DNA of 34,054 nt, from assembly GCA_023512415.1 (NCBI GenBank), contig JAILZQ010000012.1:1-34054 (forward strand), written 5' to 3'. The notes beneath the pieces are model-generated. The model was not told the DNA's origin. It was given only the letters and a program-made list of their open reading frames with translations, and did not search any database. Shown here one piece after another: positions 1-34,054 of the stretch; position 1 is the stretch's first letter; each line of letters begins with the position of its first letter. This DNA comes from Geminicoccaceae bacterium. Lineage in GTDB: Bacteria > Pseudomonadota > Alphaproteobacteria > Geminicoccales > Geminicoccaceae. The position numbers were made by a program, and so were the translations under genes.

Positions 1-214
1 CGGCGTTTGTGCCCACCGTCGTGCCGTGGACGAGCGCGTCGATCGGCACGCCGCGCGCGAGCCAGGGTTCGAGGCCCTCGAGGAAGCCCGAGGCCTCGCG
101 GCCGCGCGTGCTCGGCACCTTGGCGGTTTCGATCCGACCGTTCGCCTCGTCGAGGAAGACGAAGTCGGTGAAGGTGCCGCCGACGTCGACGCCGATCGTC
201 CAGCCGCCGCTCAC
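1..214 (-). CDS. hyuA: Hydantoinase/oxoprolinase subunit A, N-terminal part (gene runs off the window)
   Basis: Only the first 71 codons are inside the window. From a GTG at 214 the translation opens with a short polar stretch and then GVDVGGTFTDFVFLDE, the phosphate-binding motif of the ASKHA-type ATPase domain of HyuA/5-oxoprolinase, followed further on by the conserved LVHGTTVGTNA segment. HyuA works with HyuB in ATP-dependent hydrolysis of cyclic amides such as N-methylhydantoin or 5-oxoproline; related pairs are carboxylases of acetone or acetophenone. The GTG overlaps the hyuB stop in a GTGA junction, so translation is probably coupled. Family membership is clear; the substrate is not readable. 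Confidence 0.9.
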   Translation of the reverse strand, partial: MSGGWTIGVDVGGTFTDFVFLDEANGRIETAKVPSTRGREASGFLEGLEPWLARGVPIDALVHGTTVGTNA

Positions 215-1938
215 CGGCCGCCTCCCGCGTCCGTGCCGGCTCGCGAGTCGAACGTCGACGAGACCTCGCACACCCGCGTGCCGTAGGCGCGCTCGGCCCC
301 CTCGACGGTGAGATAGCCCAGGGCGAGGTCGCGCGCGATCGCCGCCTCGGGCCGCTCGCGCGGATCGCCGTAGCCGCCGCCACCCGGGGTCTCGAGCCGC
401 AAACGGTCGCCCCGGCGGATCCGGATGCCCGTGAGCTTGGAGCGGCTTCCGGGCTCGACCCGACCGTCGGCGCGCAGCACGGCGAAGCGGGTGGTGGCAC
501 CGGGACCGCCGCCCGCCACACCGGGTGGCCCCGTCCGGCCGCGATCGCCGAACAGGAAGACCTCGGCCTCCTCGACCAGGAGTTCGAGTTCGTAGATCGC
601 GCCGAGCCCGCCCCGGTGCCGACCCGGCCCGCCGCTGTCGGGGCGCAGCGCCCATTGCGTGAAGATCACGGGATAAGCCGCCTCCAGGATCTCCACGGGC
701 GGGATGGTCGCGGTCGAGATCGGCGCGTTGCCGTGGTCGAGCCCGTCGCCGAGCGGATGGCCGCCGTGGCCCCCGCCGAAGAAGGTGAACATCACCCACC
801 GCCGGCCGTCCGGTCGATGCCCGGAGACCGAAAGCGCGTTGATCGTGCCGTAGGCGCAGCCGTTGCTCCGCTCCGGTGCGGCCTGGGCGAGGGTCGTGAA
901 GACGAGGTCGATCAGCCGCAGCACCGTCTCGGTGTAGCCGCCCACCGGTCGAGGCGGCCGGGCATCGAGGATCGACCCCTCGGGGATCACGAAGTCGATC
1001 GGCTCGAGCACGCCCGCATTGGCCGGGACCTCGCGGAAGACGTGCTTCAAGGCGACGTAGCAGCCGGCGATCGTGGTCGCCCGGGAAATGTTGAGCGGGC
1101 CTCGGCAGGCGGGGGCCGTACCCGTGAAGTCGAAGCGGAGCCGCTCGCCCTCGACGCCGAGCGTGAGGGTGATCGGGAGCGGCGCGTCGTCGATGCCGTC
1201 GCCATCGAGCACGTCCGTGGCCGACCAGCGACCGTCCGGGAGTTCGCGGATGTGGGCGCGCAAGAGGTCGGCGGCACGCCGGCGCAGCTCGAGGAAGGCG
1301 GTCTCGACGGTGGTCGTGCCGTAGGCATCGAGCAACTCGTGGAGCCGTCGCTCGCCGAGCTCGAGGGCCGCGAGTTGGGCCTCGAGATCGCCCTCGAGGG
1401 CGATCGGCAGCCGGCTGTTGGCGGCCAAGAGCTCGACGATCTCGCGGCGGAGACCGCCGCCCTCGACGAGCCGCAGCGGCGGGACGAGGAAGCCCTCCTG
1501 GAAACATTCGCTGGCCGAGGGGTTGTAGTTGCCGGGCACGGCGCCGCCCACATCGTGCCAGTGGGCGACCGAGGCGAGCCAGCAGAAGAGCCGTCCGTCG
1601 CGGAAGAACGGCCGGACCAGCTTGAAGTCGGAGAGGTGCGTGCCGCCCTCGTACGGATCGTTGAAGACGAACACGTCCCCTTCCCTGGGCCCTCCCTCTT
1701 TCGCGACCCGGTCGATCACCGCCTTCACGGCGAACGCCATGGCTGCCACGAAGATCGGCAGTCCGGACTTGCCCTGGACGAGGGTCGCGCCGGTCGTGGC
1801 GTCGTAAAGGCCGTGCGCCGCGTCGTGTGCCTCGGCGATGATCGGGTTGAAGGCGCTGCGGAAGAGGAGCGCGTCCATCTCGTCGGCGATCTGCTCGAGC
1901 CGCCCCTGGAGGACGGCCAGCGTCACGGGGTCGAGCAT
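211..1938 (-). CDS. hyuB: Hydantoinase/oxoprolinase subunit B
   Basis: A 575-residue protein starting MLDPVTLAVLQGRLEQI, the usual opening of the HyuB family, and continuing with the conserved EMDALLFRSAFNPII, FVFNDPYEGGTHLSDF and PGGGGYGDPRERP (C-terminal) segments. Length and end points match the family, so the gene is intact. HyuB is the partner of HyuA in ATP-dependent opening of cyclic amide rings or in ketone carboxylation. It overlaps the upstream lyase gene by 16 bases and its stop overlaps the hyuA start, placing it firmly in the long minus-strand operon. The reading frame continues open far upstream of the chosen ATG, but only from this ATG does the sequence resemble the family. Substrate unknown; the neighbouring dehydratase and lyase suggest that its product is a carboxylic acid processed further. 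Confidence 0.93.
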   Translation of the reverse strand: MLDPVTLAVLQGRLEQIADEMDALLFRSAFNPIIAEAHDAAHGLYDATTGATLVQGKSGLPIFVAAMAFAVKAVIDRVAKEGGPREGDVFVFNDPYEGGTHLSDFKLVRPFFRDGRLFCWLASVAHWHDVGGAVPGNYNPSASECFQEGFLVPPLRLVEGGGLRREIVELLAANSRLPIALEGDLEAQLAALELGERRLHELLDAYGTTTVETAFLELRRRAADLLRAHIRELPDGRWSATDVLDGDGIDDAPLPITLTLGVEGERLRFDFTGTAPACRGPLNISRATTIAGCYVALKHVFREVPANAGVLEPIDFVIPEGSILDARPPRPVGGYTETVLRLIDLVFTTLAQAAPERSNGCAYGTINALSVSGHRPDGRRWVMFTFFGGGHGGHPLGDGLDHGNAPISTATIPPVEILEAAYPVIFTQWALRPDSGGPGRHRGGLGAIYELELLVEEAEVFLFGDRGRTGPPGVAGGGPGATTRFAVLRADGRVEPGSRSKLTGIRIRRGDRLRLETPGGGGYGDPRERPEAAIARDLALGYLTVEGAERAYGTRVCEVSSTFDSRAGTDAGGGR

Positions 1939-2816
1939 CGATCGCCCTCTCCGCTCTCGGGGTCGTACCGTCGCGCACGCGCGAGCAGCGCCTCGGTCCC
2001 CAAGAGCGCGTTGAGGCCCGGGAAATCGAGCATGCGCTCGCGGAAGGGAGCGGTCGTGCCGTGCGCCTCGAGGCACCGGAAGAACTCTTGGGCGGTCTTG
2101 GCGAGGGCACGGACGAGCCCGCCCGGGAAGATCACGACCGCGTAGCCGAGTGTTTCGAGCGCCGCGGCATCGAGCGCGGGTGTGCTGCCGCCTTCGACGA
2201 TGTTGGCCACGAGCGGCGGACCGCCGGCGAGCCGCTGCGGCACGGCGGCGAGCTCGTCGAGCGAGCGTGGGGCTTCGACGAAGAGGAGATCGGCACCGGC
2301 TTCGGCGTAGGCGCGCGCCCGCTCGAGCGCGCGTTCGAAGCCTTCGACGGCGATCGCGTCGGTGCGCGCCACGATCAAGAACTCGGGGCTCTTCCGCGCA
2401 TCCAGCGCGGCGCGGATCTTGCCGACCATCTCGGCCGTCGAGATGAGGCTCTTGCCGGCGAGGTGGCCGCACCGTTTGGGCGTCACCTGATCCTCGATCT
2501 GGACGGCGGAAGCACCCGTGCGCTCGAGCAACCGGATCGTACGCTGAACGTTGAGCGCGTTGCCGAAGCCCGTGTCCGCGTCGACCAGGATCGGGAGTTC
2601 GGTCCGCTCGCGGATCCGGGCGAGCGCGTCCACGAGCTCGCTCTGCGTGACGAGCCCCACGTCGGGCAAGCCGAGCCGTGTGTAGGCGAGGCTCGCGCCC
2701 GAGAGATAGAGCGCTTCGAAGCCCGCGGCCTCGGCGAGGGCCGCCGAGAGCCCGTCGAACACGCCGGGGGCGAGCAGGATCGGCCGACGTCGCAGACGCG
2801 CGGCAAGCCCGCTCAT
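1923..2816 (-). CDS. Isocitrate lyase/PEP mutase superfamily C-C lyase (methylisocitrate or 2,3-dimethylmalate lyase-like)
   Basis: A 297-residue single-domain (beta/alpha)8 enzyme of the isocitrate lyase/PEP mutase superfamily. Visible features are the N-terminal PGVFDGLSA, the YLSGASLAYTRLGLPD substrate loop, the Mg-binding DADTGFGN (79-86) and the flexible active-site loop PKRCGH with Cys116. This Cys loop marks the C-C lyases (2-methylisocitrate lyase, 2,3-dimethylmalate lyase, oxaloacetate hydrolase or decarboxylase) rather than the phosphonate mutases. Such lyases make a retro-aldol cut of a 2-hydroxy acid, giving pyruvate or glyoxylate plus a second acid. The ATG overlaps the stop of the LeuD-like gene (ATGA), and the gene overlaps hyuB by 16 bases. 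Pairing with a LeuCD-type hydro-lyase is the arrangement known for dimethylmalate dehydratase and lyase in nicotinate fermentation. There is no methylcitrate synthase gene in view, so prpB is not the preferred name. Confidence 0.88.
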   Translation of the reverse strand: MSGLAARLRRRPILLAPGVFDGLSAALAEAAGFEALYLSGASLAYTRLGLPDVGLVTQSELVDALARIRERTELPILVDADTGFGNALNVQRTIRLLERTGASAVQIEDQVTPKRCGHLAGKSLISTAEMVGKIRAALDARKSPEFLIVARTDAIAVEGFERALERARAYAEAGADLLFVEAPRSLDELAAVPQRLAGGPPLVANIVEGGSTPALDAAALETLGYAVVIFPGGLVRALAKTAQEFFRCLEAHGTTAPFRERMLDFPGLNALLGTEALLARARRYDPESGEGDRCSTP

Positions 2817-3328
2817 CGGGCACCCTCCGCCCGCCTCGCCGCGAGCCGCCGCTCGAGCCAGGGCACGATGCCGCCGCTTTCGACCATCTCGAGGAGGTGC
2901 CCCGGGATCGGCCGGCAGGCGAAGCTGCGTCCGGAGGCGAGGTGGACGAGCCGGCCCGCGCGCGGGTCGAGGCGGACGCGATCGAAGCGTGCGATCCCGT
3001 CCCATTCGGGGCAGACCACGGCGAGGAGGCCGAGATTGAGCGCGTTCCGGTAGAAGATCCCGGCGAAGGAGCGGGCGACGACGGCCCGGATGCCGAGGAC
3101 GGAAAGGGCTTGTGCCGCCTGCTCGCGCGAGGAGCCCGTCCCGAAATTGCGGCCGGCCAGAAGGATGTCGCCGGGCCGTACGCTGCGCGCGAAGTCGGGG
3201 TCGAGGGCTTCGAGGCAGTGCCGGGCGAGCTCCTCGATCGGGCCCTTCATGTAGGCTCCGGGGGCGAGCAGATCGGTGTCGACGTCGTCGCCCACGAGGA
3301 AAGCGCGCCCCTCGAGCTCAGCCGACAC
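2813..3328 (-). CDS. LeuD/DmdB-like hydro-lyase small subunit
   Basis: A 171-residue swivelling-domain subunit of the aconitase superfamily. It carries the N-terminal VGDDVDTDLLAPG motif and the substrate-binding loop GRNFGTGSSREQA (59-71). Its length fits the short type (archaeal LeuD, homoaconitase, dimethylmalate dehydratase small subunits of about 165 residues) rather than the roughly 200-residue bacterial LeuD. The start chosen is the GTG at 3328, which lies inside the end of the large-subunit gene (11-base overlap) and gives the expected N-terminus. It should pair with the product of the gene just upstream to form a heteromeric dehydratase/isomerase. Which acid it acts on cannot be read from the sequence; the adjacent C-C lyase makes a catabolic rather than a leucine-biosynthetic role more likely. 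Confidence 0.88.
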   Translation of the reverse strand: MSAELEGRAFLVGDDVDTDLLAPGAYMKGPIEELARHCLEALDPDFARSVRPGDILLAGRNFGTGSSREQAAQALSVLGIRAVVARSFAGIFYRNALNLGLLAVVCPEWDGIARFDRVRLDPRAGRLVHLASGRSFACRPIPGHLLEMVESGGIVPWLERRLAARRAEGAR

Positions 3329-4637
3329 GGGCCGCCTCCTCGCCGATCGGCTCCGGTTCCCGCCGTTCGGCGAGCAAGGGCCGCGGATCGGCGATCCGGC
3401 CCGCGACCGCACTCGCCGCGACGGTGAGCGGAGAAGCGAGGTAGACGCGCGAACTCGGCGCCCCCATGCGGCCTTTGAAGTTGCGCGCGGTCGAGGCGAT
3501 GCAAACCTCGCCTTCGGCCAAGACGCCGGCGCCGTAGCCGGCGCATGCCCCGCAACCCGAGGGCAGCATGATCGCACCCGCCTCGGTGAGCGTGGCGAGC
3601 GTGCCGTCGGCCGCCGCCTCGCGCCACACCCGGGCCGAAGCCGGCGCGACGAGGAGCCGGGTTCCGGCCGCCACTTTCCGCCCGCGCAGGACCGAAGCGG
3701 CCATGCGGAGATCGACGAGCTTCGCACCCGTGCAGGCGCCGATGTAGGCCTGGTCGATCGGCACGGGCTCGACCTCGTCGACCGGTGCCGCGTTGGCCGG
3801 ACCGTGCGGTGCCGCGACCTGCGGGGCGAGGCGGTCGAGCTCGAGGCGGAGGGTGGCCGCGACCGGCGCGTCGGGGTCGCTCCGCCAGCGCGTGAGTTCG
3901 GCCTCGCCGAGCGACACGCCCGCCCGCTCGAGCCAGGCGAGGGTGCGACGGTCCGGTGGGACGAGGCCCGTGATCCCACCGAGCTCGGCCGCCATGTTGG
4001 CGAGCGTCATCCGCTCCTCCATCGCGAAGCCCGCGAGCCCCTCGCCGCCATATTCGATCGCCCGGTAGCCGGCCCCGCCCAGCCCGATCATCCGGCAGAG
4101 GGCGAGCAGCACGTCCTTGGCCACGACCCCCGGGCCGGGACGGCCATCGAGGAGGATCCGCAGCGTCTCGGGGACCTCGAGCCAGATCTCGCCGGTGGCG
4201 AGGACGGCTGCCATCTCGCTCGCCCCGACCCCCATCGCGAACGCCGCGAACGCCCCCGCCGTGGGCGTGTGGCTGTCCCCGCCGACCACGAACATCCCGG
4301 GCCGGACGTGGCCGTGCTCGGCCAAAACGACGTGGCAGATGCCGAGCATGTCGTAATGCCGGGCGACGCCGTGGGCGCGCCCCCAGCGACGGGTGAGATC
4401 CAGGATCCGGGCACTTTCGGGGTCGACCGCCGGGACGTAGTGGTCGGAGACGAGCACGACCCGGCTCGGGTCCCACAAGCCGACGCCGAGCCGCTCGAGG
4501 ATCGGGGCGACCCGGCGCGGCCCGCCCGAGTCGTGCAGCATCGCGAGGTCGACCCGGCAGGTCACGAGCTCGCCCGGCTCGACCGAGGAGCGGCCCGCGG
4601 CGCGCGCGACGATTTTCTGCGCCAAGGTCTCGGCCAT
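3318..4637 (-). CDS. LeuC/DmdA-like Fe-S hydro-lyase large subunit
   Basis: A 439-residue aconitase-superfamily large subunit that binds a [4Fe-4S] cluster. The cluster ligands are visible as Cys302 in YIGACTGAK and Cys362/Cys365 in SGCGACAGYG; GGDSHTPTAG (119-128) is also conserved. The first ligand motif reads GACTGAK instead of the common G(S/T)CTNGR, a deviation from biosynthetic LeuC. The protein is shorter than typical bacterial LeuC (about 465 residues) and close to the homoaconitase/dimethylmalate dehydratase type. The ATG is four bases after the livF stop, and the small subunit overlaps its end. It would reversibly add water to, or remove it from, a branched dicarboxylic or tricarboxylic acid. 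Leucine-pathway isopropylmalate isomerase remains possible, but no leuB or leuA is nearby. Confidence 0.88.
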   Translation of the reverse strand: MAETLAQKIVARAAGRSSVEPGELVTCRVDLAMLHDSGGPRRVAPILERLGVGLWDPSRVVLVSDHYVPAVDPESARILDLTRRWGRAHGVARHYDMLGICHVVLAEHGHVRPGMFVVGGDSHTPTAGAFAAFAMGVGASEMAAVLATGEIWLEVPETLRILLDGRPGPGVVAKDVLLALCRMIGLGGAGYRAIEYGGEGLAGFAMEERMTLANMAAELGGITGLVPPDRRTLAWLERAGVSLGEAELTRWRSDPDAPVAATLRLELDRLAPQVAAPHGPANAAPVDEVEPVPIDQAYIGACTGAKLVDLRMAASVLRGRKVAAGTRLLVAPASARVWREAAADGTLATLTEAGAIMLPSGCGACAGYGAGVLAEGEVCIASTARNFKGRMGAPSSRVYLASPLTVAASAVAGRIADPRPLLAERREPEPIGEEAARVG

Positions 4638-4641
4638 CGGC

Positions 4642-5326
<685 letters not shown>

Positions 5327-5349
<23 letters not shown>

Positions 5350-6082
5350 GTTCGCGCTCCAGTCGCTCGGCCGCGCCGGGACCGAGATAGGCTTCGATCA
5401 CGGCCGGATCGCGGACTACCGCGGCGGGAGGCCCCGAGGCGACGATCCGCCCGCCCACGAGCACCCAGACCCGATCGGAAAGGCGCATCACCGCCTGCAT
5501 GACGTGCTCGATCAAGAGCACGGTGATCCCGTCCTCGCGCAGGCCGCGGATCACCGGCTCCATCTCGGCGATCTCGGCGGGGTTGAGGCCGGCCAGCACC
5601 TCGTCGAGGAGGAGGAGGCGCGGCTCGGTCGCGAGTGCCCGGGCGAGCTCGAGCCGCTTGCGCCCGGCGAGCGTGAGTTCGGCTGCGGGCCGCTCGAGCC
5701 GATCGGCGAGGTGGACCCGCTCGGCGACCCGGCCGGCGAGTGCGAGCGCCGCTGCCCGGCTGCGGTGGCGCAGGTGCGCGGCGACCGCGATGTTCTCGCG
5801 CACGGTGAGGCCGGCGAAGGGGCGGGTCACCTGGAAGGTGCGGACGAGCCCGAGGGCGCACAACCGCTCGGGAGGCATGCCCGTGACGTCTTGCCCGGCG
5901 AACCGGACGCGGCCGGCTTGCGGCCGGAGGAAGCCGGAGATCGCCGCGAACAGGGTCGTCTTGCCGGCGCCGTTGGGGCCGATCACGGCGGCGATCTCGC
6001 CGGGCTCGACCGTGAGCGCGACGTCGGCGAGGGCGGTCAGGCCGCCGAAGCGGACGGTGAGGCCCTCGACCTCGAGCAGCAT
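5327..6082 (-). CDS. livG: Branched-chain amino acid-type ABC transporter ATPase LivG
   Basis: A 251-residue ABC ATPase of the LivG type. Walker A is VIGPNGAGKTTLF, Q-loop region LVRTFQVTRPF, signature region LTLAGRKRLELARAL and Walker B LLLLDEVLAGLNP. The signature lacks the usual SGGQ; the L(A/T)xxxRKRLELARAL form is characteristic of a subgroup of HAAT ATPases, so this is not a sign of inactivation. The ATG at 6082 shares one base with the livM stop (TGATG), and the end overlaps livF. It energises uptake together with LivF; the cargo is probably an amide, amino acid or organic acid substrate of the downstream enzymes, by context only. Confidence 0.95.
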
Positions 6083-7041
6083 CAGCCGCTCACCCCCCGG
6101 GCGTCGAGGGCGCGGGGCCGGCCGAGGCCGATCATGCCGTCCGGGAAGAAGCGGACGATGAGCACGAGCACGATGCCGTAGGCCACGAGATTGGCGCCCG
6201 TGACACCGCCGGTGAGCGCCCGGGTCGCCTCGCCCAGGAGCTGGAGCACCGCGGCACCCAGGAGCGGTCCCCAGATCGAGCCCGTTCCTCCCACGATCGG
6301 CCCGAGCAAGGCCTCGACCGAGACCTGGGGGCCGAAGGCGATGTGCGGGTCGAGATAGAGGAAGAGTTGGGTGTAGAAGGCGCCCACCGCACCCGCGAGC
6401 CCGGCCGACCAGACGATCGCCTGCATCTTCACGGCGAAGGCGTCGACACCCAGGGCCCGGGCGGCTTCCTCGTTCTCGCGGACCGCGGCGAGCCGGGCCC
6501 CGAGCCGCGTATCGCGGATCCGTGCGGCGATCAGGAGACCCGCGGTGCAAAGGACGAGGGCGAACCAGTAATAGCCCGCCTTGTCCGTGAACTGCAGCCG
6601 GTCGAGGCCGGGGGCGAGGGGGAGGAGGAGGCCCACACCGGCTCCCGTGATCTCGAGGCTGTTGGCGAGGATGCGCGCCACTTCGGCGAAAGCCAGCGTG
6701 ACGAGGGCGAAGTAGGAGCCACGCAAGCGGAAGCGGAAGCTCGCGAAGCCGACGAGCGCCCCCATCGCGACCGCCGCGAGCACGGCAGTGGCGAAGCCGG
6801 TCCAGGCGTCGAGCCCGAGGCGGATCTGCAGGATCGCGGTCGCATAAGCGCCGGTCCCGAAGAACGCGGCGTGGCCGAAGGAGAACTGGCCGGCCATGCC
6901 GCCCAGGAGGTTCCAGGCCTGGCCCAACGTCGCGAGCATCAAGACCATGGTGGCGAGGTTGAGCACCGTGCCCGAGCCCGTGAGCCAAGGGAGCGGCAGG
7001 GCCAGCAGGGCGAAGAGGCCGATCGGCGCGAGCGGGCGCAT
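6082..7041 (-). CDS. livM: Branched-chain amino acid-type ABC transporter permease LivM
   Basis: A 319-residue integral membrane protein with about eight to ten hydrophobic segments and the LivM family pattern: an N-terminal helix, NLLGGMAGQFSFGHAAFFG near residues 45-65, and the cytoplasmic EAA-like loop RENEEAARALGVD, where LivM proteins contact the ATPases. It forms the translocation channel with LivH. The ATG lies six bases after the livH stop and the stop overlaps the livG start, fully within the operon. Length is normal for the family. Confidence 0.94.
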   Translation of the reverse strand: MRPLAPIGLFALLALPLPWLTGSGTVLNLATMVLMLATLGQAWNLLGGMAGQFSFGHAAFFGTGAYATAILQIRLGLDAWTGFATAVLAAVAMGALVGFASFRFRLRGSYFALVTLAFAEVARILANSLEITGAGVGLLLPLAPGLDRLQFTDKAGYYWFALVLCTAGLLIAARIRDTRLGARLAAVRENEEAARALGVDAFAVKMQAIVWSAGLAGAVGAFYTQLFLYLDPHIAFGPQVSVEALLGPIVGGTGSIWGPLLGAAVLQLLGEATRALTGGVTGANLVAYGIVLVLIVRFFPDGMIGLGRPRALDARGVSG

Positions 7042-7047
7042 CGCGAC

Positions 7048-7920
7048 TCAAACCGCTCGGCCGAAGAGGCCGGTGGGCCGGAGCAAGAGGGTCGCGATGA
7101 AGATCGCGAAGATGCCGATCTGGCCCAGGCTCTCGCCCAGGAACAGCCCGCCCAGGCTCTCGACCACGCCGATCAAAAGCCCGCCCCAGAACGCCCCCCA
7201 GAAGCTGCCCATCCCGCCGAGCACGACGATCGTGAAGGCGATCAGCACGAAGCCGTGTCCGACCTGCGGCGAGACGTAATAGGTCGGCAGGAGGAGACAG
7301 GCGGCGGCCCCGAGCGTGGCCGTGCCGATCGCGAAGGCGAGGGCGAAGACGTGCTCGACGTCGATCCCGACGAGCCGGGCGGCTTCGCGATCCTTGGCCA
7401 CGGCGCGGATCGCCCGGCCGAGATCGGTCGCGCGGACGAGAGCCCAGAGCAGCGCCACCGCGAGGAGGGCACCCGCGGCGGCCGCGAGCTTGGCTGCCGG
7501 CAGGAGTGCCGGCCCCACCGCGACCATCGCGAAGGCCCAGCCCGTCTCGATCGTCCGGGTGTCGGAGCGGAACAGGGCAACCGCCAGGTTCTCGAGGACG
7601 AGGGCGATGCCGAGCGTCACGAGCAGCACCGCCTCCTCCCGCCCCCGGCTCGCCTTCGCGACGACCCAACGGTGGAGGAGATAGCCGGCCGCACCGGCTG
7701 CCGGCACCAGGATCGGGATCGCCGCGTAAGGATCGAGCCCGAGGCGCTCGACCAGGAAGTAGACCCCGTAGAGTGCCGCCATCAACAACGCGCCGTGGGC
7801 GAAGTTGATGATGTGCAACACCCCGTAGACGAGGCTCAACCCGAGCGCCACGAGCGCGTAGACCGCGCCGTTGGCGAGGCCGTGGACGAGCGAGGCCGTG
7901 AGGATCGATGGTTCGAGCAT
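7048..7920 (-). CDS. livH: Branched-chain amino acid-type ABC transporter permease LivH
   Basis: A 290-residue inner-membrane permease of the LivH type. Conserved parts are LANGAVYALVALGLSLVYGVLHIINFAHG in pieces (GLSLVYGVLHIINFAHG near residues 27-43), the AVAKDREAARLVGIDV cytoplasmic loop and GGMGSFWGAFWGG near residues 235-250. It pairs with LivM to form the pore. It is separated from the binding-protein gene by 69 bases that contain a 12-bp stem-loop, the only real gap in this part of the operon, suggesting that the permease and the binding protein are expressed at different levels. Confidence 0.94.
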   Translation of the reverse strand: MLEPSILTASLVHGLANGAVYALVALGLSLVYGVLHIINFAHGALLMAALYGVYFLVERLGLDPYAAIPILVPAAGAAGYLLHRWVVAKASRGREEAVLLVTLGIALVLENLAVALFRSDTRTIETGWAFAMVAVGPALLPAAKLAAAAGALLAVALLWALVRATDLGRAIRAVAKDREAARLVGIDVEHVFALAFAIGTATLGAAACLLLPTYYVSPQVGHGFVLIAFTIVVLGGMGSFWGAFWGGLLIGVVESLGGLFLGESLGQIGIFAIFIATLLLRPTGLFGRAV

Positions 7921-7936
7921 CGGGGTCGGGGCGAGG

Positions 7937-7973
7937 GCGGCGACCGGCTGGAGGAGGGACCGCCGGTCGCCGC
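7937..7973 (-). other. Intercistronic 12-bp stem-loop between binding-protein and permease genes
   Basis: GCGGCGACCGGC at 7937-7948 is exactly complementary to 7962-7973 and leaves a 13-base loop. It begins 17 bases after the binding-protein stop, on the transcribed minus strand, with no T-tract behind it, so it is unlikely to be a full terminator. Stem-loops at this point in ABC operons are known to protect the 3' end of the binding-protein mRNA and allow its excess over the permease; that role is inferred here. Confidence 0.65.
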
Positions 7974-7989
7974 GCGCGAGCTCCGGGGG

Positions 7990-9234
7990 TCAGGCCCGGG
8001 GCATCGGGAAGACCGGCCGAGCCGAGGCGAACTCGGCCGGGAAGATCACCTCGATCGTGCCGTTCAGCACCTGGGTGTTGACCGGCCGCGCCCCCTCGTT
8101 CTGGCCGTTGACGAAACGGGTCGGGCCGTAGGGCATGAAATGGCCGTCCCACCGGCTCGTCGCGAGCGCCTCGACGATCCGCTCGCGGCTCGCCGAGCCG
8201 GCCCGTTCGAGTGCGTCGGCGAGGAGCCGCACCGCCTCGTGCGCCAAGAAGACCTCGTAGGTGTAGAAGAGACCCCTGGCTTCGACCTTGCGGCGCAGCT
8301 CGAGCGCCTCGGCCTTGCGCGGGTCGTACCAGTGGTTGCAGTCCATGATGTACGCGGCGTCGTCCGGGAACTCCTTGACGAACTTGAAGCTCGAGGCGGC
8401 CCCGCCGAGTACCGAATAGATCGCCTTGGGCCGGACCCCCTGCTGCCGCATGGTCCGGGCGAGCAGGACGTATTCGTTGTAGTAGTTGGCCGGGATGACG
8501 ATGTCCGGAGCCAGCGCCTTGAGCTTGAGGACGACGTTGGTGAAGTCTCGGGTCGGGTTGGCGTGCTTGGCGACCTCGACGACCTCGAACCCGCGCGCCG
8601 GCAGCTCCTTCTGCAAGAGCTGCGCGGTGCCGGTGCCGAACAGGCTCTCCTCGTGGACGATCGCCACCGTTCGGGCGGGTTTGCCGGCGGCGTCGTTGAG
8701 CGCCACGAGATTGTCGATCGCGATCTGCGCGATCAGCCCGTAGCCCGGGCAGAAGCGGAAGGTGTTGGCGAGCCCCCGCTGCACGATCTGATCGGAGACG
8801 CCGACGTCGACGATGTGGGGGATGCCGTAGCGCGCCGCACTCTGGGTCGTGGCCAGGCTGATCGCGCTCGAGAACGCGCCGATGATCGCGGCCACACCGG
8901 CCTCGTTCATCTTCTCGACTTCGGCCGCGCCGACCTCGGGCTTGGATTGCGCATCGCCGAGCACGGGCTCGAGCTTGGCGCCGCCGAGCGAACGGATCCC
9001 GCCCGCGGCGTTGATCGCCTCGATCGCCATGAGGGCGCCTTCGCGGCATTGCTGGCCCGAGAAGGCGAGGAAGCCGGTGACCGGATGCAACAGGCCGATC
9101 TTCACCGGCGCCGGCTGGGCCCGCAGCAGGGCCGGCGCGGCGAGCGCCGCGACGCCGCCTGCGGTACCCGCGAGCAGGTGGCGGCGCGACAAGGGCGAGG
9201 AACGCGGGTGGGAAACGGTCGCAATTCGGTTCAC
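7990..9234 (-). CDS. livK: Branched-chain amino acid-type ABC transporter substrate-binding protein, Tat signal
   Basis: A 414-residue periplasmic binding protein of the peripla_BP_6 (LivK/AmiC-like) family. The N-terminus has a twin-arginine signal, PLSRRHLLAGTAGG followed by a hydrophobic run and a likely cleavage site near LLRAQP. The mature part opens VKIGLLHPVTGFLAFSGQ, typical for the family, and continues with AINAAGGI, GAFSSAISLA and an IPANYYNEYVLLARTMR segment. The GTG at 9234 overlaps the stop of the regulator gene (GTGA) and gives the complete signal peptide; a longer in-frame start exists but lies within the regulator. It delivers the substrate to LivHMGF. tatA is encoded elsewhere in this window. 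The ligand is unknown. Confidence 0.93.
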   Translation of the reverse strand: MNRIATVSHPRSSPLSRRHLLAGTAGGVAALAAPALLRAQPAPVKIGLLHPVTGFLAFSGQQCREGALMAIEAINAAGGIRSLGGAKLEPVLGDAQSKPEVGAAEVEKMNEAGVAAIIGAFSSAISLATTQSAARYGIPHIVDVGVSDQIVQRGLANTFRFCPGYGLIAQIAIDNLVALNDAAGKPARTVAIVHEESLFGTGTAQLLQKELPARGFEVVEVAKHANPTRDFTNVVLKLKALAPDIVIPANYYNEYVLLARTMRQQGVRPKAIYSVLGGAASSFKFVKEFPDDAAYIMDCNHWYDPRKAEALELRRKVEARGLFYTYEVFLAHEAVRLLADALERAGSASRERIVEALATSRWDGHFMPYGPTRFVNGQNEGARPVNTQVLNGTIEVIFPAEFASARPVFPMPRA

Positions 9235-10106
9235 GGGACGGCCTCCTCTGGCGGACCCACGGTCGACGGGTCGGGAACGGGCTCCGGACCGCGCCGCGGC
9301 ACCCAAGTCCGTGTGCCGTCGGCCCGGGCGCGATCCAGGGCCATGCGCAGCCGGTAGCGATCGGGTCGGTAGAGCCCGGTGATGTGCTCGACCATGCGGC
9401 CGGTCTCGTCGAACACGAGCCGGGTGATCTCGAGCAGGGGCGCGCCCACCGGGACCTCGAGCAGCGGGGCGACCTGCGGCTCGGCGAGCCGCGCGCTCAC
9501 CGTCTGCTCCGCCCGGGCGACCCGCACGCCGGCCCGTTCGAGCAGGACGAGGAGCGGTGTGGTGGCGAGCGCCTCCCGGCCGATCCGGGCGCCGATCTCG
9601 GCCGGGACCCAGGTCTCGAGGTGGGAGAACGGCCCCGCCTCCGAGGAGCGCACGCGCAGAGCGTAGAGCATGGGCGTGCCGGCCGGGAGCCCGGCCGCGC
9701 GGGCGATCGCCGGCGGCGCCGGCCGCTCCTCACAGGCGAGCAGGCGAACCCGGGTTTCGAGGCCCATCGCCAGCAGGTTCTCGAACAGCCCCTCGAGGGT
9801 GGCGTGGACCTCGCGGACGCCGGACCGGGGCCGGAGCCGCGTGCCGCGCCCCGGTGCCCGCTCGATCCACCCCTCGGCCTCGAGTTCGGCGAGCGCCCGG
9901 CGTGCCGTCACGCGCGCCACACCGAACTCGGCGACGATCTCGTGCTCACTCGGGAGCCGGCCGTCCGGCTCGTAGCGCCCGGCCTCGATCCTTCCGCGCA
10001 GGACGAGGTAGACGCGATGCCAGAGCGGCATGGGCGATCGGGCGGCGAGCTCGGCGGGCCGCCGCGCCGGGCCGAGTGCGGATCGAGCAGCCTCCCCGTT
10101 GCTCAT
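9231..10106 (-). CDS. GntR-family (HutC/UTRA) transcriptional regulator
   Basis: A 291-residue repressor-type regulator. An N-terminal winged helix-turn-helix (about residues 25-95: PLWHRVYLVLRGRIEAG, RLPSEHEIVAEFGVARVT, GRGTRLRP) is followed by a UTRA ligand-binding domain (about 115-260) with the typical ARAAGLPAGTPMLYALRVR and LLEITRLVFDETGRMVEH segments. It is the first gene of the minus-strand operon and its stop overlaps the binding-protein start, so it is likely to be autoregulated together with the transport and catabolic genes. The ATG at 10106 lies only six bases past the predicted -10 element and has no Shine-Dalgarno sequence, suggesting a leaderless message. The effector is presumably the imported substrate or a product of it. 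Confidence 0.93.
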   Translation of the reverse strand: MSNGEAARSALGPARRPAELAARSPMPLWHRVYLVLRGRIEAGRYEPDGRLPSEHEIVAEFGVARVTARRALAELEAEGWIERAPGRGTRLRPRSGVREVHATLEGLFENLLAMGLETRVRLLACEERPAPPAIARAAGLPAGTPMLYALRVRSSEAGPFSHLETWVPAEIGARIGREALATTPLLVLLERAGVRVARAEQTVSARLAEPQVAPLLEVPVGAPLLEITRLVFDETGRMVEHITGLYRPDRYRLRMALDRARADGTRTWVPRRGPEPVPDPSTVGPPEEAVP

Positions 10107-10111
10107 GCTGC

Positions 10112-10141
10112 ATTGTTCCGACAATAGGACAAATCCGTCAA
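10112..10141 (-). promoter_or_regulatory. Promoter with overlapping operator for the GntR-liv-hyu operon
   Basis: Reading the minus strand there is TTGACG (10141-10136), an 18-base spacer, and AACAAT (10117-10112) as -35 and -10 elements. The -10 lies within an inverted repeat ATTGT-N4-ACAAT (10112-10125). This is the only clearly AT-rich patch between the operon and the divergent cyclophilin gene. A dyad over the -10 just ahead of a GntR gene fits autorepression. The predicted transcription start falls at about the A of the regulator ATG. Confidence 0.55.
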
Positions 10142-10218
10142 GGGGGACTGCGGCTTTGCCCGACGGTGCGCGATGCGCTAAGTTCCTCTCGGTTCGCTCC
10201 ACCTGATGGACCTGCCCC

Positions 10219-10764
10219 ATGCGCTCCCGCCTCGCCCGCCTCGGCCTCGCCGCCGCGGCCTGCTTCGCCGCCGTCGAGCCGGCCGGTGCCGCCGACCCCG
10301 AGAACACGCTCCTGATCGACCTTTCGACCGGCGGGCGGGTGGTGATCGAGATGCTGCCCGAGATCGCCCCCAAGCACGTCGCGCGGATCAAGGAGCTCGC
10401 CCGCGACGGGTTCTACGACGGGATCGTCTTCCACCGGGTGATCGAGGGCTTCATGGCCCAGACCGGCGATCCGACCGGTACCGGCACGGGCGGCTCGGGC
10501 CGCGGCAGGCTTCCGGCCGAGTTCTCGAAGGTGCCGTTCGAGCGGGGGGTGGTCGGCATGGCGCGGACCCAGGACCCGAACAGCGCCGACAGCCAGTTCT
10601 TCATCATGTTCGCCCCGGCGCCGCACCTGAACGGCCAGTACACCGTCTGGGGTCGGGTCGTCGAAGGCATGGAGTTCGTCGACAAGATCGCCCGCACCGA
10701 GCCGCGCCGACCCGCCCGTCTCGACCGCATGGTCAAGGTCCGGGTCGCCGCCGACCAGCGCTGA
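10219..10764 (+). CDS. Secreted cyclophilin-type peptidylprolyl cis-trans isomerase
   Basis: A 181-residue cyclophilin with a Sec signal peptide (MRSRLARLGLAAAACFAA, cleavage probably after AGA at 22-24). Catalytic-site residues are visible: FHRVI (71-75), the M79-Q81-GD segment, SQFFIM (125-130) and NGQYTVWGRV (138-147). It should speed proline isomerisation during folding of exported proteins in the periplasm. It is transcribed away from the GntR operon, and the epimerase gene follows after 18 bases, so the two are likely co-transcribed. The gene appears complete and normal in length for a short bacterial PpiA/PpiB-like protein. Confidence 0.93.
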   Translation: MRSRLARLGLAAAACFAAVEPAGAADPENTLLIDLSTGGRVVIEMLPEIAPKHVARIKELARDGFYDGIVFHRVIEGFMAQTGDPTGTGTGGSGRGRLPAEFSKVPFERGVVGMARTQDPNSADSQFFIMFAPAPHLNGQYTVWGRVVEGMEFVDKIARTEPRRPARLDRMVKVRVAADQR

Positions 10765-10782
10765 CCCGAGGGAGCGCCGAGC

Positions 10783-11781
10783 GTGGCCGTGCTCGTGACC
10801 GGGGCCGCCGGCTTCGTCGGCATGCACGTGGCCGCGGCGCTCCTCGAGCGCGGTGAAGCCGTGCTCGGCGTCGACAACCTCAACAGCTATTACGATCCGG
10901 CCTTGAAACGGGCCCGGCTCGGCGAGCTCGAACGCCACGCGGGCTTCCGCTTCACCCGCCTCGACCTCGCCGAGGAGGCCGAGCTCGTAGCCTTCGCCCG
11001 CGCCCATGCCGCGGAAATCCGCGCGGTCGTGCACCTGGCCGCCCAGGCCGGCGTCCGCTTCAGCATCGAGCGGCCGATGGAATATGTCCGCTCGAACCTC
11101 CTCGGCCACATGGTCGTCCTCGAGACCTGTCGGCACCATCTGCCGAAGCTCGAGCACCTCGTCTATGCGAGCTCGAGCTCGGTCTACGGGGCCAACGAGA
11201 AGGTCCCGTTCTCGGTCGAGGACCGGGTCGACCAGCCGGTCTCGCTCTACGCCGCGACCAAGCGGTCGGACGAGATCCTCTCCCAGGTCTATGCCCGTCT
11301 CTACGGTATCCCGCAGACCGGGCTGCGCTTCTTCACCGTCTACGGCCCCTGGGGTCGGCCGGACATGGCGTATTACGCCTTCACCGATGCGATCACCGCC
11401 GGCCGGCCGATCACGCTCTTCAACGAAGGCCGGATGCGGCGCGATTTCACCTGGATCGGCGACGTCGTCGACGGGGTGCTGCGGGCGCTCGATCGGCCGC
11501 CTCCGGCCGAACCGGGCCGGCCGCCGCACCGGCTCTACAATCTCGGCCACCACGAGCCGGTCGAGCTGCGTCGGTTCGTGGCGGTGCTGGAAGCGGCGAT
11601 CGGCAAGAAGGCGGAGATCCGCTCGGCGCCCATGCAGCCGGGCGACGTGGTCGAGACCTTCGCCGACATCGAGGCGACGACCCGCGATCTGGGCTGGCGA
11701 CCGACCACGCCGATCGAGGAGGGTCTACCGCGGTTCGTCGCCTGGCACCGTGCCTATCACGGGATGCGCGTCCCGGGCTGA
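10783..11781 (+). CDS. NAD-dependent nucleotide-sugar epimerase, UDP-glucuronate 4-epimerase-like
   Basis: A 332-residue extended short-chain dehydrogenase/reductase. The NAD-binding motif TGAAGFVG (6-13), the DNLNSYYDPALK segment characteristic of UDP-glucuronate 4-epimerases (LspL/GAE type), SSSSVYG (130-136) with the catalytic Ser/Thr, and YAATK (156-160) with the catalytic Tyr/Lys are all present. RFFTVYGPWGRPDMA is also typical of that subfamily. It would make UDP-galacturonate for surface polysaccharide. The start is a GTG at 10783 preceded by GAGGGAG at a good distance. Its last 57 bases overlap the end of the convergent plsC gene. UDP-glucose 4-epimerase is a less likely alternative. 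Confidence 0.92.
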   Translation: MAVLVTGAAGFVGMHVAAALLERGEAVLGVDNLNSYYDPALKRARLGELERHAGFRFTRLDLAEEAELVAFARAHAAEIRAVVHLAAQAGVRFSIERPMEYVRSNLLGHMVVLETCRHHLPKLEHLVYASSSSVYGANEKVPFSVEDRVDQPVSLYAATKRSDEILSQVYARLYGIPQTGLRFFTVYGPWGRPDMAYYAFTDAITAGRPITLFNEGRMRRDFTWIGDVVDGVLRALDRPPPAEPGRPPHRLYNLGHHEPVELRRFVAVLEAAIGKKAEIRSAPMQPGDVVETFADIEATTRDLGWRPTTPIEEGLPRFVAWHRAYHGMRVPG

Positions 11782-12507
11782 GCCCGGAGCCTCGAGGACC
11801 CGCTGGCGGGCCTCGATCCGCTCTTCGAGGAGCGCCATGAAGCGGTGCCGGTCGAGGCCCGGCGGGATCGGCTCGAGGAGCTCGACCACCGCCCGGCCCG
11901 GCCGCTTGAGGAACGAACGGCGCGGCCAGAAGAGCCCCGTGTTCAAGGCGACGGGGACGACCGGCACGGCGAGCGCGGCATAAAGCGCCGCCACGCCCGA
12001 CTTGTAGTCGGGCGGCGCGCCGGGCGGCTTGCGGGTTCCTTCGGGAAAGATCACGATCGAGCAGCCGCGGCGGGCCTCCTCGCGGGCGCCGCGCACGAGC
12101 GATTTCAAGGCGGTGGCGGCCCCGCCGCGGTCGACGAAGATGCAGCCCGAGCGGGCGAGGTAGGACGCGAAGAGCGGGATCCAGCGCAATTCGCGCTTGA
12201 GACCGTAGACCACGTCGGTGCGGATCGTGTGGAAGACGAGCGTGTCGAGTGCCGATTGGTGCTTGGCCGCGAAGATCACGGGACCTTCGGGGAGTCGCTC
12301 GAGCCCGCGGACTTCGACTTCGAGCCCGACGATCCCGCGCAACAGGGCGAGCACCCCGCGCATCCAGGCCCGCGCGTAGAGGCGGACCGCGTGCGCGGAG
12401 AGGAACGGGAGCGCCGGCAGACCGGCGACCGTGGCGACCGCCGTGTAGAGGAAGAAGGCGAGGTTGAAGGCCGCCGAGCGCAGCCAGACGAACGCTTCCC
12501 CGAGCAA
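11725..12507 (-). CDS. plsC: 1-acyl-sn-glycerol-3-phosphate acyltransferase
   Basis: A lysophosphatidic acid acyltransferase of the PlsC family, about 260 residues. Motif I is AAKHQSALDTL (HX4D), motif II region includes GCIFVDRGG, and motif III is IFPEGTRKPPG. An N-terminal hydrophobic segment (AAFNLAFFLYTAVATVAGL) anchors it at the inner membrane, where it makes phosphatidic acid. No ATG precedes the conserved region; the TTG at 12507, with a GGGGGAACGGGG stretch upstream, gives the expected N-terminus (L/M-LGEAFVWLRS), but the start is uncertain. It follows ftsE-ftsX on the same strand after 65 bases. Its 3' end overlaps the convergent epimerase gene by 57 bases. Confidence 0.88.
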   Translation of the reverse strand: MLGEAFVWLRSAAFNLAFFLYTAVATVAGLPALPFLSAHAVRLYARAWMRGVLALLRGIVGLEVEVRGLERLPEGPVIFAAKHQSALDTLVFHTIRTDVVYGLKRELRWIPLFASYLARSGCIFVDRGGAATALKSLVRGAREEARRGCSIVIFPEGTRKPPGAPPDYKSGVAALYAALAVPVVPVALNTGLFWPRRSFLKRPGRAVVELLEPIPPGLDRHRFMALLEERIEARQRVLEAPGSARDAHPVIGTVPGDEPR

Positions 12508-12572
12508 GCCCCGTTCCCCCGCCGTCCGCTCCCGCCATCCAAGCGGGCGGCCGTGGATCCGGCAAGCCGCGC

Positions 12573-13463
12573 TCAGCGCAGCCGGGCGAGCCCGTGGATC
12601 GCCGCGAAGCGGGCCGAGAGGGTGACGAGCAGGGCGGCGACGACCGGGACCGTGGCGAGCAGGATCCAATCGAGCGGCCGCGGCACGGCCGGGACCAGGC
12701 GGGTGCCGAAGAGCGCGGGCAGGTGGACGAGGCCGAGGATCGTTCCGAGCGCGAGCGCGAAGCCGACGCTGCCGCCGCGCAGGGCGCTCGCCATGGCATG
12801 GAGCTCGAACTGGCGGGCGACGTAGCGGTCGGGTGCACCCAAAAGCCGCAGGAGATCGACCGTCTCGTCGTGCAGGTCGAGGCTCGCCCGGGTCACGAGC
12901 ACCACCACCACGACCAGAACGGTGAGCACGAGCAGGCCGGCGCCGCCGCCGATCCAGCGCAAGCGGCGCGCCACCTCCTCGAGTGCCCCACCGCTCGGGC
13001 TCGTTTCGTCGACCATGGCAGCGGGGGCGATCGCCCGCACGCGCCGCGTCACCTCCTCGAGGTCGGGAACCACCCCCGGCTGGAAGCGGACGTCGACGAG
13101 CCGCGGCAGGATCAGCTCGGCCCGCGCTTCGGCCGAGGCGCGGCCGATCCACGGCTCGACCAGCTTGTCGAGTTCCTCCTGCGAGACGAGCACGGTCCAG
13201 GCGACGCCCGGCAACGCCTCGAGGGCGGCGCGAACCCGGGCGAGCTCGGCCTCGCCCTCGGCCGGATCGTCGACCGCCGGCAAGGCGACGGTCAGGATCC
13301 GCGGCCGCTCGGCCAGTCGATCGATGGCGCCCTGCGCCAGCACGGCGACGGCGCAGGCGAGCGCCGCGAGGAAGACGAGGCCACCGATCAGCCAGGCGAG
13401 GAAGCGGCTCGCCGGCGTGTCGTCGAGCGGCAGGTCGAGTGCCTCGCCGCCCACGGTCCTCAC
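12573..13463 (-). CDS. ftsX: Cell division ABC transporter permease FtsX
   Basis: A 296-residue membrane protein with the FtsX layout: a cytoplasmic N-terminus, TM1 at about 22-45 (FLAWLIGGLVFLAALACAVAVL), a periplasmic domain of about 120 residues, then three C-terminal TM segments with the cytoplasmic loop HDETVDLLRLLGAPDRYVARQF between TM2 and TM3. With FtsE it forms the complex that activates peptidoglycan hydrolases at the division site. The GTG start at 13463 overlaps the ftsE stop as GTGA. Overall sequence conservation in this family is low; the ftsE neighbour makes the assignment safe. Confidence 0.92.
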   Translation of the reverse strand: MRTVGGEALDLPLDDTPASRFLAWLIGGLVFLAALACAVAVLAQGAIDRLAERPRILTVALPAVDDPAEGEAELARVRAALEALPGVAWTVLVSQEELDKLVEPWIGRASAEARAELILPRLVDVRFQPGVVPDLEEVTRRVRAIAPAAMVDETSPSGGALEEVARRLRWIGGGAGLLVLTVLVVVVVLVTRASLDLHDETVDLLRLLGAPDRYVARQFELHAMASALRGGSVGFALALGTILGLVHLPALFGTRLVPAVPRPLDWILLATVPVVAALLVTLSARFAAIHGLARLR

Positions 13464-14194
13464 TCCGCCGCCGTTCGGTCGGCCGGCACCGGGCGGATCA
13501 ACCGGCCGCGCTCCAGGTGCAGCACGGGGAAGGGCCAGCGGCGGATCAGCTCGCGCGAGTGGGTGGCGAGGACCACCGCGGTGCCGAGCCGGTGCAGCTC
13601 GCTGAACAGGAACATGAGCCGCTCGACGCGCGCGGGCTCGACGTTGCTCGTGGGCTCGTCGGCGAGCAACAGATCGGGCTTGGTGACCACCGCGCGGGCC
13701 ACCGTGACGAGTTGGCGCTGGCCCATCGAAAGCTGCGCGGGCTTCGCCTCCATCCGCTCGGCGAGGCCGAGCCAGCCGAGCATTTGCGAGACGTAGCTCG
13801 AGATCTGCTCCTCGTCGGCGCCGCCGATCCGCAGCGGCAAGGCCACGTTGTCGAACGCGCTCAAATGGTCCAAGAGCCGGAAGTCCTGGAACACCACGCC
13901 GATCCGTCGGCGCAGCCGGCCGAGCTCGTCACGATCGACGAGCGCCACGTCGCGGCCGAACAGCACCACATTGCCGCGCGAGGGCGCGGCCGAGAGGCTC
14001 ATCAGGCGCAGGAGCGAGCTCTTCCCGGCCCCGCTCGGGCCGACGAGATAGTGAAAGGAGCCGGCGTTGATCGTAAGATCGATGTCGCGTAGGACTTCGT
14101 CGCCGGAGCCGTACCGCATGCCGACCCCGTGCAGCTGCAGGATGGCCCGCCCGCTCCGGTCCCCGTCCACCCTCGTGTCCGACCCGGCCGACAT
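13460..14194 (-). CDS. ftsE: Cell division ABC transporter ATPase FtsE
   Basis: A 244-residue ABC ATPase next to ftsX. It has Walker A GPSGAGKSS (52-60), Q-loop FQDFRLLDHLSAFDNV (102-117, typical of FtsE), Walker B LLLADEP (175-181) and the H-loop ATHSRE. The signature is LSMGQ (155-159) instead of the LSGGEQ common in FtsE, and the D-loop reads SNVEP where GNLDP is usual. These changes are in residues that contact ATP across the dimer, so altered ATPase behaviour is possible, though the protein is otherwise full length. It is transcribed divergently from the zinc-ribbon gene, with a 93-base intergenic region. Confidence 0.92.
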   Translation of the reverse strand: MSAGSDTRVDGDRSGRAILQLHGVGMRYGSGDEVLRDIDLTINAGSFHYLVGPSGAGKSSLLRLMSLSAAPSRGNVVLFGRDVALVDRDELGRLRRRIGVVFQDFRLLDHLSAFDNVALPLRIGGADEEQISSYVSQMLGWLGLAERMEAKPAQLSMGQRQLVTVARAVVTKPDLLLADEPTSNVEPARVERLMFLFSELHRLGTAVVLATHSRELIRRWPFPVLHLERGRLIRPVPADRTAAE

Positions 14195-14287
14195 GCTCTC
14201 CCCCTATTGCAGATCGCGCGAATTTCGTCCACTGGAAACCAACCTTTCGGCGAGAAGCGCCAGCCCTCCTGTCGTTCGGGACGCGCC

Positions 14288-15016
14288 ATGATCGTGACCT
14301 GCCCGGGCTGTGGCGCGCGCTTCCGGGTCGATCCGGCCCGGTTGGGACCGGAGGGGCGGCGGGTGCGCTGCTCGGCCTGCGGCCATCGCTGGCTGGTCCG
14401 GCCCGAGCCCGAGGCGTCGGGCGGCGCCACGCGCGGAGCACCTTCGGCCGAGCCACCGCGGGCCGAAACCGTGCGCGCCGCTCCGCTCTCCCTGGTCACG
14501 GGCGAGGCCGCGCCGGCGGGCGGCCCTGCGGATCGGCCGCCGCCGCTCGCCGCCGCCCCGGCCCTCGGCCAGCCCCCCTCGGGCCGCGGCACGGCGATCG
14601 CCGGCTGGCTCGTCGTGGTCCTCATCTTGTTGGTCCTCGCCGGCCTCGTGGTCGGCCGCAACGAGGTGGTCGCGGCCTTCCCCCGGGCTCTCGCGCTGTA
14701 CGACCGGCTCGGCCTGCCGGTCACCGCGCGGCACGGCCTCGAGCTCAAGAACCTCCAGGCGCGGCGGCTCGAGGAGCACGGCGTCACGATCTTCGTGGTC
14801 GAGGGCGAGGTGCACAACCTCACCCGTTCGGAGCGGCCGATCCCGCCGGTCAGGGTGGCCCTGTTGGACGGCGAGGGCCGCGAGCTCGATTCGGCGCTGT
14901 TCCGGGCCGCCCAGCCGACCGTGGCGGGCGGCGGCGTCGCCCGCTTCGAGGCCAGGATGGTCGACCCGCCGCCGGTCGCGCGCAGCTTCCGCGTGGCCTT
15001 CGAGCCCGGCTCTTGA
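14288..15016 (+). CDS. MJ0042 zinc-ribbon/DUF3426 single-pass membrane protein
   Basis: A 242-residue protein beginning MIVTCPGCGARFRVD and CSACGHRWLV, a four-cysteine MJ0042-type zinc ribbon (residues 5-36). A proline/alanine-rich linker follows, then one transmembrane segment (about 100-123: GWLVVVLILLVLAGLVVG), and a C-terminal DUF3426-like domain of about 110 residues with VVEGEVHNLTRSERPIPPVRVALLD in pieces (VEGEVHNLT visible). Proteins of this kind are common beside ftsEX in alphaproteobacteria; their function is not established. The ATG at 14288 starts exactly at the zinc ribbon. tadA follows within about 20 bases. Confidence 0.88.
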   Translation: MIVTCPGCGARFRVDPARLGPEGRRVRCSACGHRWLVRPEPEASGGATRGAPSAEPPRAETVRAAPLSLVTGEAAPAGGPADRPPPLAAAPALGQPPSGRGTAIAGWLVVVLILLVLAGLVVGRNEVVAAFPRALALYDRLGLPVTARHGLELKNLQARRLEEHGVTIFVVEGEVHNLTRSERPIPPVRVALLDGEGRELDSALFRAAQPTVAGGGVARFEARMVDPPPVARSFRVAFEPGS

Positions 15017-15035
15017 GGTGTCGCCGCGGAGCCCG

Positions 15036-15467
15036 ATGGCCCGCGCGCTGGCCGAGGCCGAGGCCGCCGCGCGGCGCGGCGAGGTGCCGGTCGGCGCGGT
15101 CGTGACCGGGCCCGACGGGGAGATCCTGGCAGCCGACGGCAACCGGGTCGAGGAGCTCGCCGATCCGACCGCGCACGCCGAGATCCTCGTGCTGCGCGCG
15201 GCGGCACGCCGGCTCGGCACGCCGCGCCTTCCGGGCTGCGATCTGTACGTCACCCTCGAGCCTTGCCCGATGTGCGCCTACGCGCTCGCCCTCGCGCGGA
15301 TCCGGCGCCTTTATTTCGGCGCCGCGGATCCCAAGACCGGCGCGGTCGAGCACGGGCCCCGCCTGTTCGCGAGCCCGGTCTGCCACCATCGCCCCGAAGT
15401 CTACGGCGGAATCGCCGAGCAGGCGGCGGGCGAGCTGCTGCGCGCCTTCTTCCGCGCCCGCCGCTGA
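15036..15467 (+). CDS. tadA: tRNA-adenosine deaminase TadA
   Basis: A 143-residue cytidine-deaminase-fold enzyme. Zinc-site motifs are TAHAE (46-50) with His47 ligand and Glu49 proton shuttle, and EPCPMC (75-80) with the two Cys ligands. The C-terminal part FGAADPKTGAVEHGPRLF is typical of TadA, which converts A34 to inosine in tRNA-Arg(ACG). The ATG at 15036 has GGAG four bases before it; an in-frame GTG at 15018 would add six residues and cannot be excluded. It is co-oriented with and immediately follows the zinc-ribbon gene. Guanine deaminase is an alternative within the fold, but the HAE/PCPMC spacing and tail favour TadA. Confidence 0.93.
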   Translation: MARALAEAEAAARRGEVPVGAVVTGPDGEILAADGNRVEELADPTAHAEILVLRAAARRLGTPRLPGCDLYVTLEPCPMCAYALALARIRRLYFGAADPKTGAVEHGPRLFASPVCHHRPEVYGGIAEQAAGELLRAFFRARR

Positions 15468-15478
15468 CCGCTCCCGCG

Positions 15479-15506
15479 CCGGGCACCGGCCGCCACCGGG
15501 GCCCGG
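15479..15506. terminator. Possible bidirectional hairpin between convergent tadA and tatA
   Basis: CCGGGC (15479-15484) pairs with GCCCGG (15501-15506); inside an A-G mismatch CCGG (15486-15489) pairs with CCGG (15496-15499), leaving a six-base loop. It fills the short gap between two converging genes, where a terminator is expected. There is no T-tract on either side, so it is a structural candidate only. Confidence 0.35.
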
Positions 15507-15530
15507 ATGCGGCGGCCCGCCGCGCGCCGT

Positions 15531-15746
15531 TCAGGCCGGCTTGGGCTGCTCGCCGCCGGGCGGGGGAAGCTTGCCGGGCTCGCCGGCCGAGGGCGGGCCG
15601 GCCGGCGCCTCCTCTTCCTTGAGCCCGGCCTTGAAGGTCTTGATCCCCTTGGCCAGGTCACCCATCACGGTGGGCAGCTTGCCGGCGCCGAAGATCACCA
15701 CGACGATCCCGAGGATCAGGAGCGCCTCCCAGAAGCCGAAGACCAT
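15531..15746 (-). CDS. tatA: Twin-arginine translocase subunit TatA
   Basis: A 71-residue protein starting MVFGFWEALLILGIVVV with one N-terminal transmembrane helix, the hinge FGAGKLP and the amphipathic helix MGDLAKGIKTFKAGLKEEE, then a proline-rich tail. This is the TatA/E layout; TatA oligomers form the pore for folded proteins with twin-arginine signals. The ATG at 15746 has a strong GGGAGGGG ribosome site; an in-frame upstream start would add an unlikely basic stretch. No tatB or tatC is adjacent. Two binding proteins in this window (7990-9234 and 33678 onward) carry twin-arginine signals. Confidence 0.92.
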   Translation of the reverse strand: MVFGFWEALLILGIVVVIFGAGKLPTVMGDLAKGIKTFKAGLKEEEAPAGPPSAGEPGKLPPPGGEQPKPA

Positions 15747-15824
15747 CCACCCCTCCCGCCGGCGCCGACCGACGCCCTCCATGTGGGCCCGGCGCTCCCG
15801 CCAGGCAAGAACGACAGCCGCGCT

Positions 15825-15854
15825 CGCGCGGCGTCCCCGGGTGGCCGCCGCGCG
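15825..15854 (-). terminator. Hairpin just after the SARP-type regulator gene
   Basis: CGCGCGGCG (15825-15833) pairs perfectly with CGCCGCGCG (15846-15854), with a 12-base loop, starting five bases beyond the regulator stop codon on the minus strand. Downstream on that strand there is only a weak T-rich patch (TCGTTCTT), so it may be a weak or factor-assisted terminator ahead of tatA. Confidence 0.4.
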
Positions 15855-15859
15855 CCGCC

Positions 15860-17881
15860 TCAGCCGACCCGTTCGCGCAGCCCGGCCCGCCGCAATCCCT
15901 CGGCGAAGAGCTCGAGGTCGCGCGGCCGGCGGAGGGGATAATGTCGGACGAACGCTTCGAGCGAAAAGGCCGGCTCGATCCGATAGATGTCGGCGAGGGC
16001 GTGGGCCGCCTGCTCGCGCCGCCCGAGATGGCCGAGGGCCGCGAGCATCGGCAGATAGGCGCCGAGCAGGATGGGCTTGCGGGCGATCAGCGGGCGCGCC
16101 GCGGCGACCGCCGCCTCGAACCGCTCGGCCAAGAGGTGGGCGAAGACCTCGGCCCGGCCGAACAGGCTCTGCAGCGGGTCGAACGGCGACAGCCGGCGGT
16201 AGCGGGCCATCGCCTCGAGCGCGGCCTCGGGCTCGCCCCGGTAGCAGCGGACCAAGGCGTGGCGCGCCCAGGCCATCGGCAGGGCGGGGTTGAGGGCGAT
16301 CGCCCGCTCGGTGAGCCAGAGCGCATGATCGAGGTCGCGGGCGAGGGCTCGGGTCTGGGCGAAGGTGCAGAGCGCCAAGGGCTCGAGCGGGTCGAGTTCG
16401 AGCGCTCGGCTCGCGGCCGTCGCGACCTCGGCGATCAGCTCTTCGTGGCCGGCCCGCCAGGGATAGCCGGCCCGCAACATCTGCGTGGTCGCGAGCCAGG
16501 CGTGGGCGAGCGCGAGGTTCGGGTCGATCTCGAGCGCCCGGCGCAGGAGCCGGGTCGCCTCGACCAGCTGCGGCACGTCGAGCGCGTAGACCAACCGGAC
16601 GGCGCGCAAGACCAGGAGGTGGGCTTCGCCGCGCGCACTCGCGGGCGGATCGGATCGGCTGCTCTCGCGGACCACGAGCTCGCGCGCGACCCGCGCGGCG
16701 ATCGCCTCGGCGAGCCCGCTCGACAGCTCCCCGAGCGCTCCCGCGCCGAGGATTTCGTGGTCGGTCCAGAGCAGCCGGGCGGTCGCCGTTTCGACCAGCT
16801 CGACGCGCAGACGGAGCGCGCCGTCTTCGTGGGCGACCCGGCCGTACACGAGATAGCGCGCCCCGAGGCGGCGGGCGATCGCCGAGGGGTCGGCGAGCTC
16901 GCGGGCCAGCACCGCGGCCGAGCTCGGCGCCAGCACGAAGATCCAGCGGAACCGGGCGAGGGCCGCCGAGATCTCCTCGGCGAGGCCCTCACCGAGCGGG
17001 GGCAGACCGCCCGGACCGTCCTGCTCGCGAAAGGGCAGGACCACGAGCGAGGCGCCTTCCACGACCGCCTCGTCTCCCGCGGTCCCGGTGGACTCCGCTT
17101 CCACCACCGCGCCCGCTCGGATCCGGGCCAGAAGCCGCTGGGTCGACTCGCTCGGCCGCGCGTCGAGCAGTCGGTGGAGGGCCTCCCGGCACGCCTCGTA
17201 CTGGCGGATCGCCGCGGCCGTGTCGCCGCGCCGGGCGTGCAGCAGCATGAGCGCCCGGTGTGCCGGCTCGTGGGCCGGCTCGAGGGCCAGGATGCGGCCG
17301 GCGAGTGTCGCCTGCTCGCAGGGATCGGCGGTCGCCTCGAGCCCACGCTCCAGCGCCTCGAGGGCGACGCTCCGCCAGCGGGCCCGCTGGGCGGCGAGCC
17401 AGGCGTCGAACGGCCCGCCGAGCCCGTCCAGACCTTCGAGCAGCTCGCCCGGGGGCAGCTCCCCGGGTCCGACTTCCCCGCTCGGCGCGGCCGAGCGGGT
17501 GGCGAGCCGCAACGCATCGACCTCGATCCGGCCGACGTCCAACGCCACGCGATCGTGCGCGATCCGCAACAGCTCGGGCTCCGGCAGCGAGCACCGCAGC
17601 TCGCGCAGGGCCTGGCGGAGGCTGGCGCGTGCCTGCTCCTCGGCGCGTTCGGCCCAGAGCAGGCCGGCGAGCCGCTCGCGACCGATCGGCTGGCCCTCGG
17701 CGAGCGCCAGGACGGCCAAGAGGCCTCGGGCTTTGCGGCCCTTGGGCGTGCGGTCGGTGCCGTCGGGTGCGAGCAGGCGGCAGCCGCCGAGCAGTTCGAG
17801 CCGCCAGCGGCCCGGTGCGGTGGGGGCCGGGCTCGGCGGCGCGGGCTCGGACCGAGTGCGCAAGGTGTGGTCGGCTTGCAT
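15860..17881 (-). CDS. SARP/BTAD transcriptional regulator with TolB-like and TPR domains
   Basis: A 673-residue multidomain regulator. Residues about 26-100 form an OmpR-type winged helix as in SARP proteins (RLELLGGCRLLAPDG, TPKGRKARGLLAVLAL, GLLWAERAEEQARASLRQALREL). About 115-265 is a bacterial transcriptional activator domain (BTAD), ending in helical repeats (ARRGDTAAAIRQYEACREAL). About 280-400 is a TolB-like domain as found in adenylate-cyclase-type regulators (LVVLPFREQ, GLAEEISAALARFRWIFVLAP, LVYGRVAHEDGALRLRVELVE). Residues about 430-660 are TPR-like helices. The promoter at 17921-17949 lies just upstream, divergent from speE. No membrane segment is seen. Target genes are unknown; the divergent speE gene is the obvious candidate. 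Confidence 0.87.
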   Translation of the reverse strand: MQADHTLRTRSEPAPPSPAPTAPGRWRLELLGGCRLLAPDGTDRTPKGRKARGLLAVLALAEGQPIGRERLAGLLWAERAEEQARASLRQALRELRCSLPEPELLRIAHDRVALDVGRIEVDALRLATRSAAPSGEVGPGELPPGELLEGLDGLGGPFDAWLAAQRARWRSVALEALERGLEATADPCEQATLAGRILALEPAHEPAHRALMLLHARRGDTAAAIRQYEACREALHRLLDARPSESTQRLLARIRAGAVVEAESTGTAGDEAVVEGASLVVLPFREQDGPGGLPPLGEGLAEEISAALARFRWIFVLAPSSAAVLARELADPSAIARRLGARYLVYGRVAHEDGALRLRVELVETATARLLWTDHEILGAGALGELSSGLAEAIAARVARELVVRESSRSDPPASARGEAHLLVLRAVRLVYALDVPQLVEATRLLRRALEIDPNLALAHAWLATTQMLRAGYPWRAGHEELIAEVATAASRALELDPLEPLALCTFAQTRALARDLDHALWLTERAIALNPALPMAWARHALVRCYRGEPEAALEAMARYRRLSPFDPLQSLFGRAEVFAHLLAERFEAAVAAARPLIARKPILLGAYLPMLAALGHLGRREQAAHALADIYRIEPAFSLEAFVRHYPLRRPRDLELFAEGLRRAGLRERVG

Positions 17882-17920
17882 CGGGCTCGAGGCGTTCGGG
17901 TTCGATCCTTACAGAAGAAC

Positions 17921-17949
17921 ATTATTCACGACGAATTCACGTCTGTCAT
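17921..17949 (-). promoter_or_regulatory. Sigma-70-type promoter of the SARP-type regulator
   Basis: On the minus strand ATGACA (17949-17944) is separated by exactly 17 bases from AATAAT (17926-17921), each matching the consensus at five of six positions. This gives a leader of about 33 bases before the ATG at 17881. It is the best sigma-70-like promoter seen in the window. Confidence 0.65.
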
Positions 17950-18016
17950 GCGAGAATTGGGCGTGTGGCTTCACGCTCCCTTTCGCCTCGGTTGCGACAA
18001 GGCCCGTGCGCGCGTT

Positions 18017-18042
18017 CGCGATCGGCCGCGGGCCGGATCGCG
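18017..18042 (+). other. First leader hairpin upstream of speE
   Basis: CGCGATC (18017-18023) pairs with GATCGCG (18036-18042); GGCC (18024-18027) pairs with GGCC (18031-18034); G18035 is bulged and the loop is three bases. It lies 17 bases before the terminator hairpin. It could be the partner structure of an attenuator, or a fold of a small RNA. Confidence 0.5.
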
Positions 18043-18059
18043 GAAGCATAGTCGACCAT

Positions 18060-18094
18060 CGCCGGGGCTGGCGACCGTCCCGGCGCTTTTTTTT
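18060..18094 (+). terminator. Intrinsic terminator (plus strand) in front of speE
   Basis: A nine-pair stem (18060-18068 with 18077-18085, one G-T pair) with an eight-base loop is followed by one C and eight T (18087-18094), a classical rho-independent terminator reading toward speE. No plus-strand gene ends upstream; the nearest plus-strand stop is tadA, more than 2.5 kb away. It therefore ends either an early speE leader transcript (attenuation) or a short RNA starting in the AT-rich patch near the regulator start. Confidence 0.7.
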
Positions 18095-18208
18095 CCGGCC
18101 GACCGACGCCCGACGATCCGGCGGCGCCCGCGCCCGCCGTCTCGACGCCCGCCCTGGGCTGCGCTAGGGGCGGTCGAAAGAGGTCGACGGCGTGGTGAGT
18201 GCGCAGCG

Positions 18209-19054
18209 ATGGAGTGGTTCGAGGAGACGCTCTGGCCGAACTGGGCGCAGAAGATCCGGGTCAAGGAGGTCCTCTTTCACGAGAAGACCGCCGTCCAGGA
18301 CCTGATCGTCTTCGAGTCCTGGAGTTGGGGGCGGGTGCTCGCGCTCGACGGCGTCGTCCAGGTCACGACCGCCGACGAGTTCATCTACCACGAGATGATG
18401 ATCCACCCGGCCGTGCTCGCCCACGGCCGGGTCGAGGAGATGCTGATCATCGGCGGCGGCGACGGCGGCTGCCTGCGCGAGGCCTGCCGCTACCCGACGA
18501 TCCGGCGGATCACCCAGGTCGAGATCGACGCGGGTGTCATCGAGTTCTGCCGGCGTTATCTGCCGACCGTCTCCGCTGGGGCCTACGACGATCCGCGCGC
18601 CCGCATCGTGATCGCCGACGGCGCCGCCTTCGTGCGCGCGTGCCCGGACCGGTTCGACGTGATCGTGGTCGATTCGACCGATCCGCGTGGCCCCGGGGAG
18701 GTCCTGTTCACCGCCGAGTTCTACACCGCCTGCCGCGCGCTCCTGCGACCGGGTGGCATCATGGTCACCCAGTGCGGCAACCCTTCGATCTACCCCGACG
18801 AGCTCGTCTTCACCCAGGAGCGCCAACGCCGCGCCGGGTTCGCCGACGTCACCTATTTCTTCGCGCCCGTGCCGACCTACATCGGCGCCAACATGGCGCT
18901 CGGCTGGGCCTCGGACGAACCGGCGCACCGCCGCATCACCGCCGAGGAGCTGCGGCGGCGGGGGGTCCCGGCGGGCCTCAAGCACTACACGCCGGAGATC
19001 CACCTGGCGGCGTTCGCGCACCCCGCCTGGATGATCGAGCGGGTGGGCTATTGA
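18209..19054 (+). CDS. speE: Spermidine synthase (polyamine aminopropyltransferase)
   Basis: A 281-residue aminopropyltransferase. It opens MEWFEETLWPNWAQ and has LFHEKTAVQDLIVFE, GRVLALDGVVQ and DEFIYHEMM (57-64), the nucleotide-binding GGGDGG (82-87), Asp105/Glu-type ligand region QVEIDAGVIEFC, and the catalytic DSTDPRGPGE (155-164). It transfers an aminopropyl group from decarboxylated S-adenosylmethionine to putrescine. No speD (AdoMet decarboxylase) is adjacent. The start ATG gives the normal family N-terminus; ribosome-site signal is weak. A plus-strand intrinsic terminator lies 115 bases upstream, suggesting leader-level control. Confidence 0.95.
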   Translation: MEWFEETLWPNWAQKIRVKEVLFHEKTAVQDLIVFESWSWGRVLALDGVVQVTTADEFIYHEMMIHPAVLAHGRVEEMLIIGGGDGGCLREACRYPTIRRITQVEIDAGVIEFCRRYLPTVSAGAYDDPRARIVIADGAAFVRACPDRFDVIVVDSTDPRGPGEVLFTAEFYTACRALLRPGGIMVTQCGNPSIYPDELVFTQERQRRAGFADVTYFFAPVPTYIGANMALGWASDEPAHRRITAEELRRRGVPAGLKHYTPEIHLAAFAHPAWMIERVGY

Positions 19055-19267
19055 GGCCGGGCTCGGCGGCCGGCGCACAAGGTGGTACCGCACCGGCTCG
19101 ATTGCCACATCCCGAGGACCGCTCACCTGCCGCGCGAGCTTGTGTTAACCGCGCGGTAAGGTTAGTCCGCTAGACACCAAGGCGCGAAGGACGCGCCGCC
19201 GGTTTCGGGGAGTGCGTCAGGGCCGCTCGGGGGAGCTGCCCCTTCCGATCCGTCAGCGGGTGCGACG

Positions 19268-19645
19268 ATGATCAGTGATGCTGCCAAAGTGAGCCGGTCG
19301 GGTGCGGAGAGCGCGCCGGCCGAGGCGGCGCCGGCCGAATGGCCGTTCGCCGAAGGGGTGACCCTCGAGGGGTCGATCGCCGATCCCGCCGAGGAAACGG
19401 TGACCCTCCTGCTGGCCGACCTCGTCCAGGACAGCAACGGCGAGATCGTGCTCTTCAACGATTCGAACCTGCGCCGTCTCGCGCTCGTCACCGAGGCGAG
19501 CGAGGTCGCCCGGGGCGAAGCCCCCCACCACGTGACCGCCGCGGGCGAAGACGTCACGGGCTTCGCCTACGTCACCTTCGACAACGGTGTGACCCTCTAC
19601 TACCAGCCGCCGCTCGAGCTCCTCGTCCATTCCGAGCGCAGCTGA
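19268..19645 (+). CDS. Acidic protein of unknown function
   Basis: A 125-residue acidic protein that I do not recognise. The first 30 residues are Ala/Glu/Pro-rich and probably disordered; the rest alternates short hydrophobic strands (TVTLLLADLVQ, GEIVLFND, LALVTEASEVA, FAYVTFDNGVTLYYQPPLELLV) and looks like a small beta-rich domain. No signal peptide, membrane segment or cysteine is present. The amidohydrolase gene follows after 13 bases, so they are probably one transcript. The 213 bases before it contain a perfect 10-bp palindrome ACCGCGCGGT (19148-19157) in the only AT-richer stretch, a possible promoter/operator zone. Codon use and base composition match the neighbours, supporting a real gene. 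Confidence 0.7.
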   Translation: MISDAAKVSRSGAESAPAEAAPAEWPFAEGVTLEGSIADPAEETVTLLLADLVQDSNGEIVLFNDSNLRRLALVTEASEVARGEAPHHVTAAGEDVTGFAYVTFDNGVTLYYQPPLELLVHSERS

Positions 19646-19658
19646 GCGCGCGCCGGCG

Positions 19659-20516
19659 ATGCCGGATCACCCGATCGTCGACGCGCACGTCCACCTCTAC
19701 GACCCCGCGGTCCTGCCCTACGGCTGGATGCGCGGCGATCCCGTGCTGGACCGGCCGCACGGCCTGGCCGAGCTCGACCGGGCGGCGGGTGCGGTCGCGA
19801 TCGAGAAGCTGGTGTTCGTCGAGGTCGCGGTCGACCCGGGCCACCATCTCGCGGAGGCCCGCCGCGTCCAGGCCCTGGCCGACCGCGATCCGCGGATCGG
19901 CGCGATCGTCGCGCACGTCCCGGTCGAGCGCGGGGCCGCGGTCGAGGCCGATCTCGACGCGCTCCAGGCCCTGCCCGCGCTGCGTGGCATCCGCCGGCTG
20001 ATCCAGGACGAACCCGATCCGGCCTTCTGCCTCGCCGCCGATTTCGTCGAGGGCGTGCGGCGGGTGGGTGCCCGCGGCTTGGTCTTCGAGCTCTGCCTGC
20101 GGGCCGGGCGCGGCCAGCTCGCGCCGGCCACCGAGCTGGTCCGCCGCTGCCCCGACACCCGCTTCGTCCTCGACCATCTGGGCAAGCCGCCGGTCGCGGC
20201 GGGCGGGCTCGACCCGTGGCGGGCCGAGCTCGCCGAACTCGCGCGCTGCCCGAACGTCGTGTGCAAGCTTTCGGGGCTGATCACCGAAGCCGATCCGTCA
20301 CGCTGGACGCGGGCCGAGCTGCGCCCCTACCTCGAGCACGCGCTCGAATGCTTCGGCCCGGAGCGGGTGATGTACGGCAGCGACTGGCCGGTGAGCGCCC
20401 GCACCCACCTCTACACGACTTGGGTGGCGATCCTCGACGAGGTCCTGGCCGGCCTGGAGCCCGTAGCGCGCGAGCGGGTCTGGCGCGGCAACGCCCGGGC
20501 CGTTTACCGCCTCTGA
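19659..20516 (+). CDS. Amidohydrolase-2 family lactonase (L-fuconolactonase/L-rhamnonolactonase-like)
   Basis: A 285-residue TIM-barrel hydrolase of the COG3618 type. Metal-site motifs are DAHVHLYDP (8-16), later FVLDHLGKPP and MYGSDWPVS with the conserved Asp; CKLSGLITEAD precedes the last motif. Members hydrolyse sugar lactones (L-fucono-, L-rhamnono-lactone) or 2-pyrone-4,6-dicarboxylate. The aldo/keto reductase gene about 100 bases downstream belongs to the family that makes sugar lactones from aldoses, so a dehydrogenase-lactonase pair for a deoxysugar is a reasonable inference. Complete and normal in length. Confidence 0.85.
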   Translation: MPDHPIVDAHVHLYDPAVLPYGWMRGDPVLDRPHGLAELDRAAGAVAIEKLVFVEVAVDPGHHLAEARRVQALADRDPRIGAIVAHVPVERGAAVEADLDALQALPALRGIRRLIQDEPDPAFCLAADFVEGVRRVGARGLVFELCLRAGRGQLAPATELVRRCPDTRFVLDHLGKPPVAAGGLDPWRAELAELARCPNVVCKLSGLITEADPSRWTRAELRPYLEHALECFGPERVMYGSDWPVSARTHLYTTWVAILDEVLAGLEPVARERVWRGNARAVYRL

Positions 20517-20524
20517 GCGACCGA

Positions 20525-20545
20525 CGCCGCGTCCCCTTCGCGGCG
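20525..20545 (+). other. Short hairpin after the lactonase gene
   Basis: CGCCGCG (20525-20531) pairs perfectly with CGCGGCG (20539-20545) around a seven-base loop, nine bases after the stop codon. No T-tract follows. It may cap the 3' end of the lactonase message or be chance in GC-rich DNA. Confidence 0.35.
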
Positions 20546-20593
20546 ACCGGAGCCCCATCCGGCCTCCCCGCCCGCCCCCGGCTCGGCTAGCCT

Positions 20594-20608
20594 TCCGACC
20601 GGGTCGGA
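20594..20608. promoter_or_regulatory. Inverted repeat ahead of the aldo/keto reductase gene
   Basis: TCCGACC-G-GGTCGGA is a perfect seven-base dyad with a one-base centre, 13 bases before the ATG at 20622. The position would suit a repressor site or a structure near the ribosome site. GC-rich dyads arise by chance, so this is tentative. Confidence 0.3.
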
Positions 20609-20621
20609 CGGGGAGGCGGAG

Positions 20622-21647
20622 ATGGCGGAAGAGCTGCCACGGCGGCGGGTCGGGCGGACCGACCTCGAGGTCACGGTGCTCGGGCTGGGTGGGGCGCCGC
20701 TCGGCGATCTCTACGAGAAGATCCCGGACGCGCGCGCCTGGGCCACGATCGAGGCGGCCTGGCAGGCCGGCATCCGCCTGTTCGACACGGCCCCGCTCTA
20801 CGGCCATGGGCTCAGCGAGCACCGGATGGGCGAGGTGCTGCGCTCCAAGCCGCGGGACTCCTTCGTGCTCTCGACCAAGATCGGGCGGGTCCTCGAGGCC
20901 GCCGATCCGCGCACGATCGACCGCGGCCAATGGGCCGGCGGCCTGCCGATGCGCTGGCGGTTCGACTACACGGCCGCGGGTACGCGGCGGTCGATCGAGG
21001 ACAGCCTGCAGCGGCTCGGCCTCGAGCGGATCGACATCGTCTTCGTCCACGATCTCGACCCCTGGTGGTGCCCGACCGCCGAGATCTTCGAGCAGCGCTT
21101 GCGCGAGCTCATGAACGGCGGCTGGAAGGTCCTGGACGAGCTGCGCGCGGCCGGTGCGATCCGGGCGATCGGCCTCGGGGTGAACGCGGTCGAGCCCTGC
21201 CTGCGGCTCGCCCGCGAGGCCGACCCGGACGTGTTCCTCCTGGCCGGCCGCTACACGCTCCTCGAGCAGGGCGGGCTCGACGATCTCCTGCCGCTCGCGC
21301 GCGCGAGGGGTTTCTCCTTCCTTTTGGGCGGGCCCTACAATTCCGGGATCCTCGCCACCGGGGCGGTGCCCGGCGCGCGCTACGACTACGAGCCCGCACC
21401 ACCCGAGATCCTGGAGCGGGTCCGGCGGATCGAAGCGGTGTGCGCACGCCACGGTGTGCCCTTGAAGGCGGCGGCGATCCGCTTCCCGCTCGGCCTCGAT
21501 CGGGTCGCGGCGGTCGTCCCGGGGGCGGTCCGGCCCGAGGAGGTCGAGGAGAACCGCCGGCTGATCTCCTGGCCGATCCCGCACGCTTTCTGGGAGGAGC
21601 TCGTGGCCGAGGGGCTCCTGGCCGAGGGCGCTCCCCTGCCGCCTTGA
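20622..21647 (+). CDS. Aldo/keto reductase (L-fucose/D-threo-aldose dehydrogenase-like)
   Basis: A 341-residue NAD(P)-dependent (beta/alpha)8 oxidoreductase. The catalytic tetrad is visible as Asp55 and Tyr60 in FDTAPLYGHG, Lys86 in STKIGR and the His in VFVHDLD; the C-terminal VVPGAVRPEEVEEN is the coenzyme-binding region. The sequence is closest in pattern to D-threo-aldose 1-dehydrogenase/L-fucose dehydrogenase and pyridoxal 4-dehydrogenase. Together with the upstream lactonase it could oxidise an aldose to the aldonate via the lactone. The ATG at 20622 has GGGGAGGCGGAG immediately upstream. The gene is complete. Confidence 0.88.
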   Translation: MAEELPRRRVGRTDLEVTVLGLGGAPLGDLYEKIPDARAWATIEAAWQAGIRLFDTAPLYGHGLSEHRMGEVLRSKPRDSFVLSTKIGRVLEAADPRTIDRGQWAGGLPMRWRFDYTAAGTRRSIEDSLQRLGLERIDIVFVHDLDPWWCPTAEIFEQRLRELMNGGWKVLDELRAAGAIRAIGLGVNAVEPCLRLAREADPDVFLLAGRYTLLEQGGLDDLLPLARARGFSFLLGGPYNSGILATGAVPGARYDYEPAPPEILERVRRIEAVCARHGVPLKAAAIRFPLGLDRVAAVVPGAVRPEEVEENRRLISWPIPHAFWEELVAEGLLAEGAPLPP

Positions 21648-21677
21648 GCCGTCGCGAGCGGGCCGGCCGAAGAAAAC

Positions 21678-21712
21678 GGCCCGCGCCTGCCGTCGTCGGG
21701 CGGGCGCGGGCC
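21678..21712 (+). terminator. Hairpin downstream of the aldo/keto reductase gene
   Basis: GGCCCGCGCC (21678-21687) is perfectly complementary to GGCGCGGGCC (21703-21712), loop of 15 bases, 30 bases past the stop codon. GAAGAAAAC precedes it, which would make a T-tract only on the opposite strand. As a plus-strand terminator it lacks the T-run; it is a strong structure of uncertain role. Confidence 0.5.
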
Positions 21713-21906
21713 CCAAGGATGTCTCAGCCCTCAGCGGCTCTCTTCCTGCCATCGGGGCCGGCGCGGTTCTGTGGCGAAACGCACAGGTCGCGATCCCGTC
21801 CGTGCTTATAGCCGAGATCGGGCCCCCACCGCGGCCGCGGGCGGGCCCGGGAGAGGCGGAAGGTCGCCGGCCCGGCCGGCGGCGACGGTCGAGGAGGACC
21901 CGATCC

Positions 21907-22674
21907 ATGCCCTTGTGCGAACGCGATCTGGCGATCGTCCAGCTCGGGGTCGATTCGCTCACCCGGACGATCGCCGAGCTCGGCCTCACGCTCCTGATCG
22001 AGCAGGATTTCGACGGGCTCGCCGCGTTCCTCCGCGCGCGCGGCAGCTTCGTCAACCCGAGCTTCGATCCGGCGGTGAGCCGGCTCGGCTGGCGCGATTT
22101 CTGGGTCCATTTGTTGGATCCGGCCGGCCGCTCGATCGCCTGCAGTGCCGAGAAGGTGATCGAGACCGACGATTTCATGGAGGAGGTGGCGACCGGCCGG
22201 ATCTGGTACGAGGGTGGCTTCGCGGCGCGCGGCGGGCCCGAGCGCATCGAGGTGGTCCGGCCGAGCGTGCGCCTTGCCGGCACGCTCAGCCATTCGGGCT
22301 CGACCTGGGTCGACCCGGTCTGGCGCGGCCACGGGCTCGCCATGCTGATGACCCGGCTGTCGCGGGCGCTCTCCTTCCGCAACCACGGGGTCGCCGCGAA
22401 TACGGGCTTCGTCCGCCACAGTCTCTACGTGACACCCGTGCCGACCGAGAGCTACGGCTATGCGCATGTCGAGAAGTGCCTGGACGGCTTCTTCCCGCCG
22501 CAGAACGGGCCCGAGGTCCTCTATCTCTGCTGGATCACCGACCTCGAGTTCGTCCGTTCGGTCCAAGCGCTGCCCGAGCATCCGCGCCGTCCGGTCCCGC
22601 TCGCTCCGGCCGAGCCGGCGCCTCCGCCGGCAACCGCCCCCGCCGCCGCCACGCTCGCGGTGAACGGGAGGTGA
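21907..22674 (+). CDS. GNAT-like acyltransferase, first of a tandem pair
   Basis: A 255-residue protein of a family I cannot name. The middle part looks like a GNAT acetyltransferase: beta-strand SHSGSTWVDPVWRGHGLAMLM resembles motif A (V-P--RG-GLA), followed by a helix with LSRALSFRN. Around it are IEQDFDGLAAFL near the N-terminus, a very conserved AEKVIETDDFMEEVATGR block and YGYAHVEKCLDG near residue 180. The C-terminus is an Ala/Pro tail. Its neighbour at 22832 is a paralogue, 140 of 206 positions identical in a hand alignment without gaps. The ATG follows AGGAGG by nine bases. No signal peptide or membrane segment. Substrate unknown. Confidence 0.78.
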   Translation: MPLCERDLAIVQLGVDSLTRTIAELGLTLLIEQDFDGLAAFLRARGSFVNPSFDPAVSRLGWRDFWVHLLDPAGRSIACSAEKVIETDDFMEEVATGRIWYEGGFAARGGPERIEVVRPSVRLAGTLSHSGSTWVDPVWRGHGLAMLMTRLSRALSFRNHGVAANTGFVRHSLYVTPVPTESYGYAHVEKCLDGFFPPQNGPEVLYLCWITDLEFVRSVQALPEHPRRPVPLAPAEPAPPPATAPAAATLAVNGR

Positions 22675-22831
22675 CATCGGGATACGATCGGCCGCCGAAG
22701 TCGTTTGGTTAACAAAGGGTTATCGCCGAGAACGGGTCCGCCGCGGAAGACGCGGCCTCGACTCCCGGCGGGACCGGCGGTGGGCGCGAGCCCCCGCCGC
22801 GTTCCGGGGGTTGCCAGGAGGACCCGTGCCC

Positions 22832-23569
22832 GTGTCCACGCCGGACGACCGTCACGTTCCCCTGCAGGACGGGATCGACGCCCTCGCCGATGCCGTCGCC
22901 CGCCTCGGCCTGTCGCTCGTGATCGAGCGCGATTTCGACCGCCTCGTCCGCTTCCTCGAAAGCCAGGGGAGTTTCGCCAACCCGTCCTTCGATCCGCGCC
23001 GGAGCCGGCTCGGGCCCGAGGATTTCTGGCTCGCGGCGCTCGACGCGGAGGGGGCGATCGTGGCCTCGAGCGCCGAGAAGGTGATCGAGACCGAGGACTT
23101 CATGGAGGAGGTGGCGACCGGCCGGATCTGGTACGAAGGCGGTTTCGCCCGGGTCTTCGGCGTCGAGCGGGTCCCGACCCTGGCGGTGAGTGTGCGGCTC
23201 GCGGGTCGCTTGAGCCACTCCGGCTCGACCTTCGTCGTGCCCTCGCACCGCCGCTCCGGGCTCGCCATGTTCCTGCCGTGGCTCTCGCGCGCGCTCTCCT
23301 TCCGCAACGCCGGCTGCCTCGCCAACACGGGCTTCGTCCGGCAGAGCCTGGCCGACACGCCCGTTCCCCAGCGTTCCTACGGCTACGCCCATGTCGAAAA
23401 GTGCCTGGACGGCTGGTTCCCGCCGCAGGGCGGCTCGGAGGTGCTCCATCTCTGCTGGATCACCGCCGAGGAGTTCCGCGCCAAGCTCGCGACCCTGCCC
23501 GAGCATCCGCGTCACCCGGTGCCGCTGCCGGTAAGGCCTCGTCCCCGTCTCGTGCCGGTCGCGGTCTGA
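22832..23569 (+). CDS. GNAT-like acyltransferase, second of a tandem pair
   Basis: A paralogue of the preceding gene, about 245 residues, with the same layout: IERDFDRLVRFL, the AEKVIETEDFMEEVATGR block, SHSGSTFVVPSHRRSGLAM as the likely GNAT motif A, ANTGFVRQSL and YGYAHVEKCLDG. In the acyl-CoA-binding loop the first copy has RGHGLA and this one RRSGLA. The GTG at 22832 stands ten bases after AGGAGG, matching the spacing of the first copy; an in-frame GTG at 22826 is also possible. The 157 bases between the copies hold an AT-rich island (22706-22725) that may be a separate promoter. The last 110 bases overlap the convergent PAS-like gene. Function unknown. Confidence 0.76.
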   Translation: MSTPDDRHVPLQDGIDALADAVARLGLSLVIERDFDRLVRFLESQGSFANPSFDPRRSRLGPEDFWLAALDAEGAIVASSAEKVIETEDFMEEVATGRIWYEGGFARVFGVERVPTLAVSVRLAGRLSHSGSTFVVPSHRRSGLAMFLPWLSRALSFRNAGCLANTGFVRQSLADTPVPQRSYGYAHVEKCLDGWFPPQGGSEVLHLCWITAEEFRAKLATLPEHPRHPVPLPVRPRPRLVPVAV

Positions 23570-24074
23570 GCGCCTCCGGCCGGGCCTCGTCCGCCCCGGC
23601 GCCGACCAGGCGCACGCTCTCGCGCAGCCGGCAGAGCTGCAAGAGCTCCTTGACGCGCACGCCGTCGTCGGCCGTCGGCAGCAGGAGCTGGCGCCACCGT
23701 TCGAGGGCGAGCGGGCCCTGTACCACGAGGTCCTGCAGGAGCGGCGAGCCGGTGAACCGGACCGTCCGCTGGTCCTCGCGCAGGAGCTCGCCGAGGGTGC
23801 GCCGTGCCGCTCGCGGATCGGCCGCCTCGGCCGCGGCGAGGGCCTCGAGCCGACCGAGCGGGGCGGGGCCGCCATCCGGGCCGGGCGGGGCGAGCCACTC
23901 CGCCTCGGGCAGCAGGAGCCGGAGCTGCGGTGTATCGAGCGCGCAGCGCGGCGGTAGCAGTCCGTCGGTGCGCCGCGCCATCCAGGCGCGCAGCGCGATG
24001 TCGAGGGCCGGATCCGCACCGCCGAGGTAGGCGAGGGGCAAAGGGCGCTTGGCGAGCCAGACGAGCGCGGCCAT
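23460..24074 (-). CDS. PAS_5-like domain protein
   Basis: A 204-residue protein that resembles the alphaproteobacterial PAS_5 family: DPALDIALRAWMARRTDGLLPPRCALDTPQLRLLLPEAEW in pieces (AWMARR, LPPRCALD, LRLLLPEAEW) matches the usual N-terminal pattern, and RWRQLLLPTADDG matches the C-terminal L-LP-SDDG strand. The ATG at 24074 has GGGAGA five bases upstream. It is on the same strand as, and 171 bases downstream of, dctP. The final roughly 36 codons are antisense to the end of the second GNAT-like gene and are Arg/Ala-rich, so this tail may be an extension by read-through into overlapping sequence. No signal output domain is attached. Assignment is by pattern only. Confidence 0.6.
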   Translation of the reverse strand: MAALVWLAKRPLPLAYLGGADPALDIALRAWMARRTDGLLPPRCALDTPQLRLLLPEAEWLAPPGPDGGPAPLGRLEALAAAEAADPRAARRTLGELLREDQRTVRFTGSPLLQDLVVQGPLALERWRQLLLPTADDGVRVKELLQLCRLRESVRLVGAGADEARPEALRPRPARDGDEALPAAAPGDADARAGSRAWRGTPRR

Positions 24075-24245
24075 CGGGTCTCCCGGGCTTCGGGCGGACC
24101 GAGGAGGCAGAACCGAACCGGCGCCGGCCCACCCCCACGTCCGCCCCGCCAGTCTCCTGGGCGAGCGTAAACGGCTCGCTGAGGTCCGTCCGAGAGCCGG
24201 GTCGCGGCGCATCTCGGTACCGCCGCGGCCCCGGCCGCGCCCGGC

Positions 24246-25298
24246 TCAGCCGCCGACCTGGAACAGCCGCTTCCGTTCGGCGTCGACCTGCGCTTCGGCG
24301 GCCGCGAGCGCCTGCTCCCAGGCGTCCAGCCACTCGCGGCCGTACTTCTCCGCGAACCACTTCTTGGCCGCCTCGCGGCCCGGCACGAGCTTCGCCTTCT
24401 CTTCGGGCGGCATCACCCGGATCGTGCCGCCCTCCTTGACGAATTGTTCGTAGGCGCGGCTCTCGAACGCCTTGTTGAAGTCGGTCTGCACGCGCGCCAT
24501 CTGCTCGACCCCGTCGACGACCAGGATCCGGAGGTCTTTTGGCAGCGACTTGAGCCAGGCGTCGCTCATCCAATAGAACCCGTAGAGATACATGTGTTCG
24601 TCGATGACGACGTGCTTGACGACCTCGTGCAGCTTGTTGGGCACGACGTCGGTGATCGCGATGTTGAGCCCCTCGGCCACGCCCGTGGCGAGCGAGGTGT
24701 AGACCTCGCCCCAAGGGATCGGCACCGGGTTGGCGCCGGCGCCGCGGACGAAATTGACCTGGATCGGGCTGTCGACGATGCGAATCTTCATGCCGGCGAG
24801 ATCGGCCGCCTTGAGCACCGGTTTCTTGGTGAAGAAGCTGCGCCAGCGGCCCGTGTTGCCCATCGCCACGAGCCGGACGTTGCCGGTCTTCTTCAAGACC
24901 GCGTCGCGGAGCTTCTCGAAGAACGGCCCGCGGCCCACCGTCTCGGCCACGAGATCGTCGCGGATCATGTAGGGGATGTCGGTGACCTGGATCTCGGGGA
25001 AGAAGGCCGAGGCGCCGCCGACCGAGGTGTGGGTGAGCTCGAGGGTGTTGAGCTGGATCTGCTCGAACAGCTCGCGGAACTGGCCGAGCTGGCCCGCCGG
25101 GTAGATCTCGACCTTGATCCGCCCGCCCGAGCGACTCTCGAGGAACGACTTCAAGAAGACGCCGGGCACGTGGTCGTCGGAGTTCTCGGTGGCCGGGCCC
25201 ACGTGCGCGTATTTGAGGGTGAATTGCTGGGCGCCGAGCGGGCCGGCGGCCAGCAATGCGGCGCCCCAGGCGACCGCTCCGAACAGCATGGTGCGCAT
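24246..25298 (-). CDS. dctP: TRAP transporter substrate-binding protein DctP
   Basis: A 350-residue periplasmic binding protein with a Sec signal peptide (MRTMLFGAVAWGAALLAAGPLGAQ). The mature part begins FTLKYAHVGPATENSDDH and has the DctP pattern: GRIKVEIYPAGQLG, the LKAADLAGMKIRI segment containing the Arg that binds the ligand carboxylate, and IPWGEVYTSLATGVAEGLN. It captures an organic acid for the DctQM permease. The ATG follows GGGAGG by seven bases. It is the last TRAP gene of the cluster (order Q, M, P), 30 bases after dctM. The substrate cannot be told from sequence. Confidence 0.93.
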   Translation of the reverse strand: MRTMLFGAVAWGAALLAAGPLGAQQFTLKYAHVGPATENSDDHVPGVFLKSFLESRSGGRIKVEIYPAGQLGQFRELFEQIQLNTLELTHTSVGGASAFFPEIQVTDIPYMIRDDLVAETVGRGPFFEKLRDAVLKKTGNVRLVAMGNTGRWRSFFTKKPVLKAADLAGMKIRIVDSPIQVNFVRGAGANPVPIPWGEVYTSLATGVAEGLNIAITDVVPNKLHEVVKHVVIDEHMYLYGFYWMSDAWLKSLPKDLRILVVDGVEQMARVQTDFNKAFESRAYEQFVKEGGTIRVMPPEEKAKLVPGREAAKKWFAEKYGREWLDAWEQALAAAEAQVDAERKRLFQVGG

Positions 25299-25328
25299 CG
25301 TCCAACCTCCCTTTTGTCGATGCCCCCC

Positions 25329-26621
25329 TCAGCTCGCGAAGCCGAACAGCCGCGGCAGGGTCAGTGTGACAGCGGGAACGTAGGTCACCAACAGGATCAC
25401 CGCCAGATGAACCGCGTAGTAGGGGAGCATCTCGCGGGCGATCCGCTCGATCGTCTCGCGCGAGAGTGCCGAGGCCACGAACAGCACGAGGCCCACGGGC
25501 GGGGTGGCGAGCCCGATCGTCAGGTTGATGCACATCACGAGCGCGAAGTGGATCGGGTCCACCCCGAGCTGCTGCATGGTGGGGCCCAGGATCGGCCCGA
25601 GGATCAAGATCGCCGGGCCCGCGTCCATGAACATGCCCACGAGCAAGAGGAGCAGGTTGACGAGCAGCAGCAGGACGAGCGGCTCGTCGCTGATCGAAAG
25701 GAGCGTGGCGGCGAGCTTGCCGGGCAAGCCCGAGAGGGTGGCGACCCAACCGAACAGCGCCGCCGTGCCGATCGCCAGCAACACCGCACTCGCCGCCACC
25801 CCGGCGCGGAGGAACAGGCCCGGCAGGTCGGAAAGGCGCAGCGTGCGCAGCACGACGAGCGAGAGGAAGAGGGCGTAGACCACGGCCGCGGCCGCGGCCT
25901 CGGTCGGGGTGAACACGCCGCCCAGGATCCCGCCCAGGATGATGAGCGGGGTGAGCATCGGGAGAAAGGCGCCGCGCGCCGCCGCGGCGAGCTCGGGCAG
26001 GGGAGCCCGGGTGGCGCTGCGGGGATAATCGCGCTTGCGGGCCAAGAGGTTGGTCACCGCCATGAGGCCCGTGGCGACCAACAGCCCCGGGACGAAGCCG
26101 CCCAGGAACATGGCCGCCACCGAGACGTTCATGACGTAGGCGTAGATCACCATGATGATCGAGGGCGGGATGATCGGCCCGATCACCGCCGAGGCGGCGG
26201 TCACCGCGGCGGCGAAGGCTCGGCTGTAGCCCTGCCGCTGCATCGCCGGGACGAGGATCGAGCCCAAGGCCGAGACGTCGGCCACGGCCGAGCCCGAGAG
26301 CCCGGCGAAGAGGACCGAGGTCAGGATGTTCACCTGGGCGAGGCCGCCGCGGAAGTGGCCGACGAGGGCGGTGGCGAAACGTTCGAGCCGCTCGGTGATG
26401 CCGCCCACGTTCATGACTTCGCCGGCCAGGATGAAGAGCGGGATCGCCAGGAGCGGGAACTGGTTGATGCCCTGGAAGATGCGTTGCGGCACGACCGCCA
26501 GGAACTGCGCCCGGTCGGCCAACAGGAAGGCGGCGATGGGCGCGAGCGCCATGGCGAAGACGATCGGCACGCCGATCGCCATGGCGGCGAGGAAGATCCA
26601 CACATAGGCGGTGCCGAGCAC
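25329..26621 (-). CDS. dctM: TRAP transporter large permease DctM
   Basis: A 430-residue polytopic membrane protein of the DctM/TRAP-T large-subunit family, with about twelve hydrophobic segments. Recognisable stretches are FPLLAIPLFILAGEVMN, GLSGSAVADVSALGSILVP, IIPPSIIMVIYAYV, GVFTPTEAAAAAVVYAL and GLATPPVGLVLFV. It couples sodium entry to uptake of the ligand delivered by DctP. The GTG start at 26621 is four bases after the dctQ stop. Complete and of normal length. Confidence 0.94.
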   Translation of the reverse strand: MLGTAYVWIFLAAMAIGVPIVFAMALAPIAAFLLADRAQFLAVVPQRIFQGINQFPLLAIPLFILAGEVMNVGGITERLERFATALVGHFRGGLAQVNILTSVLFAGLSGSAVADVSALGSILVPAMQRQGYSRAFAAAVTAASAVIGPIIPPSIIMVIYAYVMNVSVAAMFLGGFVPGLLVATGLMAVTNLLARKRDYPRSATRAPLPELAAAARGAFLPMLTPLIILGGILGGVFTPTEAAAAAVVYALFLSLVVLRTLRLSDLPGLFLRAGVAASAVLLAIGTAALFGWVATLSGLPGKLAATLLSISDEPLVLLLLVNLLLLLVGMFMDAGPAILILGPILGPTMQQLGVDPIHFALVMCINLTIGLATPPVGLVLFVASALSRETIERIAREMLPYYAVHLAVILLVTYVPAVTLTLPRLFGFAS

Positions 26622-26625
26622 GGCC

Positions 26626-27264
26626 TCAGTCGACCCCGGCCGCGGCAGCCTCGACGACCGGCGCGGCGTGCCGGTCGGGGGCGAGGGCGTGCAAGAGGTG
26701 GCGCAGGGCCTGCTCGACGGCGATCGCGAGCATGATCGCGCTGCCGATCGGGATCGCGGCGAACACCCAGGCCATCGAGACGTCGCCGAGCATCGCCGCG
26801 ACCTGGCTGCGGCCGTTCCAGGCGAAGGTCGTGCCCCGCCAGACGAGCATCGCGAGCACCGCGACCACGATCCCGAGCACGAGGGCGAAGAGCAGATGGC
26901 GGGCGCGCCGCGGCAAGAGCCGCGGCAGGATCTCGATCGCCACGTGACCGCCCGCGACGAGCGCCAAGGGCGCGCCCGTGAAGGTCAGCCAGACCATGGC
27001 GAACTTGGCGACCTCTTCGCTCCAGGAGAGCGCGTCGTTGAGGACGTAGCGCCAGAACACGCCGACCGCGACCACGCCCGTGAGCGCGGCGCAGAGCGCC
27101 ACGGTGGCGATCCGGCAGGCCACCAGGAGCCAGCGGTTGAGCCGGCCGAGCCCGGCTGCGATCCGCTCGAGGCCGCTCAGCACCCGCGCGATCCGCGGGT
27201 TCCCGGGTCGCCCTCGGGCCGTTCCTGCCCGCTCATTCCGGCGCCCCCCTCCCCACCCGGACAT
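26626..27264 (-). CDS. dctQ: TRAP transporter small permease DctQ
   Basis: A small membrane protein of up to 212 residues with four transmembrane segments and the DctQ signature pattern VFWRYVLNDALSWSEEVAKFAMVWLTFTGA in pieces (FWRYVLNDALSWSEE, WLTFTGAPLA). It supports assembly and coupling with DctM. The ATG at 27264 gives a 50-residue basic N-terminal stretch and has no ribosome site; a later in-frame GTG (around 27184) would give a more usual length, so the start is uncertain. First gene of the TRAP operon, divergent from amtB. Confidence 0.87.
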   Translation of the reverse strand: MSGWGGGRRNERAGTARGRPGNPRIARVLSGLERIAAGLGRLNRWLLVACRIATVALCAALTGVVAVGVFWRYVLNDALSWSEEVAKFAMVWLTFTGAPLALVAGGHVAIEILPRLLPRRARHLLFALVLGIVVAVLAMLVWRGTTFAWNGRSQVAAMLGDVSMAWVFAAIPIGSAIMLAIAVEQALRHLLHALAPDRHAAPVVEAAAAGVD

Positions 27265-27433
27265 TGCGGGGTGGGCGAGCCGAGCGTCAAGCGTGCGGCC
27301 GGGGAACTCCGCGGAAGGACTTGCCCATTTCGTCGGCAGCCGCGTCGCGAGCCCACCGATCCCTGCACAAAAAATCGTCGCCTCCGGCCGGTTGCCCGGT
27401 GGACGGCCCGGCGTCGCGGGGTCGCGATCGCCC

Positions 27434-27450
27434 CCGGCACGATTCTTGTT
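27434..27450 (+). promoter_or_regulatory. Probable sigma-54 promoter of amtB
   Basis: CCGGCACG-ATTC-TTGTT matches the sigma-54 pattern (TGGCACG-N4-TTGCA) with the -24 GG and a ten-base gap to the -12 G; the -12 element is TTGT rather than TTGC. Transcription would start near 27460, about 60 bases before the amtB ATG. Ammonium transporter genes are commonly NtrC/sigma-54 controlled. A TGCAC half-site at 27364-27368 is too weak to call an NtrC site. Confidence 0.5.
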
Positions 27451-27518
27451 GTGGCGGCGCCGGTAGGGGCGCGCCGCCCGCCGGGCGGCGCGCCTCGGGA
27501 AGGACGAGAGGAGCCGCG

Positions 27519-28802
27519 ATGAACCGTTGGCCGAGGATGGCGATCATGGCCCTGGGCGCGGGCCTGGTGGGTGCCGCACCGGCGCTCGCCGCCGAGCCCA
27601 CGCTCGACAAGGGCGACACCGCTTGGATGCTCACCGCCACGGCGCTCGTGTTGTTGATGACGATCCCGGGCGTGGCGCTGTTCTACGGTGGCATGGTCCG
27701 CAAGAAGAACGTGTTGTCGGTGCTCATGCAGGTCTTCGCGATCTGCTGCGTGATGAGCATCGTCTGGATGATGATCGGCTACAGCCTCGCCTTCGCCGAA
27801 GGCACGCCCTATGTCGGTGGTCTTTCGAAGATGTTCTTCGCCGGGATGGGCGTCGACTCGCTGCAGGGGACCATTCCCGAAAGCGTGTTCGCGACCTTCC
27901 AGATGACCTTCGCGATCATCACGCCGGCCCTCATCGTGGGCGCGCTCGTCGACCGGATGAAGTTCGGCGCGTTGCTGCTGTTCATGATCCTCTGGTCGAT
28001 CTTCGTCTACGCCCCCGTCACCCATTGGGTCTGGGGCGGCGGCTTCCTCATGGGCGACGGCGTGCTGGACTATGCGGGCGGCACGGTGGTCCACATCAAC
28101 GCCGGCATCGCCGGGCTCGTCGCCTGCCTCGTGCTCGGCCCGCGGATCGGCTACCGCACCGAGCCCATGGCGCCGCACAATCTCACGCTCACCGTGATCG
28201 GCGCTTCGCTCCTGTGGGTCGGCTGGTTCGGCTTCAACGCCGGCTCGGCCGTGGCGGCCGACGGGCGCGCCGGCATGGCCATGCTCGTGACCCAGATCGC
28301 CACCGCGGCCGCCGCTGTCGCCTGGATGCTCGCCGAGTGGATCGCCAAGGGTAAGCCGTCGGTGCTCGGCATCGCCTCGGGTGCGGTGGCCGGCCTCGTG
28401 GCGATCACCCCGGCCTCGGGCTTCGTCTTGCCGAACGGTGCCCTGGTGATCGGCCTCGCAGCCGGGATCCTCTGCTTCTGGGCCTCGGTCTACGTGAAGA
28501 ACTGGCTCGGCTATGACGACAGCCTCGACGTCTTCGGCGTGCACGGCGTGGGCGGGATCGTGGGCGCGATCTTGACCGGAGTGTTCGCGGTCGAAGCCGT
28601 GGGTGGCACCGCGGGTCTGCTTGAGGGGAACCCGGGGCAGGTCTGGGTCCAGTTCATGGGCATCGTCTGGACCGTCATTTGGTGCGCGGTCGCGACCTTC
28701 GTGATCCTCATGATCGTCAAGGCGATCACCGGGCTCCGGGTCGACCGCGACAGCGAACGCGAAGGGCTCGACCTGGCCCTCCACGGCGAGGCGGTCCAGT
28801 AA
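27519..28802 (+). CDS. amtB: Ammonium transporter AmtB
   Basis: A 427-residue Amt/MEP/Rh channel with a cleavable signal peptide (MNRWPRMAIMALGAGLVGAAPALAA) and eleven transmembrane segments. Key parts are GDTAWMLTATALVLLMTIPGVALFYGGMVRKKN in pieces (LFYGGMVRKKNVLS), LMGDGVLDYAGGTVVHINAG with the first pore His, GWFGFNAGSA, and FGVHGVGGIVG with the second pore His. It conducts ammonium/ammonia into the cell. No glnK gene is adjacent, although amtB is usually paired with it. The ATG follows GAGAGGAG by six bases. A sigma-54-like promoter lies upstream and an intrinsic terminator 28 bases downstream, so amtB is probably monocistronic. Confidence 0.96.
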   Translation: MNRWPRMAIMALGAGLVGAAPALAAEPTLDKGDTAWMLTATALVLLMTIPGVALFYGGMVRKKNVLSVLMQVFAICCVMSIVWMMIGYSLAFAEGTPYVGGLSKMFFAGMGVDSLQGTIPESVFATFQMTFAIITPALIVGALVDRMKFGALLLFMILWSIFVYAPVTHWVWGGGFLMGDGVLDYAGGTVVHINAGIAGLVACLVLGPRIGYRTEPMAPHNLTLTVIGASLLWVGWFGFNAGSAVAADGRAGMAMLVTQIATAAAAVAWMLAEWIAKGKPSVLGIASGAVAGLVAITPASGFVLPNGALVIGLAAGILCFWASVYVKNWLGYDDSLDVFGVHGVGGIVGAILTGVFAVEAVGGTAGLLEGNPGQVWVQFMGIVWTVIWCAVATFVILMIVKAITGLRVDRDSEREGLDLALHGEAVQ

Positions 28803-28829
28803 CCGGTTTTCCTTGGCCTCCCCGAACTC

Positions 28830-28860
28830 GACCGCCCGGTCCGCCGGGCGGTCTTTTTTT
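28830..28860 (+). terminator. Intrinsic terminator of amtB
   Basis: GACCGCCCGG (28830-28839) pairs perfectly with CCGGGCGGTC (28844-28853) around a TCCG loop and is followed at once by seven T (28854-28860). It lies 28 bases after the amtB stop. Confidence 0.92.
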
Positions 28861-28933
28861 GCAGGGCCGCCTCCCCGAGGGTGGCTTCGGGGTTCACAAG
28901 GCCCCGCCACGGTGCTCAACTCTCCAAGGACAA

Positions 28934-28953
28934 GTCCCTCGCCCAGGAGGGAC
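28934..28953 (+). promoter_or_regulatory. Stem-loop in the leader of the SBP56-type gene
   Basis: GTCCCTC (28934-28940) pairs with GAGGGAC (28947-28953) around a six-base loop, ending 22 bases before the ATG at 28976. It sequesters an AGGAGGG sequence, while the likely ribosome site GGGGGAG lies between it and the start. It may influence translation or be a protein-binding site. Confidence 0.35.
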
Positions 28954-28975
28954 GCGATCTGGGGGAGCGCACGCC

Positions 28976-30376
28976 ATGGCGACGGCTTTGAGGCCCGATC
29001 CGACCTTCTATCCGAACCCGCGGCTCGCCGCGAAAGCACCGCCCGAGACCTTCGCCTACGTCGTCGCCTTCGACCCGAACCGTGCGGTGCCCGACCGGCT
29101 CGCGGTGGTCGACGTCGACCCCGCCTCGCCCGGCTACGGCCGGATCCTGCACGAGACCGAGGCGAGCACGACCGGCGACGAGTTCCACCATTTCGGCTGG
29201 AACGCCTGCAGCTCGCATCTCTGCCCGAACGCTCCGCACCCGCACGTCGAGCGCCGCTATCTCTTGGTCCCGGGGTTGCGGTCCTCGCGCATCCACGTCT
29301 TCGACACCAAGCCCGACCCCAAGGCACCGCGGCTCGTCCACGTGATCCAGCCCGAGGAGCTCGCCGAACGGGCGGGATATTCCCGGCCGCACACGGTCCA
29401 TTGCGGGCCCGAGGGGATCTACGTGAGCGCGCTCGGCGACGGTGCCGGCAAGGGACCCGGCGGCGTGTTCCTCGTCGATCCCGAGAGCTTCGCCGTGCTC
29501 GGCCGCTGGGAGCTCGACCGCGGCCCGCAATATTTCGCCTACGACTTCTGGTGGCATCTCGGCCACGACACGATGGTGACGAGCGAATGGGGCACGCCCG
29601 ACATGGTCGAGAACGGGCTTGTCCCGGATCTCATCCTCGGCGCCGAGTACGGCCGGCGGCTGCACTTCTTCGACCTGCACAAGCGCCGGCACGTGCAGGA
29701 GATCGACTTCGGCGAGAAGTACCAGCTCGTCTTCGAGCTCCGGCCGGCGCACGACCCGACCAAGGCCTACGGCTTCGTCAATTGCGTGCTCTCGCTCGAG
29801 GACCTCTCCTCCTCGATCTGGCTCTGGCACCGGGCGAACGGCCGATGGGCGGTCGAGAAGGTGATCACGATCCCGGCCGAGCCGGCCGATCCGGCGAGGC
29901 TCCCACCCGTCCTCCAGCCCTTCGCCGCCGTGCCGCCGCTCGTCACCGACATCGACCTCTCGGTCGACGACCGCTTCCTCTACGTCTCCTGCTGGGGCAC
30001 GGGCCAGTTCTTGCAGTACGACGTCTCCGACCCGCGCAGCCCGAAGCTCACGGGCGAACTCCGGATCGGCGGGATCGTCACCCGGGCGGCGCATCCCTCC
30101 GATCCGACCCGGCCGTTGAACGGCGGGCCGCAGATGGTCGAGGTGAGCCGCGACGGACGGCGGATCTACTTCACCAATTCCCTCTACGGGGCGGTCGACC
30201 CACAATTCTACCCCGAGGGCATCGAGGGCTGGATGGTCAAGGTCGAGGCCGATCCGGAAGGCGGCATGCGCTTCGATCCGCGCTTCTTCCTGCGCTGGCC
30301 CGGGCCGCACCGGCCGCACCAGATCCGCCTCGAGGGCGGCGACGCCTCCTCGGATTCCTATTGCTACCCGTCGTGA
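28976..30376 (+). CDS. SBP56 (selenium-binding protein)/methanethiol oxidase family protein
   Basis: A 466-residue protein of the SBP56 family, which includes bacterial methanethiol oxidase (MtoX). Conserved parts are AYVVAFDPN, FHHFGWNACSSHLC near residues 75-90 with the family Cys, RPHTVHCGPEGIYVSALGD, FWWHLGHDTMVTSEWG, and DIDLSVDDRFLYVSCWGTGQ. It contains many conserved His/Cys, in line with copper binding in MtoX. There is no obvious signal peptide, whereas MtoX acts in the periplasm, so a cytoplasmic family member is also possible. The reaction for MtoX is oxidation of methanethiol to formaldehyde, hydrogen sulfide and hydrogen peroxide. No selenocysteine codon is seen. A small membrane protein gene follows after 52 bases. 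The usual sco1/mauG companions are absent. Confidence 0.88.
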   Translation: MATALRPDPTFYPNPRLAAKAPPETFAYVVAFDPNRAVPDRLAVVDVDPASPGYGRILHETEASTTGDEFHHFGWNACSSHLCPNAPHPHVERRYLLVPGLRSSRIHVFDTKPDPKAPRLVHVIQPEELAERAGYSRPHTVHCGPEGIYVSALGDGAGKGPGGVFLVDPESFAVLGRWELDRGPQYFAYDFWWHLGHDTMVTSEWGTPDMVENGLVPDLILGAEYGRRLHFFDLHKRRHVQEIDFGEKYQLVFELRPAHDPTKAYGFVNCVLSLEDLSSSIWLWHRANGRWAVEKVITIPAEPADPARLPPVLQPFAAVPPLVTDIDLSVDDRFLYVSCWGTGQFLQYDVSDPRSPKLTGELRIGGIVTRAAHPSDPTRPLNGGPQMVEVSRDGRRIYFTNSLYGAVDPQFYPEGIEGWMVKVEADPEGGMRFDPRFFLRWPGPHRPHQIRLEGGDASSDSYCYPS

Positions 30377-30428
30377 GCCGGAGGCTCGTCGCAGCCGGTA
30401 ACGGCAGGGCGGCGGCCGACGGACGAGC

Positions 30429-31055
30429 GTGAGCGAGGCGCTCGCGCCCTGGCTCGTGGTCGCCGGCCTCGGCGCCTTCCACGGCCTCAACCCGGCGATG
30501 GGCTGGCTCTTCGCGGTCGCCCTCGGCCTGCACCGCGGCTCGGGCCGCGTGGTGGCCTGGGCGATGGCGCCGATCGCCCTCGGCCACGCCCTTTCCGTGG
30601 CCGCGGCCGTCGTCGCGTTCCTCGCCCTGGGCGCCGTGCTCGAGCTTTCCGCACTGCGGAAGATCGCGGGTGCCCTCCTGCTCGGCTGGGCTGCGTGGGT
30701 GATCCGCCGCGGCCATCCGCGGAGAGTGCGGGTCGGCATGACCACGGGTGCGGCCGGGCTCGTCCTCTGGTCCTTCACCATGGCGAGCGCCCACGGCGCG
30801 GGCCTCATGCTGTTGCCCGCGCTCGTGCCGATCTGCTTTTCGGGCGAGGCCGTGCCGCACCTCGCGACCACGACCGCGCGGGCGCTCCTCGTCGTGCTCC
30901 TGCACAGCGGCGCGATGCTCGCGGTGACCGCCGCGGTGGCCTTCCTGGTCTATCGGGTGGTCGGCCTGGCCGTCTTGCGTTCGGCCTGGATCAACCTCGA
31001 CCTCCTCTGGGCGCTGGCACTCGCCGCGACCGGGCTTTGGCTCCTCCTCGGCTGA
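30429..31055 (+). CDS. Small polytopic membrane protein of unknown function
   Basis: A 208-residue membrane protein with about six hydrophobic segments and little else. The N-terminal part has FHGLNPAMGWLFAVALGLHRG (in one loop/helix; FHGLNPAMGW is the striking motif) and the fourth segment contains SAHGAGLMLLP, so two His sit at similar places in the first and second half, faintly like nickel/cobalt NicO or heavy-metal exporters. I cannot name the family. The GTG start at 30429 is 52 bases after the SBP56-type gene, in the same direction, so the two may function together, for example in metal supply. Its stop codon is part of a perfect hairpin shared with the convergent sialidase-like gene. 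Confidence 0.75.
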   Translation: MSEALAPWLVVAGLGAFHGLNPAMGWLFAVALGLHRGSGRVVAWAMAPIALGHALSVAAAVVAFLALGAVLELSALRKIAGALLLGWAAWVIRRGHPRRVRVGMTTGAAGLVLWSFTMASAHGAGLMLLPALVPICFSGEAVPHLATTTARALLVVLLHSGAMLAVTAAVAFLVYRVVGLAVLRSAWINLDLLWALALAATGLWLLLG

Positions 31056-31074
31056 GGGGGGAGGCTCAGCCGAG
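31047..31074. terminator. Shared hairpin spanning the stop codons of two convergent genes
   Basis: CTCGGCTGAG (31047-31056) pairs perfectly with CTCAGCCGAG (31065-31074), loop of eight bases. Both arms are coding: each contains the Leu-Gly-stop end of its gene, one on each strand. The only ten bases between the genes sit in the loop region. No T-tract follows in either direction, so efficiency as a terminator is uncertain. Confidence 0.5.
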
Positions 31075-32196
31075 CCGCCAGATCCGCGCCCGAACGCAGG
31101 TCACACCCTCCCCGTCCCGGGCATAGTACACGGTGAGGAACGTGCCGTCGGCGCGCGGCAGGGTGCAGGGATAGCCCAGATCCTTCGAGCCGAGCCCGCT
31201 CGCGACCTCGAGGGGCGTCTCGGTCCGCCAGCTGCGGCCGCCGTCCTCGGAGAGCACCGCGCGGACCGCGAAGGGGGGCCGGCGGAAGCCGTAGGTGCAC
31301 AGGATCCGTCCGTCCGGCAGCCGGCAGAGATGCGCGGGGTAGCCGTCGATGCCGGTGGGCTCGGGCTCCGACCAGGAGCGGCCGCCATCGGCCGATTCGA
31401 CCCGCCAGAGCGTCCGGCTCGCGTTCTCGCGCAGCAAGAGGAGCACCCGGCCGTCCGTGAGGAGGAGCGGCGCCGGCTCCTCGAACCGCCGATCCGGCGC
31501 TTCGGCGATGGGGACGGGCGGCGACCAGCTCGAGCCGCCGTCCGGCGAGCGCAGCACGAAGACCCGCCGATAGGCCGGGCAGTCGGCGAGCGGCAGGAGG
31601 ACCGTCCCGTCGGCCAGGACCACCCCACCCCTGAGCCCGTAGCCTCCCTCGTAGGGGGCCGTGTCGAGCGGCACGGTCGTGGGCCAGCTCCGGCCACCGT
31701 CCGCCGAGCGATGGAGGAAAGCCCGTCCCGGCGCCCGGGCCCAATGGAGGAGCGCGCGCGCCCGCTCGACGCCGAGGCCTTCGGGCTCGTGCTCGGCCGA
31801 GGCCAGATGCGCGCGCACCAGATCCTCGGGCCAAGCGATCGCCGCGCGCTCCGGGTGTGCCTCGGCCGCGGCGAGGTCGAGCCAATCGAAGCGGTGCTGG
31901 TGGAGGAGGAGGCCGCCCTCGGGCAGCGGGGTGAGGCTGCCGCACTCCACCCCCGTCCAGTCCGGCCCGGGCACGGGCACCGGCGCCGACCAGCTCGCCC
32001 CCTCGTCGGTCGAGCGGGCGAGCAGGTTCTTGAACGCCGGGTCCTCGGGCGGGTGGAGGACGAACGGCCGGCGCGGGCCGCGGGTGAACAGGCAGAGGAG
32101 CTCGCCGCCGCAGCGGACCAGGTGCGGATGGGCGCAATAGCCCGCCGGGTCGCGGTGGACGACGACTTCGGCCAGGACCTCGACCGCCGGCGCCAC
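31066..32196 (-). CDS. Sialidase-fold (BNR repeat) protein, first copy in map order
   Basis: A 376-residue six-bladed beta-propeller protein of the sialidase superfamily. Five Asp-box motifs are visible: STDEGASW, SADGGRSW (twice), SPDGGSSW and SEDGGRSW. FEEPAPLLLTDGR and GYPAHLCRLPDGR lie between them. No signal peptide is seen, so it is probably cytoplasmic and acts on an imported glycan or glycoside; the classical RIP motif of GH33 sialidases is not apparent, so sialic acid is not assured as substrate. The start is a GTG at 32196, nine bases after the stop of the second sialidase-fold gene, so the two are co-transcribed. Confidence 0.85.
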   Translation of the reverse strand: MAPAVEVLAEVVVHRDPAGYCAHPHLVRCGGELLCLFTRGPRRPFVLHPPEDPAFKNLLARSTDEGASWSAPVPVPGPDWTGVECGSLTPLPEGGLLLHQHRFDWLDLAAAEAHPERAAIAWPEDLVRAHLASAEHEPEGLGVERARALLHWARAPGRAFLHRSADGGRSWPTTVPLDTAPYEGGYGLRGGVVLADGTVLLPLADCPAYRRVFVLRSPDGGSSWSPPVPIAEAPDRRFEEPAPLLLTDGRVLLLLRENASRTLWRVESADGGRSWSEPEPTGIDGYPAHLCRLPDGRILCTYGFRRPPFAVRAVLSEDGGRSWRTETPLEVASGLGSKDLGYPCTLPRADGTFLTVYYARDGEGVTCVRARIWRLG

Positions 32197-32205
32197 GGTG
32201 CCGGC

Positions 32206-33420
32206 TCAGTCGGCGAGCCGGAAGCGGGTACAGCGGACATATTGCAGCGGCCGCTCGTCCTCGCTCCACTCATGATAGAGGCAGGTGATCGTGCCGTCCG
32301 CGTTCTGCACCACGCTCGGATAGCCGATGTGCTGGTAGACGCCGGGATGGTGCCAGTCGATCGCGCCCGATCCGATCTTGCCGGACCAGGGGCTCATCCG
32401 CGAGGAGCCGGGCTTCTCGGCGGCGGCTCGCCCCGGCACGCCGCCCTCGCGGATCACGAACTCGTTGGCGCGCTTCCAGGTGACCCCGTCCTCGGAGATA
32501 CAGCCGCGCACGCCGTAGGGCGGGCGGCGATAGCCGTAGACCATGAGGTAGCGGCCGTCCTGGAGTGCGATCATCTCGGAGGGATAGCCCCAGATGTCGG
32601 TCCAGCGCGGCGGCGACCAGGAGAACCCGTCGTCCTCGGAGACGGTGACCACGAGGTTCTTGGCGTCGCCCGAGGGGTTGACGTGGGTGCGCATGGTGCA
32701 CACGAGCCGGCCGTCGGCCAGCCGCATCAGCGCCGGCTCCTCGTAGTCGACGATCGACGCGGGATCGTAGGCGAGCGTCGAATAATACTCCCAGTTGAAC
32801 CCGCCATCGTCCGAGCGGACGAGCGCGGAGCGGGTGCTCTCGCCCTCACCCTCCTCCTCGTAGCCGCGGATCCGCCCGTAGAGCCCCATGAGGATGCCGC
32901 CGTCGGGCAGCTGCCAGCAGCCCAGCCGGCAGCCGCCGTGCTTCATCGGCCGGACATTGACCGGGATGGGCCGACTCCAGCTCCGCCCGCGATCGGTCGA
33001 CCGGAGCACGTAGGTGCCGAGCCAACCCTGCAGCTTGTAGGCCCAGGTCCAATCGCCCCATTCCGGGGTGTGCGGGTGCGCCGACCAGGACACGCCCTCG
33101 GGGCGGATGCCGCGCTTGAAGAAGCCCGTGATCGTCAGGTTGACGAGCCAGGTACCGTCGGCCAGCTCGCAGAAGCCGCAGTCCCAGTTCCCCTCGGTCT
33201 CGCTCCAGGGCAGCACGATCTCGGGCGCGGACCAGGTGATCCCGCCGTCGGCCGAGCGCACGAGCAGCGTCTGGCCGCTGTCGTGGTGGAACGGGAAGCG
33301 CTCCTCGTTGAACACGGCGACGATCTCGCCCGAGGCCACCCGCCGGGCGGCGATCTGGTTCACGCAGTGCTCGGGATGGCGGAAGATGTCGTGATGGCTG
33401 ACCTCGACGATCCGCGGCAT
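32206..33420 (-). CDS. Sialidase-fold (BNR repeat) protein, second copy in map order
   Basis: A 404-residue sialidase-superfamily propeller. It starts MPRIVEVSHHDIFRHPEHCVNQ and contains Asp-box-like motifs RSADGGITW, RSTDRGRSW, RSDDGGFNW, SEDDGFSW and SEDGVTW, spaced as in propeller blades. YEEPALMRLADGRLVC and WGYPSEMIALQDGRYL parallel the segments of the co-transcribed gene, so they are distant paralogues. No signal peptide. It is transcribed away from a Tat-exported sugar-binding protein gene; together they suggest uptake and breakdown of an oligosaccharide. Reading upstream of the ATG is open but unlike the family. Confidence 0.86.
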   Translation of the reverse strand: MPRIVEVSHHDIFRHPEHCVNQIAARRVASGEIVAVFNEERFPFHHDSGQTLLVRSADGGITWSAPEIVLPWSETEGNWDCGFCELADGTWLVNLTITGFFKRGIRPEGVSWSAHPHTPEWGDWTWAYKLQGWLGTYVLRSTDRGRSWSRPIPVNVRPMKHGGCRLGCWQLPDGGILMGLYGRIRGYEEEGEGESTRSALVRSDDGGFNWEYYSTLAYDPASIVDYEEPALMRLADGRLVCTMRTHVNPSGDAKNLVVTVSEDDGFSWSPPRWTDIWGYPSEMIALQDGRYLMVYGYRRPPYGVRGCISEDGVTWKRANEFVIREGGVPGRAAAEKPGSSRMSPWSGKIGSGAIDWHHPGVYQHIGYPSVVQNADGTITCLYHEWSEDERPLQYVRCTRFRLAD

Positions 33421-33559
33421 GCTCGGGCCTCCGGCGCGGCGAGGGCACCGCGCGGCCTCTTCGATGGCACGCGCAGCAGGCCGTGAGATGATCGGGGACG
33501 ACAGGTTCTCGACGCTACGCGACGGGGAGGGGTGGCGGCCGCCGCGCGACCGACGGCGC

Positions 33560-33571
33560 TCGTGATCACGA
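33560..33571. promoter_or_regulatory. Perfect 12-bp palindrome in the divergent sialidase/sugar-transport intergenic region
   Basis: TCGTGATCACGA is an uninterrupted palindrome near the middle of the 257-base gap between the sialidase-fold operon and the sugar-binding-protein gene. The placement suits an operator controlling both directions. The regulator gene is not in the window. Confidence 0.45.
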
Positions 33572-33677
33572 AGGCGTCGTTTCCTGCCAAGTCGGACCGG
33601 GTCGGCCGACGGATAGTCGGCTCGGGAGAGGCCGCGCGGCGGTGCCCGACGGCCGCCGCGATCGAGGGAGGCAGGCC

Positions 33678-34054
33678 ATGGACACGAGGTGGAGGTGGAG
33701 CCGGCGCAGCCTCGCGCAGGCGATGGGTGCCGCGGCCGCGGCACCGTTCCTGTTCCAAGGGAGGGCGCCGCACGCCCAGCGGACGGTCGAGATCGTCCAC
33801 TGGTCCTGGCTCGCCGCGTCCGACGGCGAAATCTGGCAGAAGTCGATCGACGCCTTCAACGAGGCGCACAAGGGCAAGGGCGTCCAGATCAAGATGGAGC
33901 TCGTGCCCGAGGAGCAGTTCGTCACCAAGGTGCTCGCTGCGGTGGTGACCGGCCGCGCCCCCGACTTCGGCTGGGGCACGGCCGGCATGCGCGCCAAGCT
34001 CGTCAAGGACGGCGTGATCGTCCCGATCGACGACGTGGCGAAGAAGGTCGGGCT
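33678..34054 (+). CDS. Family-1 extracellular sugar-binding protein of an ABC transporter, Tat signal (3' end outside window)
   Basis: The first 125 codons are present, with no stop. The N-terminus WSRRSLAQAMGAAAAAPFLF is a twin-arginine signal peptide with cleavage probably after PHAQ. The mature part begins VEIVHWSWLAASDGEIWQK, then SIDAFNEAHKGKGVQIKMELV, FVTKVLAAVVTGRAPDFGWG and LVKDGVIVPIDD, the standard start of SBP_bac_1 binding proteins for sugars and oligosaccharides. The ATG at 33678 follows GGGAGG closely. Permease genes probably follow beyond the window. Its divergent neighbours are two cytoplasmic sialidase-fold proteins. Confidence 0.9.
   Translation, partial: MDTRWRWSRRSLAQAMGAAAAAPFLFQGRAPHAQRTVEIVHWSWLAASDGEIWQKSIDAFNEAHKGKGVQIKMELVPEEQFVTKVLAAVVTGRAPDFGWGTAGMRAKLVKDGVIVPIDDVAKKVG

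Follow-up and report, generated by a model that had tools for sequence, protein, structure and literature searches.

What is a strong intrinsic terminator doing just upstream of speE, the gene for spermidine synthase, in a Geminicoccaceae bacterium, and which transcript does it end? A first-pass annotation, made from the DNA letters, proposed either a leader of speE that is controlled by premature termination or a short RNA that stops at this point. We followed up both proposals in the window (the whole 34,054-nucleotide stretch of contig JAILZQ010000012.1 that was analysed) and in a comparison set of six genomes of the window's genus, referred to as G000 to G005. The reading that we favour, at a probability of roughly 0.55, is that of a short terminator-ended RNA which would be transcribed divergently from a gene for a SARP-like regulator and would probably be controlled by that regulator, speE being an independent gene next to it. 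The features on which the argument draws are listed here in window coordinates.

15860-17881, minus strand: divergent SARP-like regulator gene, 673 aa, with a weak winged-helix match, a BTAD domain and a TPR part (from Pfam, a profile match and orthologues)
17921-17949, minus strand: promoter-like pair of the regulator, ATGACA-17-AATAAT (10 of 12 matches, 0 expected locally)
17925-17941, plus strand: direct repeat TTCACG-N5-TTCACG with an 11-bp period, within the regulator promoter; probable operator (once per genome in four of six)
17970-17975, plus strand: third TTCACG; possible -35 or operator of the short RNA (five of five genomes, one as CTCACG)
18008-18020, plus strand: invariant 13-mer GCGCGCGTTCGCG, probable 5' part of the RNA (identical in five of five genomes)
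18017-18042, plus strand: first hairpin, variable in sequence, pairing partly kept, statistical support weak
18060-18094, plus strand: intrinsic terminator, a nine-pair stem and eight T (24 of 37 columns, 18058-18094, invariant in five genomes)
18141-18168, plus strand: promoter-like pair CTCGAC-N16-GCTAGG between the terminator and speE; probable speE promoter
18209-19054, plus strand: speE, spermidine synthase, 281 aa (TIGR00417 at 283 bits and PRK00811 at 325 bits, both above cut-off)

The terminator, the first hairpin and speE

Both structures that the first-pass annotation had seen before speE, a bulged hairpin at 18017-18042 and a nine-pair hairpin with eight T at 18060-18094, were confirmed in the sequence. 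The stem of the second, at 18060-18085, is formed by CGCCGGGGC...GTCCCGGCG and has nine pairs, eight of which are G-C, and the run of eight T occupies 18087-18094 on the plus strand; a G+C-rich hairpin followed by a U-tract, the layout of an intrinsic terminator, is therefore present at 18060-18094. This terminator is strong and one-directional, and 114 bases separate its last T from the speE start (ATG at 18209). In the local 501-base region, two terminator-like sites were found against 0.3 expected, both of them being this same terminator. A loose terminator rule applied to the whole window returned seven sites, one in 1-17000 and six in 17001-34054 (two of these six being one site counted twice), compared with 4.5 and 3.9 in shuffles, so the loose rule alone is no proof. 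Only two of the seven window sites combine at least nine pairs with at least seven T, namely the terminator upstream of speE and a site at 28830.

The latter, at 28830-28860 on the plus strand, is a second strong intrinsic terminator with 10 pairs and seven T. It lies directly 3' of an ammonium-transporter gene (PF00909), so that what is likely a gene-end terminator in this genome resembles the one upstream of speE.

The first hairpin can be read by eye as CGCGATC-GGCC-gcg-GGCC-g-GATCGCG, with 11 pairs and a one-base bulge, and folding adds further pairs below these. Compared with dinucleotide shuffles, its segment shows no extra stability (z of -0.96, -0.12, 0.18, -1.51 and 0.05 in the five genomes that carry it), and the whole unit of 86-92 bases yields z from -0.87 to -1.99 in the same genomes. 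A 186-base piece that begins at 17925, in the AT-rich patch, has a z of 0.08; its minimum-energy fold pairs the bases of the first hairpin otherwise, and its centroid fold retains the terminator. Standard pairs make up 90% of the counted structure versus 37-51% of slid versions. Changes on both sides were found for 3 of 18 pairs, a figure that 114 of 500 shuffles also reached, and within the first hairpin three of the seven counted pairs are altered on both sides in some genome, a covariation that is weak with five sequences. Since the shuffle z is ordinary, the 186-base fold differs and that many shuffles match the both-sided changes, the pairing is plausible rather than proven; the bases of the first hairpin can indeed pair in this way, but this is nothing unusual.

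According to the first-pass annotation, no promoter was visible between the terminator and speE. A promoter-like pair does stand there, and its core, CTCGAC-N16-GCTAG, recurs upstream of speE with the same spacing in all six genus genomes, including G003. The more permissive pattern CTCGAC-N16..19-GCTAG has a single match on both strands of the 34-kb window, and likewise a single match in each of five other genus stretches (6.5-9 kb).

Some further observations concern the surroundings of speE. The gene directly follows another ORF, which is presumably speD, in several other genera of the family (e.g. L029, L033, L035 and L040), and it stands alone in this genus. Behind speE, a 125-aa ORF (19268-19645, plus strand) is kept in the five other genus genomes with 63-78% identity, and it retrieved no Pfam or NCBIfam match at E<=0.001. 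Further downstream, at 21802-23569 on the plus strand, the ORFs 21802-22674 and 22811-23569 are visibly similar, apparently through tandem duplication.

The divergent regulator and the TTCACG repeats

As the first-pass annotation had stated, there is a gap of about 2.5 kb in plus-strand genes upstream: the nearest recognised one, which we take to be a deaminase-like ORF, ends at 15467. The minus strand carries a regulator gene in this interval. Its product matches BTAD in Pfam (2.1e-10) and, under the cut-off, Trans_reg_C (6e-4), and it has a profile match to the AfsR chain 8hvr_I over residues 4-240 (1.1e-6); several TPR chains outscore 8hvr_I, over the C-terminal part of the regulator. The combination of an AfsR-like winged helix with BTAD, by which SARPs are recognised, is thus found here, with the winged-helix Pfam match below cut-off. 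Orthologues are present in G005 (77%), G004 (72%), G001 (57%) and G002 (66%, cut by the contig end). Their alignments start at residues 7-24 (12-38 in G001), and the true start codon of the regulator may therefore be further in.

The AT-rich patch, which the first-pass annotation had noted upstream of the terminator, carries a promoter-like pair on the minus strand (17949-17921) that would fit the divergent regulator gene. Overlapping this pair are the first two of three copies of TTCACG, which start at 17925, 17936 and 17970. The third copy lies 34 bp after the second (33 in the other four genomes) and, in all five genomes, 37-39 bases 5' of the 13-mer, reading CTCACG in G004. The -10 upstream of the 13-mer, a TGCGAC-like sequence, is poor.

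The exact pair TTCACG-N5-TTCACG occurs once per genome in four of the six genus genomes, always at this locus, and is found in neither G005 nor G003; the first TTCACG of G005 is degenerate, leaving one intact half of the pair only. The reversed pair pattern has no match in the six genomes. With at most one mismatch, the pair is found at 7 places in G000, 6 in G002, 14 in G001, 8 in G005, 3 in G003 and 9 in G004, and the reversed pattern at 3, 0, 2, 1, 10 and 1 places in the same order; given 3-14 such places per genome, other targets or a wider regulon are possible. According to PMC10972967, SARPs generally recognise repeated heptamers, which overlap the -35 region and classically follow an 11-bp period. 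Direct repeats of 11-bp period are found here in a putative target promoter, in degenerate form in G005.

From this arrangement we infer that the TTCACG copies, lying between the two units, are probably binding sites of the regulator. The regulator would repress its own promoter, in which the repeat pair fills the space from the -35 to the -10 and abuts both, and would control the promoter of the RNA through the third TTCACG.

Elsewhere in G000 (C85:2212-2251, or 1013-1052 of L114), two identical 17-base pieces, GTCACGTGTCGTTCACG, lie 23 bp apart. The ORF downstream of them, on the minus strand, starts at L114 945 and, as we assume, resembles a polyprenyl-phosphate sugar transferase. This pair is a possible second target of the regulator.

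The conserved unit and its distribution

Conservation in relatives had been named beforehand as a test of the two hairpins and the T-tract. The terminator stem with a T-run of at least six is kept in five of the six genus genomes, and the pairing of the first hairpin is partly kept. The whole element is present in those five (G000, G001, G002, G004 and G005), always between the regulator and speE, and the order 13-mer, hairpin, terminator is the same within 83-90 bases in every one of them. Over these five genomes, all 13 columns of 18008-18020 are invariant, and so are 24 of the 37 columns of the terminator, 11 of the 28 of 18141-18168 (where G002 is misaligned), 11 of the 32 of the repeat patch and 9 of the 29 that run from TTCACG to TGCGAC; elsewhere in the intergenic region the figures are 7/37, 1/17, 0/9, 5/22, 1/15, 2/46 and 4/40.

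No other invariant run is as long as the 13-mer. When the 277 ungapped columns (five genomes) were shuffled 100000 times, 7 of the shuffles produced 13 invariant columns in a row, a figure that is only indicative because conserved columns cluster anyway. The 13-mer contains an inverted repeat, CGCG-N4-CGCG, and as a word it is not rare: exact copies number 1 in G000 (the element itself), 5 in G002, 14 in G001, 3 in G005, 9 in G003 and 2 in G004, similar to or below the reversed control (1, 9, 13, 4, 33 and 2, respectively).

These conservation data indirectly favour the short RNA among the two proposals of the first-pass annotation, at a smaller size than the 130-180 bases given there. The terminator would close an RNA that is non-coding and some 85-90 bases long (approximately 18005-18094, its start being placed by inference), transcribed away from the SARP-like (BTAD) regulator gene on the opposite strand. 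Such an RNA would presumably act in trans, and the invariant 5' 13-mer is a candidate contact site. A more specific version, in which one divergent small RNA is the main target of the SARP-like TPR regulator and carries out the response via its invariant 5' 13-mer, would amount to an undescribed two-part switch; we regard it as speculative and on balance doubtful.

The element was found in all five genus genomes that have the regulator at this locus, and it is missing in the only one that lacks it, G003. There, speE, the four upstream genes and the ORF behind speE are kept in the same order (the stretch ends before the next genes), the regulator was not found at the locus (the closest match anywhere in G003 reaches 29% and covers the C-terminal half), and the element was not found at the speE locus. 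A tree of one gene, speE, places G003 as the sister of G001 (97/99), which makes loss of the unit in G003 the simplest reading; G003 probably lost the regulator and the element, retaining speE. We would caution that the two are contiguous and that a single deletion in G003 would therefore remove both without any functional linkage, so their joint absence does not by itself demonstrate that they cooperate. What G003 does show is that speE can be kept in a genome without the element.

To cover a wider range of relatives, a covariance search such as the first-pass annotation had suggested was run with a model, R1, on 31 genomes of the family. Matches were obtained in 29 of the 31 at E<=1. Those at E<=2.7e-12 are the five loci from which the model itself had been built; outside them no match was better than E 1.3e-4, the 25 family genomes outside the genus included. 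Weaker R1 matches inspected as members of a wider RNA family (G045:C502, G040:C602, G003:C31 and G002:C58) were rejected, a five-T run being found in none, and DNA matches in other genera, of which 3 of 10 were inspected (L004, L006 and L011), proved to be GC-rich pieces without a terminator. A simple rule applied to 12 more distant BTAD homologues found an opposite-strand element of the same architecture at none of them. Among more distant BTAD homologues, L090 has a different terminator-like site opposite the gene, and in L099 (33% identity) an 11-bp repeat with a different sequence, CGAATTCATGACGAATT, lies close to the gene start.

Rfam returned no family at gathering score in the whole window. 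Four matches at E<=5 in 17800-18300 are all far under gathering (e.g. 18.2 of 36 bits), and a resemblance to sroD, at 18.1 bits versus a gathering score of 50, was put down to chance. As far as these searches reach, the RNA candidate appears to be restricted to one genus.

Alternative readings and known systems

The main rival of the short-RNA reading is that the terminator only shields speE from stray transcription of the plus strand, which would run antisense to the regulator gene, with no discrete RNA. The position of a strong one-directional terminator between speE and 2.5 kb in which no plus-strand gene was recognised suits this explanation, as do the poor promoter before the terminator and the unremarkable first hairpin. 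Nevertheless, it leaves unexplained both the invariant 13-mer and the TTCACG that precedes it at a nearly fixed distance in five of five genomes, and we consider it rather improbable.

An attenuated speE leader, in which transcripts from the AT-rich patch would end at 18094 unless a signal (a polyamine, as the first-pass annotation suggested, or another) permits read-through, is unlikely. The location before speE, the two hairpins and a terminator kept in five of six genomes are consistent with it, and some piece of the leader can pair with the 5' arm of the terminator in each of the five genomes. These antiterminator-type pairings (-14.6 to -21.1 kcal/mol, versus -20.0 to -25.1 for the terminator) are, however, weaker than the terminator in each genome, and the pairing pieces are not at one common place (positions 15-25, 19-30, 16-32, 2-17 and 28-38 in the leader, which was covered from the 13-mer on; three overlap). 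Also against it are the opposite-strand promoter-like pair in the AT-rich patch, the presence of speE without the element in G003 and the lack of an Rfam match at gathering score, and no leader ORF of 6-60 codons is common to the five genomes, some being found in G000 and G004 and none in the other three. We set the attenuator aside mainly because a promoter-like pair stands between the terminator and speE in six of six genomes. Less likely still is a DNA site, in which a different regulator would use the 13-mer as its operator, the terminator belonging to an unrelated read-through transcript: the inverted repeat and the length of the invariant run would agree with this, but not the constant order of 13-mer, hairpin and terminator within 83-90 bases.

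Under the short-RNA reading, speE would be an independent neighbour with its own promoter 3' of the terminator, and the terminator would separate the two transcripts. The arrangement resembles that of trans-acting bacterial sRNAs encoded opposite their regulator genes in being a short intergenic unit with a terminator and U-tract, a conserved 5' stretch and a divergent regulator; unlike them, the candidate is known from sequence, has no Rfam match and is found in one genus only. With AfsR-afsS and other SARP operators of Streptomyces it shares an AfsR-like N-terminus, 11-bp-period repeats in a putative target promoter and a small adjacent target. The afsS gene encodes a small protein, whereas the adjacent target here looks non-coding, the host is an alphaproteobacterium and the C-terminal part of the regulator is TPR.

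Two polyamine-related RNAs also invite comparison. The speF leader RNA, known from alphaproteobacteria, is likewise found in the neighbourhood of a polyamine gene in such a host, but the gene here is a different one and this RNA is not among the Rfam matches. A spermidine riboswitch found before speE and other genes is a variant of SAM-I and, in the case described in PMC10853860, uses an antiterminator. Our locus is similar in having a terminator before speE, and differs in having neither an Rfam match nor an antiterminator at a shared place, and in the speE promoter-like pair downstream.

Narrow literature searches retrieved no paper on a small RNA in Geminicoccaceae and none on divergent regulator/sRNA pairs in alphaproteobacteria; the candidate is likely to be novel, the breadth of those searches being the reason why we do not call this established. 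If the short-RNA reading is true, it would add to what is recorded for uncultured Geminicoccaceae a small RNA not yet described, together with the regulator that probably controls it, and polyamine sensing at speE would be dropped as a false lead. Being without the unit, G003 would then provide a natural control for the unit's function.
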